A stretch of DNA of 64,000 bases, taken from Chthoniobacterales bacterium (lineage in GTDB: Bacteria > Verrucomicrobiota > Verrucomicrobiia > Chthoniobacterales > Terrimicrobiaceae). Shown piece after piece: positions 1 through 64,000 of the stretch (position 1 is the first letter of the stretch; the number at the start of each line of letters is the position of its first letter). A model generated the notes under the pieces. That model made no database searches, was not told the DNA's origin, and worked only from the letters and a program-made list of their open reading frames with translations. The translations under genes were made by a program, and so were the position numbers. The DNA lies in assembly GCA_014879575.1 (NCBI GenBank), contig JACSRU010000095.1, positions 18,968-82,967 of the forward strand, given 5' to 3'.

Positions 1-1
1 G

Positions 2-3000
2 TTGGAGGCATTCCTCATTGCGGCTCAGAGTTTCCAAAACTCCGACGGCCGCTCCCCATTTGCTTTTAAACTCCATCAATTCATCAGCGGGCCCGGAAAG
101 GTACTCTGCACGCTCGAAGACGACAGCAAGCGGTTCATCACGTTGGATTCGCAACGTTTCGCGCCCAACCGCCAGGAGCAAAGTGTTTTCCTCTTCAGTA
201 CCCATTTTTGCCGGGAATGCGGGCAAGAGTATCACCCAGTCTGGGAAAATCCCGAGAGCCAACCGAACTTTACACCGCGCGAAATTGACGATGTCGGGGC
301 CGAGGATCGGGAGGAAAAATCAGGGTTTCTGGCTCCCGTGCGCCCGGGTCAGGACTTTCGCGGAAACCTCTCGGAGTTCCCCGAAACGTGGATCGACACC
401 TCAAAAGAAGAACCGCAACTAAAGCCCGCCTATCGGTCGGCCAAACCCATCCCCGTGATGGTCGACCCAAATGGACGGGCCGGCGGCGGGCGGCGGTATT
501 GGTATATTCCGGGGAAATTCCGGTTTTGTCTCAACTGTAGTCAACTGCACGACGCCTACGGGCGGGACATCAACCGACTCTCCGGCTTGTCGGGCGAAGG
601 TCGTTCCTCGGCGACCACCATGCTGACGCTCTCGATGTTGCGTCAGCTTTTTGACGAGACCGCGGGCAGCGTCACGTCGAACGACCCACGCAAGCTCCTC
701 GGGTTCACCGACAATCGGCAGGACGCGGCGTTGCAAGCAGGGCACTTCAACGATTTCGTTTTTCTTTTGATCCTGCGCTCAGGACTGATTGGCGCTCTTC
801 GACAGAATTCCAATGTCCTTCAGGAAGATCGTCTCAGCGAGGCGGTTTTCGATTCGTTGGGCTTCGGTCAATCCGATCCGGGAGTTCTTGCGGAATATCT
901 TCGTGATCCCGGCCTTCTAGGTCTGGGTCTGCGGGAAGCGCAAAAAGCCGTTCGATTTGTGCTCGGCTACCGACTCATCCGTGATTTGCGAAAAGGTTGG
1001 CGATACAACAATCCCAACTTGGACCAGTTGGGCCTGTTGCGCATCAGCTACACCGGACTCGACGAGTTTGCGGCCAGCGACTCTGTGTTCAAAACCAGCG
1101 ACCTCCTTTCCAGACTTTCAGGGCCGGAACGCGCCGCCTTCGCACGGCTCATCTTCGACGAGTTGGTCAAAAACCTGTGCATCGAATCCCGCTTCCTCGA
1201 CGGCATGGAGCACGAGCGCATGCGTGGCGCCATCTACAACTACCTGACTGACCGGTGGTCCTTCGGAGAAGATGAAAAGCTACTCACGACCAAGTATCTA
1301 ATTCTCGACAAACGACCCGACAGCAAGGGGCGTCAGAGGTTGGATTTGGTTGGTGGCGGTCCGGGCTCTCGCCTCGTGCGGAATTTGAAATACGCTACGT
1401 TTTGGAAAGACTCCGCACTCTCCGACCGAATCGGCGATCTATCGCGCCAGGAACTGGTGGACTTGATCCGCACTTTCCTCAAGCTCGCGGAGATGCACGG
1501 CTACGTTCAAAGCCAGGGCCTCGACAATAACAAGCTAACCGGATGGACGCTGAAATCCGCCTCGCTGAAGTGGACCTTGACCGAAAATCTGGAAGAGCCG
1601 AGTGGCTCGTCCCGGAATGCATTCTTTCACCAACTTTACCTGACGATTGCGTCAGTCCTCACATCGCAGTCCCATCCGCTCTTCGACTTCGAGGCCCACG
1701 AACACACGGCTCAAGTTGATGCCGAAAAGAGGAAAGTTCTGGAGCAACGATTCCGCCGAAACACTCGGGATTTTGAGGAATGGGAGGGAAACCCGGACAA
1801 CAAGGGGCCAATGCCCAAACTGCCGGTTCTCTACTGCTCACCAACCATGGAACTTGGCGTGGATATTTCCGCGCTGAATACGGTGTTTCTGCGGAACATG
1901 CCGCCCACACCGGCGAACTATGCTCAGCGCAGTGGCCGCGCCGGACGATCGGGGCAGGCTGCCTTGGTGGTCACCTATTGCGCCGCGATGAGTCCGCACG
2001 ACCAATGGTTTTTCCACCACGCCAACGACATGGTGCATGGTGTGGTGAAGGCTCCCACACTCGAACTCGCCAACCGCGATTTGATCGAGAGCCACCTTCA
2101 CGCAGTCTGGCTGGCGAACGTGGAATATGAGCTGGATTCCAGCATCGCTCCGCTTCTGGATCTGGAGAAGCCGGAGAAGTCAGTCATTTCAGCGCTTCGG
2201 GAACGGTTTGAGGAACCTGCAGTTCGCGCTCGCGCAGTCGATCAGGTTCGGCAGGTTCTCGCCCAAGTTCAGGACGAATTCACCCCGGAAAACGCACCTT
2301 GGTTCACTCCAGATTTTGCCGAGTTGGTCATTGCGGGCAGCGCGGCGGCATTCGATGCGGCGTTTGACCGCTGGCGCGAACTCTACAACGGCGTTCAGCG
2401 GCAGATGGAGGCTTCCAACAAAATCATCCAAAGCCCCGCCACCAGCCAGAAGGACCGTGAGAACGCGAATCGGCGTTACCAGGACGCGAAAAACCAGTTC
2501 TCGCTCCTCCTAAAATCCGGCAGCCAGAACAACGATTTCTACACATTCCGCTATCTGGCGAGTCAGGGCTTCCTGCCCGGGTATAACTTCCCCCGACTGC
2601 CTTTGATGGCGTGGATTCCTTCGCAAGGGAAAAAGCGCAACGGTCAGGATGACAAAGGCAGCATGGTCAGCCGCCCGCGGTTTCTGGCGTTGTCCGAATT
2701 TGGCCCGCGAAGCCTCATTTACCACGAAGGCCGAATGTTCCGCGTGGATCGTGCGAAGCTCAACATCCACAGCTCCGATTCGATCTCAGCGGACTCAAAG
2801 CTCGCGACCATCACTGCCCGCGTGTGTATCCATTGCGGTTACGGTCATCTGGGAGACGACACCAACCCTGAGCCACTCTCGGACGTTTGCGAGCATTGCC
2901 GACAACCGTTGGCGGACGAAGGCCGCATCAACAGCCTCTATCGCATCGAGACGGTGGAGACAACGGTTCAGGAGCGCATCTCAGTGAACGAAGAGGAGCG

Positions 3001-4102
3001 CCAGCGCCAGGGCTTCGAACTCCAAACCACCTACCGGTTCATGCCGGGTCCAGGTGGCGCGCCGGAAGTGTTTTATTCTTCTGTTAAATACCGCGACGAG
3101 ATCGTGGCAACGCTCACGTATTCTCCCGCCGCGCGCATTTGGCGAATCAATAAAGGATGGCGGCGCCGCAAGGACAAAAAGCAGCTCGGCTTCGTGATCA
3201 ATCCGATTAGCGGGCGATGGAGTAAGCAGGACAGTCCGAATGAAGAGTCTTCCGAAGATCAGCCGGAGAAGATCGCCCAAAAGGAGCCGACTCAGCTCAT
3301 CGTTCCCTTCGTCGAGGATCATCGCAATATTCTCATTCTCACCCCGTCGAAGCCGTTGTTGGAAGGGGCGATGGCGACCCTTCAGGCCGCGCTCAAGCGA
3401 GGGATGACGCAGACTTTTCAGATCGAGGAATCCGAACTCGTCGTCGAGGCGTTGCCAGATCGGCAGAACCGCAAGTCTCTCCTGTTTTATGAGGCTGCCG
3501 AAGGCGGGGCGGGCGTTTTGAGCCGTATCGCCCGGGATGCCGATCAGATGGCCACCGTGGCGCGGACGGCGCTTCAAATCATGCATTTCAACCTGCCGCC
3601 AACAGCGTTCGAGCCCGCGGATCTCTCGTCGTTCGAGGAGCGCACGGAAGAAGGCGAGCGCATTTGCGAGGCGGGCTGCTACCAATGCCTGCTTTCCTAT
3701 TACAATCAGCCGGACCACGATTTGATCAATCGTCGCGATCTGACCGCACAAACATTTCTGGCTCAACTGGCCAACGGGGCGGTCCTCCGAAATGTCATTT
3801 CCGCAGAGGAGGCGGACACATCATCACTCCTCGGTGCCTGGTTGAGTGAAATCTCCCGTTTGGGATTGCGCCCCCCGAACTCGACCAACACGGAAATCCA
3901 GCAAGGGCGATGGACCGTGGATGCTTTGTATAAATCCAATCGGGCACTGGTCATTTTCTCCACTCCCGACCCCGAGTTGCTCACGTATGCCGAGGATCGC
4001 GGATACACGATCATCCAGTTTCCGGATGACTCGCTCCAATGGCCCGAAGTCTTCGCGGCAAATCCCGAAATCTTTGGCCCAATGCCCACCGTCACCACAT
4101 GA
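2..4102 (+). CDS. Superfamily 2 helicase (C-terminal part) fused to DUF1998-type domain, DISARM DrmA/DrmB- or MrfA-like; 5' end truncated by window
   Basis: Open from the window edge; helicase C motifs 'SPTMELGVDISALNTVFLRNMPPTPANYAQRSGRAGRSGQ'; DUF1998-like C-terminus 'GERICEAGCYQCLLSYYNQPDHDLINRRDL' and Cys clusters (CIHCGYGH...CEHC). Confidence 0.85.
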   Translation: MEAFLIAAQSFQNSDGRSPFAFKLHQFISGPGKVLCTLEDDSKRFITLDSQRFAPNRQEQSVFLFSTHFCRECGQEYHPVWENPESQPNFTPREIDDVGAEDREEKSGFLAPVRPGQDFRGNLSEFPETWIDTSKEEPQLKPAYRSAKPIPVMVDPNGRAGGGRRYWYIPGKFRFCLNCSQLHDAYGRDINRLSGLSGEGRSSATTMLTLSMLRQLFDETAGSVTSNDPRKLLGFTDNRQDAALQAGHFNDFVFLLILRSGLIGALRQNSNVLQEDRLSEAVFDSLGFGQSDPGVLAEYLRDPGLLGLGLREAQKAVRFVLGYRLIRDLRKGWRYNNPNLDQLGLLRISYTGLDEFAASDSVFKTSDLLSRLSGPERAAFARLIFDELVKNLCIESRFLDGMEHERMRGAIYNYLTDRWSFGEDEKLLTTKYLILDKRPDSKGRQRLDLVGGGPGSRLVRNLKYATFWKDSALSDRIGDLSRQELVDLIRTFLKLAEMHGYVQSQGLDNNKLTGWTLKSASLKWTLTENLEEPSGSSRNAFFHQLYLTIASVLTSQSHPLFDFEAHEHTAQVDAEKRKVLEQRFRRNTRDFEEWEGNPDNKGPMPKLPVLYCSPTMELGVDISALNTVFLRNMPPTPANYAQRSGRAGRSGQAALVVTYCAAMSPHDQWFFHHANDMVHGVVKAPTLELANRDLIESHLHAVWLANVEYELDSSIAPLLDLEKPEKSVISALRERFEEPAVRARAVDQVRQVLAQVQDEFTPENAPWFTPDFAELVIAGSAAAFDAAFDRWRELYNGVQRQMEASNKIIQSPATSQKDRENANRRYQDAKNQFSLLLKSGSQNNDFYTFRYLASQGFLPGYNFPRLPLMAWIPSQGKKRNGQDDKGSMVSRPRFLALSEFGPRSLIYHEGRMFRVDRAKLNIHSSDSISADSKLATITARVCIHCGYGHLGDDTNPEPLSDVCEHCRQPLADEGRINSLYRIETVETTVQERISVNEEERQRQGFELQTTYRFMPGPGGAPEVFYSSVKYRDEIVATLTYSPAARIWRINKGWRRRKDKKQLGFVINPISGRWSKQDSPNEESSEDQPEKIAQKEPTQLIVPFVEDHRNILILTPSKPLLEGAMATLQAALKRGMTQTFQIEESELVVEALPDRQNRKSLLFYEAAEGGAGVLSRIARDADQMATVARTALQIMHFNLPPTAFEPADLSSFEERTEEGERICEAGCYQCLLSYYNQPDHDLINRRDLTAQTFLAQLANGAVLRNVISAEEADTSSLLGAWLSEISRLGLRPPNSTNTEIQQGRWTVDALYKSNRALVIFSTPDPELLTYAEDRGYTIIQFPDDSLQWPEVFAANPEIFGPMPTVTT

Positions 4103-6903
4103 GCGCGGTCACTCTTCCATCATTTTCCCCAGGATCATTGGTGCGCGCTCGCGGTCGCGAGTGGGTTGTTCAGCCCGGCGGTAGTAGCACGGCCGTTCAC
4201 CTTCGTCCTCTGGGCGGCTCGGATTCCGACATCACCACCCTGATTCCGGAACTGGAGCCGGAGCCTCCCAACTCGGCGGTTTTCCCGGATCCCGATCCCG
4301 CCATGCGCGGCAATCACACGGCAGCACTGTTGCTACGCGACGCGCTTCAGCTCAAGCTCCGCTCGGGTGCCGGCCCATTCCGCTCGTTTGGAAATATCGC
4401 TGTCGAGCCGAGAGCGTATCAATTAGTCCCGCTGCTGATGGCGCTGCGCTTGCCGACCGTGCGCTTGCTCATCGCGGACGACGTCGGCATCGGCAAAACA
4501 ATCGAGGCCGGGCTGGTCGTCCGGGAACTCTACGACCGCGGAGAAATCACGCGCTTCGCCGTCCTGTGCCCTCCGCACTTGGTGGACCAATGGCAGGCCG
4601 AGCTTCAACGGCACTTCCATCTTCAGGCCGTGGCGCTCACCGCCTCCAGCGTAACGCGTCTGGAAAAATCTCTTCCTCCAGGCGTGTCTCTCTTCGAGCA
4701 CCATCCGTTCGTCATCGTCAGCCTCGACTACATCAAGAGCGAGCGGCATCGAGCGCACTTCCTCTCGATTGCGCCGGAATGCATTATCGTGGATGAAGCC
4801 CACACTTGCTCGACCGGCGGTCAGGGCAAGCAGCTCCGATTCGAGTTGCTCCAGCATCTCGCTGAGGACGAAGCCCGCCATCTTCTGCTCCTCACCGCCA
4901 CCCCGCATTCCGGCGACGATTCGGCGTTTCACAATCTTCTCTCGTTGCTGAGAAAAGACTTCGGCGCCCTCGCGGAAGGCAGCGAAGCCGAGCGCCGAAA
5001 ACTGCGTGAAGATCTGGCCCGCTATTTTGTGCAGCGCCGCCGCAAGGACATCGAGGAATGGCAGGACGCCAGCGTGTTCCCCAAGCGGATGACGACCGAG
5101 ATCACCTACAATCTCACCGGCGAATGGGGCGATTTTTTCGACGCGGTTCAAACCTACTGCGTCCAGCTCGCAGAGCGCACCGAGGCCAAGGGTGGAACTG
5201 CTCAGCACATGATCTGGTATGCCACGCTCGCGCTTCTGCGCTGCGTGTCGTCTTCACCCGCCGCGGCGGAGCGTGCGCTCACCACGCGGCTCACCGGCAC
5301 CGACGAAGAAATGATGGCGCTCGCCGACGACATGCGGCTCCGGGACGGTGATGGCTCGGATTTGAGTTCCGATGACGTCGAGCCAGCGGCCGGCATCGAT
5401 GAAGCCGCCTCGCTCACCGCATTGATCACCAAAGCCCGCGCACTCAGCGGCCAATCCGGCGATCCAAAACTCAAGGCACTCGTCACGCACCTTCGCAAAC
5501 TGCTGGAAGAAGGTTTCCGCCCGGTGGTTTTCTGCCGCTATATCGCGACAGCAAACTACGTCGCCGCCGAGCTCAAACAGCATTTCAAGAAAGCCAAGGT
5601 GGACGCGGTCACGGGGGAATACACACCAGAAGAACGCGAACTCCGCGTGAATGCCCTCGCGGAAAGCGACCAGCCGATTCTCGTCGCTTCCGATTGCCTT
5701 TCCGAAGGTATCAATCTCCAGCACGGCTTCACCGCCGTGGTTCACTACGACCTCGCGTGGAACCCGACCCGCCACGAACAGCGCGAAGGTCGGGTGGACC
5801 GGTTTGGCCAGAAAGAGCCTGAGGTTCGATGCACCATGCTCTACGGGCAGGACAATCCGGTGGACGGCTTTATCCTCAATGTGATCCTGCGCAAGGCGGA
5901 CGCCATCCGCCGCGAACTCGGTGTGCTCGTGCCGCTGCCGCAGGACGAGCAACGGATCAATCAGGCCGTCATCAAATCCGCCCTGCTCAAACGCCAGCGG
6001 CAATCGGCCTCAGGTCGCCAGTTGGAGTTCCAATTGGACGACGAGACCGCCGCCAGCCTCAAGCCGTTGGATACGGCGTGGGAAGACGCGATGGAAAAGG
6101 CCCGTGCCAACCGCACCGTCTTTGCACAGCGCCGTCTCCGGCCCGAGGAAGTGCTTCCCGAATGGCAGCGCCAACTCCAGCTCATCGGCGACGAGTCGTC
6201 CATCGCTCGGTTTGTCCGCAATGCCTGCTCTCGCCTCAATGCACCCTTGGAGCCGTCACGAAACGCCTGGCGCTTCAACCCCCGGCACTTGCCATCGCAA
6301 CTCAAGGAACGTCTGGATCAGGAATCCCTCGACCGGGAGTTGACGATCGACTTCCACTACCCGCCGAACCCGAACGCCCAGTTCATTCACCGCACCCATC
6401 CGTTGGTAGCGATACTTGCGGATACCCTGCTCGAGGGCGCGTTGCAGGATGCCTCTCCGCTCGCCGCGCGCTGCGCCGCCACCGTCAGCGCGGATGTCTC
6501 CACGGTCACCACACTGTTCCTGCTCCGCCTGCGCCATCAGCTGTCCTACAAAAAGCGCGAATTATCCCGCACCCTGATGGCGGAGGAAACCCTGGCCCTC
6601 GCACTGGAGGGTCGCCAAAACCCACGCTGGCTGGATGACTCACAGGTGATCCAACTCCTCGACCTCACGCCCAGCGGAAATCTTGGCGATGCCGCTGCAC
6701 GGAAGGAGATCGAGCACGCCATTACGTTTTTCCGCAGCAACACTCCGCAATTCGAAACCCTCGCGAGCCAACGCGCCGATGCGCTTCTGGCCGACCACCG
6801 CCGTGTCCGCGAAGCCGCCCGAGATCTCGGCAGTTACGAGGTGAATCCCTGCCTGCCGGTGGACCTCATCGGCGTTTACGTTCTCCTCCCCGACAGTCTG
6901 TAA
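4099..6903 (+). CDS. SNF2-family DEAD/H helicase (DISARM DrmD-like)
   Basis: Walker A 'LLIADDVGIGKTIEAGLV', 'IIVDEAHT', 'LLLTATPHSGDD', motif VI 'NPTRHEQREGRVDRFGQ'; ATG at 4099 overlaps the TGA of the upstream gene. Confidence 0.9.
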   Translation: MSAVTLPSFSPGSLVRARGREWVVQPGGSSTAVHLRPLGGSDSDITTLIPELEPEPPNSAVFPDPDPAMRGNHTAALLLRDALQLKLRSGAGPFRSFGNIAVEPRAYQLVPLLMALRLPTVRLLIADDVGIGKTIEAGLVVRELYDRGEITRFAVLCPPHLVDQWQAELQRHFHLQAVALTASSVTRLEKSLPPGVSLFEHHPFVIVSLDYIKSERHRAHFLSIAPECIIVDEAHTCSTGGQGKQLRFELLQHLAEDEARHLLLLTATPHSGDDSAFHNLLSLLRKDFGALAEGSEAERRKLREDLARYFVQRRRKDIEEWQDASVFPKRMTTEITYNLTGEWGDFFDAVQTYCVQLAERTEAKGGTAQHMIWYATLALLRCVSSSPAAAERALTTRLTGTDEEMMALADDMRLRDGDGSDLSSDDVEPAAGIDEAASLTALITKARALSGQSGDPKLKALVTHLRKLLEEGFRPVVFCRYIATANYVAAELKQHFKKAKVDAVTGEYTPEERELRVNALAESDQPILVASDCLSEGINLQHGFTAVVHYDLAWNPTRHEQREGRVDRFGQKEPEVRCTMLYGQDNPVDGFILNVILRKADAIRRELGVLVPLPQDEQRINQAVIKSALLKRQRQSASGRQLEFQLDDETAASLKPLDTAWEDAMEKARANRTVFAQRRLRPEEVLPEWQRQLQLIGDESSIARFVRNACSRLNAPLEPSRNAWRFNPRHLPSQLKERLDQESLDRELTIDFHYPPNPNAQFIHRTHPLVAILADTLLEGALQDASPLAARCAATVSADVSTVTTLFLLRLRHQLSYKKRELSRTLMAEETLALALEGRQNPRWLDDSQVIQLLDLTPSGNLGDAAARKEIEHAITFFRSNTPQFETLASQRADALLADHRRVREAARDLGSYEVNPCLPVDLIGVYVLLPDSL

Positions 6904-6909
6904 ATCTTC

Positions 6910-9900
6910 ATGTCACGTCGTCACCCAGATTCTCTGATCTTCGATACCATCCGGCTGGAGGGCGGTCTTTTTGTGCCGGCGCTGCTGGAGAAGGCCGCGC
7001 GCGGCGACCATTCGGAGCAGGCCGCGGCCGATTATCAACTGCCAAAGGGTCTGAGTCTGGCTGACGAACAAGGCCGCGCCTTTCGGATCGCGGGGGCGTT
7101 GTGGAAAAACTTCGATCCGGTTCGCGCCCGGAAGGATGTCGATGCATTGAAGGCCACCGTCGGTTTCGCTTCAGAACTCCTGCGCGACGCTCTCGATTAC
7201 TCGGATTTTACGCTCTGTCCCACGCCCGTTGAAATCCAGGGACGGCATTTCCCGATCACCGCTTTGTCCCGGGGCCGAGTTCCAGTCATCGTTGCCCCGC
7301 ACGATCTGGATCTCGACACGCCCGATGAGCGGTTCGCCGTGATCGGCTCGGGAACTCGCCGAAAATCCGCCTATCAACTTGCCCAGCAATTCCTCAACGC
7401 CAGCGCGGATTGCACGTGGGCATTAGTGACCAATGGTCGGCAAATCCGTCTCGTGCGCGATTCCGATACGCTCACGCGCCCGGCCTATCTGGAGTTTGAT
7501 CTCGAACTCATCCTCGCCAACGACCGCTACGCCGATTTTGCCGCACTCTGGCGGATCGTCCACTCCAGCCGGGCGGGAACATCCGAGACTGACGGTGAGG
7601 CCTGCGTATGGGAACGGTGGAAGCTCGAGGGCGAGGCTCAGGGCGAACGCGTGCGGGCTGGGCTGCGGATCGGCGTTCAGGACGCACTGCTGGCCCTGGG
7701 AACCGGATTTCTTGAGGCAAACGGCAACGACCAACTTCGCCGCCGCATCGAGTCGGGCGACCTGACCAAAGACTCCTATTTCCAGCAACTCCTTCGGCTC
7801 GTTTACCGCTTCCTGTTTCTTTTCACCGTTGAGGAACGGGGACTGCTCCATGCGCCTGATGACTCGGTCGAAGCTCGCGAGGCCCGTGGCATTTACGCGA
7901 AAGGCTATGCCCTGCGCCGTCTGCGGGATCGCTCGCTCCGGCGTGCGGGGTTCGACCGATTCACCGATCTCTGGGCGGGAATCAAGATCGTCTTCCGTGG
8001 ACTTGCAAGCGGCGAACCCCGGCTTGCACTCCCCGCGCTGGGCGGTCTGTTCGCGGTCACCCAATGTCCCGACCTCGACGCGGCAGCGCTCGAAAATCGC
8101 GCGCTGCTCACCGCCATGCGGCATCTCCGCTGGTCGGTGGGAACTGGGGCACTGGCCGCGGTGGATTACCGGAACATGGGACCCGAGGAATTAGGCTCCG
8201 TTTACGAGAGCCTCCTTGAGCTGATACCGACCATCGAACGGCCAGCTTGGCAATTTGGCTTCCTCGGAATCACCGACGAAGGCAGCAGCGACGGAAATGC
8301 CCGTAAGACCACTGGCAGCTACTACACGCCCGATGCTCTCGTGCAGGAGCTTCTCGCCAGTGCGCTCGATCCTGTCATTGCGGCACGCATCGCCGCCCGC
8401 CCGGAAGACCCGACCACCGCTCTGCTGGAACTCACGGTCATCGACCCCGCCTGCGGCAGCGCTCACTTCCTGCTCGGTGCCGCTCGCCGCATCGCGGAAA
8501 AGCTGGCCGAACTTCGCGCCGTGGAAGGCGCCGTGCGCCCGGAGGATTATCGCCATGCCCTCCGCGAGGTGATCGCCCACTGCGTCTATGGCGTGGACCG
8601 CAACCCCATGGCCATCGAGCTGGCCCGCACCGCGCTCTGGTTGGAAGGCTATGACCCCGGCCAACCGCTCTCCTTTCTCGATCACCACCTGGTCTGCGGT
8701 GACGCCCTGCTTGGGCTCATCGATTTCAAACAGCTTGAGGCCGGCATTCCGAACGACGCCTTCAAGCCGCTTTCCGGCGATCACGCGGAGACCTGCCGGA
8801 AACTGGCGGCGGAAAATCGCGTGGCGCTCAAGGATCTGGCCTCCCGCCTCCGGGACAAAAGCGCCCGGCTTTTCGATACCGAGGAAGTTGAGGATGTCTT
8901 CGCGGCTCTCTCAGCCCTGGAGGCTATGCCGGATGCGACGACCGCCGAGGTGGACGCGAAAAAGGCCGCCTACGACGCGTTCCGTAGTCGTGTCGGGGAG
9001 ACCACCCTGGCCCAGGCCGCCGACCTCACCGCGGCGGCGTTCCTCACTCCCAAGGAAGGGCCGGCGGACGTGGAAACCTGCCCGACGACGTTGACGCTGC
9101 TCCAGACGCTCTTCCCGCAGAAGGGTGAGGCCACCCCGGCGGACACGCTCGCGCGGGCGCACGCTCTTTGCCGCGAAGCTCGCGTTCTCCATTGGCCACT
9201 CACGTTTCCGCAGGTATTCGGGCGGGGTGGGTTCGATTGTGTGCTGGGCAATCCGCCGTGGGAACGCATCAAGCTCCAGGAGGAAGAGTTTTTCGCTTCG
9301 CGCGAACCGCTCGTTGCCAGCGCCAGGAACAAGGCCGAGCGCGGCCAGCGCATCCGCTGGCTCTCGGAGGGCAGTCTCGCCTATCACATTCACCAGATTG
9401 ACGTTCCGCCCGAAGGCGACAAGGCGGAGCGTGCGCTCTATCGGGAGTTCATCACCGCCCGGCGGCTGGCCGAGGCGATGAGCGTCTTTGCTCACGTGGA
9501 TGGCGACGAGGGAGGTCGTTTCCCGCTCACCGGAGTGGGCGACGTGAATACCTACGCGCTTTTCGCGGAGTTGTTCAAGCAGGTCACCCAACCCGCCGGA
9601 CGCGCCGGGTTTATCGTGCCAATGGGCATCGCCACCGATGACACGACAAAGGCATTCTTCGCGTCGGTGATAAGTCAGCGCCGACTCGCTCAGCTCATTG
9701 GCCTTTTCGAGATTCGCGCATGGTTCCCGGCTACGGACGATCGGAAGGCGTTTTGCCTTATCACTTTGGGACACTCGGATAAGTCCCGCTTCATTTTCGA
9801 CGTGAAGGCCATAGAGGACCTTCAGCAGGACGCTAAATGGATCGAACTCCCCCCGGAAGACCTTATTCTCATCAATCCCAACACACGCACCTGTCCCGTT

Positions 9901-11784
9901 TTCCGGGCTCGCGCCGATGCCGAGTTAACGCGTGCCATTTATCGGAGGGTTCCAGTAATCATTAAGGAAGCCCGCGACGGCAAACCGGAGAACAATCCGT
10001 GGAGCATTAAGTTTTCGACCATGTTTCACATGTCGAACGACAGCCATCTTTTCCTCAATTCGCCCGATTCCGACGCCGTGCCGCTCTACGAGGCTAAGAT
10101 GATCCACCAATTCGATCACCGCTGGGCCACATATACCCGCACTCCCGAGGGCGAACTCAACACGATCGATGTCACAAGCGTTCAGAAAGCCAATCCTGCC
10201 TTTACGGTCGTCCCACGCTATTGGGTTCCCCGCAGCGCAGTGGCCGATTCCATGCTGAGCAAGCAAGACCCGCTCTATCCGCTTCACATTGCAGCGCGGG
10301 AGAAACGTCGCGATGCCCTCGCATGGTGGTGTCGCTGCTGGCTGTGGGGGCATGAACTCCTGGCTGGACGCGAAGAAGCTGCTTCTCGCCTCCGCAAGGA
10401 GATGGACGATGCCCGTATCGTCAGCCACGACACAATGGAAATCGTCATGGCCCACGAACCCGAGCTCCAGTGGGCCAAACACGCCGCCACCGCATTCCCG
10501 CTCACCGTCGAGGAACAGAGACTCCTCTGGATTCAGATTGAAGCCGACGGAGGGCTTATCTCCAGAGATCCGCGTGTCATTGGAGCTAAAAGTAGCGGGG
10601 AACTCGCGGAAGCTTGGGAGCACGTTACAGAAGAAGTCCTCGCGAGAAGGCGAAAGAAATGGCTTACAGGTTGGCGTCGCAATGCTCGCAACACGGACGA
10701 GCGCTCATTGATTTGTGCCGCAATGCCGGCGCATGGAATTGGTGACAGTATATTTCTTTTTGTGACGCTTCAGGCAGACCACCTGGCGTCCGCATTCCTC
10801 GCGAATTGCAATTCCTTAGTTTTCGATTTTGTAATGCGGCAGAAGCTAGCCGGGAGCAATCTCAGTTTCTACTACTTAAAACAGCTTCCCGCTCTCCCCC
10901 CTGAAGCCTACGCCCCAGCTGATCTAGCCTATATTGTGCCTCGTGTTCTGGAACTGACCTACACCGCTCACGATATGCGTCCGTGGGCGGAAGATGTGGT
11001 CGCCAGTTTCCAGCGACAGTTCCCGCAGCATCCGCCCATCGTCGCCGATCCAACGCATCCCTTTCTTTTCGACGCCGAACGTCGCGCCGTAGTCCGGTCG
11101 GAACTCGACGCCTATTTTGCCAGACTCTACGGCCTCACGCGGAACGACCTCCGCTACATGCTCGATCCCGCGGATACGCATGGCGACGACTACCCGACAG
11201 AGACGTTTCGCGTTCTGAAGAAGAACGAGATCGACCAATACGGCGAATACCGCACCCGCCGCCTGGTCCTCGAAGCCTGGGACCGACTTTTTCCCGAAGA
11301 AATTCCGGTTCGCCCGCCTCGGGTTCCGTTTCAAAAGAAGGACGCCAAGCTCTACGCATCCTTTTTGGTTTATGCCAGTATCACCCGTGCTCAAGGTCGG
11401 GTTCCCCTGCGCCGGATGGTCCGCTCATTCAGCTTGCTCAAGGATCCCAAGCGTCTGGTTTCCAGCCTCGATGCAACTCGAGCGAGCGAAGCCGAGACAT
11501 GGATGGCGACTTTTAAAGAGCCGATTGGAGAAATTCGGCTTCAGGGGATTTTAGAGGAATTGCGCGGACGGGACCAGGTTCGGATTTTGAAAGACGATCT
11601 GGACGAGTTGCTTGTGGTTTTCCGGCAGGGCGCAACAATTCCCACCATCCCCGCAGAAATCCTGGAGGACGCAGAAATTTCGGACCGCGCCGCCCAAATC
11701 GAATTGTCGCAGGAGGCGCCGCAGCCTGAAGAGGAACAGGAGGAGGAAATTCTCGAATATTTTGCTAATGCCCCGATGACCTAA
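6910..11784 (+). CDS. Large Eco57I/type IIG-like N6-adenine DNA methyltransferase (DrmMI/PglX-like)
   Basis: Motif I 'VIDPACGSAHFLLGAARRI', motif IV 'VLGNPPWERI', N-terminal 'ALVTNGRQIRLVRD' typical of type I/IIG-like proteins; 6 bp after the SNF2 gene. Confidence 0.85.
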   Translation: MSRRHPDSLIFDTIRLEGGLFVPALLEKAARGDHSEQAAADYQLPKGLSLADEQGRAFRIAGALWKNFDPVRARKDVDALKATVGFASELLRDALDYSDFTLCPTPVEIQGRHFPITALSRGRVPVIVAPHDLDLDTPDERFAVIGSGTRRKSAYQLAQQFLNASADCTWALVTNGRQIRLVRDSDTLTRPAYLEFDLELILANDRYADFAALWRIVHSSRAGTSETDGEACVWERWKLEGEAQGERVRAGLRIGVQDALLALGTGFLEANGNDQLRRRIESGDLTKDSYFQQLLRLVYRFLFLFTVEERGLLHAPDDSVEAREARGIYAKGYALRRLRDRSLRRAGFDRFTDLWAGIKIVFRGLASGEPRLALPALGGLFAVTQCPDLDAAALENRALLTAMRHLRWSVGTGALAAVDYRNMGPEELGSVYESLLELIPTIERPAWQFGFLGITDEGSSDGNARKTTGSYYTPDALVQELLASALDPVIAARIAARPEDPTTALLELTVIDPACGSAHFLLGAARRIAEKLAELRAVEGAVRPEDYRHALREVIAHCVYGVDRNPMAIELARTALWLEGYDPGQPLSFLDHHLVCGDALLGLIDFKQLEAGIPNDAFKPLSGDHAETCRKLAAENRVALKDLASRLRDKSARLFDTEEVEDVFAALSALEAMPDATTAEVDAKKAAYDAFRSRVGETTLAQAADLTAAAFLTPKEGPADVETCPTTLTLLQTLFPQKGEATPADTLARAHALCREARVLHWPLTFPQVFGRGGFDCVLGNPPWERIKLQEEEFFASREPLVASARNKAERGQRIRWLSEGSLAYHIHQIDVPPEGDKAERALYREFITARRLAEAMSVFAHVDGDEGGRFPLTGVGDVNTYALFAELFKQVTQPAGRAGFIVPMGIATDDTTKAFFASVISQRRLAQLIGLFEIRAWFPATDDRKAFCLITLGHSDKSRFIFDVKAIEDLQQDAKWIELPPEDLILINPNTRTCPVFRARADAELTRAIYRRVPVIIKEARDGKPENNPWSIKFSTMFHMSNDSHLFLNSPDSDAVPLYEAKMIHQFDHRWATYTRTPEGELNTIDVTSVQKANPAFTVVPRYWVPRSAVADSMLSKQDPLYPLHIAAREKRRDALAWWCRCWLWGHELLAGREEAASRLRKEMDDARIVSHDTMEIVMAHEPELQWAKHAATAFPLTVEEQRLLWIQIEADGGLISRDPRVIGAKSSGELAEAWEHVTEEVLARRRKKWLTGWRRNARNTDERSLICAAMPAHGIGDSIFLFVTLQADHLASAFLANCNSLVFDFVMRQKLAGSNLSFYYLKQLPALPPEAYAPADLAYIVPRVLELTYTAHDMRPWAEDVVASFQRQFPQHPPIVADPTHPFLFDAERRAVVRSELDAYFARLYGLTRNDLRYMLDPADTHGDDYPTETFRVLKKNEIDQYGEYRTRRLVLEAWDRLFPEEIPVRPPRVPFQKKDAKLYASFLVYASITRAQGRVPLRRMVRSFSLLKDPKRLVSSLDATRASEAETWMATFKEPIGEIRLQGILEELRGRDQVRILKDDLDELLVVFRQGATIPTIPAEILEDAEISDRAAQIELSQEAPQPEEEQEEEILEYFANAPMT

Positions 11785-11798
11785 ACCCCATTCACCCC

Positions 11799-13856
11799 AT
11801 GAAACCCGTGCAACAAGAGCTTCGATTCGAGTGGATGACCAAGCCTTTCAAGGTGGATCCCGCCAAGCGGACACCAGGATTTTGGATTCAGGATCTGCTA
11901 TTGCTTGAATCGATCACCGACCCGGGCGCCCATAAAATTCGGCATTTTCGATTGCATCGAGGACTCAACATTCTCTGGGCAAAACCCTTCGATCCAGATG
12001 CGGCGGACGCGGGAAACGACGAGTCGTTCTCAGGACATGCGGCAGGGAAGACGCTTTTTTGCCGGATGCTGCGCTACCTCCTCGGTGAACGGCATCTTGG
12101 AAACGAAATCGTTCAGGAAAAAATCGCGTCCAACTTTCCCAACGGTTGGGTTGTCGGGACGATCTTTATCGGCGAAACACCGTGGCTCGTGGGTCGTCCT
12201 TTCGAGGGAAAGCGCGGCCAATTCTCAGTCAAAGGGATGACGGTGGATGAGTTCCTCCAGAACTCAGAGCCGGAGAAAGAAGACTTCGATAAGTTTGAGG
12301 CCGCGCTCAATGAGGAGGTCATGCACCCGCTGAAAGTGCGGGCATTTCCAGACCGCCCGGGAGAGTTTATCTTCCAGCATTGGTTGCCGTGGCTGTCCCG
12401 CGACCAGGAGGCGCGTTTCGGAAGCGCGTCCCAATGGCGCGAGGCGTCCAGCGGGGCTGAACCGCTTCTCACGGATTCTGAAGAACGCTCATTTCTCGTT
12501 CGCGCGATTCTGAATCTTATCGATCCTGAAGAAAAAAAGGAACTGGCCCACAATGCCAATCTGGTGAGAGAGCGCGACAAGCTTCGCGGGCGTATTCCAA
12601 TCCTGGAAGATCGCGCGGGGACCGATCTTGCAAAACTTCGCACGGGGCTGAAATCATCCGGCCTCTCAGACGAATTCGCGGAGTCGCTTTCGCTGGAGGA
12701 CGACCTGCTCGTTCCGACGATCAAAGCGAAGCTGGATGAAAAGCTGCGTGGCGTGCGGGCGTTGATCGAAGACATCCCCAGCGCGCGGGATGTGGATAAG
12801 CTACAAGTCAGTCTGACCCGCGCGACCGTAACCAGAGCGGGATTGGAACGCGACCTGACGGAGCTGGAGAAAGGGCTGGAAAAGCTGAACGCGGATTGGG
12901 CGAATTTTTCCAAACAAAAGCAGACCGAGGAGATGGGTAGCCATTTCGAGAAGCTTCCGATTCCTCCGGGGTATTGCGGCGCTCCGATTCCATTGGCCGG
13001 AGCACAGCAGCCACCGTGTCGCCTCTGGCAGGAATGGTCGAATCTCCCCGTAGACGCAAAGACCGGAGGCCCTTCCCTCGAGGCTTACAATCAAGAGATG
13101 GGGCGACGAGTGGCGCAGCAGCGATCTCAAATCGAGGCAAAAAAGCAGGAAATCAGTATGGCGAGTTCGTCCGAAACGACGGCCCAGCAGGCGTTAGGCG
13201 ACGCGAACGAGAAGCGCCACAATCTTTTTGCCTATCTCAAAACGCAGGAAACAACCTTTCAAGGGCTCATCGGGCTCGCAGAAAGCGCCCAGAGCGCCCA
13301 CAAGGAGTTAAAAACGAGCCAAACCCAGCTCGAGAAAAAGGACGACGCAATCGACGAGTCCTACAAGAAGCAACAGGAGATTCGGGACAAGCAAAAGGGG
13401 GAGTTCTCCATATTTTCGGGCTACTTCGAGGGAATCTGCCAGCACGTCTTGGGACGCGTGATTCATGGCTCGGTGCTCACCCGCAAAAGGCTCCTCCAAT
13501 TGGACCTCAGCGACCGGGGACCTCTCACCAGCGCAGCAATCGAGACCATCAAGGTTCTGGCCTTGGATCTAGCGGCCGTCTGGTATTCGGCTGAGGGAAA
13601 GGGATTTCATCCGGGATTTTTGATTCACGATGGCCCTCGGGAAGCAGACATGGACGCATGGATATACCGCCGCTTTTTCACTTTCGTCACCAAACTCGAA
13701 GCCGCCTACGCCACCAGCCACGAGCCCGCGTTCCAATACATTATCACCACCACAGAGCCACCTCCCGAAGACATGCAACAGGGTAGATGGCTGCTCGAAC
13801 CAACCTTGAGTGCGCAGAAGGCGGACGAGAGACTGCTGAAAACGGACTTGAAATGA
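11799..13856 (+). CDS. Rad50/SMC-like coiled-coil ATPase
   Basis: Walker A 'GHAAGKT', long central coiled coil, Walker B-like 'GFLIHDGPREADMD'; 15 bp after the methylase. Confidence 0.7.
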   Translation: MKPVQQELRFEWMTKPFKVDPAKRTPGFWIQDLLLLESITDPGAHKIRHFRLHRGLNILWAKPFDPDAADAGNDESFSGHAAGKTLFCRMLRYLLGERHLGNEIVQEKIASNFPNGWVVGTIFIGETPWLVGRPFEGKRGQFSVKGMTVDEFLQNSEPEKEDFDKFEAALNEEVMHPLKVRAFPDRPGEFIFQHWLPWLSRDQEARFGSASQWREASSGAEPLLTDSEERSFLVRAILNLIDPEEKKELAHNANLVRERDKLRGRIPILEDRAGTDLAKLRTGLKSSGLSDEFAESLSLEDDLLVPTIKAKLDEKLRGVRALIEDIPSARDVDKLQVSLTRATVTRAGLERDLTELEKGLEKLNADWANFSKQKQTEEMGSHFEKLPIPPGYCGAPIPLAGAQQPPCRLWQEWSNLPVDAKTGGPSLEAYNQEMGRRVAQQRSQIEAKKQEISMASSSETTAQQALGDANEKRHNLFAYLKTQETTFQGLIGLAESAQSAHKELKTSQTQLEKKDDAIDESYKKQQEIRDKQKGEFSIFSGYFEGICQHVLGRVIHGSVLTRKRLLQLDLSDRGPLTSAAIETIKVLALDLAAVWYSAEGKGFHPGFLIHDGPREADMDAWIYRRFFTFVTKLEAAYATSHEPAFQYIITTTEPPPEDMQQGRWLLEPTLSAQKADERLLKTDLK

Positions 13857-13940
13857 AACCAACGCACGTCCCGCCTCACTATCACAACAGGAGTTCAGTT
13901 GGTGTTTGATTGAGACTATAAAAATTCCGCACCACCTAAA

Positions 13941-14621
13941 ATGGCACCAAAGAAGAAAACCAACCCAAAAGCGACGGAGCCGCCGCGCCTCAAGATTCTC
14001 GTTTCGTCTGCCGTGGTGGATTGGGACGAATTGCTGGAGAGCATCTATGCCCTTCTGGAAACCTACGGCTACGAGGTGATCATGTCCCACAAGGGCACTC
14101 TACCGGTGGAGCCCTCCGTGTCCGCCATGGACTCCTGCCTCAAGGCTGTTGAGGATTGTGATTTGTTTCTGGGCGTCATCCTTCCGCGATATGGTTCGGG
14201 AAAAGAGGACAAGGATGGTCTTTCAATCACGCACCGAGAGGCAATCCGAGCGATTGAACTCAACAAGCCGAGATGGTTTCTCGTGCATGAGCATGTTTCC
14301 GTCGCCCGTGAGCTGCTGAGGCCGTATCGGGACGAAAAAATCAAAGACCGTTTCACCCTCAAAAAGGGAATCGAGTTTGGGAGCACCCGCATTCTCTCGA
14401 ATCTCCGCGTGTTGGACCTTTTCGAGCTGGCAATGCGACACGACATCCCCGAGGTCAAGGATCGCAAGGGCAACTGGGTGCAACCTTACACGTCGGAGGA
14501 CGACGCCCGGCTTTTTGTGTCAGCCCAGTTCCGCCGCTACCGGGAGATGTCCGAGAAGTATCTACCGAAACTGAAGGACACGGCTGCGATTCGCGGACGG
14601 ATCAAAGGAGGCAAATCATGA
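13941..14621 (+). CDS. DUF4062 domain protein
   Basis: 'LKILVSSAVVDWDELLESIYALLETYGYEVIMS...SAMDSCLKAVEDCDLFLGVILPRYGS...SITHREAIRAIELNKPRWFLVHE' resembles DUF4062. Confidence 0.75.
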   Translation: MAPKKKTNPKATEPPRLKILVSSAVVDWDELLESIYALLETYGYEVIMSHKGTLPVEPSVSAMDSCLKAVEDCDLFLGVILPRYGSGKEDKDGLSITHREAIRAIELNKPRWFLVHEHVSVARELLRPYRDEKIKDRFTLKKGIEFGSTRILSNLRVLDLFELAMRHDIPEVKDRKGNWVQPYTSEDDARLFVSAQFRRYREMSEKYLPKLKDTAAIRGRIKGGKS

Positions 14622-15988
14622 CCAAGGCGATCGAAAAGCTCCTCGAACAACCAGAATCCGAAACACTGGAGTTCAAGACGGGGAAGGTAAAACCAGCACA
14701 ACTTGGAAAAGTCGTTTGCGGTATGCTCAATCAACACGGTGGCGTGATTTTGTGGGGCGTGGATGACGAGGGAAGTCCGACCGGCATTACCGATGCCGAG
14801 GCTCGAGCCGTCGAGTTGAATAATTTCCTCATGCCCCGGATGAACCCGCGCCCGCTTTTCTCGGCCACGGCCCACCGGATTCGAGGGAAGGAAATTGTCG
14901 CCATCGACATCCCCGCCGGGACGGAAAAACCTTACGCATTCGAGCGGGAGTTTTGGGTCCGTCTCGGCTCGTCCACGATGCGCGCCGCCCCCGAACAAAG
15001 CTCCCGGATGGTGGAACGCAGCGCAGTCGCGCTCGATCGCTGGGAACGAGAACCGCATCCCGGGTTCGATCTCACGGACTGCGACAGTGCCGAATTGAAG
15101 GAGGCACGGGATGAAATCATCAAGGCCGGACGATTCGGCATTGATGTTCCTGCCGCCGATGTGGAACTCCTCGCCAAGTTGTATCTGCTAAAGAGCGGCC
15201 AGCTCACCAATGCCGCAGTCGTCCTGTTCGCGGCCAATCCTTTGGCATGGGCGCCGAATCTCTCGGTGAGAATCACCAGTCACATCCAAGGGGGGGAGGC
15301 GACTCACGACCGGATCCTCGAGGGTCCCGCCATCCGTATCCTGCGGGAGGCGGTGGTCGTGATCCAGCAACGGACCGGCCGCTCAATTGCCTTTCCCAAG
15401 GGACAGCTCGAACGCGAAGAACGCTCCGCCTATCCGCTTTACTCGCTTCGGGAAGGGTTGGTAAACGCCATGGTTCACCGGGACTACGAGACATCCGGTA
15501 TCGGCGTGCTGGTCAGGATCTACGAAGATCGCCTGGAAATCGCCAACCCCGGCCAATTACCAGACGGCTGGACTGGTCAGGATCTGGGCCGGAAGGTCGA
15601 ATCTCATCCCCGGAATCCCGACATCGCCCGGGTCTTTTATCTCCGAAAACTCATGGATCAACTTGGGCTGGGAACCCAGCGCATTGTGGACGAGTGCGTG
15701 TCCGGCGGAGCGAAATCTCCGAAATGGAAGCAAGAGAAGCACACTGTGACGCTCACCCTGTTCCCGGCACCCGAGTTGTCCGAACAGACGGCGCTGAATC
15801 CCAGACAGATGGAGTTCCTTAATTCCTTAAAGCTGGGAGCCCCTTTCAAGGCCGCTGACTACGAGAAGGCCACCTCGGTGAGCGCCCGCCAGGCTCGTCG
15901 TGATTTGGCCGAGTTGGAACGGATCGGCGCGCTCAAACGCACTGGCGCTGGACCGTCCACCGCCTACCAGCTCACCAGGAAACTCTGA
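14618..15988 (+). CDS. AlbA_2 / RecG-like (Schlafen-type) ATP-binding protein with C-terminal winged helix
   Basis: 'ESETLEFKTGKV...LGKVVCGMLNQHGGVILWGVDDEG', 'YPLYSLREGLVNAMVHRDYETSG', C-terminal 'ARQARRDLAELERIGALKRTG'; overlaps the DUF4062 gene by 4 nt. Confidence 0.85.
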   Translation: MTKAIEKLLEQPESETLEFKTGKVKPAQLGKVVCGMLNQHGGVILWGVDDEGSPTGITDAEARAVELNNFLMPRMNPRPLFSATAHRIRGKEIVAIDIPAGTEKPYAFEREFWVRLGSSTMRAAPEQSSRMVERSAVALDRWEREPHPGFDLTDCDSAELKEARDEIIKAGRFGIDVPAADVELLAKLYLLKSGQLTNAAVVLFAANPLAWAPNLSVRITSHIQGGEATHDRILEGPAIRILREAVVVIQQRTGRSIAFPKGQLEREERSAYPLYSLREGLVNAMVHRDYETSGIGVLVRIYEDRLEIANPGQLPDGWTGQDLGRKVESHPRNPDIARVFYLRKLMDQLGLGTQRIVDECVSGGAKSPKWKQEKHTVTLTLFPAPELSEQTALNPRQMEFLNSLKLGAPFKAADYEKATSVSARQARRDLAELERIGALKRTGAGPSTAYQLTRKL

Positions 15989-16009
15989 TCCGGCCAAAAT
16001 CCGGCCATA
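15988..16009 (+). repeat. First cluster of ATCCGGCCA direct repeats
   Basis: ATCCGGCCAAA-ATCCGGCCATA followed by degenerate TCTGGACAAG. Confidence 0.8.
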
Positions 16010-16119
16010 TCTGGACAAGCCCATGCCACCACTTAATTTTGAGATGCTCCGAGCCGAAAACGAAGGCGGCATCGCTCTTTTCATCAGGCATTTACATGAC
16101 TTTCAGAGAAGAGGCGTAA

Positions 16120-16150
16120 ATCCGGCCAGAATCCGGCCATATCCGGCCAA
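16120..16150 (+). repeat. Second cluster of ATCCGGCCA direct repeats
   Basis: ATCCGGCCAGA-ATCCGGCCAT-ATCCGGCCAA in tandem. Confidence 0.85.
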
Positions 16151-16187
16151 GGCATAAATCCACCCCAAATTACCCCTCCCGCAATTT

Positions 16188-17906
16188 ATGGCCAAGACCG
16201 AAGCGACCGTCGAAGAACTCGTCAGCATGATCGAGCGGAGCAAGCTCCGCCTGCCGGAAATGCAGCGTCGATACGTCTGGCGCTCTACTCGGGTTCGTGA
16301 CCTTCTCGACTCCCTTTATCGCGGTTATCCATCCGGGGCGATTCTCGTTTGGGAAACCGACGAAGGGGTGCCCTTGCAAGACATGGCGATCGCGCAGGAA
16401 GGCGGGAACATCGGTTCCTCCCAACTGCTGTTGGATGGTCAGCAGCGGCTCACCTCGCTATCTGCCGTGATCCGCGGCATCCCGGTGGACGTTCGCGGCA
16501 GAAAACGGCCAATCGAGCTGCTTTTCAATTTGGACCATCCAGAGAAGCTCGCCTTCGTCACCGAGGTCGATGAAGACGGCGACGAGGAGGAAACCGAGGA
16601 AGATGACGAAGACGGAATCGATGAGGAGAACCCGGATTCGTCGGAAGATGAGCTCCAGAAACGGTTCAACAAAATGACCTTCGTGGTGAGCACCCGGAAA
16701 TTGGAGCAGCTTCCAACCTGGGTAAAGGTCACGGACGTTTTCAAATCCGACAGCGACACTCCATTTCTCAAGCGAGCGGGCATCACTGGATTCGACGATC
16801 CCCGTTACGAAAAATACTCTCAACGGTTGGCCCGCCTTCGTGGCATCAAGCGGTATTCCTACCGGATCGACGTGCTGGAGCGGACTCTCGATTACGATGA
16901 GGTCACCGAGATTTTCGTGCGGGTTAACTCACTCGGTGCAAAATTGCGTAGCTCGGATCTCGCTCTGGCCCAGATCACCGCCAAGTGGAGAAATTCCCTC
17001 GCCGAATTTCAATCCTATCAGAAACAATGCGCCGGGCAGGGATTCGACCTCGATCTGGGTATTCATCTCAAAAATCTCGTGGCATTCGCGACGGGACAAT
17101 CCCGCTTTCTCACCGTGGGGAGATTGTCACTGGAGGCACTCCAAACCGCCTGGAAAGAATGCCGGGAGGGTATGGACTTCGCGCTAAATTTTCTGCGAAG
17201 CAACACCGGCATCGACAGCCCCGCGCTGCTCTCGTCCCCTTTTCTCCTCGTGACACTCGCTCTGTTCGGCCATCGAAGAAAATACGATGTCTCGCCTCAG
17301 GAGGAAGATCGCCTGAAATTCTGGTGTCTGCTCGCCAATGCCAAAGGCCGATATTCCCGGGGCTCGAGCGAGACGATTCTGGATCAGGATCTCGCCATTC
17401 TTCGAAACGGCGGCGCGGAAGATTTGATCGATCGACTTCGTCAGCAAGTGGGACGGCTGGATATTGCTCCGGAAGAGTTGGAGGGACGAAATCAACGGAG
17501 CGCGCTGTTCAAAACAATGTTCCTGGCATTTCGCGCTGCGGGTGCCAAAGACTGGAAGTCGCAGCTTTCCATCGCACTCTCTCATTCCGGAAGCCAGCAC
17601 CGCCTCCAGTTTCATCATATTTTTCCGAAGGCTGTTCTGAAGGGCAGCTACACGGCAAGGGAAGCGGATGACATCGCAAACCTCGCCTTCATCGGTGGGA
17701 AAACCAACCGGGTGATCAGCGACAAGGCGCCGGCAATCTACTTTCCAAAAATCCTGGAAAAAACAGGACTGGAGGCGTTCTCGTCCCAATGCATCCCCAC
17801 CGAGGAAACCCTGCTCACGTCGGACGCCTATAAAAAGTTTCTCAGCGAACGCCGCAAACGGATCGCTGACTGCTTGAATCACTTTCTTGGCGTCACACCG
17901 ACATGA
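16188..17906 (+). CDS. DUF262/DUF1524 (GmrSD-like) protein
   Basis: 'RLPEMQRRYVWRSTRVRDLLDSLYRGYPSGAILVWET', 'LLLDGQQRLTSLSAVI', C-terminal 'RLQFHHIFPKAVL...IANLAFIGGKTNRVISDKAP' (DUF1524 HNH-like). Confidence 0.9.
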   Translation: MAKTEATVEELVSMIERSKLRLPEMQRRYVWRSTRVRDLLDSLYRGYPSGAILVWETDEGVPLQDMAIAQEGGNIGSSQLLLDGQQRLTSLSAVIRGIPVDVRGRKRPIELLFNLDHPEKLAFVTEVDEDGDEEETEEDDEDGIDEENPDSSEDELQKRFNKMTFVVSTRKLEQLPTWVKVTDVFKSDSDTPFLKRAGITGFDDPRYEKYSQRLARLRGIKRYSYRIDVLERTLDYDEVTEIFVRVNSLGAKLRSSDLALAQITAKWRNSLAEFQSYQKQCAGQGFDLDLGIHLKNLVAFATGQSRFLTVGRLSLEALQTAWKECREGMDFALNFLRSNTGIDSPALLSSPFLLVTLALFGHRRKYDVSPQEEDRLKFWCLLANAKGRYSRGSSETILDQDLAILRNGGAEDLIDRLRQQVGRLDIAPEELEGRNQRSALFKTMFLAFRAAGAKDWKSQLSIALSHSGSQHRLQFHHIFPKAVLKGSYTAREADDIANLAFIGGKTNRVISDKAPAIYFPKILEKTGLEAFSSQCIPTEETLLTSDAYKKFLSERRKRIADCLNHFLGVTPT

Positions 17907-18667
17907 ACGCCCTCGAGCGGACCTTGATCGAAAAAGCCGGCTACGACAACGGGTGGGAGATCGTAGTGGAAAGCGTGCCAGAGCAGGTCGTGTTGGCGTC
18001 CGCGTTGCATCGGGCCAATGCAACGATCCGAGAGGACTCTGGGCGCGGCAGATGGCTGACGTCGCTGCCGGCGGGCTCGTTGCTTATCGAGCTGTCGAAA
18101 GCCGAGGCTGACTACTACGCGGGGGAAGGCCAGTTTCGCGTTTCCAACGACCGAGAGTTGGGACATCTGCTGCGACACGCGGCAAGATTGGCCCGATCAC
18201 TTCCCAACCAGCCGGAAGTCCGCTATCTCGCGGCAGTCGAAAAGAAACTGGCCGCGACAATAACCAATACGGAGGTCGAGAGCCTCGTCCGGCAACGAGT
18301 CGGTCAGGACATCTACCGGGATAGTCTGATGGACTACTGGGGGGGCGCCTGCGCCGTGACGGGCATCGCCATCCCGGCACTCCTTCGCGCCAGCCACGCC
18401 ATTCCCTGGTCGGAATGCCAATCCGATGCCGACCGGCTGAACGTCTTCAACGGTTTTCTACTCGCCGCGCATCTTGACGCGCTATTCGACCGGCATCTGA
18501 TCAGTTTTGACGACACCGGCGAGATCCTTTTCGCGCCATCCATCACGCTTGAGATCCAAAACAAACTCGGGCTTAAAGAATCGCTCAGGCTTCGTTGGAT
18601 CAGCCCCGAACATATTCCTTTCTTAAAGGCACACCGCGCTGTTTTTATTCGGAATCAGCAGGTGTGA
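17903..18667 (+). CDS. HNH endonuclease (HNH_2-type) protein
   Basis: 'YRDSLMDYWGGACAVTGIAIPALLRASHAIPWSECQSDADRLNVFNGFLLAAHLDALFDRHLISFDD'; 4-nt overlap with the DUF262 gene. Confidence 0.85.
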   Translation: MNALERTLIEKAGYDNGWEIVVESVPEQVVLASALHRANATIREDSGRGRWLTSLPAGSLLIELSKAEADYYAGEGQFRVSNDRELGHLLRHAARLARSLPNQPEVRYLAAVEKKLAATITNTEVESLVRQRVGQDIYRDSLMDYWGGACAVTGIAIPALLRASHAIPWSECQSDADRLNVFNGFLLAAHLDALFDRHLISFDDTGEILFAPSITLEIQNKLGLKESLRLRWISPEHIPFLKAHRAVFIRNQQV

Positions 18668-18857
18668 TTCGGCAGGAAAAAGCGGCGTTCAGTCAGTTCC
18701 CGGCAGGTAGACCTACCCTGTAGCTGCCAGCCGCAGCGCTTTCTCGGGACTCTATCCAAAGTGATTCTCACGAGTCGTCCTTTCGGACTTCTCGGAGCTT
18801 CCAACAAAAAAGCTCTCTGAGCTCACTATCAGATTCTGATTCCCACCCGTATTTCCT

Positions 18858-19772
18858 ATGTCCCAGGCAGCTCCGATCGATTTTCCCGTTTCAACTCCAT
18901 CAATTTGGCGTCATCAAACTCATGTTTATGAAAAATTACACGCGCTTGCGCGGCTCTGCTTTGGCGTTCAGCGTTCGACTCTTCCGGTCAAATTGCGGAC
19001 CAATAGCCTCCTGATCGGTCCTACGGGGGTCGGGAAGACCCACTTGGTGGGCAAAATTGCTGCCGAACATGATGCGGAATATCTCGCCGTCACATTGTCG
19101 AACTGGATCATTCTTGGCGGACGTGACAGAAGCTCACAAACAACCTGGGTGGCGATTTTGGAATTTCTTCGTCGCCACCACAATCGGCCCGTGATCCTCT
19201 TCATCGACGAGTTGGAAAAAGCCATCTCGCACCGCCATCAGGATACATGGTCCTGCCATTTGAGAGCCGAGGTATTCCAGCTGCTGGACCGCAAAATTCC
19301 GCGCGATCTAAAGGACGCCGATGGAAATGTGATCGGACCATCCGTTGTAGCGGCAGCTCAGGACAGGCTTGAAAATCACACCTTTATCGTGGCGTCGGCC
19401 ACCTTCCAGGATATTTGGGAGCGTTCGTCCAAATCCCCAATTGGATTCCAAGGCGAAATCGCAGAATCACCTGCTTTGACACCAGATCTTCTTGCCCGGG
19501 AACTTCCCCGAGAAATCGTGAACCGATTTCGCCATGAGTATTTGATCCTGCCAGAACTCAAACATGCCGACTACGTGGCGATGCTGGAACTCACATCCAA
19601 TCGAGTTCCACCCTATCTTCGCCAAAAGTTTCTGCAGCTTGGCTACGAGAAGATTCCAGCGGCGATCTCCATGAGGCAGGGATGTCGATTCATCGAGGAT
19701 CTGATGACCGATGTCCTTTTGACCGAAAGGGCATCCATCCAGCTGTCTGATCTGGACCCGGGGATAAACTGA
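18858..19772 (+). CDS. AAA+ ATPase
   Basis: Walker A 'LIGPTGVGKTHL', Walker B 'VILFIDELEKA', sensor-like 'IVASATFQDIW'. Confidence 0.8.
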   Translation: MSQAAPIDFPVSTPSIWRHQTHVYEKLHALARLCFGVQRSTLPVKLRTNSLLIGPTGVGKTHLVGKIAAEHDAEYLAVTLSNWIILGGRDRSSQTTWVAILEFLRRHHNRPVILFIDELEKAISHRHQDTWSCHLRAEVFQLLDRKIPRDLKDADGNVIGPSVVAAAQDRLENHTFIVASATFQDIWERSSKSPIGFQGEIAESPALTPDLLARELPREIVNRFRHEYLILPELKHADYVAMLELTSNRVPPYLRQKFLQLGYEKIPAAISMRQGCRFIEDLMTDVLLTERASIQLSDLDPGIN

Positions 19773-19810
19773 GATACCGGAAGTCCTTTGTCGAAAATTG
19801 GGCGATCTCG

Positions 19811-20902
19811 TTAGCGTTGTTGTGGCGGCTCGGCCAGAACTGCCTTGTCCGCCAGTCCCAATTTCACTCGTATGAGCTTCCCCAGGAGCTCTGCGTTGAT
19901 GTCGCCGCCGATGGTTTTGTGACCGGTCTCGAAATCCGTCGGCAAAGCCATGCGATACTTACCTCCATCGGGACGGGCTTTCCATTCTACAGGCTCCGAT
20001 GCCCGGCTTGCCGTGATCAGATCCCCCCACTCCTCGTTGTTGTTGTTCCTGAACCAATGCCATGCTTTGGCCTCGGGCTTCCCGTCCATGCCTTTCAGGA
20101 AGAGGTCGGTGGAGAATCTCAGGTCGCCGTCTCCGGTTTCGAGGCCTTTCGAGCCGATCAATACGGTTCGTTCAAGTGTAGGAATTTTTTCAGGTGGCGG
20201 CATGAAGGACTCTGAGGGTGAGATGAGGAGAAAACTGAGTGACTTGTCGGAAACAAGGGCGGTGTAGTCCTGTAGGATGAGTCCCGCACCGAGACTGTTG
20301 CCGACAACCAAGAATTGTTTCAGCCCCGAGGCTGCCTTGATCTGCTCTATCGCGGCCACCGCGATGCCGGGGAGCGACAGTTTGGCAGAAATGTCGCCGC
20401 TGCGATATGCCTGGATGGTCGATTCGACTTTATCGAACGGTGCTGAATCCGGATACGCCCAAACGAACAGGGAGCATTTCTCGGTGAGGTCGCCCAGCCA
20501 CTTGCGGTTTTGCTGGATGTATTTGACCATTTCGCGGGAACCGCTGTGGGGAAGCACGATCACGCCCACGGACCCGGTGCCGATGCGGGTAACGGGAATC
20601 TGGGCTCCCGCCAGGGAAATACTGAGGGACGGTCCGCTCGGGCTCTCGCCGAGGGTGACGAGTTTTTCCAAGGCAGCGACTTCGTCCTTGTCCATACCCT
20701 TGATCGTCAAGAGAGCGTTGAGGTCCGTGATTGGCCGCATTTCGATGATCCGCTTGGCGGTGTATCTGCCGATATGCGGTAAGGCGTCCAATTCCTCCAG
20801 CGTGGCAGTGTTGAGGTCAACTTTTTCGTCTTCCGCTGCAGGCGTTGCGCCAACGACGAGAGCGCCTGAAAAAACAAGCAAGAGCATGATGATTTTGAGC
20901 AT
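19811..20902 (-). CDS. Exported helix-hairpin-helix (ComEA-like) + alpha/beta-hydrolase-like protein
   Basis: N-terminal signal-like segment; HhH 'VDLNTATLEELDALPHIGRYTAKRIIEMRP'; nucleophile elbow-like 'FLVVGNSLGAGLIL'. Confidence 0.6.
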   Translation of the reverse strand: MLKIIMLLLVFSGALVVGATPAAEDEKVDLNTATLEELDALPHIGRYTAKRIIEMRPITDLNALLTIKGMDKDEVAALEKLVTLGESPSGPSLSISLAGAQIPVTRIGTGSVGVIVLPHSGSREMVKYIQQNRKWLGDLTEKCSLFVWAYPDSAPFDKVESTIQAYRSGDISAKLSLPGIAVAAIEQIKAASGLKQFLVVGNSLGAGLILQDYTALVSDKSLSFLLISPSESFMPPPEKIPTLERTVLIGSKGLETGDGDLRFSTDLFLKGMDGKPEAKAWHWFRNNNNEEWGDLITASRASEPVEWKARPDGGKYRMALPTDFETGHKTIGGDINAELLGKLIRVKLGLADKAVLAEPPQQR

Positions 20903-20992
20903 GCAAGGAGAGTTAGTGGCTGCCGAAACTCTCTACCAGTAGAATTTCTATTAGTAGAAAACAGAGGGCTGTTCTTGTTCTAGAAGGGAGGG

Positions 20993-21271
20993 GTGCCTGG
21001 TCGCATTTCACCTTTCGGAAAACGCCGCAACGCCTTCGGGGCGGCGTTGCGCCGTATGCGCGTGGCACGGGGGCTTTCTGCTACCGATGTAATTGCCCAA
21101 CTGGGAGTGCTCGGATGGGAGGTGGCGGCATCGTCCTACTCTCAGCTTGAGAGCGGGCAGCGTATTCTCGCTGACATTGAGCTGTTGTTGATTTTGAAAG
21201 TGCTCGGTGCGGAGTTGAAGGACTTGGACGTTCCGAAGTCTCTGTGGCGCGCTGTCAAAAATCCGAAATAG
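20993..21271 (+). CDS. XRE-family HTH regulator
   Basis: 'FGAALRRMRVARGLSATDVIAQL...SSYSQLESGQRILADIELLLILKVL' HTH_3-like; GTG start, divergent from the 20902 gene. Confidence 0.7.
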   Translation: MPGRISPFGKRRNAFGAALRRMRVARGLSATDVIAQLGVLGWEVAASSYSQLESGQRILADIELLLILKVLGAELKDLDVPKSLWRAVKNPK

Positions 21272-21709
21272 GCCGTTTACTTTGAGGGCCAGCGAAGTTC
21301 CCTGTAACTTTGCTGGTGAATTCGAGGGTGTCCGCGAGAGTGTAAAGCTCGAGTGCTGCGGTGCCGCAGGTCAAGCCGCACAGGTTCTCCACGGTTTTTG
21401 AAGTCGATACGTGATCGGCGTTTAGCCTGTTCAGATGGGTTCTGGTCCGAAAATGTCTGTGTAGGAGGGGGGGGCGTCCTGAGTATTCCCGTCTCTTCCG
21501 GCCTCGGCCAATTTTCCTACTGAGGTGCCGAGCTCCTGAGCCTACGTGGCGGATCCGCCCTTTCGGGCGTCTCTTCTGCCATCAAAAGAATTTCCTCTCT
21601 TTGTCATCATTGAATTCCTGAAGTCGATACTGATTCGATTTCGACGATTCACCGGTGGTCCACACAACACGGAACGGCCTTCGCCAATCCACAACCCAAC
21701 CACAAACGC

Positions 21710-22507
21710 ATGCAAACTCTGCAAACCTCACCCACCCTGAAAGCCCCGAACCCTCGACGCAAATTCGATCCCTGGGCGCAACCCGCCAAAAGCACCTATC
21801 AAGATCTGATCTTCAAGGAGGAGTATCTTGACCGCCAACTCGAACTCCGTCCGGGAACCACCTGGATGCGAATCATCCCGAACAACACCGAAAAATACGA
21901 GTGGATGCTGCCAATCCACGCGATCCGAACAGAACACTTTCAGTTCATCCATCCCAAAACCACCGGAAGTGAGATCCGCTGCGTTTTCGACGACGCGTAT
22001 GCGTGGTTCAAAACCAACGACCCCGAAGCGCTGTTCTCAAAAAACAACCGAAACGGCTTCCGGCTCTTGAGCGACCGGATGGTTGCTTTCTGGGTCGCCA
22101 TCCAAGAAGGGAGCGACGTTGTCACGCGGCTGTTCCTTCACAATGGTTACAACGGCGATCGCGGCGGCCTTGCCGGCCTCGGCTATCGTGTGCTCCAGCT
22201 TACCCAGGACGAAGACGAAGACGGACATCCCATGCAAGAAATCGTGGACGCCGAAACCGGAGTCCAGATCGGCATCGAAAAGGCGAAGCCCATGGGAGCA
22301 CAGTTCCCTCGCTACGATCTTCACGTGGGACGGATCGCCTGTCCGTTGAACACCATGCTCGCCAAAATGAGCGACGAAGAACAGCGGGCCGTCTGTCCCA
22401 TCGAGGATACCGTCCGGGTGCTCACTCGTGCGGAACAATGGCCGCTGCTTGCGAAGATCGTGGGTGCGGACCTCGCAAATCGCATCCGCGGAAGCTTTGA
22501 CCAATAG
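21710..22507 (+). CDS. Accessory protein of unknown function; paralog of the 61704-62450 product
   Basis: Intact ORF; shared motifs with the downstream paralog ('YQDLI', 'TWMRIIP', 'WLLPI/WMLPI', 'FVHP/FIHP', 'GFRL', 'NG..G...GLA'). Confidence 0.75.
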   Translation: MQTLQTSPTLKAPNPRRKFDPWAQPAKSTYQDLIFKEEYLDRQLELRPGTTWMRIIPNNTEKYEWMLPIHAIRTEHFQFIHPKTTGSEIRCVFDDAYAWFKTNDPEALFSKNNRNGFRLLSDRMVAFWVAIQEGSDVVTRLFLHNGYNGDRGGLAGLGYRVLQLTQDEDEDGHPMQEIVDAETGVQIGIEKAKPMGAQFPRYDLHVGRIACPLNTMLAKMSDEEQRAVCPIEDTVRVLTRAEQWPLLAKIVGADLANRIRGSFDQ

Positions 22508-22515
22508 CTAGGTCG

Positions 22516-22545
22516 GGCAGGAAGTGACCCCGGTTGCTTCCTGCC
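22516..22545 (+). terminator. Hairpin after the 21710-22507 gene, probable terminator
   Basis: Perfect 9-bp arms GGCAGGAAG / CTTCCTGCC separated by 12 nt, starting 9 nt after the stop codon; only a short T tract. Confidence 0.5.
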
Positions 22546-22723
22546 TTTGGCTCAAACCATGGCCGCTTGAATCGATTCTATAGCTGATAACGGTGCGGAG
22601 GAGGCGAGTCATTGCCCTCGCCGTCCCCCGCGGCCCCCTCCCACGGCTAGGGGGGAACATTTAAGGTCGCCATCTCTCTGTTTCGAAGTGACCAAAATGG
22701 GTTTTTGTCTGATATTCTTCGTC

Positions 22724-23335
22724 ATGAAGACCCTGATCATTTTCGGCAATGCTGTTGGAGGTGTCGGGACCACCACAACCGCGGTTCACATTTCCGCCGC
22801 CCTGCAAACTCTCGGATTTTCCGTGCGGCTGCTGGATGGCGACGTGGCGAATCGGACCGCCACAAGAATGTGTCCTTCGGCAGTCCCGGTCGACCTATCA
22901 AGCCTGGATGGAATGCGCCAGATTTTTAGCGATTTGGGCAGTTCGGAAGCGGACACCTGCGTATTGGATGCTCCGGTGAGCGCTCACGCGATCTTCAAAC
23001 GCTTCTTCACATCAAACCATCTCAGCCCCGGAATCCATTTGCTCGTGGGCACCGTCATCGACCAGACAGAATACTCTGTGGCTGGCGCCGTGGCCTGGAT
23101 GGAAGCGTTCCCGGAGGAGGCGGAGAATTTCCTGATAGTCAATTCCATCGGAACCCCGGAAGCGAGCGACGCTCGCCGGCGTCAACTTCAGTCACACTTT
23201 GCAGGTCGAGTAGTCAAGATCCCCAAGCTCGGCGAACCAAACGCCAGAAAGCTGAATCCTGAAAAAGCGATTCCATTTATCACACCGTTCGCCAAGTGGA
23301 TGACGGGTCTTGATCAACCTAACGATACAGATTGA
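22724..23335 (+). CDS. ParA/MinD-like P-loop ATPase with altered Walker A
   Basis: 'MKTLIIFGNAVGGVGTTTTAVHISAALQTLGFSVRLLDGDVANRT'. Confidence 0.7.
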   Translation: MKTLIIFGNAVGGVGTTTTAVHISAALQTLGFSVRLLDGDVANRTATRMCPSAVPVDLSSLDGMRQIFSDLGSSEADTCVLDAPVSAHAIFKRFFTSNHLSPGIHLLVGTVIDQTEYSVAGAVAWMEAFPEEAENFLIVNSIGTPEASDARRRQLQSHFAGRVVKIPKLGEPNARKLNPEKAIPFITPFAKWMTGLDQPNDTD

Positions 23336-23630
23336 GGAGGGAACAATCCGTCCGGTGGACGATTTTACTCGGTCCTCAGCCGACATCCATCTGATCGGAA
23401 AAATGTCATGAGCTCATCACCCCCTTCTTTCTCATCATGACCTTAAATCTCCTCCTCTCGCCAATTTACGCGTCGCGGGACCTGTCGGACACCCCATGCA
23501 CCTCAAGTGTCGGCTACCAAAACATGCAATTGATTCGCCTGGCCCTTCCCTCCACGCGTCCCAACCAGTGGGATAGGGATCTCTCAACGTTGTCTTTTCT
23601 CTGACGGCGTCCACATCCACATAACCATCA

Positions 23631-26600
23631 TCAGTTCGAACAAATCAGATTACGGGAAGGGAGCGAATCGACCGCTCTCTGCCGTGCAAGGTAGTAGATA
23701 ACGGGATAGATCAGCAGCTCGAGCAGGAAGCTCGATGCGAGGCCGCCAATCATTGGGACGGCGAGCCTGCGCATCGTGTCCGCTCCAGCGCCTTCCGCCC
23801 AGAGCAATGGAAGCAGGCCGACGAAGGTGGACATGACCGTCATGGTTTTTGGTCGAATGCGCTTTACCGCTCCGTCGTGGACGGCATGCCACAGATCTTC
23901 GCGATTATTGAGCCTGCCTTCGCTGCGGAAGCGATTGAAGCTCGTATCGAGGTAGAGGAGCATGACAGCTCCCGTTTCGGCGTCGAGGCCAGCGAGCGCG
24001 ATCAATCCAACCCAGACGGCGAGCGAGAGATTGTATTCCATCAGGTAGAGGAACCAGATGGCGCCGATGAGGGAAAATGGCACCGCCAGCAGGATGATCG
24101 AAACGCGGAGCCAACTCCGGGTGGAAAGATAAAGGAGAAGGATGATGCCGACCAGCGCGAGCGGGATGGCGATGCGCAAACGCTCGGACGCCTTTTGCAT
24201 GTATTCGTATTGGCCGGACCAGACGACAGTCGTGCCGGGCGGCATCGGAACGGCTCGGGCGACGACTTCCTTAGCCTGCTCCACGTAGGTGCCAACGTCG
24301 ATGTTGGCGATGTCCACGTAGACCCAGCTCGTGAGCCTCGCATTCTCGCTCTTCACCATCGGCGGACCTTTACGGATGGTGATCTCCGCGAGTTGAGCAA
24401 GAGGAACCTGTGCGCCGGACGGAGTGGCGACTAGCGTTTGCCGCACGGCTTCGATCGTGTCGCGCAGCTCGGAGGGATACCGGACGTTCACGGGATAGCG
24501 CTCCAATCCCTCGACGGTCGAGGTGACGGTCATGCCACCGAGCGCGGTCATGATGACGTCCTGGACGTCTCCGACCAGCAATCCATAGCGGGAGATGGCT
24601 TCGCGATCTATCTCGATGTCGAAGTAGTTTCCTCCCACGCTCTTCTCGGGGAAGGCACTGGTCGTATAGGGCGCGGTGAGGGGATCGGTTTTCAGCGCGT
24701 TGGCTGCCTCGTTGGCGAGATCAGCCAGAGTGGCGAGATCGGAGCCCATGAATTTAATGCCGATGGGCGTGCGGATGCCGGTGGAGAGCATGTCGATGCG
24801 GGTGCGGATCGGCATGGTCCAGGCATTGGTGAGACCGGGAATCTGCACAGCGTCGTTCATTCCCGGAACGTGCAGATGGCCGCCGTTCCCGTCGGGGATT
24901 TCGTATCCGTAGATGATTTCGTCGGTGGTGAGCGGACGGGTGGAGGGCCAGAGCTTTTCCGGGAACCAGCGTGCCCATTGCGGCCAACTGTCGTAAAAGC
25001 GTGGGACGCGAACCCGCCGCCATTTCGACTTGTCGCGATGGAGGGTGATCGTCGTTTCCAGCATTGAGATCGGAGCGGGGTCGGTCGCCGTCTCGGCGCG
25101 TCCAATTTTTCCGAAGACGCTTTGCACTTCTGGAAATTTCGTGAGGAGCTTGTCGGTCTGCTGCAGAATCTCCTTTGCCTTGGTCACTCCGATTCCGGGG
25201 TCGGTGGTGGGCATGTAGAGGAGATCTCCTTCTTCCAATGGCGGCATGAACTCGCTGCCGAGCCGGCTGAGGGGATACCAGGTCGCCGCCAGCAATGCGA
25301 CGGCCACGAGCAGCGTGAGCCATTTGAACCGCATTACGAGCGAGAATGCGGGATTGTAGATCGCTTCCAGCACGCGGCTGATCGGGTTGCGGTCCTCGTC
25401 GGGAATCCGCTGGGGAAGAAGGATCAGTGAGCTGAGCACCGCCCATCCGCCGGCGAGAAGCCATCGTGAGATTTCGACGCCCGGCAGCGGGAGCATGAAT
25501 AGTAGAATTGCAGGAATAATGATGATGCCCAGGTAAGTCGCGAGGCGCCGACGCCTGGTCCAACCGGCAGGCAACGTGCGCTCGGTGACGAACAAGGTCA
25601 TCAGCACGGGAATCACGGTCACCGCCAGCAACGCACCGGCACCCATGGCGAACGTTTTTGTGAACGCGAGCGGCTTGAAGAGCCTGCCGGATTGTTCGCC
25701 CAGAACAAAGATCGGCAAAAAGCTGACCACGATGATGAGCAGGGCAAAGAAAAGGCTGGGACCAACCTCCTTCGCGGCATCGGCGATGATCTCGGTGCGC
25801 GGTCGCGGTGCCGCACCCGCGGCCACACGATGTCGCTCGATTTCGAGAAATTTGTGGGCGTTCTCGACCATGATGATCGAGCTGTCGACCATCACACCGA
25901 TCGAGATGGCAATGCCGCCGAGAGACATGATGTTGGCGTTGATCCCGAGCAGGTGCATGACCGTGAGCGTGGCGAGAACACCGGTCGGGAGCACGAAGGC
26001 CGCGACCAGGGCGCTGCGGGCGTGCAACAGGAAAAGGATGCACACAAAGGCGACGACGAGGACTTCTTCCGTGAGCGTATGGCGGAGTGTCTCGACGGCG
26101 CGCTCGATCAAGTCCGATCGGTCGTATGCGATGTCGATCGCGACACCGGGGGGGAGTCCGGCCTCCAGCGTGGCGAGTTTTTCCCGCACGTTTTCGATGG
26201 TGCGTTTGGCATTCTCGCCAAATCGCATCACAATCGTCCCGCCGACCACCTCTCCTTCGCCATTCCATTCCGCAATGCCGCGTCGGATGTCCGGTCCGAG
26301 ACGCACCTCGGCCACATCGGCAAGGCGGATCGGAGCGCCGCTCTCATTGACGCCCAAGGCGATTGAGCGCAACTCTTCGAGGGCCTTCTCGGAGCGCACA
26401 TCTTCGATCCGGCGTCCGCTTTCGCTGGCGGCGGCAGTTTCTTCGGGATTGAGGGTTCCCAGATAGCCCAGCCCGCGCACCATGTATTCGGTCTCGCTCT
26501 GCTCGATGAGGCGTCCGCCGACGTCCAGATTCGAACGCTGAATTGCCATTCGCACTTTCTGCAGCGGAATGTCGTAGGCGCGGAGCTGCACGGGGTCGAC

Positions 26601-27332
26601 GACGACCTGGTATTGCTTGACGAATCCGCCAACCGGCGCGACTTCGCTCACTCCCTCGACTGCGGTGAGTTCGTAGCGCAGATACCAGTCCTGCAGGCTG
26701 CGCAAATCGGCCAGATCGATGTCCGGGTGGATCAGGGGTGTCCCGTCGAGAGGGCATTTCTCCATGCCGGGGAATGTCCGCTGGAGCACGAGTCGCTCCC
26801 TGTCGGCATCGGAGGCTTCCGCCGGACTCGTGTAGTAACGTCCGGTCTCGGGATCATGCCACAAACCGCCAGGGTGCTCAGCGCAGTAAGGGCCTGTGGT
26901 CAGCACATATTGAAAGATCCACCCCACGCCGGTGGCGTCTGGTCCGAGCTGCGGCGCGACGCCGGAGGGCAATCGGTTGGAGACGGAATTCAGCTGCTCT
27001 AGCACGCGGCTGCGTGCCCAATAGATGTCGGTGCCGTCTTCGAAAATCACATACACGAAGCTCGTTCCAAACATGCTGTAGCCGCGGACGACCTTCGCGT
27101 AAGGCACCGCGAGCATGGCGGTGGTGAGCGGATAGGTCACCTGATCCTCGACGATTCTGGGAGCCTGTCCGGCATATTCCGTGCGGATCACGACTTGCAC
27201 GTCGGACAGATCGGGAATGGCGTCGACCGTGATGTTTTTTGCGGAATACCAGCCTCCGGCAATCAGGAAACCGCAGAGCAACAACACCATCACGCGGTTG
27301 CGCACGCACCAATCGATGAGTTTCTCGATCAT
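23631..27332 (-). CDS. Heavy-metal efflux RND transporter, CusA/CzcA family
   Basis: 'MIEKLIDWCVRNRVMVLLLCGFLIAGGWYSAKNITVDAIPDLSDVQVVIRTEYAGQAP', 'GGIAISIGVMVDSSIIMVENAHK', 'VGLIALAGLDAETGAVMLLYL'; ATG at 27332 preferred over the 27479 ORF start. Confidence 0.95.
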   Translation of the reverse strand: MIEKLIDWCVRNRVMVLLLCGFLIAGGWYSAKNITVDAIPDLSDVQVVIRTEYAGQAPRIVEDQVTYPLTTAMLAVPYAKVVRGYSMFGTSFVYVIFEDGTDIYWARSRVLEQLNSVSNRLPSGVAPQLGPDATGVGWIFQYVLTTGPYCAEHPGGLWHDPETGRYYTSPAEASDADRERLVLQRTFPGMEKCPLDGTPLIHPDIDLADLRSLQDWYLRYELTAVEGVSEVAPVGGFVKQYQVVVDPVQLRAYDIPLQKVRMAIQRSNLDVGGRLIEQSETEYMVRGLGYLGTLNPEETAAASESGRRIEDVRSEKALEELRSIALGVNESGAPIRLADVAEVRLGPDIRRGIAEWNGEGEVVGGTIVMRFGENAKRTIENVREKLATLEAGLPPGVAIDIAYDRSDLIERAVETLRHTLTEEVLVVAFVCILFLLHARSALVAAFVLPTGVLATLTVMHLLGINANIMSLGGIAISIGVMVDSSIIMVENAHKFLEIERHRVAAGAAPRPRTEIIADAAKEVGPSLFFALLIIVVSFLPIFVLGEQSGRLFKPLAFTKTFAMGAGALLAVTVIPVLMTLFVTERTLPAGWTRRRRLATYLGIIIIPAILLFMLPLPGVEISRWLLAGGWAVLSSLILLPQRIPDEDRNPISRVLEAIYNPAFSLVMRFKWLTLLVAVALLAATWYPLSRLGSEFMPPLEEGDLLYMPTTDPGIGVTKAKEILQQTDKLLTKFPEVQSVFGKIGRAETATDPAPISMLETTITLHRDKSKWRRVRVPRFYDSWPQWARWFPEKLWPSTRPLTTDEIIYGYEIPDGNGGHLHVPGMNDAVQIPGLTNAWTMPIRTRIDMLSTGIRTPIGIKFMGSDLATLADLANEAANALKTDPLTAPYTTSAFPEKSVGGNYFDIEIDREAISRYGLLVGDVQDVIMTALGGMTVTSTVEGLERYPVNVRYPSELRDTIEAVRQTLVATPSGAQVPLAQLAEITIRKGPPMVKSENARLTSWVYVDIANIDVGTYVEQAKEVVARAVPMPPGTTVVWSGQYEYMQKASERLRIAIPLALVGIILLLYLSTRSWLRVSIILLAVPFSLIGAIWFLYLMEYNLSLAVWVGLIALAGLDAETGAVMLLYLDTSFNRFRSEGRLNNREDLWHAVHDGAVKRIRPKTMTVMSTFVGLLPLLWAEGAGADTMRRLAVPMIGGLASSFLLELLIYPVIYYLARQRAVDSLPSRNLICSN

Positions 27333-29119
27333 GGCTGGCTGGAGGCGATGGTTGCGGCCGGCACGATCTCCCGTTCGTCGAAGCATTCGAGCATGCGCTG
27401 GCCCATGTAGGGATTGCGAACGTCCTCTCCCGTCTGGAGCCACACGGCCCCGCCCTGGTCCTTGAGAAACATCGGACAACGCAGGGCGAGGAGCGGCTTA
27501 TTCGGTTCTGAAGGCGCTCCCGTGGCCAGAACGAGATCCCTGAATGGCACGCTCAGCCGGCCAAATGCCAGCCGTGCCTCCGCGAGGTCGCCGGCTTGTT
27601 GGACACGGTTTGCCTCTGTCTCGATGAGCTTCAATTCCTCATTCCGCTCGTGCCAGAAATGCGGATTGTCCGGGATCTGGGTCGAGGAGAGCGCGTTGAT
27701 GTCCTGAGAAAAACTGGCGGCGGCGGCCGCCACTCCCTCCAACGAATCCTGGGCGAGTCGGTCCTGAATGGTGAGGTAGGCATCCAAGGCTTTGCGCAGA
27801 GCACCGGCAGCCGGCTTCGAGAGGGCGATTGTCTGGGAAGTGCTGGTCTCGATCTGCGCGCTCTGTTCAGCGGCGGATTCTCCCTTGAGCATTTTTGCCA
27901 GCGCCTCTCGCATGTTCGCCTCGCTATCGAGAAGAAACTGCCCGGATGTGACGACTTTCTCGCCGGGCGTCAGTCCTGAAAGAATCTGGATCATTCCATC
28001 GCCGGAGCTCACGCCGGTTTCCACCGTGCGTGGCTCGAATTTCCCTTCGTCGAGACTGACGAAGGCGACTTGCCGCCGACCGGTATCGATCACTGCCGAC
28101 CGCGGGACCAAGGTGGCGGTTGCGGCGAGACGACCTTCCAGTTCGACATTGGCGAACATTCCCGGTTTGAGGAGACGCTGGGGATTGTCGAACTCCAGAC
28201 GAACCTGCGCTTCTCGCGTCTTCGTATCGAGGTATGGATAAATGTAGGAGACGCGTCCTCTGAAGGTCTGACCAGGGATGTAAGGAAGCGACATCTCGGC
28301 TTCCTGGCCTTCTTCGATAAAGGGCAGTTGATACTCGTAAACCGTGGCGATGACCCAGACCCGCGAAAGATCGGCTATCCGGTAGACTCGCATGCCCGGA
28401 TCGACCTTCATTCCTTCATTCGCATGCTTCTCGGTGACGACCCCGTTGAATGGACTGAGAATCTGCAGCGTCTTCGTGGCGCCGTTCTTGGCGAGAGCCT
28501 CGATCTGCGCATTGGTGACGTCCAGATATTCGAGGCGCTTTCGGGCCGCCTCGAGCAACGTGCGATCTCCGCCACGCCGGGCGACGAGGTAGTCTTCCTG
28601 AGCGGAATAGAGTTGCGGTGAGTAAACCGAGAAAAGCGGCTCTCCTTCCCGCACGGGCGCACCCAGGGAATCGACATGGATCTTTTCGATCCAGCCCGAG
28701 ACCTTTGTGTTCACATCGCGGACATTCTCCTCGTCATAGGCCACGATACCCACGGTGCGAGTCGTCTTGATCAGCGGCCCCTCGACTACATCGGCGACGC
28801 GCACGCCCATGTTTTGCACGACGATGGGATTGATGGCGATCTCACCGGCGAACTTGGCGGGGTCGAGCGGCACGAGATCCATCCCGCAGATCGGGCACTG
28901 CCCGGGCTCGGGCATGATGATCCATGGATGCATCCCGGAAATCCAATACTGGGTTTTTCCATCCGATTTGGTGGCGCTCGATGCTTCCGGTTTGGAATCG
29001 CTTTGGAGAATTCGAGGCGCGAAAAGCCAGCCGACCACCACGAGCATGAGCAGCGTCGCGGCGACCAGCACCGCACGGAGGCGATGGGGATGCCGGTGAG
29101 AACTCGTATCTTGTTTCAT
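27329..29119 (-). CDS. RND efflux periplasmic adaptor (CusB-like) with heavy-metal-binding domain
   Basis: 'YWISGMHPWIIMPEPGQCPICGMDLVPLDP' and HlyD-like barrel-sandwich regions; 4-nt overlap with cusA-like gene. Confidence 0.9.
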   Translation of the reverse strand: MKQDTSSHRHPHRLRAVLVAATLLMLVVVGWLFAPRILQSDSKPEASSATKSDGKTQYWISGMHPWIIMPEPGQCPICGMDLVPLDPAKFAGEIAINPIVVQNMGVRVADVVEGPLIKTTRTVGIVAYDEENVRDVNTKVSGWIEKIHVDSLGAPVREGEPLFSVYSPQLYSAQEDYLVARRGGDRTLLEAARKRLEYLDVTNAQIEALAKNGATKTLQILSPFNGVVTEKHANEGMKVDPGMRVYRIADLSRVWVIATVYEYQLPFIEEGQEAEMSLPYIPGQTFRGRVSYIYPYLDTKTREAQVRLEFDNPQRLLKPGMFANVELEGRLAATATLVPRSAVIDTGRRQVAFVSLDEGKFEPRTVETGVSSGDGMIQILSGLTPGEKVVTSGQFLLDSEANMREALAKMLKGESAAEQSAQIETSTSQTIALSKPAAGALRKALDAYLTIQDRLAQDSLEGVAAAAASFSQDINALSSTQIPDNPHFWHERNEELKLIETEANRVQQAGDLAEARLAFGRLSVPFRDLVLATGAPSEPNKPLLALRCPMFLKDQGGAVWLQTGEDVRNPYMGQRMLECFDEREIVPAATIASSQP

Positions 29120-29121
29120 GA

Positions 29122-30495
29122 TCAGTTGGAAAGTTTGAGGTTCTTGGAGAGGTTGGAACTGAGAGGGACTCCGACGGCACGTTCGAGTTCCGCGAAAGCT
29201 CGGAGATAGCCGGCCGTGCGGTCGATTCTCCCGATTTCCGCCGTGAGATACGCCCGCTGGACGTCGAGAAGATCGGTGAGCGAAACGGTCCCACTCCCGT
29301 ATCCGGAGATGGTTGATTCCCACGCCTGCCGCGCCTGCGGGAGAATCTCGCGAATGTATCGATCACGCTGCTCGCGCATGGTGCGGGCCATCGCATAGGC
29401 CGCCTGCACGTTGGCGCTCACGTCTGCGGCGAGCTGGGCACGACGCGCCTGCGACGAGCCGAGACGGGCCGTGGCCGAACGTTTCTGGGCACCGAGCTTG
29501 TCCCACCAGATCGGGACGTTGACTGCAACTGTGCCCATGATGGGATCGCTTCCGTTGTCCGGGGTGTCCGGCATCACCGTGCTGCTATCGAGGATCGTGT
29601 AGTCGAATCCGAAGGTGACGTCAGGATAGTATTCCAAAGCGGCGGCGCGGACGGCTAGTTCGTCCCGACTGATGGCGGCCTGAGCCGCTTTCAGTTCCTG
29701 ATTCGCTTCGATCGACCACTTCATCAACTCGACGAGGCTCGGCAACGGCGGAAGCTCCGGTTGCGTATAGCGGGCGATCGCAGCGTCAGGCTCGGCGATA
29801 CCGCGAAGGGCGGCCATCCGGGCCACGATCCCCGTGCGCTCAGCGTCGATCTGGGCGATCCGGGTGGAGATTTCCTCAGCGGCGACATCTGCCCGGATGA
29901 TGTTGGCGAGCGAGCCCTGATTCGTTTCCACCAGCGCCTTGGCGGACGCAGCACTCTTGCGGAGCAGCGCTTCCTGATCCCGCAGGATCACGATGGCTTC
30001 ATCCGCTCGATAGAGGTCGGCCAGCAAAGTCCGCCCTTGCGCGAAGACGTCCCGCATCGCGCCGCGAAATTTCCAGAACGCCACCTGTGCATCCGCTGCC
30101 GAGCGGGCCTTGGCGGTGCCGAGCTTTCCTGGAAACGGGATTTTTTGCGAGATGCCGAAGCGCTGCCGCATCGCGCCGACGCGTGTCTGCACGCTGGTGA
30201 AATAATAGCCATAGCTCACCATGGGGTCCGGCAGGGAGGCGACGACCTCCGGCATTTCCGCCATGGCCGCCCATTCGAGGCGCGTGGATTCTATGCCTGG
30301 ATTCGTAACCAGCGCCTCGGCTAAAAACTGGTCAGCTGGATTTGCCGCAGGCTGCTCGGCTCGCAAGGCGGATACGCCCGCCATCGCCGCCAAAACGGAA
30401 TACAATAGTAGGGAAGATGGTTTCAAAATAAGAATTTCGGTGCATGGATGGAAGGAAGAGCTACTGACAAAATCGACAGAACTCACAGTGAGCAT
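29122..30495 (-). CDS. TolC-family outer membrane efflux protein (CusC-like)
   Basis: OEP-type repeats, 'LEYYPDVTFGFDYTI', 'GYGSGTVSLTDLLDVQRAYLTAEIGR'; upstream of cusB-like; start uncertain. Confidence 0.85.
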   Translation of the reverse strand: MLTVSSVDFVSSSSFHPCTEILILKPSSLLLYSVLAAMAGVSALRAEQPAANPADQFLAEALVTNPGIESTRLEWAAMAEMPEVVASLPDPMVSYGYYFTSVQTRVGAMRQRFGISQKIPFPGKLGTAKARSAADAQVAFWKFRGAMRDVFAQGRTLLADLYRADEAIVILRDQEALLRKSAASAKALVETNQGSLANIIRADVAAEEISTRIAQIDAERTGIVARMAALRGIAEPDAAIARYTQPELPPLPSLVELMKWSIEANQELKAAQAAISRDELAVRAAALEYYPDVTFGFDYTILDSSTVMPDTPDNGSDPIMGTVAVNVPIWWDKLGAQKRSATARLGSSQARRAQLAADVSANVQAAYAMARTMREQRDRYIREILPQARQAWESTISGYGSGTVSLTDLLDVQRAYLTAEIGRIDRTAGYLRAFAELERAVGVPLSSNLSKNLKLSN

Positions 30496-30888
30496 ACGCG
30501 CCTCTCAAGGCAGCATCCAAGCGATGTGAAATGGCATGTACGTCGAGGAGCCTTGAGAATCCACATGCTCATCGCATCACTGGACACCATGAGATTGAGC
30601 ATTCACAAGACATACCCCCTGAAACGAAAAGTTTTTGCAGATCCCTCAAACTTTTCAGTTTAAAGAGGCTGGACGAACCCGACGATTAGGAAAGGAAGGA
30701 CCTCAATGATCGCGAGGGGAGCATGCGCGAACAAGCCGTGGCGATGTTCGTGAATATGGTAGTCGCAGGAAGGACGGAGCGCGCTGTGAGAGAAGTTGGA
30801 GACGCGCAGGAGTTCTGCGATGGTGCGACGTCTGGCGATTCAGCCGAATGCGAGGGATCGCCAGAGCGAATGCTTGGCGTGGCAAAAT

Positions 30889-31626
30889 TTAAGCCATCTT
30901 GACGATCATCCACACGGACATTGCGATCATCATCAGATTCTCGGTGAGCGAGATGAAGCCGAGCGGCACGCTGCTTCCGCCGCCGACGCACGCGCATTTG
31001 AGGTCGCGTTTCTCTATATAGACCGCCTTGAATACGGAGATCGCGCCAACCGTGCTGACAACGAGCGCCGCCGGAGCGGCGACCCAGGTCGCCAGTCCGG
31101 CAATCATGAGAATGCCGGCACCTGCCTCAACGAACGGATAGACGTAGGAATACGGCACGTAGTGGCGGGCGATGAGGTCGTACTGAACGAAGCCGGTCGC
31201 GAAGGCCAGCAGGTCTTGAAGTTTCAAAATGCCGAGGACGCACATGCTGAAGGCGACGAAGAGTTCCAGAACCCGGATGACCGAGAGCGACTCCTGTGTG
31301 GTCCAGCAGGTGGTCAGAGCCATTAGGAACGTGACGGTGAACACGGCGATAACCGGCTGATAAGTCGTTCCTTTCTTGGGGTCGGGGCCTTTGCCCAGAT
31401 GCTTCCGGAGCGCGTCGTAACCGCCGAGATGTTTTCCCTCGAGGAAGATTTGGGGCGTCTCGTCGTAACCGTGCTCTTTCTTGTATTCCTCGTTCGCCTC
31501 TATCGTCTGGAGGTGATGGTCTTCGACCTCGTAGCCACTTCGTTTCAAGAGGTCCCAGGCTTTGATTCCCCATGGGCACAGGTGGTCGGGGGTGACCATT
31601 CGGTAAATCGTCGCGTGTTTTTTCAT
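30889..31626 (-). CDS. Glutaredoxin-like + MauE/DoxX-type membrane protein fusion
   Basis: N-term 'DHLCPWGIKAWDLLKRSGYEVEDHHL...TPQIFLEGKHLGGYDAL'; C-term four TM helices with 'DLKCACVGGGSSVPLGFISLTEN'. Confidence 0.75.
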   Translation of the reverse strand: MKKHATIYRMVTPDHLCPWGIKAWDLLKRSGYEVEDHHLQTIEANEEYKKEHGYDETPQIFLEGKHLGGYDALRKHLGKGPDPKKGTTYQPVIAVFTVTFLMALTTCWTTQESLSVIRVLELFVAFSMCVLGILKLQDLLAFATGFVQYDLIARHYVPYSYVYPFVEAGAGILMIAGLATWVAAPAALVVSTVGAISVFKAVYIEKRDLKCACVGGGSSVPLGFISLTENLMMIAMSVWMIVKMA

Positions 31627-31642
31627 GGGTTTTCGTTCGCGA

Positions 31643-32092
31643 TTATTGATTTTCTAACTCCGCAATGAGGGACTTCATTTCGGCAATTTCTTCGCGCTGA
31701 GCCTTGATGATCCCGTCGGCGAGTTTGCGGACTCGCGGGTCGGTGATCGTCGCCCGCTCGCTGGTCATGATGGCGATGGAGTGATGGGGAATCATCGCTT
31801 TCATGTAGTCCACCTCGTTGATCGTCGCCTGGCTCCTGACCAGCCAGAGGCTCAGAGCGAAAACCGCCGCGCTGCCTCCAAGGATGGCGAGGTTCATACT
31901 GCGGTCCGTATACATGTTGAGCATGAACCCAAGCATGACGACGCCCATGGCTGCGCCCATGACGATGGCCATATAAACGCGGGTCTCGCTGAAGGTGACG
32001 TGGTCGAGCGCGTAGGTGTTCGTATACATCAGCAGGAACATCACGACGGTCGAAGTGAGGATCATCAGTCCGAATTTGAGGTAGGGCTTCAT
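31643..32092 (-). CDS. DUF305-containing membrane protein
   Basis: TM helices followed by 'YMKAMIPHHSIAIMTSERATITDPRVRKLADGIIKAQREEIAEMKSLI'. Confidence 0.8.
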   Translation of the reverse strand: MKPYLKFGLMILTSTVVMFLLMYTNTYALDHVTFSETRVYMAIVMGAAMGVVMLGFMLNMYTDRSMNLAILGGSAAVFALSLWLVRSQATINEVDYMKAMIPHHSIAIMTSERATITDPRVRKLADGIIKAQREEIAEMKSLIAELENQ

Positions 32093-32153
32093 AGCAACGG
32101 GTTTTCGCAGACGCTTCCCATGCTTCGTGTCTGCAAGCCTCCCCGCGCCCCTG

Positions 32154-33554
32154 TTACACGGAATTGATGCCGTCGCGTCTCAGATCCTCCTTCACTGCGA
32201 CCGTGGCTTCCGTGCCCGGCGGGTTCTCATACCAACCGCCGTAGAGGAAATCGGAGCCCTTCGCCGGATCGAGGTCTCCGAGGTCTTCACGGATTTTCAC
32301 GTTGGTATACATTCCGCCCATCGTGATGTAGCCGTGAGGGCCGGGTGAGCCGACCATCGGGACGCTGTTACCGGGGATGCGCATCCCCATGTCTCCCATA
32401 TCGCCCATGCCAACTTCACCCATCGTCATGTAACCGGGAAGGAAGGTGCGCACCTGCTTGTCGAGCTTGCCGGGATCGACGCCGATGAGGTTCGGCACGC
32501 CGTGCCCCATCTGATTCATGACGTGGTGGGTCATGTGGCAATGCATGGCCCAGTCACCGGGGTTGTCGGCGAGGAACTCGACGGTGCGGGTGCTGCCCAC
32601 CGGAACAAGGACCGTCGTTTCCGGCCATTGGCCGGCCTCGGGAATCGGACCGCCGTCCGTTTCGATGAGTTTCCACGCGTGGCCGTGGACATGGATCGGG
32701 TGATGATCCATCGCGGAAAGATTTCCGATGCGAATGCGCACCCGGTCTCCCAGCTTCGCCAGCAAGGGCGCTGTGCCCGGATAGGCGCGTCCGTTGAAGG
32801 TGAGAATATTGAACTCCGTCATCTCGTTCGGGTCGGGTCGGCGAGTCCCAGGCACGATTTTCCACTCGCTGAGCATGTAGGTATAGTCGCGATCGGGCTG
32901 CGGCCTCTTTGGTTCGCGGGGGTGGACGATGAACATGCCGAGCATCCCGAGTGCCATCTGCGTCATCTCGTCGTGGTGCGAGTGATACATGTAGGTGCCG
33001 TGCTGCCAGACGGTGAACTCGTATTTGAACGTCTCGCCCGGCTGGATCGGCACCTGGCTCAAGCCCCCGACGCCATCCATCCCGCTCGGAATCAACAGGC
33101 CGTGCCAGTGAATGCTCGTTGCTGCAGGAAGGCGATTGGTCACGTAGATGCGGATGTGATCGCCCTCGACACACTCGATGGTCGGCCCGTGAACGCTGCC
33201 GTTGAATCCCCAGCAGAGCGCACGCAACTCGTCGTTCGCCTCCGTTTTCGGAACAAACACATGGTCCACCTCTTCGCAAACGAGATGGAAGACCTTCGCC
33301 CGATCGACCACGCGGAACGGCAGAGCGGAGCCGTTGAGCGTGACGGTCGGCCGGTAGTCGCGCCCCGGCTCGCCGGGAGCCAACGGCTCGCGAGTCCATA
33401 CGGGAGAAGGCACGTATCCATCGCCTCGATAAGTCGGCGACGAGGAAGTCGGCTGCGATTGTGCGCGGAGCACGGCGGGAAGTGCCATGGCGCCAGCGGC
33501 CAGTGCGGAACCTCCGAGAAAACCGCGTCGAGTGAAAGAGTTACTTGTGTTCAT
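32154..33554 (-). CDS. Multicopper oxidase, Tat-exported
   Basis: Tat-like 'TRRGFLGGSALAAGAMALPAV'; copper sites 'SIHWHGLLIPSGMDG', 'GTYMYHSHHDEM', 'HPIHVHGHAW', 'WAMHCHMTHHVMNQM'. Confidence 0.95.
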   Translation of the reverse strand: MNTSNSFTRRGFLGGSALAAGAMALPAVLRAQSQPTSSSPTYRGDGYVPSPVWTREPLAPGEPGRDYRPTVTLNGSALPFRVVDRAKVFHLVCEEVDHVFVPKTEANDELRALCWGFNGSVHGPTIECVEGDHIRIYVTNRLPAATSIHWHGLLIPSGMDGVGGLSQVPIQPGETFKYEFTVWQHGTYMYHSHHDEMTQMALGMLGMFIVHPREPKRPQPDRDYTYMLSEWKIVPGTRRPDPNEMTEFNILTFNGRAYPGTAPLLAKLGDRVRIRIGNLSAMDHHPIHVHGHAWKLIETDGGPIPEAGQWPETTVLVPVGSTRTVEFLADNPGDWAMHCHMTHHVMNQMGHGVPNLIGVDPGKLDKQVRTFLPGYMTMGEVGMGDMGDMGMRIPGNSVPMVGSPGPHGYITMGGMYTNVKIREDLGDLDPAKGSDFLYGGWYENPPGTEATVAVKEDLRRDGINSV

Positions 33555-34945
33555 GGCTTGGTCGATTCGACGATTTTCTTCCCCTCCTGCGAAACGCGAT
33601 GCGGAGTGAACGTGCCACCCACTGCGCGTTCTAGCCGGACGCGGGCGATCCAGTAATCGCGGAGCGTGTCGATGTAGCCGCGTTCGGTATCGAGTTCGTC
33701 CGCCTTCGCAACGAAGAGCGCATACGGGCTGATCTGCATCGCGTTGTATTGGAGGAGCGAGCGGTTCACGACCTTGATGCGCGTGGGCAGCACGTCGTCG
33801 TGATAGAACGTGGCCTGTTCGCGCAGGCTCAGAAGCTGATCGCGGTATTGGCGAACTTCGGAACGAATATCCACCGCCAGTGCCTCGAATTTCGCCTCGG
33901 CGCGGCGCAGCTCGGATTCGCCGCGGGCAATGCGCGCCTGACCTTGATTGAAGATCGGGAGTTCGAGCCGAAAGGCGGGTCCTGCATTCAAGGCTCCGTC
34001 GATGTCGCGCTCTCCGCTGAACCCGAAGTCGAGCACCGGCACCCAGCGATAGACACGCGTGAGTCCGAGCGCGCTGACGACGCTGATCAAATCCCGATGC
34101 GCCGCGCTCAGGTCGAGCCGCTGGCTGACGGCGAGCGATTCGAGATGGTCCATGGAGACATCGAACTTCGGAGCTGGCGGAAGGTCCCCACGGATTTCCC
34201 ATGCGGTCTGCGCGCCCCACAGGCCGAGCAGCCGATTGAATTCCTCGCGGTGCGCGGCCAGCTCCGTTTGCGCACGGGCAATGTCCATCCGCCCCTGGCT
34301 GTAGGCCGATTGCATCTGGAGCAATTCGAGGTCGGTGACGTTTCCCGCCTTGAACTGCTTCTGCGCGAGATCGAGCGAGGCGGCGTTGGTCTCCTGCACG
34401 ATTTTCAATCGCCCAAGAAGCTGCTGATCCGCCTGCACCCGGAAATAGGCTTCCTTCACCTCTGCGACGAGATCGAGCACCTCCGCCGCGACGCGCATCT
34501 CGGCAGCTTCGAGTTGCTCTTCCGCGATTTTCTTTTTGAGCGGAATCATCAGGATTTGCGCGAACTCCTGAGCGATGAGCCAGCCGTAGCGATTCATCTC
34601 GCCGTCCACGACCGGGAACTGCACCTCGAAGTCCAACGATGGGTTGGGCAATGTCACAGCATCGATCACGTCAGCCTTGGCGATTCCGATGTCTTCGAAG
34701 GTCGCCTGAAGATGGCGATTATTGAGAAGAGCCACCTGCACCGCACCCGCCACGGTCAGCGGCCCCCGCAGATATTTCCGAATGTGAACCGTGGCGGCTT
34801 CACGGGTCGCGGTGTCGTTCTGCCACAGGACCACGGCATCGGTGCGGCTTTGGACCGCTTCTTCCGTCTTGGTGGCGGCATGGATGAGACTCGTCGACAC
34901 GATGAGTGTTGCTGCCGTGAAAATGGAAAGGGCTCGTTTCATCAA
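33551..34945 (-). CDS. TolC-family efflux protein
   Basis: 'LTVAGAVQVALLNNRHLQATFEDIGIAKADVIDAVTLPNPSLDFEVQFPV' typical of CzcC/CusC-like proteins in Cu clusters. Confidence 0.85.
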   Translation of the reverse strand: MMKRALSIFTAATLIVSTSLIHAATKTEEAVQSRTDAVVLWQNDTATREAATVHIRKYLRGPLTVAGAVQVALLNNRHLQATFEDIGIAKADVIDAVTLPNPSLDFEVQFPVVDGEMNRYGWLIAQEFAQILMIPLKKKIAEEQLEAAEMRVAAEVLDLVAEVKEAYFRVQADQQLLGRLKIVQETNAASLDLAQKQFKAGNVTDLELLQMQSAYSQGRMDIARAQTELAAHREEFNRLLGLWGAQTAWEIRGDLPPAPKFDVSMDHLESLAVSQRLDLSAAHRDLISVVSALGLTRVYRWVPVLDFGFSGERDIDGALNAGPAFRLELPIFNQGQARIARGESELRRAEAKFEALAVDIRSEVRQYRDQLLSLREQATFYHDDVLPTRIKVVNRSLLQYNAMQISPYALFVAKADELDTERGYIDTLRDYWIARVRLERAVGGTFTPHRVSQEGKKIVESTKP

Positions 34946-35178
34946 TGATGCATGCCGGACATCGCGGCCGGTTCGCTCGATTCGGAGCTTCTGAGAAGCG
35001 CCTCGGTTTGTTGAGTCATCGCGTCCTCACCCAGCGAACTTACGACGCCGGACGAGCCTTCGACTGCCTGCGGACTCGCGGGATGTGATGATGAAAGTGT
35101 GGGAAGCGGCGTTGTCGCGCACCCTGCTAGAACCAGGACGGCAACGCAGGCTGCGGATTTCAGGAAATCAATGCTCAT
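34942..35178 (-). CDS. Small lipoprotein
   Basis: Lipobox 'VAVLVLAGCATTPLP'; 4-nt overlap with the TolC-like gene. Confidence 0.6.
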   Translation of the reverse strand: MSIDFLKSAACVAVLVLAGCATTPLPTLSSSHPASPQAVEGSSGVVSSLGEDAMTQQTEALLRSSESSEPAAMSGMHH

Positions 35179-35677
35179 GATCGTGAGCTTCTGTCGGTTG
35201 GGGAGCCACTTGATCGGGAGGACGAAACTCCGGATGACGCACCCGCCCTCCGGCCTCCGCAATCCATGCGGCGACGAAGAGACACGCCACCGCGGCGAGT
35301 GCCGTCAATACCGACAGAGAAACCGCACTCCGCGGCCACTTCCACGGCAAGACGAGCGCGAGCGTTGCCAACCCTGCCATCGCATAGAACGCCCACGTCG
35401 CCTGATCGGCACGATCCATGTGCGTGTCGAGCCAGTCGATGCCGGCATCGTCGGCGATACGGCGGATTGGTTTGTAGGCGGCGGAGCCGGTTTCATAGAC
35501 CGGCCATGCCGAGGCACCGGCGACCATCACGATAATCAGCGCCGGGACGAACGCGGCGCGCTTTCGAGTGATAAATGCAACCACAAGCGCCAGCAAGCCC
35601 ATCGCCGTGCCGATGATCGGCAGGTGATTGATCAGGACGTGCTGGTATGCGGGATTGGCGAGTTCTTCCACAAGCAA
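35168..35677 (-). CDS. Hypothetical membrane protein
   Basis: Several TM helices, His-rich C-terminus; overlaps the 34942-35178 gene. Confidence 0.6.
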   Translation of the reverse strand: MLVEELANPAYQHVLINHLPIIGTAMGLLALVVAFITRKRAAFVPALIIVMVAGASAWPVYETGSAAYKPIRRIADDAGIDWLDTHMDRADQATWAFYAMAGLATLALVLPWKWPRSAVSLSVLTALAAVACLFVAAWIAEAGGRVRHPEFRPPDQVAPQPTEAHDHEH

Positions 35678-35726
35678 TTACCGAACAACCCGCCGGGAGA
35701 TTTCGTCCCGGCGGGTCTGATGCGGG

Positions 35727-36023
35727 TTAATGTTGATGTGCCGACGGGGCGGCCGATGTGGAAGTTCCGCCGGACTTGGCGGCCTCGATCTTTTTCATGT
35801 AGGTCGCCGGATCCTTGTCGAAATCCTTCTTGCAACTCTTGCAGCAGAGCTGCACTTCCTGGCCCTCATAGGTGAAGACATAGGGCTTCCCCATCTCCGT
35901 CAATCCTTCTCCCGAAACGACGCATGTCTTGAGCGGGTAGGCGGGCGTCTCTTCCGCTGCGTGGAGGGTTGTGATTGCGCCGATGGCGGCGACGGCTGCT
36001 AGCAGGGCATTTCGTATTTTCAT
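35727..36023 (-). CDS. Exported small metal-binding-like protein
   Basis: Signal peptide then 'LKTCVVSGEGLTEMGKPYVFTYEGQEVQLCCKSCKKDFDKDPATYMKKI' (YHS/heavy-metal-binding-like). Confidence 0.7.
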   Translation of the reverse strand: MKIRNALLAAVAAIGAITTLHAAEETPAYPLKTCVVSGEGLTEMGKPYVFTYEGQEVQLCCKSCKKDFDKDPATYMKKIEAAKSGGTSTSAAPSAHQH

Positions 36024-36051
36024 GATGTGTGCGTTTTGTTGATTTAAGAAT

Positions 36052-36471
36052 TTAGCTCGCACGGCATTTTGATTTTGCCGTGGCATGAGGCGTAATCGTG
36101 ATCACCGCAGTTGGAGGCGCGGATATGGTTTCAACGAAGGTCGTTCGACGGGTCCATGCACCGAGAACCCGCGGATGAGGATTTTGATGAATCGACGCGA
36201 CCCGCTCCTGGATCACTTGGCCATCGGCACCAACCACCGTCAGGCAAAGATGGCTTCCCGGAATAGCAGCGTAGCCAAACTGTCGATCAATGCGCCCGGA
36301 GATCCGCCATCCCTTCTTCGTCTTTTCGATACGGGCGCTCTGGATGTGAAGTGATGGGGAAGAATCAATCACGAGCCTCGGCGTCGCGGCATCCACCGCC
36401 CCGAAGGTTACCCCTGAGACGGCTGGAAAAATCGCGGCGACAACCAGTGAGAATAATTTCGGGAATCTCAT
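36052..36471 (-). CDS. Exported hypothetical protein, related to 47581-48030 product
   Basis: Signal-like N-terminus; 'LCLTVVGADGQVIQERVASIHQNPHPRV' resembles 'VDIQLVGSDGRVLAEKTDDLDSPMHPRT' of the second island. Confidence 0.55.
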   Translation of the reverse strand: MRFPKLFSLVVAAIFPAVSGVTFGAVDAATPRLVIDSSPSLHIQSARIEKTKKGWRISGRIDRQFGYAAIPGSHLCLTVVGADGQVIQERVASIHQNPHPRVLGAWTRRTTFVETISAPPTAVITITPHATAKSKCRAS

Positions 36472-36531
36472 GACTTCTGAGTGGTGAAACGAGGGTTCCC
36501 TCGTCATCCCTCAACCTTTTTTTGATTTTCG

Positions 36532-38880
36532 TCAGACACGGACCCGCCGGAGCCGCAGTGCATTGAGGATCACTGAAACAGAACTGAGGCTCATCGCAGC
36601 ACCTGCGATCACCGGACTCAAAAGCACCCCGAATATCGGGTAGAGCAGGCCGGCTGCGACAGGGATTCCCAGCGCATTGTAGACGAATGCGAAGAAGAGA
36701 TTCTGCCTGATGTTTCGCATGACTGCGCGGCTGAGTTTGATGGATGCGGCGATGCCGCCCAGGTCGCCCTTGACGAGCGTGATACCGGCACTCTCGATGG
36801 CAACATCGGTTCCGGTGCCCATCGCGACGCCGACGTTCGCCTCGGCCAGCGCGGGGGCGTCGTTAATGCCGTCGCCAGCCATCGCGACAGTAGCCCCTGC
36901 GCCTTTCAATTTCCGGACAATATCGATTTTGTCCTGCGGAACGACCTCGGCGTGAACTTCATCAATTCCCAGCTCATGTGCGACCGCTTCAGCCGTTTTG
37001 CGATTGTCGCCGGTGCACATGATGACCTTTACTCCCATCGCGTGGAGATCCCTGATCGCCTGCGGGGTGTTGCTCTTGATGGGATCAGCAATGGCAAGAA
37101 TGCCAAAAGGCTTGTTGCCTTTCGCAACCCACACAACCGTCTGGGCCTTTTCCTGCCAAGCCTCCGCCACCTGCCGGAGATCGTCGTCGAGGGCTATGCC
37201 TGATTGTGAGAGGAAAACCGCCTTTCCCACGCGCACGGTCTCTCCACCCACATTACCCGTCACGCCGCCACCTGTGGTGGATTGGAAATCGTTCACGGCG
37301 AGCAGTTCGAGATTATCCTCGTTTGCCGCATCAACGATGGCTCGGGCGAGCGGGTGCTCGCTGCTCTGCTCGACGGAAGCAGCGAATTGTAAAAGGTGCC
37401 GCGCATCGTGGCCGGCCGTGGCCTTGCGCTCGGTCACACGAGGTTTCCCGGCGGTTAGCGTGCCGGTCTTGTCCGTGACGAGGTGCGTGACGCGCCCGGC
37501 TATCTCGATGGCTTCGGCATTCTTCACCAGAACGCCCATCTGGGCAGCGCGCCCGACACCGACCATGATCGACATCGGCGTGGCGAGACCGAGCGCGCAA
37601 GGGCAGGCGATGATGAGCACTGCGACGGCATTCACGAGCGCATACGCCAGCGCGGGAGCAGGGCCGAAGACGGCCCAGACTACGAAGGTGACGATCGCAA
37701 TTCCAAACACTGTCGGAACGAAATATCCCGCAACGGTATCAGCCAGTTTTTGAATAGGCGCGCGACTGCGTTGTGCCTCGGAAACCATGTGGACGATCTG
37801 AGAAAGCAATGTATCCGAGCCCACCTTCTCGGCGCGCATCACGAAGGTTCCTGTCTGGTTGACAGTCGCGCCGATCACCTGATCATTCTTGCCCTTCTCG
37901 ACCGGCATCGGCTCGCCAGTAATCATCGATTCGTCAATGTTGCTGCGACCTTCGATGACCACGCCGTCAATAGGCACCTTCTCGCCCGGTCGCACGCGCA
38001 ACAAATCGCCTTTTCCAATCTGGTCGACAGCCACCTCTTCTTCGCGTCCGTCACGGACGCGGTGCGCTGTCTTCGCTGCGAGGCCAAGCAGCGCCTTGAT
38101 GGCCTGTCCCGTGCGGCTGCGCGCTTTGGCTTCGAGCATCTGCCCGAGCAGCACCAGCACGGTAATCACCGCGGCGGCTTCAAAATAAAGCCCCACTTCA
38201 CCGCCGTGGCGGAACGACGTAGGGAAAACGCCAGGCGTCAGCACCGCAACAGCGCTGAAAAGGTATGCGGCACCCACACCCACGGCAATCAGGGTGAACA
38301 TGTTCAGCGAGCGATTCAGGAACGAGCGCCATGCCTTCGTGAAGAACATCCCTCCGGCCCACAGCACGACAGGTGTCGTCAGGGCAAATTCGACCCATTT
38401 CGAAACGCTCTTTGGAATCATCGCCTCCACGTCGAAACCGGGTATCCAATGCCCCATCGCGATGAAGAACACCGGCAATGTGAGCCCCAATGCGATCCAG
38501 AATTTGCGCGACAACGCGCCAATCTCCGCGTCCCCCTCTTCGCCTCCGGTGATGGTCTTCGGTTCCAGAGGCATACCGCATTTCGGACAATCACCGGGAT
38601 GATCCTGCTCGATCTCAGGGTGCATCGGGCAAGTGTAAATTGTTCTCGTCTCTAGCACGGCGGGAGTCGTGCGCTCCAGTGCCATACCGCATTTGGGGCA
38701 GTCGCCAGGTGTGTCGCTTTCCACCCCGGCGCACATGGGGCAATGGTAGGCCTTCGGCGGCATCGGCGATTCTGAACGCCCCGGGCGTTCTGATGATGGG
38801 TCGTGCTGGTTATGGCAGCAGGGAGGCGGACTTCCGGCGGATTTAGGATCGTGACAGTTCATAGTTGATAGCTTTTCCAT
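36532..38880 (-). CDS. Cu+/Ag+ type P1B ATPase (CopA-like) with two N-terminal heavy-metal-binding (HMBD) repeats
   Basis: '[24 protein letters not shown]', '[26 protein letters not shown]', '[14 protein letters not shown]', '[10 protein letters not shown]', '[29 protein letters not shown]'. Confidence 0.95.
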
Positions 38881-38957
38881 AACTGCAAACGCATTCCTCC
38901 ACGGAACATTACAGGGTAAGTTTGATGGCCGGTCGGGAGCCTGATAGAATTTTCCGG

Positions 38958-39488
38958 ATGACAGAACTGGAGCAGCGGCTTCTGGAGAATCTTGCGGCCT
39001 TCACCGGGTTCGCTCGCTCGCGCCTTGGAGATCCCGATCTGGCAGCTGACGCCGTTCAAGAAAGCCTCGTCAAAGCACTCAGTTCCGAAAAACAACCTCC
39101 CGCTTCCGAGGCCGATCGGTGGTTTTATCGAATCCTGCGTCGCACCATTATTGACCTTTATCGACGCAATGAGGTCAGAGCTCGCTTGGTTGAAAGATTT
39201 CGGAGCGATCTTGAAGAAGCACCGGACACCGAAGAGCAAGGTGTGCTTTGCGGCTGTTTTCAGAGGCTGATCCCGGAACTTTCTTCTGCCGACGCCGAAC
39301 TGATCCAGCGAATCGACTTGCAGGGTGAAAAGATTGTCGAGATTGCCCGGGAATCCGGAACGACCGCCAACGCTCTCGGAGTGAGACTTCATCGAGCAAG
39401 AAAACGGCTGAGACAGCTTCTGGAGGCAACATGCCGCGTCTGTGCGAAACATGGATGTCTCGATTGCACGTGCCGAACCGCCCTATAG
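38958..39488 (+). CDS. ECF sigma factor with C-terminal cysteine-rich domain (CorE/ECF44-like)
   Basis: Region 2 '[13 protein letters not shown]', region 4 '[28 protein letters not shown]', then '[14 protein letters not shown]'; divergent from the CopA-like gene. Confidence 0.8.
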
Positions 39489-39567
39489 CTTCACGGTGAC
39501 GGGTCGTCACGCGGTCGCCTCCGAGAAGCATTTTCCTCGGAGGCGTCGCGGTGATATTCGAGCGTTG

Positions 39568-39936
39568 TCAGCTGAGCTTGGCGAAGAACATGCAGGGCTT
39601 GCCGTTTTCGTCGACGACAACAACCTTCGTTTGCGGGCCGCCCCCCTTGCCGGACGGATTGACAAACGTTGTCTTGTATTCCTTCTTGCACGTCGGGCAG
39701 TGGATCATCCTGCCTTCTGTGCAGAGTTCTTTGGCTTCCTTTTGATCCTTGATGTTGATGACGACAATCGAATCCGAGGCCTTACAGACAAGGGCAACCT
39801 TGTCTCCAGCTTTGAGATTCTCAAAATCGCCTTTCTCCATTGCAGGAGTCGCCGGACCGCCTTTCCAAGCGGGCAGAGCGAAAGCTGCTGATGATAAAGC
39901 CACAAGGGCCAGTGCGGTAGTGAGTAGGGTTTTCAT
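39568..39936 (-). CDS. Exported small protein, possible metal-binding
   Basis: Signal peptide 'MKTLLTTALALVALSSAAFA'; 'MIHCPTCKKEYKTTF'. Confidence 0.6.
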   Translation of the reverse strand: MKTLLTTALALVALSSAAFALPAWKGGPATPAMEKGDFENLKAGDKVALVCKASDSIVVINIKDQKEAKELCTEGRMIHCPTCKKEYKTTFVNPSGKGGGPQTKVVVVDENGKPCMFFAKLS

Positions 39937-40080
39937 TGATGTGTTTTTGTTACATGAGATGTAACGAAGGTTGTCGGGCGATCCCTCGGAATCCTTTTGG
40001 TCGGCGTGCCTCATTTTAATCCGGTACTGAACGACTTCCGGGCTATACTCCCCGGGACAAGTCCGGCGGATATGGGAGGA

Positions 40081-40692
40081 CTATGGTGCGACAATTCCGA
40101 GGGCGGACAGACGCTCAATAAGAACCTTCCGAGCTCTATAAATCCGCACTTCGACTGCTTTCGGAGAAATCTTCAACAGCTCGGCAATTTCCTTGTGAGG
40201 ACGACCTTCAATGGCGCCGAAAATAAAAGCCTCGCGCAGGTCCGTGGGAAGTTTCGCCAATTCGTGATCCAAAGCATGCAGCGCCTCCGTCGCTTCCGCT
40301 TGGTGATCAGGAGTCGGGCCCGGATGGGGAAATTCGCGTTCCTCGCCTGAATATTCTCCCTCCCTGCGGACCAACGACTCGCTGGTCCGGGATTGCCGCG
40401 CCCAGCGCGACCTAGCGTGGTCGCGGCACAAGTTGAGGGCGATCTGGAAAAGCCAGGTTGAGAATTTGGCCTGGGGACGGGTGCGTTCTAAGGCGAACCA
40501 AGCGCGAATGAAGGTCTCTTGCGCGAGATCTCGCGCAGTTTCCGCATCGTCCACGTGCCGGACTATGAACGCGAAGATCGATCCTTGATGCCGGCCAATC
40601 AGCTCCGCAAAAGCGTCCTCGTCGCCAGACCGGGCACGCGATACCAACAGCCAATCATCCGGCTCTTCATGATCATCGATGCTCGTCGTCAT
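40081..40692 (-). CDS. ECF RNA polymerase sigma factor (CnrH-like position)
   Basis: 'DEDAFAELIGRHQGSIFAFIVRHVDDAETARDLAQETFIRAWFAL', 'LPTDLREAFIFGAIEGRPHKEIAELLKISPKAVEVRIYRARKVL'. Confidence 0.9.
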   Translation of the reverse strand: MTTSIDDHEEPDDWLLVSRARSGDEDAFAELIGRHQGSIFAFIVRHVDDAETARDLAQETFIRAWFALERTRPQAKFSTWLFQIALNLCRDHARSRWARQSRTSESLVRREGEYSGEEREFPHPGPTPDHQAEATEALHALDHELAKLPTDLREAFIFGAIEGRPHKEIAELLKISPKAVEVRIYRARKVLIERLSALGIVAP

Positions 40693-41137
40693 GCGAGCTT
40701 TCGTCGCCCTCCCTCAGCGCATTGGCTGTCAGGCGCAACAGTTCATCATACTGTTCGGGGGTCAGCACTTTCCTCATTTCGAAGATGTGCCCGATGGTCA
40801 CCTTTTGAAGATCCCCCATCCGGGAATGAATCTCCTCAATGGCCCGATGCACGTTCTCCGAATCCTGCTTATCCCGCTGGATGACATCGGCGAGCTGCAC
40901 GTTTGCCATGTGGAGATGCTGTTCGAGCCGTGCACGTTCCGTCGCGTATTGCTCTTCGATCGGCTTCAAGGCGCGCTCCTGGTCAGCGGTAAGATTGAGC
41001 TTGGAATGAACCCAATCATGCGTTCGTCGCTCCTTGAGCGATACAAACGGTGCGACCCAAAGACAAATGCCGGCCGATACCGCCGCAACGACGACCACGA
41101 GGCCAAGAAACGGGAGTAACCGAGCCAGTGACTTCAT
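40673..41137 (-). CDS. CnrX-like periplasmic metal sensor
   Basis: N-terminal TM; 'THDWVHSKLNL' (HxxxH), 'ERARLEQHLHMANVQLADVIQ', 'GDLQKVTIGHIFEMRKVLTPEQ' closely resembles CnrX; overlaps the sigma gene. Confidence 0.8.
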   Translation of the reverse strand: MKSLARLLPFLGLVVVVAAVSAGICLWVAPFVSLKERRTHDWVHSKLNLTADQERALKPIEEQYATERARLEQHLHMANVQLADVIQRDKQDSENVHRAIEEIHSRMGDLQKVTIGHIFEMRKVLTPEQYDELLRLTANALREGDESSHDDEHR

Positions 41138-41457
41138 CGGATCGAGGCGAGCAACCCGGACGGAAGGTTACGCGAGCTGCCGGTAAAAATTTCCATATCA
41201 GCCGCCACGGAGTTGGCGCTCGGCAAAACGATCACCGGAGCCATGGCTCCAACCACCACGGCAACGGCAAGAGCTGACGCCAGAATTGGCGGGTGCCAGA
41301 TTCCCTCCAGTAAAGCCCGCCATCCTCGCAATTCGCTCTTCTGCCTCGTATGTTTCAAGCGAATCTCGCGAAGAACATCCTGTGCAAATGCGCCCGCAGC
41401 AGGCATCTCGGCCCCGCGAGCGCGGTGTTCTCGCAGGAGATCGTCAAAATTCATCAT
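41134..41457 (-). CDS. CnrY-like single-TM putative anti-sigma protein
   Basis: Small protein, soluble N-terminus and one TM (ILASALAVAVVVGAMAPVIVL); 4-nt overlap with the CnrX-like gene. Confidence 0.6.
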   Translation of the reverse strand: MMNFDDLLREHRARGAEMPAAGAFAQDVLREIRLKHTRQKSELRGWRALLEGIWHPPILASALAVAVVVGAMAPVIVLPSANSVAADMEIFTGSSRNLPSGLLASIR

Positions 41458-41532
41458 GAGACATTTAACGACGGATTTTTGGAATTCCCTCTAAAAATCA
41501 TCGATAGGTGCATCTGGAAGGGGCCAGGCGGG

Positions 41533-42513
41533 TCATTGGCCGGAAAAGTCCTGGGACCGGCAGCACGCTGTGGAAGATTCGACGTCCTCACAGGTGTGAA
41601 CCTCGATCGTGGCATGAACGAGTTCCTCATGCTCGCTAAGGAGACCCCGGTAATATTCCGCGGATTGGGGCTCATGCGCCACAATGCTGACGATCGCCTC
41701 GAATTTTCCTGAACTCACCTGCCACACGTGAAGATCCGCGATCCGCGCATCGCCATCCGCTTCGATCGCTGCAGGAATGACGTCGGGTAAGTCCGTATCC
41801 TTGGGCGTTTGGTCGAGAAGAATACCACTGGTGTCCCGGATCAACCCAGCAGCCCAGACAGCAATCACCACGCTTCCGACCACACCCATGATTGGGTCCA
41901 TCCATCCCCAACCGAAAAACTTCCCGGCTAGCAGTGCTCCAATGGCCGTCACCGACGTCAACGCATCGGCCAGGACGTGCACATAGGCGGAACGCAGATT
42001 GAGATCGGCACCATGGCCGACGTGCCGATCGTGGCCGTGGTGAGAATGGCCGTGATGGTGGTCATCCTTGAGTAGCAACGCACAAATAACATTAACGAGA
42101 AGCCCGACCACGGCAACGCCGATAGCCTGGTTGAAATGAATGGAAAGCGGCTGGAAGAATCGGTGAATCGATTCACTCGCCATAATCAGTGCGACCACCG
42201 CGAGCACGACCGAGCTGGCAAAGCCACCGAGCACCCCCATCTTTCCGGTGCCAAAGCTGAACCGTGGGTTATCAGCATGTCGGCGGCTGAGGGCATAAGC
42301 GACCGCTGTAATCACCAACGCTGCGACGTGAGTGCTCATGTGCCAGCCGTCCGCGAGGAGGGCCATTGAGTTGAACCAGATGCCCGCCGTGATCTCGATG
42401 ACCATTATCGACGCGGTGAGGGCAATCACCGTGTGCGTGCGCCGCTCGGACCGCCCGTTCTCTTCGGCAAAGCGATGCGAATGCTGCCAACGAATCATAT
42501 TATCCAGATGCAT
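41533..42513 (-). CDS. CDF cation efflux protein (DmeF-like)
   Basis: 'MALLADGWHMSTHVAALVITAVAYALSRRHADNPRFSFGTGKMGVLGGF', His-rich loop 'DDHHHGHSHHGHDRHVGHG'; exact N-terminus uncertain. Confidence 0.9.
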   Translation of the reverse strand: MHLDNMIRWQHSHRFAEENGRSERRTHTVIALTASIMVIEITAGIWFNSMALLADGWHMSTHVAALVITAVAYALSRRHADNPRFSFGTGKMGVLGGFASSVVLAVVALIMASESIHRFFQPLSIHFNQAIGVAVVGLLVNVICALLLKDDHHHGHSHHGHDRHVGHGADLNLRSAYVHVLADALTSVTAIGALLAGKFFGWGWMDPIMGVVGSVVIAVWAAGLIRDTSGILLDQTPKDTDLPDVIPAAIEADGDARIADLHVWQVSSGKFEAIVSIVAHEPQSAEYYRGLLSEHEELVHATIEVHTCEDVESSTACCRSQDFSGQ

Positions 42514-42615
42514 ATCTTCTGACCTGCCTTTGAAGGAGCTATCAATATCATACGAATTTGCTGAATTTCATCCAACCAACTTTCCAGAGGACACTCGACG
42601 TTTTCGCCAAAACAT

Positions 42616-43416
42616 TCAAAACAGTTCAACGATGCCCTGTATATCGGGAGTTCCTCTTCGGGACTGCCCCGTCCGCACTTCGATGTTGTTCGCGATTTGC
42701 ACTGTGATCGCGCTGTGGGTATGTCCACACAAGACGGTGATTTTCGTTTTGGGGAAATGCTCACTAATCCGCTTGATCACCGCGCCCGCGGAAGCGTTCA
42801 CGTAGTGAGGAAGTGTCATCGGCTCGCAAGGTCGGCCGTTAAACCACACGGCCTTCGCAAATGGGGGAACGTGCGTGGCGATGAACACGTGGCGGTAGCT
42901 CGACAGCACGTAAGGCAGCACCCGGCGAAAATAGGCACCCGATTCGCGCCCCAATCGCTCCATTTTGCGAAAACTCGGATAGTTCGATTGATACCTTAGG
43001 TCACGGATCGCGTCTTGATCGGGGAAACGGCGAACTGTGCGCCGTCCGCCGTAGGCGCGACCGTCCGCCCAACCCCGATGACCAACCAGAACCGAAGTCG
43101 GGCTCAGGCGGATATTCTCCTCGTGGCCCAAGTGACAGAGATTTCGATGCTTCCTGCAGCACTCTGCCGCTATGCGGTCTACATCGGAAAAGCTGCCGCC
43201 ATAAAAATCATGGTTGCCCAGGACGAAATAAACCTTCCTGGGATGGCAGGCCACAGCCAGTTCACCCAAGTGCGCAGCAAGGGCGCTGGAAATGGAAATG
43301 TCACCGGTGATGACTGCGGCATCATAAACCCCCGATTTCAGCTTTTTGTAAAAGACCTGTCGCGTGACGTAATCCGCGTGGTCGAGGTGGATGTCGGTGA
43401 GCCAAAGAAGCTTCAT
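42616..43416 (-). CDS. Calcineurin-like metallophosphoesterase
   Basis: 'LLWLTDIHLDH', 'AAVITGDIS', 'VYFVLGNHDFYGG', 'FIATHVPPF', 'ITVLCGHTHS'. Confidence 0.9.
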   Translation of the reverse strand: MKLLWLTDIHLDHADYVTRQVFYKKLKSGVYDAAVITGDISISSALAAHLGELAVACHPRKVYFVLGNHDFYGGSFSDVDRIAAECCRKHRNLCHLGHEENIRLSPTSVLVGHRGWADGRAYGGRRTVRRFPDQDAIRDLRYQSNYPSFRKMERLGRESGAYFRRVLPYVLSSYRHVFIATHVPPFAKAVWFNGRPCEPMTLPHYVNASAGAVIKRISEHFPKTKITVLCGHTHSAITVQIANNIEVRTGQSRRGTPDIQGIVELF

Positions 43417-43706
43417 GGAATTTTGTCGGGCTCGGGGCGGGAGTTGAACTGCATCCAGGGTTTTTCGTGAACGATGCGAAGGGAGACCTGAGCAATGGGT
43501 GAGACTCGCCATGCCACTGGCTCTGCCCAACTGACGCGGCGGATCGGATCTGTGTAGCGGCGGAAACCACCAACGAACCGAAAGAGATCATCCTCCATCA
43601 CCACGGCCCGGCAATAACCGCAGATAGAACTGAATCGAGGAGCGGTGCTGAAAATGCTGATGACGGTTCCCCGTTGAGCCTCGAAAATCGGATACTCCAG
43701 TTTCAT
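43413..43706 (-). CDS. Small protein of unknown function, tandem paralog A
   Basis: 'GYCRAVVMEDDLFRFVGGFRR...WAEPVAWRVSPIAQVSLRIVHEKPWM'; 4-nt overlaps on both sides. Confidence 0.75.
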   Translation of the reverse strand: MKLEYPIFEAQRGTVISIFSTAPRFSSICGYCRAVVMEDDLFRFVGGFRRYTDPIRRVSWAEPVAWRVSPIAQVSLRIVHEKPWMQFNSRPEPDKIP

Positions 43707-43993
43707 GAGGATTTTCGGTCCGGCGAAATGCCAAGACGCATCCAGGGCTGTTCTCGAGCAATATCAATCGACACCTTCGCAAGCGGCACTGCGTCCCATT
43801 CGCATGACTCGGCCCAACAATGGCTCAGATCGACATTCGAGACTCGCTTGAATCCTCCGATAAAATGCAGATGCGTCGGCGTTTGCATTACGCTGCGGCA
43901 ATAACCGGTGAGAAAATGATGGTAGAGGACGGGAGTATAAATCTCCACGACGTAGCCGGATTGCGGCTCGATGATAAATGCTTCAAAATTCAT
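43703..43993 (-). CDS. Small protein of unknown function, tandem paralog B
   Basis: 'GYCRSVMQTPTHLHFIGGFKR...WAESCEWDAVPLAKVSIDIAREQPWM' aligns end to end with paralog A. Confidence 0.75.
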   Translation of the reverse strand: MNFEAFIIEPQSGYVVEIYTPVLYHHFLTGYCRSVMQTPTHLHFIGGFKRVSNVDLSHCWAESCEWDAVPLAKVSIDIAREQPWMRLGISPDRKSS

Positions 43994-45507
43994 GCTGTAT
44001 GGGATGCATTCTTCGAACCGCTGATTGTTAAGGCAGCTTGATCACCCGCAGCTTTCCACTCCGCACCCAGAAAAGGCTGAAACGTCTCCCGCCGAGCTTC
44101 ACCCGTAGCCCGGAAGACAACGGCCTCACCTGTTTTGAGCCGCCGGAGGTCCGCTCCTGTAAATTGCCGAGCCAGGGAACGTCCGGTCCTGGCACCAGCC
44201 CGCCAGCGCGTAGCAGGGCCGAATTGGTAGTTGGGAAGGCGAAACGCCGGTGGAGGAGGAACGGGAATGCGCTGCACCATGCCGCCCTCGTCCTCCAAAT
44301 CCAGCGGGGAAGCCGACTCAAAATAGGCCAGCGTCTCCGGGCAATCGCAGCTCATGAAGACCTTGGTGGCGCAGTTGTTGAGAAGGTGATGGACACGCGC
44401 CGAAGACAGGGCGCGAGCCGACAACGCACTCACGCTCTGCGCCGTGAGGATGCACGAGATCAAAGAATCCCGGCATTTATCCAAAAAGAAGGAATCACCT
44501 TCGTCCTCGGTGCCCGGCGTCATGAGCGATGGGAACTCGTCTCCGACGAAATACACCGGACGGACGCAGTTGACTGGGCGCCGGTTTTGTCCGTCGAAGT
44601 GGAAGCGGTGGCGGCGTTGCAAGGCACTCGTCTGGAACGCCGTCTTGATCAATGTCCGAAACACCTCGGCTTCTGGGCCGTAGTGAACGCGGCTCAAGGA
44701 AACGACCACCACACGGCCATGATCCATGATCTCATCGGGAGCGAACTCCCATCCTGCCGAAGGAGTAAACAGTTGCGACAGCTTGCTGGCCGTTAGACAC
44801 GACACATACGAGCGGGCGTAATTCATGATTGTGCCCCACGTCGAGGAAGCCAGATCCACCGTGTCGAAGTGCAGATATTCCAAGGCGAGTTTTGCCTCAA
44901 AATCGGAAATAGCTCCAAGTGCTTCCGCAAGTTTGACGGTTGATTCGGTATCGAGCAGGAGCTCCGAGTTTCGCTCGTTCCCCGCTTCATCGTCATCATC
45001 TCGCTTCATTTCGACACGCATCCGGCTGATAAGATCCAAGGCATCCGCGATGCCGCCGATGCCGTGCATATCCCCCAACTGGCGAGCTCGGGTCAGAACA
45101 GCTGCAACCTGTAAAAGACGTCGGTTATTCTCTTTCCAAAAGTCATCGTATGAGCCACCGCGGTCGGTGGAATGGATGCCACGAACCAACTGCATGATCC
45201 GCTCTGCGGCTGCACGGCTGTCGGGAGTCTGACCAACAAAGGGATCAACCCAGGAATTGCCTTGGCGTCCAATCACCAGAAGGTCATCAGAGCGGCCCGC
45301 GGCCGCCATGACGGCCTGAATGTGTTCCAGCATATCCCCCTTCACATCCAAAATCAGGGCACCCGCGCGCTTTTCGGGATTGTCGGCGTTGCGGGCGAGA
45401 AGTGATCGCAACAGCGGCAACAGCACGTAGAGGGTTTTGCCACAGCCGGTCGTGCCGAAAACGATTAGATGGCGGCAGAGCTCTTCGAGCGAGAGTTGGG
45501 TCAGCAT
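43990..45507 (-). CDS. VirD4/TraG-like P-loop ATPase (coupling-protein family, no evident N-terminal TM domain)
   Basis: 'HLIVFGTTGCGKTLYVLLPLL', 'LILDVKGDM', Walker B 'VYFVGDEFPSLMT', 'ILTAQSVSAL'. Confidence 0.85.
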   Translation of the reverse strand: MLTQLSLEELCRHLIVFGTTGCGKTLYVLLPLLRSLLARNADNPEKRAGALILDVKGDMLEHIQAVMAAAGRSDDLLVIGRQGNSWVDPFVGQTPDSRAAAERIMQLVRGIHSTDRGGSYDDFWKENNRRLLQVAAVLTRARQLGDMHGIGGIADALDLISRMRVEMKRDDDDEAGNERNSELLLDTESTVKLAEALGAISDFEAKLALEYLHFDTVDLASSTWGTIMNYARSYVSCLTASKLSQLFTPSAGWEFAPDEIMDHGRVVVVSLSRVHYGPEAEVFRTLIKTAFQTSALQRRHRFHFDGQNRRPVNCVRPVYFVGDEFPSLMTPGTEDEGDSFFLDKCRDSLISCILTAQSVSALSARALSSARVHHLLNNCATKVFMSCDCPETLAYFESASPLDLEDEGGMVQRIPVPPPPAFRLPNYQFGPATRWRAGARTGRSLARQFTGADLRRLKTGEAVVFRATGEARRETFQPFLGAEWKAAGDQAALTISGSKNASHTA

Positions 45508-45905
45508 AAGGTGGGTTCCATTCCATTCAGCGGCTCCGGATCGAGGCCGATTGAGGCCAGTATTTCGGCGTCAGCGCGCAGTCCCTCGAAGATTTCCATC
45601 GTTGACACCCGGAAAATCATGCCGGGGTCATCTGCCAGATTCTGCAAATATTCCGAGGAGTCTTTGAAATGACCGGGGGCGGTTCGCTTTTGGAAATCGC
45701 TCAGGGCGGCGAGGAGAATCCGGCACTTTCCCGGTAACTCTGCCAGAAACTTGCGAGTTTTCTCAGCAGCCTCCGCCGTGAGGTCGAGATGGTAGCCCGG
45801 TGAAGGCAGGCTAGTGCGTTGACGGATGATGTAACGCCGGAGCGCCCCCACTTGGTGGGTTAGAATCGTCAATTCATCCGAAGGATGGAGTTTGGGTTTT
45901 TTCAT
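45501..45905 (-). CDS. Hypothetical protein
   Basis: Overlapping ORF within the compact operon (overlaps both neighbours). Confidence 0.6.
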   Translation of the reverse strand: MKKPKLHPSDELTILTHQVGALRRYIIRQRTSLPSPGYHLDLTAEAAEKTRKFLAELPGKCRILLAALSDFQKRTAPGHFKDSSEYLQNLADDPGMIFRVSTMEIFEGLRADAEILASIGLDPEPLNGMEPTLC

Positions 45906-46504
45906 GAGAGGACGTGATCAATAAGGTTAAGCCGCTGAGCTTCCCGGGCCGTCAGGAACGACTCGGCTTGAATCAATTCTTTCAGGCGCTTGGGCTTCAT
46001 CTGCGTTGCTTCGAGAAGCAGGTGTTCGAGCTCCAAGCTCATTTGCCGCTGAAACCGCGAGATCGCCTCAATCTCGGAAACGCGTCCGAAGGCTTGGCCA
46101 GACGTGGGATGTAGCATCAGTCGGGCATGGGGCAGCATATAGCGATACCCGGGCTCACCACAGACGAGGAGGATCGCCGCCATGGACGCGACCACCGCAG
46201 AGCCGATGGTGAAGACCGGTGCGCGCACATGCCGCATCACATCAATGAGGGAGAGGCCGCTGGCCACGCACCCGCCTGGACCGGACACATGAAGAACAAT
46301 CGGGTCGTTGCCGTCGTTGGCGAAGGCCAACAGCATTTCATTCACGCGCTGGACGGCACCGGCATCAACTATCCCGAACAACGGAATGATCCGTTCCGGT
46401 CGACCATTGGGGAGAACCTCCTTGGGCGAAGTGCCTGCGACGACCTTCGGGTCGCTTTGGAAATTCAAAGTTTCAACATTCATCTTCATTGGGTTCATTC
46501 CCAA
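45902..46504 (-). CDS. ClpP-family serine protease-like protein
   Basis: 'PIVLHVSGPGGCVASGLSLIDVMR', Ser motif 'GSAVVASMAAILLVCGEPGYRYMLPHARLMLHP', 'SFLTAREAQRLNLIDHVL'. Confidence 0.85.
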   Translation of the reverse strand: MGMNPMKMNVETLNFQSDPKVVAGTSPKEVLPNGRPERIIPLFGIVDAGAVQRVNEMLLAFANDGNDPIVLHVSGPGGCVASGLSLIDVMRHVRAPVFTIGSAVVASMAAILLVCGEPGYRYMLPHARLMLHPTSGQAFGRVSEIEAISRFQRQMSLELEHLLLEATQMKPKRLKELIQAESFLTAREAQRLNLIDHVLS

Positions 46505-46864
46505 GGAGCGAATGTGTTAAGGCACTTTCTCTAGATACACCGGAAAAGATAATTTCAAAATCTGTGCCACCCCCGCATCACACTCCGGCGTGGTTACCCT
46601 GCCGATCTCGATTGTAGCTGTAATCGTCAAAAGGATCCCTTTGCGGCTGGGCATGCGACTCCGCGGGGATGTCGATAGTCATCCATCGAATCTGGCATCT
46701 GATCAAAGATCATCTCCAAGCACACCCCTCGAACTCGACACGGCGGTCTACTTGGACCCAACTGGTGAAAGGAACGACTGAATAGACATTTCGCTCCCCG
46801 CTCCCTTCACTTCAAATTTCCGAGTTGACAAAACGCGAGTTCGCAGGAATAGAAATCGGCAACG

Positions 46865-47188
46865 ATGCGGATTTGCCTCCAATATGCCCGAGTTTTCTGG
46901 GCCGTCGCTATTCTTTTAATGGCTGCGGGGCAGGCTGTACATGCCTATGAGGATATTTTCCACGTATCGCAACACGCCTCGGAGCGCCAAACATCCGAAT
47001 CCGAGCAGCCAGTATGTCCTACAGGACACACTACATGCTGCCATTGTCATTCTCATGTGATCGGAGCCTTGGCAGAAGCGCCGAATTTTTCCATCATCGC
47101 GCCAAGTTCGGATTACTATTTCGACCGCGTTGATTCGGTTGTCCAAGGTCCCATTCGGGAAATCGACTACCCACCTCAGTTGTCCTGA
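46865..47188 (+). CDS. Exported small Cys/His-containing protein
   Basis: N-terminal TM/signal; 'CPTGHTTCCHCHSH'. Confidence 0.5.
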   Translation: MRICLQYARVFWAVAILLMAAGQAVHAYEDIFHVSQHASERQTSESEQPVCPTGHTTCCHCHSHVIGALAEAPNFSIIAPSSDYYFDRVDSVVQGPIREIDYPPQLS

Positions 47189-47320
47189 CGATTCACGGGC
47201 GCGGTGCGTCCGTGAATAGCCGCCAAAGGGGCATTGCCCCTTTTTAACCTGATCCCACAGGGTCGGATTCTTAGCTCCGCGCGCCCTCATTGCGTCGCGC
47301 TTCATCCACAGGACAACTCA

Positions 47321-47575
47321 ATGCACAAATCTATCATTTTACGCCTCACTTGGGCGGCGGTCGCGCTCGCAACCGCCCTTCCAATCCTTTCTGCCTGCGC
47401 ATCCCCCTCCGTCTCTGGGCGTCAGAAAGTTCAATCAAAAGTGCTTCCCGGAACCAATCGTCACCGGATCGTCCGGGTTCCCAATTCAGGACCCAACGCA
47501 GGTCCGGAAAACATCGTGAATCCGCGAAGACGCTACAGCCAGCAGACGGACTCAAACCCACACAGCCAGCAGTAA
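47321..47575 (+). CDS. Small lipoprotein
   Basis: 'MHKSIILRLTWAAVALATALPILSACASPS' lipobox; weak otherwise. Confidence 0.45.
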   Translation: MHKSIILRLTWAAVALATALPILSACASPSVSGRQKVQSKVLPGTNRHRIVRVPNSGPNAGPENIVNPRRRYSQQTDSNPHSQQ

Positions 47576-47580
47576 ACCCT

Positions 47581-48030
47581 ATGAAAATACCTTCTCTTTT
47601 TAAAAACATTTCAAATTCTCTCCAGATCGGCTTTGCCGTGCTGGTCATTGCATCTCTTTCCGCTTGCGCGTCCAATTCATGGACGAAACAAGCGGATTCC
47701 GGCCTTCCCATAGAGGCCATTCACTCCGGCTCTGGGGCCATCATGAGTTTCCGGGCACACGAGACATCCGACCGTCTCTATGTCGCCGGGAGCGCAAAGC
47801 CCCATCAACTGATGCGACCCACGCATGTCGATATCCAGCTAGTCGGCTCAGACGGTCGCGTCCTTGCTGAAAAGACCGACGATCTCGATTCGCCCATGCA
47901 CCCACGGACCGCTCGCGGTCGCAATGGCAGCCAATCCTACGTTGCGAGCTTCCCCCTGAGCGAAGCACGACAGGCGGCGAAAATCCGGGTCATCTATCAC
48001 GGCAGCGCCCACAGCGAAGGAAACTCCTAA
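47581..48030 (+). CDS. Lipoprotein related to the 36052-36471 product
   Basis: 'FAVLVIASLSACASNS' lipobox; 'VDIQLVGSDGRVLAEKTDDLDSPMHPRTARG'. Confidence 0.6.
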   Translation: MKIPSLFKNISNSLQIGFAVLVIASLSACASNSWTKQADSGLPIEAIHSGSGAIMSFRAHETSDRLYVAGSAKPHQLMRPTHVDIQLVGSDGRVLAEKTDDLDSPMHPRTARGRNGSQSYVASFPLSEARQAAKIRVIYHGSAHSEGNS

Positions 48031-48082
48031 GCCCTTTCAAATCTCCGGTCTCTCTCGGTGAGGATCGGTCACAAACCCATTT

Positions 48083-49369
48083 ATGTATCGAAAGCAACTG
48101 CTCTCGTGCTGCCTTAGTATAATTTTAGGCGGCACCCTTTCAGCCCAGGACAAGCCGCCTGTGCCATCTTCGAGTTCCATCGAAGGACTCGTTAACCAAG
48201 CATTGGCGGAGAATGCCGAACTGCGAGTCTTTGAAGCGGAACTAAACGCGGCCAAAGGCCAACGCACGCAGGCGGGATTTTTCAAGAATCCCGAAATTTC
48301 CACCGAAATCGGTGGCCGCGAGGTGCGCGATTCCGAAAACGTTCTGCAAGGCAACGGAACAACTTTCAGCCTCTCGGTCATGCAGACCTTTGAGTTTCCG
48401 GGCAAAGGAACGCTCCGCAAGGCTATCGCGAATAAGAATATCGAGATTGCCGAACTTGGGCTTGAGCAATTTCGCTTGGCCCTTGCCGGTCAGGTGCGCG
48501 TGCTCGCCTACGAGCATCTTGCCGCCGTGTCCGAGGCCGAAGCTGCCGAAGCCGTTTACAAGCAGAGCAGCGAACTGGCGTCACAACTGAACTCGCAATC
48601 GAACTTCGGAGCCCGTTTGCAAATCGAGATTCGTTTGGTTCAGGCGAGCCTCGTGGAATTGGGGGCCGCAATCAAAGAGGCATCCTTACGGAGGGAGGAA
48701 ACCCGCACGCAGCTTAATGCGCTGCTCGGCAGGCCGCAGAGTCTTCCGTTGCGAATTACCGACCCGCTGACTCCACCCGCGAAGAAGCTGAACGAAAATA
48801 CACTCGTATTTGCCGCGCAGGAAAACAATCCCCTGCTGAAAATCCGGCAGCGCGAGTTGGAGCGATCCAGCCGCGAACTGACAGCCGTGCGACTCGACAT
48901 CGCACCCGATTTTGCCATTGGGCCGTTTTTCAGTCGCGATGTTGCAGGAGATACCGAGCAGAATTTCGGAGGTGCGATTTCTGCGACCGTCCCGCTATGG
49001 GATTGGAACATCGGAAACATTCGCAGCGCCAAGGCGCGCCTTGAGGCCGCCGCCGCGTTAAGGGTGAAAGCCGAGCGCGACACCGAAGCGCAAATCCTGA
49101 GCCGCCTGAAAGCCTACGAACTCACCCGGAGGCAGTTGGGCATGATTCCCTCTGAGCTTCTGAAAAACATCCGAGAGGCATCGACTCTTGCCGACACGCA
49201 ATTCCGCAACGGCTCCATCGGCGCTCAACTCTACCTCGACACGCAGTCCGCCTATCTGAATTCCCTGCGAGCTTCCCAAAATGCCGTGCTCGACGTATGG
49301 CGCACCCTGCTCGACCTGAACCTCTTGACTGGCGGTCGGCTCGACGCATCTAAGGAGGCAAAGCCATGA
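48083..49369 (+). CDS. TolC-family efflux protein (CzcC-like)
   Basis: 'IEGLVNQALAENAELRVFEAELNAAKGQRTQAGFFKNPEISTEIGGR...VMQTFEFPGKG'; followed by adaptor and RND pump. Confidence 0.9.
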   Translation: MYRKQLLSCCLSIILGGTLSAQDKPPVPSSSSIEGLVNQALAENAELRVFEAELNAAKGQRTQAGFFKNPEISTEIGGREVRDSENVLQGNGTTFSLSVMQTFEFPGKGTLRKAIANKNIEIAELGLEQFRLALAGQVRVLAYEHLAAVSEAEAAEAVYKQSSELASQLNSQSNFGARLQIEIRLVQASLVELGAAIKEASLRREETRTQLNALLGRPQSLPLRITDPLTPPAKKLNENTLVFAAQENNPLLKIRQRELERSSRELTAVRLDIAPDFAIGPFFSRDVAGDTEQNFGGAISATVPLWDWNIGNIRSAKARLEAAAALRVKAERDTEAQILSRLKAYELTRRQLGMIPSELLKNIREASTLADTQFRNGSIGAQLYLDTQSAYLNSLRASQNAVLDVWRTLLDLNLLTGGRLDASKEAKP

Positions 49370-50160
49370 AAAACTACATCATCAAACTTTTGGCCCTCGC
49401 TTTGTTGGCCGTCATCGTCGGCTGTGGGCCGAAGGCCACCGAACACGCTAAAGACGACGGTCACGGCCACGCCGAGGAAGAGGGCGGCCACGACGATCAT
49501 GGCGAGGAAGCCGGAGGCGCCAAGTTCGCCGAAGGGAAGGGAATTGCCCTCATGGACGAGACCAGAAAGGCCATTGGGCTTGAAACGGTCGAGGCCGAGG
49601 AGCGCAAGCTCACCCCGGTCGTGTCCATTGAGGCGCAGGTTTTTCGTGCTGCCAATGAGCCATCCCGTGCGAATGGCGAACAGACCGGCTCTGCGTATGC
49701 CGCCGCGCTTCTGCCACCCGCTCTCGCGGAGAAACTAAAGCGCGGTGATACCGCCACGCTCAAGACGCACGAAGCCGAATACCCGGCCACCGTGTGGAAA
49801 ATTGATCCGGCCTCCAAGGATGCCGTCAACAACGAGGAGGTCATCATCGAAATTCCCGACTCGCAGAACACTCTGCATGTCGGCGATTTCGTTTCGGGCA
49901 GCGTCACGGAAACGGGCAGCACGGAGTCTGTCGTGGCAATCCCGCGCTCCGCTGTTCTGGACACCGCCACGGGCAAGTTTGCCTATGTGCAAAACGGCGA
50001 TCATCTCCTTCGGACGCCTGTATCCACCGGCGCGGAAAACGCCGACTTCATTGAAATCACGGACGGTTTGTATTCGGGCGATGTCGTCGCCAGCAAATCC
50101 GTCGAAACGCTCTATCTCATCGAACTGCGCGCCACCAAGGGCGGCGGACACTCTCATTAA
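49366..50160 (+). CDS. Periplasmic adaptor (CzcB-like)
   Basis: Lipoprotein-like N-term 'ALLAVIVGCGPKATEHAKDDGHGHAEEEGGHDDHGEEAGG' His-rich; HlyD-like C-terminal region; 4-nt overlap with czcC-like. Confidence 0.85.
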   Translation: MKNYIIKLLALALLAVIVGCGPKATEHAKDDGHGHAEEEGGHDDHGEEAGGAKFAEGKGIALMDETRKAIGLETVEAEERKLTPVVSIEAQVFRAANEPSRANGEQTGSAYAAALLPPALAEKLKRGDTATLKTHEAEYPATVWKIDPASKDAVNNEEVIIEIPDSQNTLHVGDFVSGSVTETGSTESVVAIPRSAVLDTATGKFAYVQNGDHLLRTPVSTGAENADFIEITDGLYSGDVVASKSVETLYLIELRATKGGGHSH

Positions 50161-50163
50161 GTT

Positions 50164-53100
50164 ATGATCGAAAAAATTATCGAATTCTCCATGCGCCAGC
50201 GGGTTTTTGTCCTGCTCGGAGCTGTCGCCTTGCTTGCTGCCGGGCTTTGGTCGGCCACACGCCTGCCCATTGATGCCGTTCCCGACATCACGAACATCCA
50301 AGTCCAAATTAACACCGAGGTTAAAGGTCTCGCCCCGGAGGAGATCGAAAAACTCGTCACCTATCCGCTGGAGATGGAGATGTTCGGGATTCCCAACATG
50401 ACCGAACTTCGCTCCCTCTCGAAGTTCGGGCTTTCCCAGGTCACGCTTGTTTTCGAGGAAGGGACGGACATTTTCCGCGCCCGCCAACTCGTGAGCGAGC
50501 GTTTGCAAAACGCGGTGGACGACTTGCCGTCCGGTGTATCACCCAAGCTCGCGCCCATCACTACCGGCCTCGGTGAAATCTATTACTACGTGGTGGACTA
50601 TGCGCCCGGTTACGAGGGGCCGGACAAGCCGAAGTCCCGCGCGGAGCAGTTGATGGAGTTGAAGCTGATTCACGATTTCGTCGTGAAACCTCAGCTTCGT
50701 AGCGTGCCTGGCATCGCGGAAGTCAACGCATCCGGCGGCTTCGAGAAGCAAATCGTCATTCTGCCTAAGCCCGAAAAGCTTTTGGCGAGCGGCGTCACGT
50801 TCAAGGAGCTTTCCGACACCATCGGCGAAAACGTCGAGAATGCGGGTGGCAGCGTCATCCAACTTGGCGGCGAGCAGATCGCGATTCGCGCAAACGGCCG
50901 GGTTCAGTCCGCCGAGGAAATCGGCAACCTGCCGGTGAAGTTCCGGGCCGGAGCGGAGCCGCTTCGCGTCAAAAATCTGGCCGATGTCGAAATTGGCAAA
51001 AACATCCGCACGGGGTCGGCGACGTATAACGGACACGAAGCGGTCCTTGGCGCGGCGCTCATGCTTGCGGGCGAGAACAGTCGCATCATCGCCCAGCGCG
51101 TGGACGAGCGCATGAAGGAGATTCGCGCGAAACTCCCTCCCGGCGTGGAAATCACGACCGTCTATGACCGCACGACACTCGTGGACAGCACCATTGCCAC
51201 GGTGGAAAAGAACCTGTTCGAGGGCGCGATTCTCGTTGTCGTCGTGCTTCTCTTTCTACTCGGAAACTGGCGTGCCGCCCTCATTGTATCGGCGGCGATT
51301 CCGCTTTCGTTTCTTTTTGCCATTACCGGCATGGTGGAAACGAAACTCTCCGGCAACCTCATGAGTCTTGGAGCGGTCGATTTCGGGCTCATCATTGATG
51401 GTGCGGTTGTCATGGTCGAAAACATCGTGCGCCGTTTGGGTTTGCGGCAACACGAGTTGGGGCGCACGTTGAACACCGCAGAAAGACTGCACACGGTGCG
51501 GGATGCGGCGAAGGAGGTCGGTCGCCCGATGTTCTTCGGAGTGCTCATCATCACCATCGTTTACATCCCATTGCTTTCGCTCGTCGGGGTTGAAGGCAAG
51601 ATGTTCAAGCCGATGGCGCTCACCGTCATCTATGCCCTTGTCGGCGCGCTGATCCTCACGCTGACGCTCATGCCGGTTCTGTGCTCCTACTTCCTGCGGG
51701 GCAAGATCAGCGAGAAGGACAACTTTGCGATCAAGTTTTTGAAGGCAATTTACGAGCCGACCCTTCGGCTCGCGCTTCGGTTTCGCTTGTTGTTTGTGAG
51801 CGGGGCGGTCGCACTTTTCGTCATTTCGCTGCTGCTTTTCGGGCGTCTTGGCGCGGAATTCATCCCGCAGCTCGACGAAGGTTCCTTTGCGGCGCACATG
51901 ATTCGCACCACCAGCATCGGCCTCGATGCGTCTGTCGCGATGCAGGAGCGAACCGAGCAAGTGCTCAAAGAAAAGTTTCCCGGTGTGGCCTACACGTTTT
52001 CGCGCATTGGGACGGCGGAGGTCGCCACCGATCCGATGGGGGTGAACGTCGCTGACACCTATATCTTTTACAAGCCTCTCGATGAGTGGCCGAAGATCGA
52101 CGGGAAAGCGGTCACGAAGGACGATCTTGCCAACCGCATGAGCGCGGAACTCGGCATGCAGGTTCCCGGTCAGGCTTACCTTTTTTCCCAGCCCATCGAG
52201 ATGCGATTCAATGAAATCCTCGAAGGCACACGCGCCGACATTGCCGTGAAAGTCTTCGGCGATGACTATGCCGAGATCGAGAAGATTGCCGGCGAAGTCC
52301 GCGAGATTCTGGAAAAGGTTCCCGGCGCGGCCGATGTCGAATTCGACGCGCTCGGCAAAGCCCCGCTGCTGGAAGTGACGCCAAACCGTGAGGCGATGGC
52401 GAAATACAATGTCCATGCGGATGAAATCAACCAAGCCGTCGAAAACGCGATGGCTGGAGGCGAACCCGGCGTCATCATCGACGGCAACCGTCGCTACCCG
52501 ATCATCGTGCGAATGCCGGAAACGCTCCGGGCAAAGGTCGAAGAGATGAAAAAACTTCCGCTACGCACATCCGAGGGCGGGCTTGTGACGCTCGGACAGG
52601 TGGCGGATTTCACGGTGGACGAGAAGGTCAACAGCATCGCCCGCGAAATGGGCCAGCGCCGCGCGGCGATCATGGTGAACCTTCGCGGTCGCGACGTGGA
52701 AAGTTTCGTTCTCGAAGCGCAGAAAAACGTCGCCGAGATGGTGAAACTTCCAGCCGGTTACACCGTCGAGTTTGGCGGGCAGTTCAAGAACCTTCAGGAG
52801 GCGCGTGCGCGTTTGACGATCATCGTCCCGGTGGCGTTGCTCATCATCTTCCTGCTGATCTTCATGGCCTTCGGCAGTCTTCGTCAGGCCCTCCTCATCT
52901 ATACCGGCATCCCTCTCGCCGTGACGGGAGGGATTTTCGCGCTCTGGCTGCGCGGGATGCCATTCAGCATCAGCGCCGGTGTCGGGTTCATCGCCCTGTC
53001 CGGTGTCGCCGTGCTCAACGGCCTGATGATGGTGAGTTATTACAACCAGCTTCGAGAAGCGGGAAAGTCCCTGCTCGATTCGGTGATCGAAGGTTCGCTC

Positions 53101-53319
53101 ACCCGACTTCGGCCCGTGATGATGACCGCGATGGTGGCGAGCCTGGGATTCCTCCCGATGGCGCTTGGCCACGGAGCGGGCGCGGAAGTGCAGCGGCCAC
53201 TTGCCACCGTTGTTATCGGCGGAATCATCAGCTCCACGTTTCTCACGCTCGTCTTGCTCCCGATTCTCTACCAGTTCTTCGAGACCCACTTCGGGGGCCG
53301 CAAATCCAAGGAATCCTAA
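50164..53319 (+). CDS. Heavy-metal efflux RND transporter (CzcA family)
   Basis: 'MIEKIIEFSMRQRVFVLLGAVALLAAGLWSATRLPIDAVPDITNIQVQINTEVKGLAPEEIEKLVTYPLEMEMFGIP', 'GAVDFGLIIDGAVVMVENIVRRL'. Confidence 0.95.
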   Translation: MIEKIIEFSMRQRVFVLLGAVALLAAGLWSATRLPIDAVPDITNIQVQINTEVKGLAPEEIEKLVTYPLEMEMFGIPNMTELRSLSKFGLSQVTLVFEEGTDIFRARQLVSERLQNAVDDLPSGVSPKLAPITTGLGEIYYYVVDYAPGYEGPDKPKSRAEQLMELKLIHDFVVKPQLRSVPGIAEVNASGGFEKQIVILPKPEKLLASGVTFKELSDTIGENVENAGGSVIQLGGEQIAIRANGRVQSAEEIGNLPVKFRAGAEPLRVKNLADVEIGKNIRTGSATYNGHEAVLGAALMLAGENSRIIAQRVDERMKEIRAKLPPGVEITTVYDRTTLVDSTIATVEKNLFEGAILVVVVLLFLLGNWRAALIVSAAIPLSFLFAITGMVETKLSGNLMSLGAVDFGLIIDGAVVMVENIVRRLGLRQHELGRTLNTAERLHTVRDAAKEVGRPMFFGVLIITIVYIPLLSLVGVEGKMFKPMALTVIYALVGALILTLTLMPVLCSYFLRGKISEKDNFAIKFLKAIYEPTLRLALRFRLLFVSGAVALFVISLLLFGRLGAEFIPQLDEGSFAAHMIRTTSIGLDASVAMQERTEQVLKEKFPGVAYTFSRIGTAEVATDPMGVNVADTYIFYKPLDEWPKIDGKAVTKDDLANRMSAELGMQVPGQAYLFSQPIEMRFNEILEGTRADIAVKVFGDDYAEIEKIAGEVREILEKVPGAADVEFDALGKAPLLEVTPNREAMAKYNVHADEINQAVENAMAGGEPGVIIDGNRRYPIIVRMPETLRAKVEEMKKLPLRTSEGGLVTLGQVADFTVDEKVNSIAREMGQRRAAIMVNLRGRDVESFVLEAQKNVAEMVKLPAGYTVEFGGQFKNLQEARARLTIIVPVALLIIFLLIFMAFGSLRQALLIYTGIPLAVTGGIFALWLRGMPFSISAGVGFIALSGVAVLNGLMMVSYYNQLREAGKSLLDSVIEGSLTRLRPVMMTAMVASLGFLPMALGHGAGAEVQRPLATVVIGGIISSTFLTLVLLPILYQFFETHFGGRKSKES

Positions 53320-53322
53320 ATC

Positions 53323-54447
53323 ATGAAAAAACTTATTTTCCTGTTCGCCTTCACGGTTGCTCCCGCATTCGCGGAAGAACCGGCATTCACGCCCGAGCAA
53401 CTTGTGAACATCGCCATTTCCGACAACCCGGAACTGCAATTCTACGAAAAACAGGTCGCTGCATTGCCGAAGCCCGTGCAGTCGGCAGCCCCGGAAATCG
53501 CACAGCCCCTCGATTTCCCGTCACGTCAGGCATTCCGCCGCTCCGTGTTGAATCTCGATACGGACCTTGCGCGTCTTTATCTCCCGGAATTCCGCTTCGT
53601 TCTCGCGAGTGAAGTGCGGCTCAAGGCAATGGAATACCAAGCGGCGACCGAATCAGCGGCGACGGCGAAAGACCTTGCCAGCCGCATTACCGCGCTCGTC
53701 AAGATGCTGGAAGAAAGGCCCGCCGCTGGCGTGGAATCGCTCATCGAGCGCCGGATTCTTGAGGGGGCCGCGCTTCCCTTCCTTCGCACGGCTGCGGAAT
53801 CGTCCATGCGTGCAAAGCTGCTTCGCACGGAACTAAACGGTCTAATCGGAAAAAAGCCTGACACGGCATTGGTCGTGACTGGCAGCAGCGTGTTGCCACC
53901 GCAAAGCACCGCGCAAAATTCCACGGCTCCGCTTATTTTGAAAATTCGGGAAGCGGAAATCGCCCGAGGGCTGACCGGTCTCGACGCCGCCAGCGAAGTC
54001 GAATCCTTCGCAATCGGAGGATGGTTCACCCGCGAGGGGCTTGGCGCATCGGAAGCGTTCGAGGGAGTTACCCGGCCCGGTCCGACTTCCGGGGCCACCG
54101 TGAAGCAGACCAGCGAGCGCCTGATTGATGACGCCCGCCGAAAGATGGCCCGAGAAACAGCGCAGCGGCAGGCCGCCGTCGATGCGGCGCGTGAGGTGGT
54201 AAATGCGATTCCGCCCAAGCTCATCGAAAATCTGCAATCGGCCTCCGACCTTGCGGAACGCCAATACCGAGTAGGCGCGCTCGGCGTCAATCTGCTTATC
54301 GAGATTCATCGCGAATACCTCGATGCCTTGGAAGCCCGCAACGAAGCAGCCATCCAAGCATGGCGCAATGCGCTCGATCTTGAGTTCCTTTCACTGTCTG
54401 CAAGCGGCCAGCCCAACGGAAAAATCACCGTTGATCCTAAGCAATGA
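53323..54447 (+). CDS. Exported coiled-coil TolC-like protein
   Basis: Signal peptide; helical repeats, 'ASDLAERQYRVGALGVNLLIEIHREYLDALEARNEAAIQAWRNALDLE' (OEP-like). Confidence 0.6.
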   Translation: MKKLIFLFAFTVAPAFAEEPAFTPEQLVNIAISDNPELQFYEKQVAALPKPVQSAAPEIAQPLDFPSRQAFRRSVLNLDTDLARLYLPEFRFVLASEVRLKAMEYQAATESAATAKDLASRITALVKMLEERPAAGVESLIERRILEGAALPFLRTAAESSMRAKLLRTELNGLIGKKPDTALVVTGSSVLPPQSTAQNSTAPLILKIREAEIARGLTGLDAASEVESFAIGGWFTREGLGASEAFEGVTRPGPTSGATVKQTSERLIDDARRKMARETAQRQAAVDAAREVVNAIPPKLIENLQSASDLAERQYRVGALGVNLLIEIHREYLDALEARNEAAIQAWRNALDLEFLSLSASGQPNGKITVDPKQ

Positions 54448-55016
54448 AAGTCGCGATAGCAGCCAATTCAATCGGATATACCGCTGGCGGCGTGTCGGCG
54501 GCTTCCCGCGGTTTGGGGCGAATTTTGCTCTCGCGGGCGGCCTTGGTGACGATTGCCGGACTACTGATTTACAGCGGCTCGGAATTAGCATTCGATCCCC
54601 CACGCGACTTTTTCAACTTCATCGCGCATCACTTCGTGCATGTAGCGGTAATCGGTTTGGGAGCGTGGCTAGCCTGCTGGCTTGCATTGAGAAAGAACGT
54701 CCTCATTCCGGTTGAAGCCATCGCTCGTTACCTATCTCGGTTCCGGCATGGCAGAATCGAGCGACTCGTCTGTGAAACGAAGGCGACCGAAATAGAGGCA
54801 ATCATCACGGGCATTAACCAGCTCGCGGAGCGATTGAAAGCCACATCACCCGATGACCTGAATGCCGCACTGACAGCGGTGCAGGAGCTACGAGTTCATT
54901 TGAACCGAGTTTCGGCTACCGACCCGGAAACCAAAGTTCCGGTTATGCGTGCTCTGACCCGGTTGGAATCCTCGCTTCTGCTTCTGCTCTGCAAAGAGCC
55001 CCCTACGAAAGAATAA
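54444..55016 (+). CDS. Membrane protein with HAMP-like linker
   Basis: Two TM segments then 'PVEAIARYLSRFRHGRIERL...EIEAIITGINQLAERLKA'. Confidence 0.55.
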   Translation: MKVAIAANSIGYTAGGVSAASRGLGRILLSRAALVTIAGLLIYSGSELAFDPPRDFFNFIAHHFVHVAVIGLGAWLACWLALRKNVLIPVEAIARYLSRFRHGRIERLVCETKATEIEAIITGINQLAERLKATSPDDLNAALTAVQELRVHLNRVSATDPETKVPVMRALTRLESSLLLLLCKEPPTKE

Positions 55017-55022
55017 GAAGCC

Positions 55023-55382
55023 ATGCACTCGCATTTCCCGCATCCCATCGACCGCGTGATTATCCTGCGCGTTCACAATGAACCCGATTCGGCGGACATT
55101 GAGACGGTGCGGAGCTTGTTAGAAAACCGCGTTAAAGAGTGCGGGAGTATATGGGTGCTTCTCGACGCAGATTGCTCAGAGCAGGCATTTGCCCATTGGA
55201 TTGCATCATCTTTTCAAGAATTTGGCACCGAGAGTATCGAACGGCTCGCCATTGTCGGCAAAAAGATAAAATTACCAACCGGGACTTGGAAAATGTCCGC
55301 CTCGCCGGAGGCAGTTAGGCAGTTCACGCCAGCCCAGCGGGAGCAGGCTTTACTCTGGATACAAACCGGGGGTGACGCATGA
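55023..55382 (+). CDS. SpoIIAA/STAS-like small protein
   Basis: Pattern typical of SpoIIAA-like proteins ('WVLLDADC...FGTESIERLAIVG'); weak. Confidence 0.4.
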   Translation: MHSHFPHPIDRVIILRVHNEPDSADIETVRSLLENRVKECGSIWVLLDADCSEQAFAHWIASSFQEFGTESIERLAIVGKKIKLPTGTWKMSASPEAVRQFTPAQREQALLWIQTGGDA

Positions 55383-55726
55383 CGATCTACAAATGTTTAT
55401 GGGAAGCGTGGTCCGCGCTCGCGCTTGAAACATGGCAGGTGGTCGTCGTCCTGTCATGGGGGCTGATACCGATTGTCTGTTCAATTTGGGTCTGGCGCGT
55501 TCTTAGGGCGGTGGGAACGGCGGTTCCTGCTGAACTACCTAACGAGGAAGCATCATTTGCGCTGCAATTTCGTCATCGGACTTATCTCGAAATAGGACGA
55601 GCTAACGCCTCTCGGAGAACCGTCACAATATCGAAACCACCGTGCTCTCCGCATTCGCGAAAGACTTCGGTTAACCGTAACCACGCACCCAAAGCGAAAA
55701 GATCGAGGAGAAGATATGAGCGATAA
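55379..55726 (+). CDS. Hypothetical membrane protein
   Basis: One TM segment; ORF overlaps both neighbours. Confidence 0.4.
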   Translation: MTIYKCLWEAWSALALETWQVVVVLSWGLIPIVCSIWVWRVLRAVGTAVPAELPNEEASFALQFRHRTYLEIGRANASRRTVTISKPPCSPHSRKTSVNRNHAPKAKRSRRRYER

Positions 55727-57890
55727 ACATCACCATCATGATTCCGAAGAAACTCAGACGGAAAATGTTAAATTGGACGGCCCCGAATATACCTTCGGCG
55801 TGTCGGGGATGGATTGCTCAGAAGAAGTTTCCGCTATCGAGCGGGCTTTGAAGCCTTTGCCCGGCGTGGTGGGAGTTCGTGCCGAAATCGTCTCGTCAAA
55901 AGTGACCGTCTATCACGACGGAAGCGCCACGCGGGAGCAAGTAGCCGCCGCAATCACGAAGGCCGGTGTTACCGTTCAGGAACCCAATCAAACAGAGTCT
56001 AGTGGAAATTGGAGGGCCTTCCTTGTCGCGGCCTCCGGTGTGGCAACGGGTATCGGGTTGATTCTGCAATGGATGGGATTCAAGGCGATCTGGCAGGCTG
56101 ATCTAGCGTTCTTCTTCGCGATTCTCGCCGGAGCCATCCTGATCTTGCCAAAAGCGTTGCGCTCTTTGCGCACCTTCACCCTCGACATCAATGTTCTCAT
56201 GGTTATCGCCGTCATTGGTGCCGTAGCTATTGGTGAGGCCGCCGAGGGGGCCGCTGTCGTCTTTCTGTTCGCCCTTTCAGAATTACTCGAGTCGTGGAGC
56301 GTGGGACGCGCCCGGCGGGCCATTCAGGCTCTCATGCAGCTTACGCCCGATACCGCGTTAGTCCGCCGCAATGACGCATGGGTTGAGGTGGACGCGCGGG
56401 AAGTTCAACTCGGTGAAATCATCTTAATCAAACCCGGTCAGAAATCCGCCGTTGATGGAGAAGTCAGCGTTGGCAATTCCGCAATGGATCAGTCGCCGAT
56501 TACCGGCGAGTCCATTCCCGTTGAAAAGAAACCGGGCGATCCGGTGTTCGCGGGAGCTATCAACGGAGAGGGATCTTTGGAGGTTTGGGTGACTAAGGCA
56601 GCGGAGAACACGACTGTTGCCCGCATCATAAAAATGGTGGAGGAGGCGCAGCAGCAGCGCGCGCCCGCCCAGCGGTTTGTTGATGCTTTCGCAAAAATCT
56701 ACACTCCCGCCGTAATGGCGATTGCCGTTGTCCTCGCCATTCTGCCACCGCTTTTCTTTGCCCAACCTTGGGACGTGTGGATTTATCGAGCCCTTGTCTT
56801 GCTTGTTATTGCGTGCCCCTGCGCCCTGGTAATCTCTACGCCGGTAAGCGTCGTGTCCGGTCTGGCTGCTATGGCCCGTGCGGGGGTTCTCATAAAAGGA
56901 GGCGCTTATTTGGAAGCTCTGGCGAGCCTGCGTGCCCTTGCGGTGGACAAAACCGGCACAATCACCGAGGGCAAACCTCGTGTCCAAGAAGTCATTCCGT
57001 GGAATGAAACTCCCGAAGAGGAAATTCTCCGCATTGCCGCTGGCCTTGATGCACAATCCACTCATCCGTTGGCACAGGCGGTTGTAACTTACGCTAAGGA
57101 GAAGGGAATCGAACCCGATGCCGCGACTGATTTCCAATCCGTCACAGGACGTGGAGCGAAGGGCACTATCGGCACTCACGCTTACTTTGTCGGCAACCAC
57201 CGGATGGCTCACGAACTCGGCGTTTGCTCGCCGGAACTCGAAGCCAAACTTTCAGAGATCGAGGCTTCCGCCCGATCCGTCGTAGTCGTTGGACACCAAC
57301 CGCACGCAGATTGCGCTGGTGAAGTGCTCGGCATCCTCGCCGTGGGCGATACCATCCGCGCAGAAGCGCGCGAGGCCATCGCCGCTATTCATTCCGCTGG
57401 CGTGAAAAAGGTTGTTATGCTCAGTGGCGACAACACCCGCACAGCACAGGCCATCGCTGGACAGGCCGGAATTGATGAAGCATACGGAGACCTTCTGCCC
57501 GATCAAAAGATTGAGAAGGTTCGCAGTCTAGCTCAGTCCCACGGCGGGGTTGGAATGATAGGCGATGGCGTAAACGACGCGCCAGCCCTCGCTGCCGCGA
57601 CGGTCGGTTTCGCGATGGGTGCGGGAGGCACCGACACTGCTATCGAGACAGCCGACGTGGCGCTCATCAAAGACGATCTTCTCATGGTCGCCAAAGCGAT
57701 TTGCATGGGCAGGCGCGTGGTTGGAGTCATCAGGTTCAACATCATCTTCTCACTCGCAGTTAAAGCCGTCTTCCTCGTTCTCGCCCTGCTTGGTGATACG
57801 TCGCTCTGGCTCGCCGTCCTTGCTGATACCGGCGCTACGCTTCTTGTGGTTGCCAATGCCCTTCGACTCCTAAGCCCCACCCGCCAATGA
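55716..57890 (+). CDS. Zn/Cd/Co-type P1B ATPase (ZntA/CadA-like)
   Basis: 'GVSGMDCSEEVSAIERALKPLPGV', 'LVIACPCALVISTPVSVVSGLAAMARAGVLIKGGAYLE', 'DKTGTITEGK', 'GMIGDGVNDAPALAAATVGFAMGAGGTDTAIETADVALIKDDL'. Confidence 0.95.
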   Translation: MSDKHHHHDSEETQTENVKLDGPEYTFGVSGMDCSEEVSAIERALKPLPGVVGVRAEIVSSKVTVYHDGSATREQVAAAITKAGVTVQEPNQTESSGNWRAFLVAASGVATGIGLILQWMGFKAIWQADLAFFFAILAGAILILPKALRSLRTFTLDINVLMVIAVIGAVAIGEAAEGAAVVFLFALSELLESWSVGRARRAIQALMQLTPDTALVRRNDAWVEVDAREVQLGEIILIKPGQKSAVDGEVSVGNSAMDQSPITGESIPVEKKPGDPVFAGAINGEGSLEVWVTKAAENTTVARIIKMVEEAQQQRAPAQRFVDAFAKIYTPAVMAIAVVLAILPPLFFAQPWDVWIYRALVLLVIACPCALVISTPVSVVSGLAAMARAGVLIKGGAYLEALASLRALAVDKTGTITEGKPRVQEVIPWNETPEEEILRIAAGLDAQSTHPLAQAVVTYAKEKGIEPDAATDFQSVTGRGAKGTIGTHAYFVGNHRMAHELGVCSPELEAKLSEIEASARSVVVVGHQPHADCAGEVLGILAVGDTIRAEAREAIAAIHSAGVKKVVMLSGDNTRTAQAIAGQAGIDEAYGDLLPDQKIEKVRSLAQSHGGVGMIGDGVNDAPALAAATVGFAMGAGGTDTAIETADVALIKDDLLMVAKAICMGRRVVGVIRFNIIFSLAVKAVFLVLALLGDTSLWLAVLADTGATLLVVANALRLLSPTRQ

Positions 57891-57894
57891 CGAA

Positions 57895-58362
57895 ATGCAC
57901 CGCTCTCCCAAATATAAACGAAAAGCTTGGCGCAGGACGAAACCAACGGCCCCCGGTTTTCGTCTTCCCTGGTCGAGCAGCCTTCGCGCGTCTGACGACT
58001 CATCCGACCGTCTCACCCGCAAGGAAAGCATTGTTTTCGCAGCCATCATCATCGCTGTGCTTGTCGGGGCCTTTTTTCTTTTTAATGCCCTCACCAGTTG
58101 GGGTTCAGAACAAAAGCGGGAGGAATACCTTGAACGCCTGCGTGCCAATTATTCGCTCAGTGAAACGCAGGTCGCTGCGATTCGCAAAATTGAAGCCGAA
58201 TACCACGGCACCGGCGGGGTCTTCTTTCGACCCTCGCATAATTATGACGAGGAAACGTCCCACCGAATCACAATCAGTCAACAAATGCCTCCTGACGCGG
58301 CAGTAAGATTTCTTGCCGATCAAAAAGGCCAATCTCCAACCATCGGACGCTCACGCCATTGA
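57895..58362 (+). CDS. Hypothetical single-TM protein
   Basis: TM 'ESIVFAAIIIAVLVGAFFLFNAL' followed by helical domain. Confidence 0.5.
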   Translation: MHRSPKYKRKAWRRTKPTAPGFRLPWSSSLRASDDSSDRLTRKESIVFAAIIIAVLVGAFFLFNALTSWGSEQKREEYLERLRANYSLSETQVAAIRKIEAEYHGTGGVFFRPSHNYDEETSHRITISQQMPPDAAVRFLADQKGQSPTIGRSRH

Positions 58363-58394
58363 GTATTTTACCTAACCCTAAACAACACACATCC

Positions 58395-58859
58395 ATGAAA
58401 AAAATAATCCACTCCACACTCGCCCTGTTCCTGATCGCCTCCACGGCTTTTGCCGAAGAGGGACACGACCATAACAAAGTCATCCCCGGCCCCAAAGGGG
58501 GGAAAGTTGTCGAAGTAGAGGGCGGCCACGCTGAATTTTTTGTCCAGCCGGACAAGAAGGTGAGCATCAGCTTCTACGGGGAGGACATGAAGCCCGTCCC
58601 GCCCGCCGAGCAAGCAGTGACGGTGATCGCCGAGGCTCCCGCTGGGAAAACGAAGCTGGAATTTGATAAGACCGCAGACGGCCTTATTTCCAAGGAGGTT
58701 CTTCCAGAAGGTGACGGCTACCGCATCGTTCTGCAAATCCGCAATACAGCCGATGCCAAGCCTCAGAACTTCCGCATCGAATATCACACCGAAGTCTGCG
58801 GGAAGTGCAACCGCGCAGAATACGCCTGCGTTTGCACCGGAGACGGACACGGGCATTGA
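58395..58859 (+). CDS. Exported metal-binding-like protein
   Basis: Signal peptide; 'EEGHDHNKVIPGPKGGKVVEVEGGHAEFFVQPDKKVSISFYG', C-term 'CGKCNRAEYACVCTGDGHGH'. Confidence 0.65.
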   Translation: MKKIIHSTLALFLIASTAFAEEGHDHNKVIPGPKGGKVVEVEGGHAEFFVQPDKKVSISFYGEDMKPVPPAEQAVTVIAEAPAGKTKLEFDKTADGLISKEVLPEGDGYRIVLQIRNTADAKPQNFRIEYHTEVCGKCNRAEYACVCTGDGHGH

Positions 58860-58867
58860 CCAGTCCG

Positions 58868-59311
58868 ATGTCACCGGAGCTTGAGCGATTTATCGGAAAG
58901 CGCCCGGTGCGCCGCGCCGTCGTTGAGGCGGCGCTGGCCGCCACCGGGGTCTTTTCCGCTGAAGAACTTCATGCGTTGACCCGTCGCCGTCAGCCAACGA
59001 TTGGCCGGGCAACCATTTATCGCACACTCAGGCTCCTGTGTGACCAAGAGATTTTTCGGGAAATTCTTCTTAACAACGGAGCCCGTGTTTTCCAACGAGC
59101 CGATGAGTCCAAAACGGTTCTTTGGATATGTGAGGACTGTTCCACTATTCACCCGTATCCCACGGATGAACTTAGCGTCACCCTGTGCAAACTGGGCGAG
59201 AAGATCGGCATTAGAGCCGCCGAGGTGGCAGGCGAAATCCGGTTCCGCTGCGAGCGCATGCGTCTTCATGGAACATGCCGATTCGCGGGCAAAGCAGGCA
59301 TACACGCGTAG
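58868..59311 (+). CDS. Fur-family regulator
   Basis: 'RRAVVEAALAATGVFSAEELHALTRRRQPTIGRATIYRTLRLLCDQEIFREI', 'WICEDCSTIHPY'. Confidence 0.8.
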   Translation: MSPELERFIGKRPVRRAVVEAALAATGVFSAEELHALTRRRQPTIGRATIYRTLRLLCDQEIFREILLNNGARVFQRADESKTVLWICEDCSTIHPYPTDELSVTLCKLGEKIGIRAAEVAGEIRFRCERMRLHGTCRFAGKAGIHA

Positions 59312-59877
59312 TCGTCCATCGCCAGGAATACGGTGATCGCGTGCATATTGCTTTAGTCCCCCAGAACGCTGGCGAAATGGGATCCGCCGCGTCGCCATCC
59401 AAAGGATCGCTTTGATCACCCCGGAGCCGAAGGCCGCGAAAAGGGCATGCGTTAAGCCTCGCAAGAAAGAGTCCGCCAAGTGGCAAACTGGTTTGCTTGC
59501 TGAATTTCTGCATGATGGATGATGGCATTTTCCGTCTGCGATTAATGCTCGACCGTACTCATTAGTATACCGCTCCAGAAAATTGCAAAGCCACAACGAA
59601 AATGCCGCGGTCACTTTGCCGCCTGCACCGGCCCTCTTCTGAAGAAGCCGATGAAAGCCCGCAACGAGCATGTTCGATGAATCGTCTGCCATGGAGTTCC
59701 TGCATCCCTGAGCCGCCAGAAATCCACGGGAAAGGTCCCGATGGCGGCTTCCACCGAATGCCTAATCCAGAGTCCTTTTTTATTTTTCCACCTCCTCTAA
59801 CTAACTTGAAGAGATATTGCCAAGGATGACTGGCTTTCGCCGGTGCATCTCCTGGTGCAAGCATAGGTCAGAGTGAC

Positions 59878-60330
59878 ATGAGTGAACTGATTCCTCGCTT
59901 CCCGAATAGTGCAGCAGATCCAACCGAAGATGTAACTGACGCCTGGCTCACTTTTGTGCGTGATCCCAACAGCGATCTCGGCCGGCTCCGTGAACAGATC
60001 GAAGCAATGGTGGGGCGACTCCTTTATCCGCGCACCTTGGGCGGATTTTTTGATGGCTTCTTCGAGCATATCGCTCGGGAAGCGACGTTGCTGACCTTGT
60101 CTCGATTTCTTGCCGGAAACAAAAAGTTACTCACTGCGACCGGAGCGGGAAATCGCCAAAGCGTCAACGCTCAGTTGATCCGTAGTATCTGGCTGGCCAT
60201 GCAGGTCACCATGTGGCGGACACGATCACTTACCATCCGCGGTGCCGAAACCACCCCGGGATCTCAAGAGTTGAAGTCGATCAAATCTCTCCGCCGAAAG
60301 GTTGCAGCTCTTAATCTTTCCGACGAATAG
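59878..60330 (+). CDS. Sigma-like protein lacking an HTH; paralog of the N-terminal half of the next gene
   Basis: Aligns with 60386-61066 product: 'WLTFVRDP...LYPRTL...LSRFLAGNKKLLTATGAGNRQSVNAQL' vs 'WIEFIQAP...LRPSTL...FSNLLRGNRCLVAATRARQHSLIAGQL'. Confidence 0.6.
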   Translation: MSELIPRFPNSAADPTEDVTDAWLTFVRDPNSDLGRLREQIEAMVGRLLYPRTLGGFFDGFFEHIAREATLLTLSRFLAGNKKLLTATGAGNRQSVNAQLIRSIWLAMQVTMWRTRSLTIRGAETTPGSQELKSIKSLRRKVAALNLSDE

Positions 60331-60385
60331 CCCGTGCCGTCTTTCGACGACTCGGACTCCCTCAGCGAAAACTTTCCCCGGTGTT

Positions 60386-61066
60386 ATGCCTAATGACACC
60401 GAAATTCACAGTAATGATTTTTCTGACCCGCTCACTAATCGCTGGATCGAATTTATTCAAGCTCCTCATGACGAGGATGCTCGAAACCGATTCGCCACAG
60501 AACTCAATGATCTGGTGCGGAAATTTCTCCGCCCGTCGACGCTGATTCCCCAACTGAGGAGCCTGAGCGAAGATCTCTGCCAGGAAGCCTGCCAGCTGCT
60601 TTTCTCGAATTTACTCAGGGGCAATCGATGTCTCGTTGCCGCAACCCGTGCCCGCCAGCACTCGTTGATCGCCGGGCAGCTTCGATGTTCTGTCTCGGCC
60701 GCCCTGCGGTTCGCCAAATGGAAGGTGCTCAAGAAACTCGCACGCCCTTTGGATCAACCGCAGCAGGCACAAGATCAACACGAAATAGCCAGCTGTCAGC
60801 ACCCGGCGAACTTTGCGTCACTCCGTGAACTCCCGCCTGAGGCCCAGCAAAAACTCGTCTTGGACATGCTGCATCAGGCGGTGTGCGAACTACGCCTCAA
60901 CTCCGATCATGCAGAACTCGCTCGCACCCTCCTCGAAAACGATCTGACCCAAGCCGATCTTGCTCGCTCTCTCGGCGTCTCCCGGCAGGCCGTCTCCCAG
61001 CGACTCAATCCCGTGTGGCGGTATCTCCGCCAAGCAATCAATGACCAAGAATTCCCACTCTCATGA
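60386..61066 (+). CDS. Sigma-like protein with C-terminal HTH
   Basis: C-terminal HTH 'LARTLLENDLTQADLARSLGVSRQAVSQRLNPVWRYLRQAI'. Confidence 0.65.
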   Translation: MPNDTEIHSNDFSDPLTNRWIEFIQAPHDEDARNRFATELNDLVRKFLRPSTLIPQLRSLSEDLCQEACQLLFSNLLRGNRCLVAATRARQHSLIAGQLRCSVSAALRFAKWKVLKKLARPLDQPQQAQDQHEIASCQHPANFASLRELPPEAQQKLVLDMLHQAVCELRLNSDHAELARTLLENDLTQADLARSLGVSRQAVSQRLNPVWRYLRQAINDQEFPLS

Positions 61067-61635
61067 ACCACCCCACATCACTCATCCGTAAACGAAAATT
61101 TGCCATTGCAACCGGCAAAGCCAATTTTGAACTGAGCCGTTACACCGCCGGCAAAGTCAAAACACAAGACACCACACTCCTCGTCATTTCGAGGACGGAG
61201 GTCGAAGCCTGCGACCTCTCGCGATTCTTGGGATCCTGCAGCCCCAAGCACCAGGATCATCGATTAGCAAGTCTCCACGGCAAAGTGAGATTCACGATCG
61301 ACGGTTACGACAACGATCCGGAGCCGCTCTGTGCGATACCCAGTGTGCGGAAGTTTTACCGCCTTTGCCATGAGCGCTGGCCGTGTTGGTCGTTCTTCGC
61401 CGATCTCGAGAGCGAGTGTCTTGGGATGGTCGCCGCCTGTGTTGTGCCCAATGTGTCCCTTGTCCAACGGCCTCGTCGAAAGGTCGAAGTCACGATGCTG
61501 CAGCCAGACCTGATTACCTTTTTCGAGTTCTGTCTTCCTGCTGCGGCCTATCTCCATTCCCGGCTGGGGATCGACAAATTCGCGGGGATGAAACTTCTCC
61601 AACGCGTCTCCTACTACCTCCAGTTACCGGACTGA
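61063..61635 (+). CDS. Hypothetical protein
   Basis: Intact ORF, 4-nt overlap with upstream gene. Confidence 0.55.
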   Translation: MNHPTSLIRKRKFAIATGKANFELSRYTAGKVKTQDTTLLVISRTEVEACDLSRFLGSCSPKHQDHRLASLHGKVRFTIDGYDNDPEPLCAIPSVRKFYRLCHERWPCWSFFADLESECLGMVAACVVPNVSLVQRPRRKVEVTMLQPDLITFFEFCLPAAAYLHSRLGIDKFAGMKLLQRVSYYLQLPD

Positions 61636-61703
61636 CAGACCAAAAACTCACATTCCAAAACGATCAAGCTCCCTCGTTAATTTTTCATCCGCAACCCGCA
61701 CCC

Positions 61704-62450
61704 GTGACCACACACTCCAACTCACCACAAAAGTATCAGGACCTGATTCTCCGGCCTGAATTCCAACACCTGAAACTTAATTTTCCACATGGTATTACTT
61801 GGATTCGCATCCTCCCCGGCCTCGGCAGCAGCGCTTACGGCTGGCTCCTTCCGATTCTTGCGCTCGAATTTCCCGGAGGACGCTTCGTTCATCCTGCGAG
61901 TTTCGATCCAAACAGAAGATCGGCCTACGATGTCGCGCGGGATTGGTTCTTGCGGCACGACCCAAGTTCGCTGTGCTCAAAAACCAACAAGACAGGATTT
62001 CGCCTGAGGCCAGTCCGAATGTGCGCGTGCTGGGCCGTCGAATTCTCCGAGACAGAAATCCATTCCCTGCGTTTGGTTCTCGAAAGTTTCAGCAACGGAT
62101 CAACAGGGCCGGTCGGCCTCGCTCACAAAATCTGGTGGAAAATTGTAGAGAAGGACGAAAACGGCGAACGCATGGGTGACGCGATTCATCCCACGAATGG
62201 CGTTATGATTTCCGTTGAACGTCACAAACGTAAAGGTGCCGCCCCGCTGGATTGGATACGGCTCGGGCGAATTCCGCGTTGTGTGGATGAAATGCTCGAA
62301 ACGGTGAGCCCCGTGGAAGCCTCGGCTCTACGGCCACTCGAGGAGGTTATTTATCAGCCGACGGTGGACGAACAATGGGAGTATTTGGGACGTCTGGTCA
62401 CCCATGAACTCGCTGCGCGGATCCGCATCTGGGACCGGGAGCGGCAATAG
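61704..62450 (+). CDS. Accessory protein, paralog of the 21710-22507 product (GTG start proposed)
   Basis: 'KYQDLILRPEFQHLKLNFPHGITWIRILPGLGSSAYGWLLPILALEFPGGRFVHPASFD...SKTNKTGFRLRPVR' collinear with the 21.7 kb protein; upstream part of the 61383 ORF does not resemble the paralog. Confidence 0.7.
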   Translation: MTTHSNSPQKYQDLILRPEFQHLKLNFPHGITWIRILPGLGSSAYGWLLPILALEFPGGRFVHPASFDPNRRSAYDVARDWFLRHDPSSLCSKTNKTGFRLRPVRMCACWAVEFSETEIHSLRLVLESFSNGSTGPVGLAHKIWWKIVEKDENGERMGDAIHPTNGVMISVERHKRKGAAPLDWIRLGRIPRCVDEMLETVSPVEASALRPLEEVIYQPTVDEQWEYLGRLVTHELAARIRIWDRERQ

Positions 62451-62477
62451 GACTGGGAAAAGGCAGCTGACATTATC

Positions 62478-62501
62478 ATGTTATGATGTTACGATGTTAT
62501 C
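62478..62501 (+). repeat. Three head-to-tail 8-bp repeats ATGTTATG-ATGTTACG-ATGTTATC upstream of the kfrA-like gene
   Basis: Read directly from sequence; ends 8 nt before the ATG at 62509. Confidence 0.8.
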
Positions 62502-62508
62502 GTTATCC

Positions 62509-63234
62509 ATGAATGCGGTCATCACAAAGGAAGATGTTCTAAACGCCCGCAATGCCCTTTTGGCGAAAAATAAAAGGCCCGGTCCGAGGACGATATACAC
62601 TCACTTGGGCCGCGGGAGCCTCACGACCATCACCAAGCTGCTTCGAGAGATCGAAGCCCAGTCTCCAAAGCCCACAAACGAGCCTGAGGTGCAGGAAGCG
62701 TTCCAGAAATTTTGGTCAATCGCGGCGAAGGCCGGCAAAGACGAAGCCGAAGCTCAAATCAAGGAACTGAACGAGACTCAGCTCGGGTTGATGGAGGAGA
62801 ATGACCGATTGCAGGCGGAGCTTCAGGCTTCTGAAGAACGAGCAGCCATGCTTGAGAAATCACACGCAGGTTTGACCGAGGACCTTCGGAACGCCTTGGA
62901 AGCAGCCGAGAAGGCCCGTGTGGCCGGAGAGTCCTACACGACGAAATTTGCCGAAGCGCTTGAGCGGATCGAGAAAATTCAAGCCGAGCACGCCGCAACC
63001 CTGAAATCTGAACGCGAAGAATCTGAAAAGCACATCCAAAACCTCCGCGCAGAACTGGCTTCCGAACACGCTGGACACACGGCCGCACAGAGCAGAATCC
63101 ATGAACTCGAATTGGCTCTTGCGAGGGCGGAGGCAAAACTCGAATCCGCAGGTCTGTTCCCCAAAAAAGATGTCGGTGACACGGAAAAATCCCAAAATAC
63201 AGTTCAGTCCAACAAACATTCAAAAAAAACATGA
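62509..63234 (+). CDS. KfrA-like plasmid/ICE DNA-binding coiled-coil protein
   Basis: KfrA_N-like 'VITKEDVLNARNALLAKNKRPGPRTIYTHLGRGSLTTITKLLREI' then long Ala/Glu-rich coiled coil. Confidence 0.8.
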   Translation: MNAVITKEDVLNARNALLAKNKRPGPRTIYTHLGRGSLTTITKLLREIEAQSPKPTNEPEVQEAFQKFWSIAAKAGKDEAEAQIKELNETQLGLMEENDRLQAELQASEERAAMLEKSHAGLTEDLRNALEAAEKARVAGESYTTKFAEALERIEKIQAEHAATLKSEREESEKHIQNLRAELASEHAGHTAAQSRIHELELALARAEAKLESAGLFPKKDVGDTEKSQNTVQSNKHSKKT

Positions 63235-63686
63235 GCAACAACAACAAGAGATCCACTAACTGGGGCGAGATCACGGTTCTTGCCACCGGCCTGAACAGCG
63301 AAGAAAAAATCAAATCCGCCGTTGTGGATTTGGCTGCCGAGCGGTTCCAGATTGAAATCAAAGGCAATCCCGACTTCAGCAACGCCACCACCGGATACGT
63401 ATTAAGCCGGGAGGGAGACCTTGAGCGTTGGGTCTATGTGGGGAGCATGGAACCAGCCGACTCGGAGAAAGTCCAAATCCTGACCATTGGTCCAGGAGGC
63501 TCATCGGAGATCAACGAGGAGGACTACTACGAACCAGACGAGGAAACAGGCGAGATCCCACGTGATGAGCAGGGCAAGCCGACCTCAGAATTGCTTTCCG
63601 TGCATGACGTTATTGATGATACGGAGGCATGGATGGCTGACGCAGTTTCCGCTGCCCTTGAAGCTTGGCGGCGTTGGAACGATTGA
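63231..63686 (+). CDS. Hypothetical acidic protein in the kfrA-like operon
   Basis: 4-nt overlap with kfrA-like gene; acidic stretch 'EINEEDYYEPDEETGEIPRDE'. Confidence 0.6.
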   Translation: MSNNNKRSTNWGEITVLATGLNSEEKIKSAVVDLAAERFQIEIKGNPDFSNATTGYVLSREGDLERWVYVGSMEPADSEKVQILTIGPGGSSEINEEDYYEPDEETGEIPRDEQGKPTSELLSVHDVIDDTEAWMADAVSAALEAWRRWND

Positions 63687-63934
63687 AGGCCGCCGTCAGG
63701 AACAACCGGGGCGCTTTGGTCGGCTTACCAACACCAAGTTGCCCGTTCTGACACGTGCATTCTCCTCGGTTCCCGAGGGAAATCAGACTGCATCAATGCC
63801 GTAGCGTCCGCTTCGCGAAACCGCGGCTTTTTGTGAGGCAATCGACCTGTCTGTCACATCCCAAAACCTACGCTGAAAGACAGGCCATGCTGCAAATTTG
63901 CTGCACTCTTCCGTAAATCCTTGATTATCAGGGG

Positions 63935-64000
63935 AGCGGGTGAAGGGAATCGAACCCTCGTATGCAGCTTGGGAAGCTGCCGTTCTACCATTGAACTACA
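63935..64000 (-). tRNA. tRNA-Gly (anticodon CCC), 5' end cut by window edge
   Basis: Reverse complement shows D-arm 'TAGTTCAATGGTAGAAC', anticodon arm GCAGC-TTCCCAA-GCTGC, T-arm 'GAGGGTTCGATTCCCTT', acceptor 3' strand 'CACCCGCT'. Confidence 0.9.

What the first reader, a model, noticed from the sequence alone, without database searches (positions are those of the whole stretch)
2..15988. Candidate non-canonical multigene defence system: helicase-DUF1998 + SNF2 + type IIG-like methylase + Rad50-like ATPase + DUF4062 + AlbA_2
Six co-directional genes with overlapping or near-zero spacing (ATGA overlaps at 4099 and 14618, gaps of 6 and 15 bp, one gap of 84 bp). The helicase-DUF1998, DrmD-like SNF2 and N6-methylase members point to DISARM or helicase-methylase-ATPase type systems. 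However, no PLD protein (DrmC) is present in the window, helicase and DUF1998 appear fused, and a Rad50-like ATPase plus a DUF4062/AlbA_2 pair are added. This is the best candidate here for a variant or undescribed anti-phage system. The family assignments are by eye and the first gene is truncated.
Basis: partly seen in the sequence, partly recalled or inferred. Interest (0 to 1): 0.85.

Follow-up and report, generated by a model that had tools for sequence, protein, structure and literature searches.

The report
ARMADA operon with plug-in SMC ATPase
This is a bacterial anti-phage gene cluster of the recently described ARMADA type I kind, and it carries an extra SMC/Rad50-like ATPase that, wherever it occurs, comes with a matching tail on the neighbouring DNA-modification or restriction protein, which suggests a portable sensing module that several unrelated defence systems have picked up.

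Summary
The six-gene operon is real. Its truncated first gene is complete upstream of the window (1,760-1,777 aa), and the cluster continues to 18667 with a DUF262 and an HNH gene. Genes 1-3 (YprA/DUF1998 helicase, RapA-like SNF2 helicase, adenine methyltransferase) match ARMADA type I (preprint, 2025) in order, domains and tree position. They are not DISARM, Hma or Druantia.

New here: gene 4 is an SMC/Rad50-like ATPase closest to Lamassu LmuB. In 62 complete ARMADA-I loci it follows the methyltransferase in 19. All 19 of those methyltransferases, and none of the other 43, carry a ~170-residue C-terminal winged-helix tail (13 of 13 independent switches). The same ATPase-tail pair occurs on DISARM methyltransferase and on type I, III and ISP restriction proteins. 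A tail search of 390 genomes found 14 tails, every one beside the ATPase.

DUF4062 and AlbA_2 are not conserved partners; they sit in a hypervariable cargo slot before the HNH gene.

The YprA C-terminal Vsr nuclease motif is lost in this subclade, so HNH is the likeliest nuclease. Verdict: new variant of a known kind, with an apparently undescribed portable LmuB-like module. No function was tested.

The parts
1..4102 (+). Gene 1: YprA-family helicase with fused DUF1998/MZB (1,760-1,777 aa; starts ~1.2 kb upstream of the window at C22:17736 or 17787). The C-terminal Vsr-like domain has lost its catalytic motif.
4099..6903 (+). Gene 2: RapA/SNF2-like helicase (BrxHII/DrmD/DpdE-like), Walker A GIGKT, DEAH
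6910..11784 (+). Gene 3: PglX/DrmMI-like N6-adenine methyltransferase (DPACGS, NPPW motifs), 1,624 aa
11275..11781 (+). C-terminal tail of gene 3 (residues 1456-1624): winged-helix domain found only where the gene-4 ATPase follows
11799..13856 (+). Gene 4: SMC/Rad50-like ATPase, LmuB-like (Walker A GHAAGKT, Walker B FLIHDGPREAD without the catalytic Glu; near-invariant C393/C407 pair at the coiled-coil apex)
13941..14621 (+). Gene 5: DUF4062 protein, variable-slot cargo not seen in other ARMADA-I loci
14618..15988 (+). Gene 6: AlbA_2 (Schlafen)/HATPase_c_4 protein, variable-slot cargo; homologues in 5 other ARMADA-I loci
16188..17906 (+). Gene 7: DUF262 (GmrSD_N) protein with DGQQR; often directly before HNH in related operons
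17903..18667 (+). Gene 8: HNH_2 endonuclease, usual last gene of the operon and likeliest nuclease effector

Best explanation
The operon is a variant of the ARMADA type I anti-phage system. Its core (YprA helicase, RapA-like helicase, PglX-like methyltransferase) marks host DNA and engages unmarked invading DNA (inferred from the families). An optional two-part module is added: an LmuB-like SMC/Rad50-type ATPase, and a winged-helix tail fused to the C-terminus of the protein encoded just upstream, here the methyltransferase. Most likely the tail is the docking site. It recruits the ATPase to the DNA-recognition complex, where the ATPase clamps or checks DNA (ends or replication intermediates, as its Lamassu and Rad50 relatives do) and licenses a nuclease. 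Because the helicase's own Vsr-type nuclease motif is lost, the nuclease is probably the HNH protein at the end of the operon. DUF4062, AlbA_2 and DUF262 sit in a variable cargo slot and are accessory effectors or sensors. Shown: gene content, order, conservation, tail-ATPase coupling, loss of the Vsr motif. Inferred: physical docking, DNA sensing, HNH as effector, anti-phage function of this locus.
For: Core identity: gene order and domains match the ARMADA-I description in PMC12458937. The YprA tree places gene 1 among ARMADA-I-type loci, apart from E. coli ARMADA II (L135, L136) and Druantia III (L137, L138). Coupling: tail in 19/19 ATPase+ and 0/43 ATPase- loci, Fisher 2e-16, 13/13 independent pairs, p=2.4e-4. 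By raw length, only two of the 43 ATPase- methyltransferases have a tail over 100 aa. The clean tail profile, trained on ARMADA methyltransferases only, hits the C-termini of the genes upstream of the ATPase in DISARM (1.4e-14), type III Res (4.9e-10, 4.7e-7, 3.4e-6) and type I HsdS (3.9e-9). Reciprocal test: 14 tails in 390 genomes, all beside an ATPase that a separate search had found. ATPase tree: ATPases of other system types interleave with ARMADA ones, at least 3 switches forced. ATPase relatives: 26 of 31 members match LmuB models; top PDB folds are YydD and Lamassu LmuB. Tail: model pLDDT 89.5; the highest-TM hits in the list are LmuC chains (TM 0.35, not significant). Nuclease: Vsr motif absent in window, HNH in 25/33 Vsr-degenerate vs 5/19 Vsr-intact loci.
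Against: The ATPase is absent from about 70% of ARMADA-I loci, so it is dispensable for the core. The 80 loci were ranked by similarity to a tail-bearing methyltransferase, so 31% may be too high. The tail-LmuC fold match is below significance. The Vsr-HNH link rests on a single evolutionary transition (1 change on the tree), and HNH presence is not linked to the ATPase (13/19 vs 22/43). ARMADA I itself has not been tested experimentally; the 2025 work tested type II. No interaction or activity was measured.
Confidence: 0.62

Rival explanations
1. Two neighbouring systems: a plain three-gene ARMADA I operon followed by an unrelated ATPase-DUF4062-AlbA_2 defence system that happens to be co-directional.
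For: The ATPase is missing in 43 of 62 ARMADA-I loci. DUF4062 and AlbA_2 vary freely. ATPase relatives also accompany other systems.
Against: The ATPase start lies within about 30 bp of the methyltransferase end, often overlapping, and always comes with the methyltransferase tail, so the ATPase is tied to the core. In 390 genomes no tail was found away from the ATPase. For DUF4062 and AlbA_2 this rival may well be right.
Confidence: 0.2
2. A DISARM class 1 variant in which DrmA and DrmB are fused and DrmC is lost.
For: Gene 2 and gene 3 score with DrmD and DrmMI models. One real DISARM locus (L032) carries the same ATPase.
Against: Gene 1 scores with DruE (1.5e-59) far above DrmA (2.1e-9) and groups with ARMADA-I loci, with DrmA as a very distant outgroup. 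DUF1998 is fused and there is no PLD protein.
Confidence: 0.03
3. A Druantia system, as the best PADLOC match of gene 1 (DruE1) would suggest.
For: DruE1 is the best PADLOC model for gene 1.
Against: No DruH or DruA-D gene nearby; gene 1 is separate from the Druantia III helicases in the tree. PADLOC 2023 has no ARMADA model. [quoted passage not shown]
Confidence: 0.03
4. Tail and ATPase travel together because they were acquired in one recombination event at the methyltransferase 3' end, without touching each other functionally.
For: Tail and ATPase gene are contiguous, so any transfer moves both.
Against: The same pairing occurs on different carrier proteins (methyltransferase, HsdS, Res, ISP), and tails without the ATPase were not found, which neutral hitchhiking does not explain.
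Confidence: 0.12

Closest known systems
ARMADA type I (Bell et al. 2025 preprint, PMC12458937)
   Same: YprA helicase with fused DUF1998, then BrxHII/RapA-like helicase, then PglX-like methyltransferase, in that order; gene 1 falls among ARMADA-I-type helicases.
   Different: C-terminal Vsr nuclease lacks the catalytic motif that the paper predicts to be active; an LmuB-like ATPase with a methyltransferase tail, a variable slot and an HNH gene follow. The paper's main text mentions no SMC-like ATPase, DUF4062, Schlafen, Lamassu or ARMADA HNH gene (supplements not read).
ARMADA type II (ArmABCD)
   Same: Shares homologues of genes 1-3.
   Different: Order is SNF2-methyltransferase-YprA, then a RelE-GajB-like helicase ArmD (order seen in L135 and L136); the window has no ArmD.
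DISARM class 1
   Same: SNF2 (DrmD-like) and DrmMI-like methyltransferase; one DISARM locus (L032) has the same ATPase and tail.
   Different: DrmA/DrmB split and a PLD nuclease DrmC are DISARM features; here the helicase is fused and there is no PLD.
Lamassu (LmuA-LmuB-LmuC)
   Same: Gene 4 is LmuB-like by profile and fold; both lack the canonical Walker B glutamate; the tail model has LmuC among its better structural matches.
   Different: No LmuA effector and no separate LmuC gene; the LmuC-like part would be the tail fused to the methyltransferase.
Type I, III and ISP restriction-modification systems
   Same: Some members carry the same ATPase directly downstream, and the matching tail on HsdS, Res or the ISP protein.
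   Different: They lack the YprA helicase core.

Membership tests
ARMADA type I | YprA-family helicase with fused DUF1998/MZB | tested here: met
   Helicase_C and MZB in gene 1; full-length ORF 1,760-1,777 aa
ARMADA type I | Gene order YprA, then BrxHII/RapA-like, then PglX-like methyltransferase | tested here: met
ARMADA type I | Helicase lies in the ARMADA-I clade, apart from ARMADA II and Druantia | tested here: met
   Tree of 71 helicases (quick method, and the paper's own reference sequence was not in hand)
ARMADA type I | C-terminal Vsr-type nuclease predicted active (typical in the paper, not stated as defining) | tested here: not met
   The D-F-x-Y...[IV]DG motif, present in 28 helicases of the set, reads VDALY...FSTPD in the window
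ARMADA type I | BrxA-like insert after RecA1 | not tested
   Would need a structure model of gene 1
ARMADA type I | Anti-phage activity | not testable with these tools
   No experiment; the preprint tested type II only
DISARM class 1 | Separate DrmA helicase and DrmB DUF1998 protein | tested here: not met
   Fused in gene 1
DISARM class 1 | PLD nuclease DrmC | tested here: not met
   No PLD protein among the operon genes scanned
Druantia | DruH (type III) or DruA-D (type I) beside DruE | tested here: not met
   Operon genes are of other families
Lamassu | LmuB SMC-like ATPase | tested here: met
   LmuB models in 26 of 31 family members; PDB fold matches
Lamassu | LmuA effector and LmuC as separate genes next to LmuB | tested here: not met
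   No LmuA/LmuC match in the operon; tail-LmuC fold similarity is weak
Hma | HmaA, HmaB and HmaC all present | tested here: not met
   HmaA matches gene 2, below DpdE, DrmD and BrxHI; no HmaB or HmaC match shown

The most novel reading that the evidence does not exclude
A previously undescribed portable two-part module, an LmuB-like SMC ATPase plus an LmuC/KITE-like winged-helix docking tail, has been grafted onto the DNA-recognition, methylation or restriction subunit of at least five kinds of defence system (ARMADA I, DISARM, type I, type III, type ISP), turning methylation-based recognition into SMC-licensed attack.
Probability: 0.5. Interest if true: 0.8.

Novelty: new variant of a known kind. 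Interest (0 to 1): 0.62.

Why it matters
If the coupling is physical, it links SMC/Rad50-type DNA sensors (Lamassu) with methylation-based systems (restriction-modification, DISARM, ARMADA), and defines a docking domain that predicts which defence systems use such a sensor. It makes testable how methyltransferase-based systems without a classical nuclease attack phage DNA, and it gives annotation tools a rule to separate this variant. The five-gene form on rhizobial conjugative plasmids is a compact natural version to clone.

Tried and rejected
DISARM class 1, Hma, Druantia and Dpd were tested against profiles, gene content and a tree, and rejected. DUF4062 and AlbA_2 as core partners: rejected by the survey. 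HNH tied to the ATPase: rejected (13/19 vs 22/43). My first ATPase/tail count missed three ATPases whose long-ORF starts overlap the methyltransferase; corrected. My first Vsr motif pattern was too narrow; corrected. The first tail profile included the DISARM methyltransferase L032; rebuilt without it. No phage record matched the ATPase. An actinobacterial sample of 298 genomes had none, but lacked a positive control. tRNA search near the integrase: none. The viral-contig scan gave no answer. Literature searches for this ATPase with restriction-modification found nothing relevant, in open-licence papers only.

Full report
OBSERVATION. The window is G000:C22:18968-82967. Six + strand ORFs with the stated overlaps and short gaps are present. 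Gene 1 is complete in the contig: L002:9737/9788-15070, 1,777 or 1,760 aa, with its own N-terminal DEAD motor. The co-directional run continues after a 199-bp gap with no + strand terminator-like site, into a DUF262 gene (16188-17906) and an HNH gene (17903-18667) that overlap by ATGA. The genome lies in a phylum whose sampled members include Verrucomicrobia and Lentisphaerae contigs (inferred from matching contig lengths).

CORE IDENTITY. Gene 1: Helicase_C and MZB (Pfam), best PADLOC model DruE1 (1.5e-59), DrmA only 2.1e-9. Gene 2: DpdE 4.5e-201 and DrmD 1.7e-87. Gene 3: DrmMI 5.7e-68, Eco57I/N6_Mtase. A 2025 preprint (PMC12458937) defines ARMADA type I as a YprA helicase followed by a BrxHII-like helicase and a PglX-like methyltransferase. 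That is this order. A tree of 71 YprA proteins puts gene 1 beside an Opitutaceae homologue among ARMADA-I-type loci, apart from E. coli ARMADA II (L135, L136), Druantia III (L137, L138), and a distant DrmA outgroup (quick method, long outgroup branches, so deep joins are unsure).

SURVEY. A scan for the methyltransferase in one genome per species gave 80 loci. Among the 62 with at least 2.5 kb downstream, 19 have the gene-4 ATPase directly after the methyltransferase. Five-gene versions (YprA, SNF2, methyltransferase, SMC-like ATPase, HNH) lie on conjugative plasmids of Mesorhizobium and Agrobacterium. An ATPase search of 390 genomes of the phylum found 16 with a match. Their neighbourhoods are ARMADA I, one DISARM class 1 (L032), type III restriction-modification (L031, L034, L037), type I (L026), type ISP (L025) and one MmeI-like (L030).

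THE TAIL. Methyltransferases followed by the ATPase are longer: they carry 100-220 extra C-terminal residues, whereas most others end within 60 residues of the shared core. A tail profile is found in 19/19 ATPase+ and 0/43 ATPase- loci (Fisher 2e-16). On the YprA tree 13 independent pairs differ in the ATPase and the tail follows in all 13 (p=2.4e-4). The profile was trained on ATPase+ methyltransferases, so the profile counts alone are partly circular. Three checks are not. Raw tail length separates the groups, with two exceptions (L067, L102). The profile, rebuilt without DISARM, hits the C-termini of DISARM methyltransferase, three type III Res proteins and one HsdS, each the gene just upstream of the ATPase; apart from seeds, known ATPase+ loci and a 0.03-level hit to L030, nothing else in the ORF set is convincing. 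A reciprocal search of 390 genomes found 14 tails, all next to an ATPase from the earlier, separate ATPase search, including one not in the alignment (G256). In HsdS and ISP the tail lies beyond the known Pfam domains. The window tail has no Pfam match. Its model (pLDDT 89.5, pTM 0.82) is helical with a winged helix. PDB matches are weak: MarR-type winged helices by E-value, and Lamassu LmuC chains (9ny5_C, 9uxh_D) with the highest TM-scores in the list (0.35), MukE lower. I treat LmuC/KITE likeness as a lead.

THE ATPASE. 685 aa, Walker A GHAAGKT, Walker B FLIHDGPREAD with G or S where canonical ABC ATPases have Glu, and a nearly invariant cysteine pair (C393, C407) at the apex of the coiled coil in the model, zinc-hook-like. 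26 of 31 family members match LmuB models. Foldseek top hits are YydD (9a6c) and LmuB structures. A review reports that LmuB also has an altered Walker B glutamate, often a zinc hook, and a partner LmuC (PMC10586767). The ATPase tree interleaves systems: the type III ATPases with ARMADA L035/L089 (100/100), DISARM L032 with ARMADA L033 (100/98); at least three switches are forced.

NUCLEASES AND CARGO. The motif D-F-x-Y...[IV]DG of the YprA C-terminal Vsr domain is intact in 28 helicases but lost once, in a single clade that includes the window. HNH genes occur in 25/33 Vsr-degenerate and 5/19 Vsr-intact loci (p=0.001, but a single transition, so only suggestive). The methyltransferase N-terminal region reads VAPHxLxLD where an ExK motif would be expected in type IIG enzymes (inference by eye). 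HNH is therefore the likeliest nuclease. Between methyltransferase/ATPase and HNH lies a hypervariable slot: DUF4062+AlbA_2+DUF262 here, reverse transcriptase UG5-nitrilase in L027, SIR2 in L110, DUF6236 in L029. DUF4062 is unique to the window; AlbA_2 recurs in five other loci (L067, L094, L097, L110, L111).

MECHANISM. Shown: content, order, coupling, motif loss. Inferred: the tail docks the ATPase onto the methyltransferase complex; the ATPase senses DNA ends or intermediates as relatives do; HNH cuts; slot genes add effectors or sensors. Supplementary tables of the ARMADA preprint could not be read, so the ATPase association may be listed there.

Noticed in passing
C22:2978-4054 (L003) and L002:7872-8801: A phage-type integrase and a ParA-like gene lie upstream of the operon, suggesting that it sits in an integrated mobile element; no tRNA was found nearby and the borders were not mapped.
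   Followed up: partly
15990-16012 and 16122-16152: Short repeated CCGGCCA-containing motifs in the gap between genes 6 and 7; possibly regulatory or part of gene-end sequence.
   Followed up: no
L027:12114-15182: A UG5-nitrilase reverse transcriptase (DRT-type) sits in the ARMADA-I variable slot before the HNH gene.
   Followed up: partly
L110:14329-17070: A SIR2-domain protein and AlbA_2 proteins occupy the ARMADA-I slot in Treponema berlinense.
   Followed up: partly
L032:2652-17914: A DISARM class 1 locus (DrmD, methyltransferase, ATPase, DrmA, DrmB) carries the same LmuB-like ATPase and methyltransferase tail.
   Followed up: yes
L125 and L126: Five-gene YprA-SNF2-methyltransferase-ATPase-HNH operons on conjugative rhizobial plasmids.
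   Followed up: yes
L067, L102, L114 methyltransferases: Three methyltransferases without the ATPase have long, apparently unrelated C-terminal tails; perhaps other docking domains.
   Followed up: no
YprA C-termini, L039-L118: One monophyletic ARMADA-I subclade has lost the Vsr nuclease motif, contrary to the general statement in the ARMADA preprint.
   Followed up: yes

Follow-up and report, generated by a model that had tools for sequence, protein, structure and literature searches.

What does a ClpP-like protease do in the same tightly packed gene block as a relative of the ATPases that pump DNA in conjugation? We asked this of a locus in the window, the whole 64,000-nucleotide stretch analysed here, which is the right-hand 64 kb of the 83-kb contig C22 of a Chthoniobacterales genome (G000). 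The preliminary description reported six overlapping ORFs, and we recovered all six on the minus strand, from window position 46504 to 42616, with every coordinate and all five overlaps exactly as given there:

p1, 45902 to 46504, minus strand: ClpP-like serine peptidase, 200 aa (Pfam CLP_protease, 4.5e-35)
p2, 45501 to 45905, minus strand: small protein, 134 aa (no Pfam family)
p3, 43990 to 45507, minus strand: soluble VirD4/TrwB-family ATPase, 505 aa (Pfam TrwB_AAD_bind, 1.5e-6, above the curated cut-off)
p4, 43703 to 43993, minus strand: small beta-rich protein, 96 aa (no Pfam family; a new family)
p5, 43413 to 43706, minus strand: paralogue of p4, 97 aa (no Pfam family)
p6, 42616 to 43416, minus strand: calcineurin-like metallophosphoesterase, 266 aa (Pfam Metallophos, 4.3e-9)

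A ClpP-like peptidase and a soluble VirD4-type ATPase in one block

In gene order, the junctions of the block overlap by 4, 7, 4, 4 and 4 nt (4 nt at 45902/45905, 43990/43993, 43703/43706 and 43413/43416; 7 nt at 45501/45507). Because 4-nt overlaps are frequent elsewhere in the window (for example at 41134, 49366 and 54444), the overlaps alone are ordinary and reflect tight packing. Stronger evidence comes from relatives, in which the gene order and several identical overlaps recur at 30–57% protein identity. Pfam agrees with the protease, VirD4-like ATPase and metallophosphoesterase named in the preliminary description (p1, p3 and p6), and the two proteins it called paralogs, p4 and p5, are 35% identical (E 4e-17).

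The p1 protein matches ClpP chains in the PDB (best 1.8e-24), and its Ser-His-Asp triad is intact (S107/H132/D196) and kept in the three copies compared. When p1 is aligned with E. coli ClpP, there is a 12-column gap across the FDIYSRLLKERV region, so that the helix-A stretch is absent, and the pocket residues Tyr60/62 of ClpP are replaced by Val and by His or Cys. We take helix A and Tyr60/62 to be the surface on which ClpP docks Clp ATPases; judged from this alignment, p1 may have lost its ClpX-type docking surface. One arm of a 23-nt inverted repeat lies within the ClpP gene (46403–46425 and 58690–58712, 83% complementary); the repeat brackets nearly the whole right metal region and may be due to chance.

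In p3, the motifs are of VirD4 type, with Walker A (GTTGCGKT) at residue 18, Walker B (LILDVKGD) at 51 and DEF at 323, and the orthologue in genome G472 scores above the cut-off for T4SS-DNA_transf. The ATPase had been described as lacking an obvious membrane domain, and we found no hydrophobic segment in p3: Walker A starts at residue 18, maximum hydropathy is 1.43, there is no N-terminal transmembrane domain, and the stop-to-stop frame offers only 21 aa extra upstream. In a tree, p3 and the ATPases of G472 and G476 form a clade (support 100/100) that is long-branched and distinct from the one formed by the membrane-anchored coupling proteins of Verrucomicrobiota. Coupling proteins that lack a membrane domain make up a known subfamily and can transfer plasmids (PMC7434980). 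Scans of viral contigs for p1 and p3 gave no relatives, nor did a scan with a better p3 alignment, and a scan of genome contigs for p3 relatives gave two only (first ATPase alignment, one poor pattern). Plasmid ATPases matching p3 at 23–27% identity were rejected as block relatives: they resemble coupling proteins, and two lie beside relaxase genes.

Among the remaining proteins, p2 has orthologues in G469 (33%) and G472, sited between the ClpP and ATPase genes. The AF2 model of p4 has a pLDDT of 87, and a fold search of p4 in the PDB found nothing significant (best E 0.69); in G469 and G476 the p4 gene follows that of the ATPase, and G472 has a weak match in this position. The metal ligands of p6 are conserved, and its orthologues are 53% and 50% identical. 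Phosphoesterases related to p6 occur in at least 80 IMG/VR contigs (L085–L164), some longer than 400 kb. Phosphoesterases on Legionella and Gemmatirosa plasmids were set aside as block copies, as they come without the rest of the block.

The block in relatives and the backbone of the element

When we surveyed conservation, as the preliminary description had proposed, we found that the genes co-occur and that the block is conserved in relatives in a shared order. G469, of the same genus, carries on contig JAPLTF010000095.1 ClpP, p2, ATPase, p4, a 129-aa ORF and phosphoesterase in that order, with identities of 53, 33, 52–57, 31 and 53% for ClpP, p2, ATPase, p4 and phosphoesterase; an NNN assembly gap interrupts the ATPase gene. 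G472, of the same family, has the block split across two loci, C9 with ClpP, p2 and ATPase joined by 4-nt overlaps and followed by the weak p4 match, and C11 with p0, p4 and phosphoesterase. The p0 gene also lies before ClpP in G469 and is absent from the window. In G476, also of this family, the C-terminal part of the ATPase is followed by p4, and in G216, which belongs to another family, tRNA-Met is followed by an integrase, a 390-aa ORF, p4, phosphoesterase and a sigma-like gene. The strict p3 clade is present in 4 of the 213 genomes of the order, and at class level p4 occurs only in the host's family and in G216, in a sample that did not list G469. The block is a real, conserved unit that combines a soluble relative of the conjugation DNA pump with a ClpP-like protease.

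A row of genes in G427 (L067 1785–5304) encodes a ClpP-like protein without catalytic residues, a VirD4-like ATPase, a membrane protein and a phosphoesterase. We considered this set as a distant copy and put it aside, since the ATPase does not group within the p3 clade and the ClpP-like protein no longer has the triad; convergence is possible.

Further genes accompany the block in relatives, and their counterparts in the window are:

18858 to 19772, plus strand: ClpX-like AAA+ protein with an SPIGFQG loop, a backbone gene (hhalign to E. coli ClpX)
21710 to 22507, plus strand: U1, a backbone protein of unknown family (its homologues in G469 and G472:C11 neighbour the AAA+ gene)
59878 to 60330, plus strand: second, shorter sigma-like paralogue (HMM E 2e-16)
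60302 to 61066, plus strand: sigma-like/HTH regulator, divergent in relatives (NCBIfam sigma70-ECF, 3e-6, below the cut-off)
61383 to 62450, plus strand: second U1 copy (34–42% identity to U1 of G469 and G472)

The sigma-like gene adjoins the module divergently in G469, at both G472 loci and at a second G469 locus, C93, which holds an operon of HTH-phosphoesterase, p0, a p4-like gene and AAA+. It is present in 4 of 213 genomes, 3 of which carry p3 (Fisher 1e-5, a value that ignores kinship). Members of the AAA+ and U1 families neighbour the G469 module and occur within the G472:C11 element. The G216 element carries a 430-aa tyrosine integrase, recognised by eye, next to tRNA-Met, and the G472:C11 copy ends near tRNA-Leu with a 36-nt direct repeat. 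An apparent decayed remnant of the divergent pair of HTH-phosphoesterase and sigma-like genes is seen in G470 (L214 8812–9570). Based on synteny with relatives, the block very probably belongs to the backbone that characterises a family of integrative mobile elements in Verrucomicrobiota.

The gene types that we identified on C22 are metal resistance, defence and mobile element, the last including a tyrosine integrase (L002 2978–4054) and ParA-like and KfrA-like genes, and no housekeeping genes were identified on the contig. As C22 does not close on itself, a plasmid cannot be separated from a chromosomal island. The block had been described as inserted between two metal islands. Metal-resistance genes do flank it on both sides; the order of insertion, however, was probably the reverse. 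The sigma-like regulator adjoins the block in relatives and in the window lies 13 kb from it, beyond the metal-resistance region, so the metal genes were, to judge from gene order, probably inserted later into an old element backbone; no ends of such an insertion were identified in the window. Three overlapping small genes at 40081–41457, adjoining metal efflux genes, give the impression, from their sequence, of an ECF sigma/anti-sigma metal-sensing set. At 2–13856, genes for a large MZB-domain helicase, an SNF2 helicase, an Eco57I-type methylase and a 685-aa protein stand in a row and together look like a DISARM-type defence locus, and at 13941–18667 DUF4062, Schlafen/AlbA, GmrSD and HNH genes, paired with 4-nt overlaps, appear defence-like.

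Links to transfer and a ClpX-like candidate partner

To relate the block to conjugation, we searched for relaxase and VirB4 families. No relaxase was found on C22, which is incomplete (PF03432 and PF08751 searched), and the VirB4 families PF03135 and PF19044 had no match in five carrier genomes, while controls gave matches. The relaxases of G000 are on other contigs: a MobA/VirD2-like relaxase on C142 adjoins a coupling protein with membrane segments, and C62, which has a MOBF relaxase, carries its own VirD4-like ATPase of 491 aa. There are also relaxases in G469 (C89), G427 and G472 (MOBF, ~16 kb from its block); G469 lacks MOBF, and G476 lacks both PF03432 and PF08751. Because no relaxase of the families searched was found near the block on C22 and no VirB4 in the five genomes, the block is not a standard transfer operon, in agreement with the preliminary description, which had also named a known module always found with relaxase and T4SS genes as the contrary case; a linked relaxase and VirB4 were not found. 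Paired elements with a relaxase, a membrane-anchored coupling protein and an AAA+ gene are present in G000 and G469 (L081 1012–9442 and L083 10403–14132), and in L081 an ABC transporter follows this set.

The protease-ATPase system that the preliminary description raised as a possibility is hypothetical, and the AAA+ protein at 18858–19772 is a more conventional candidate partner of p1 than the VirD4-like p3. It aligns with E. coli ClpX over 231 columns (hhalign probability 98.3), the IGF loop falling at the matching position, and its homologues carry an IGF, LGF or MGF loop, or AGF in one near-identical pair, with GF invariant. IGF, LGF and MGF are known ClpP-recognition tripeptides (PMC9753991). 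The N-terminal zinc-binding domain of ClpX is absent, as the alignment starts at residue 47 of the AAA+ protein and residue 112 of ClpX, and inspection by eye showed no GYVG-like pore loop. The AAA+ and ClpP genes share an element in G000 and G469; in the window they are more than 20 kb apart. Since homologues with the loop also occur without a nearby element ClpP, a pairing of p1 with this protein is hypothetical.

Proposed function and comparison with known systems

With some reserve, we suggest that the block is a DNA-motor/protease module serving transfer or maintenance of the element. The mechanism that follows, with functions drawn from protein families, is slightly more tentative. The divergent sigma-like regulator would control the block, and p3, as a soluble VirD4-type ring ATPase, would move element DNA while the element is transferred or maintained; any membrane partner would be borrowed. 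The ClpP-like p1 would remove regulators or DNA-bound proteins that obstruct DNA movement, receiving its substrates either from p3 or from the ClpX-like AAA+ protein that the element encodes; p6 would trim nucleotides or DNA ends, and p2, p4 and p5 may be adaptors. The VirD4-type motifs of p3, the retained catalytic residues of p1 and p6, the ability of membrane-domain-less coupling proteins to transfer plasmids and the ClpP-recognition loops in the AAA+ homologues support this reading. It is weakened by the absence of a C22 relaxase and of VirB4, by G000 relaxases with ATPases of their own, by the missing docking features of p1 and by AAA+ homologues without an element ClpP; the AF2 model of p3, with a pLDDT of 41, gives no structural support, and none for the all-alpha domain of coupling proteins. 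A bolder version, in which a VirD4/FtsK-HerA-type ring ATPase works directly with a ClpP-like chamber lacking the normal AAA+ docking surface and clears or processes DNA-bound proteins during pumping, seems to us quite improbable.

The same VirD4-family motifs would suit an ordinary mobilisation set, in which an integrative mobilisable element has its relaxase on another contig and p3 serves simply as its coupling protein. The relaxases of G000 and the MOBF relaxase near the G472 block are consistent with this, as are other verrucomicrobial MOBF-like relaxase genes (recognised by eye) near VirD4-like ATPases. However, VirD4-like ATPases of their own lie near the G000 relaxases, p3 belongs to a separate long-branched clade, MOBF is missing from G469 and both relaxase families from G476, and neither ClpP nor a phosphoesterase is a known component of mobilisation sets, so that we consider this unlikely. 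A dedicated ClpXP-type protease, in which p1 and the AAA+ protein degrade host restriction enzymes or element repressors and p3 acts separately, would account for the alignment with ClpX, the invariant GF and the shared element in G000 and G469; in E. coli, type I restriction complexes are degraded by host ClpXP (PMC11109961). This, too, we regard as doubtful, given that the helix-A stretch and pocket tyrosines are absent from p1, the AAA+ protein lacks the zinc domain and a visible GYVG-like loop, and its homologues are found without an element ClpP.

Neighbouring genes bring defence into consideration, with the ATPase sensing or tracking along invading phage or plasmid DNA and the protease and phosphoesterase as effectors. 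C22 carries the Eco57I-type methylase with SNF2 and MZB helicases, GmrSD and Schlafen/AlbA; next to the G469 copy there are AbiE-like genes, and next to the G472:C11 copy a type I R-M system (both by eye, from translations); and PADLOC mad8 matches p3 weakly (1.3e-8). Yet mad8 covers the ATPase fold only, PADLOC gave superfamily-level ATPase matches for p3 and none for p1, p2, p4, p5 and p6, and the conserved neighbours of the block are backbone genes, not defence genes. In the small G216 integrase element, p4, the metallophosphoesterase and the sigma-like gene recur with no defence gene recognised among the ORFs. An anti-phage or anti-plasmid role therefore has a low probability.

The literature that we searched says little about mobile elements of Verrucomicrobiota, and these elements now have a recognisable backbone of sigma-like regulator, phosphoesterase, p4 and ClpX-like AAA+ protein. 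Our searches found no paper combining ClpP, VirD4 and metallophosphoesterase, and none that brings together a ClpP-like protein, a coupling protein and conjugation. Should p1 work with p3, the protease would be fed by a DNA-pumping ATPase and not by a Clp unfoldase; if it works with the AAA+ protein, this would be an element-borne Clp protease.

Compared with known systems, p1 shares the fold family and Ser-His-Asp triad of ClpP in ClpXP and ClpAP, but differs in the helix-A stretch and pocket tyrosines, which are absent in the alignment, and its gene sits on a mobile element along with that of a VirD4-like ATPase. The AAA+ protein resembles the ClpX unfoldase in its AAA+ core and in an IGF/LGF/MGF loop at the ClpX position, and departs from it in having no zinc-binding N domain and a different pore loop. 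Like the TMD-less type IV coupling protein TraJ of pIP501 (PMC7434980), p3 has VirD4/TrwB-family nucleotide-binding motifs and no TMD; in contrast to TraJ, it has no adjacent T4SS or relaxase and no small membrane partner in the block, and through overlaps its gene is tied to those of the ClpP-like protein and the phosphoesterase. The family as a whole resembles integrative and mobilisable elements in its integrase and tRNA-side insertion in G216 and its tRNA-Leu end in G472. No relaxase was recognised in the small G216 element, and the backbone of regulator, phosphoesterase, p4 and AAA+ protein, which we did not recognise in any described IME, sets this family apart.
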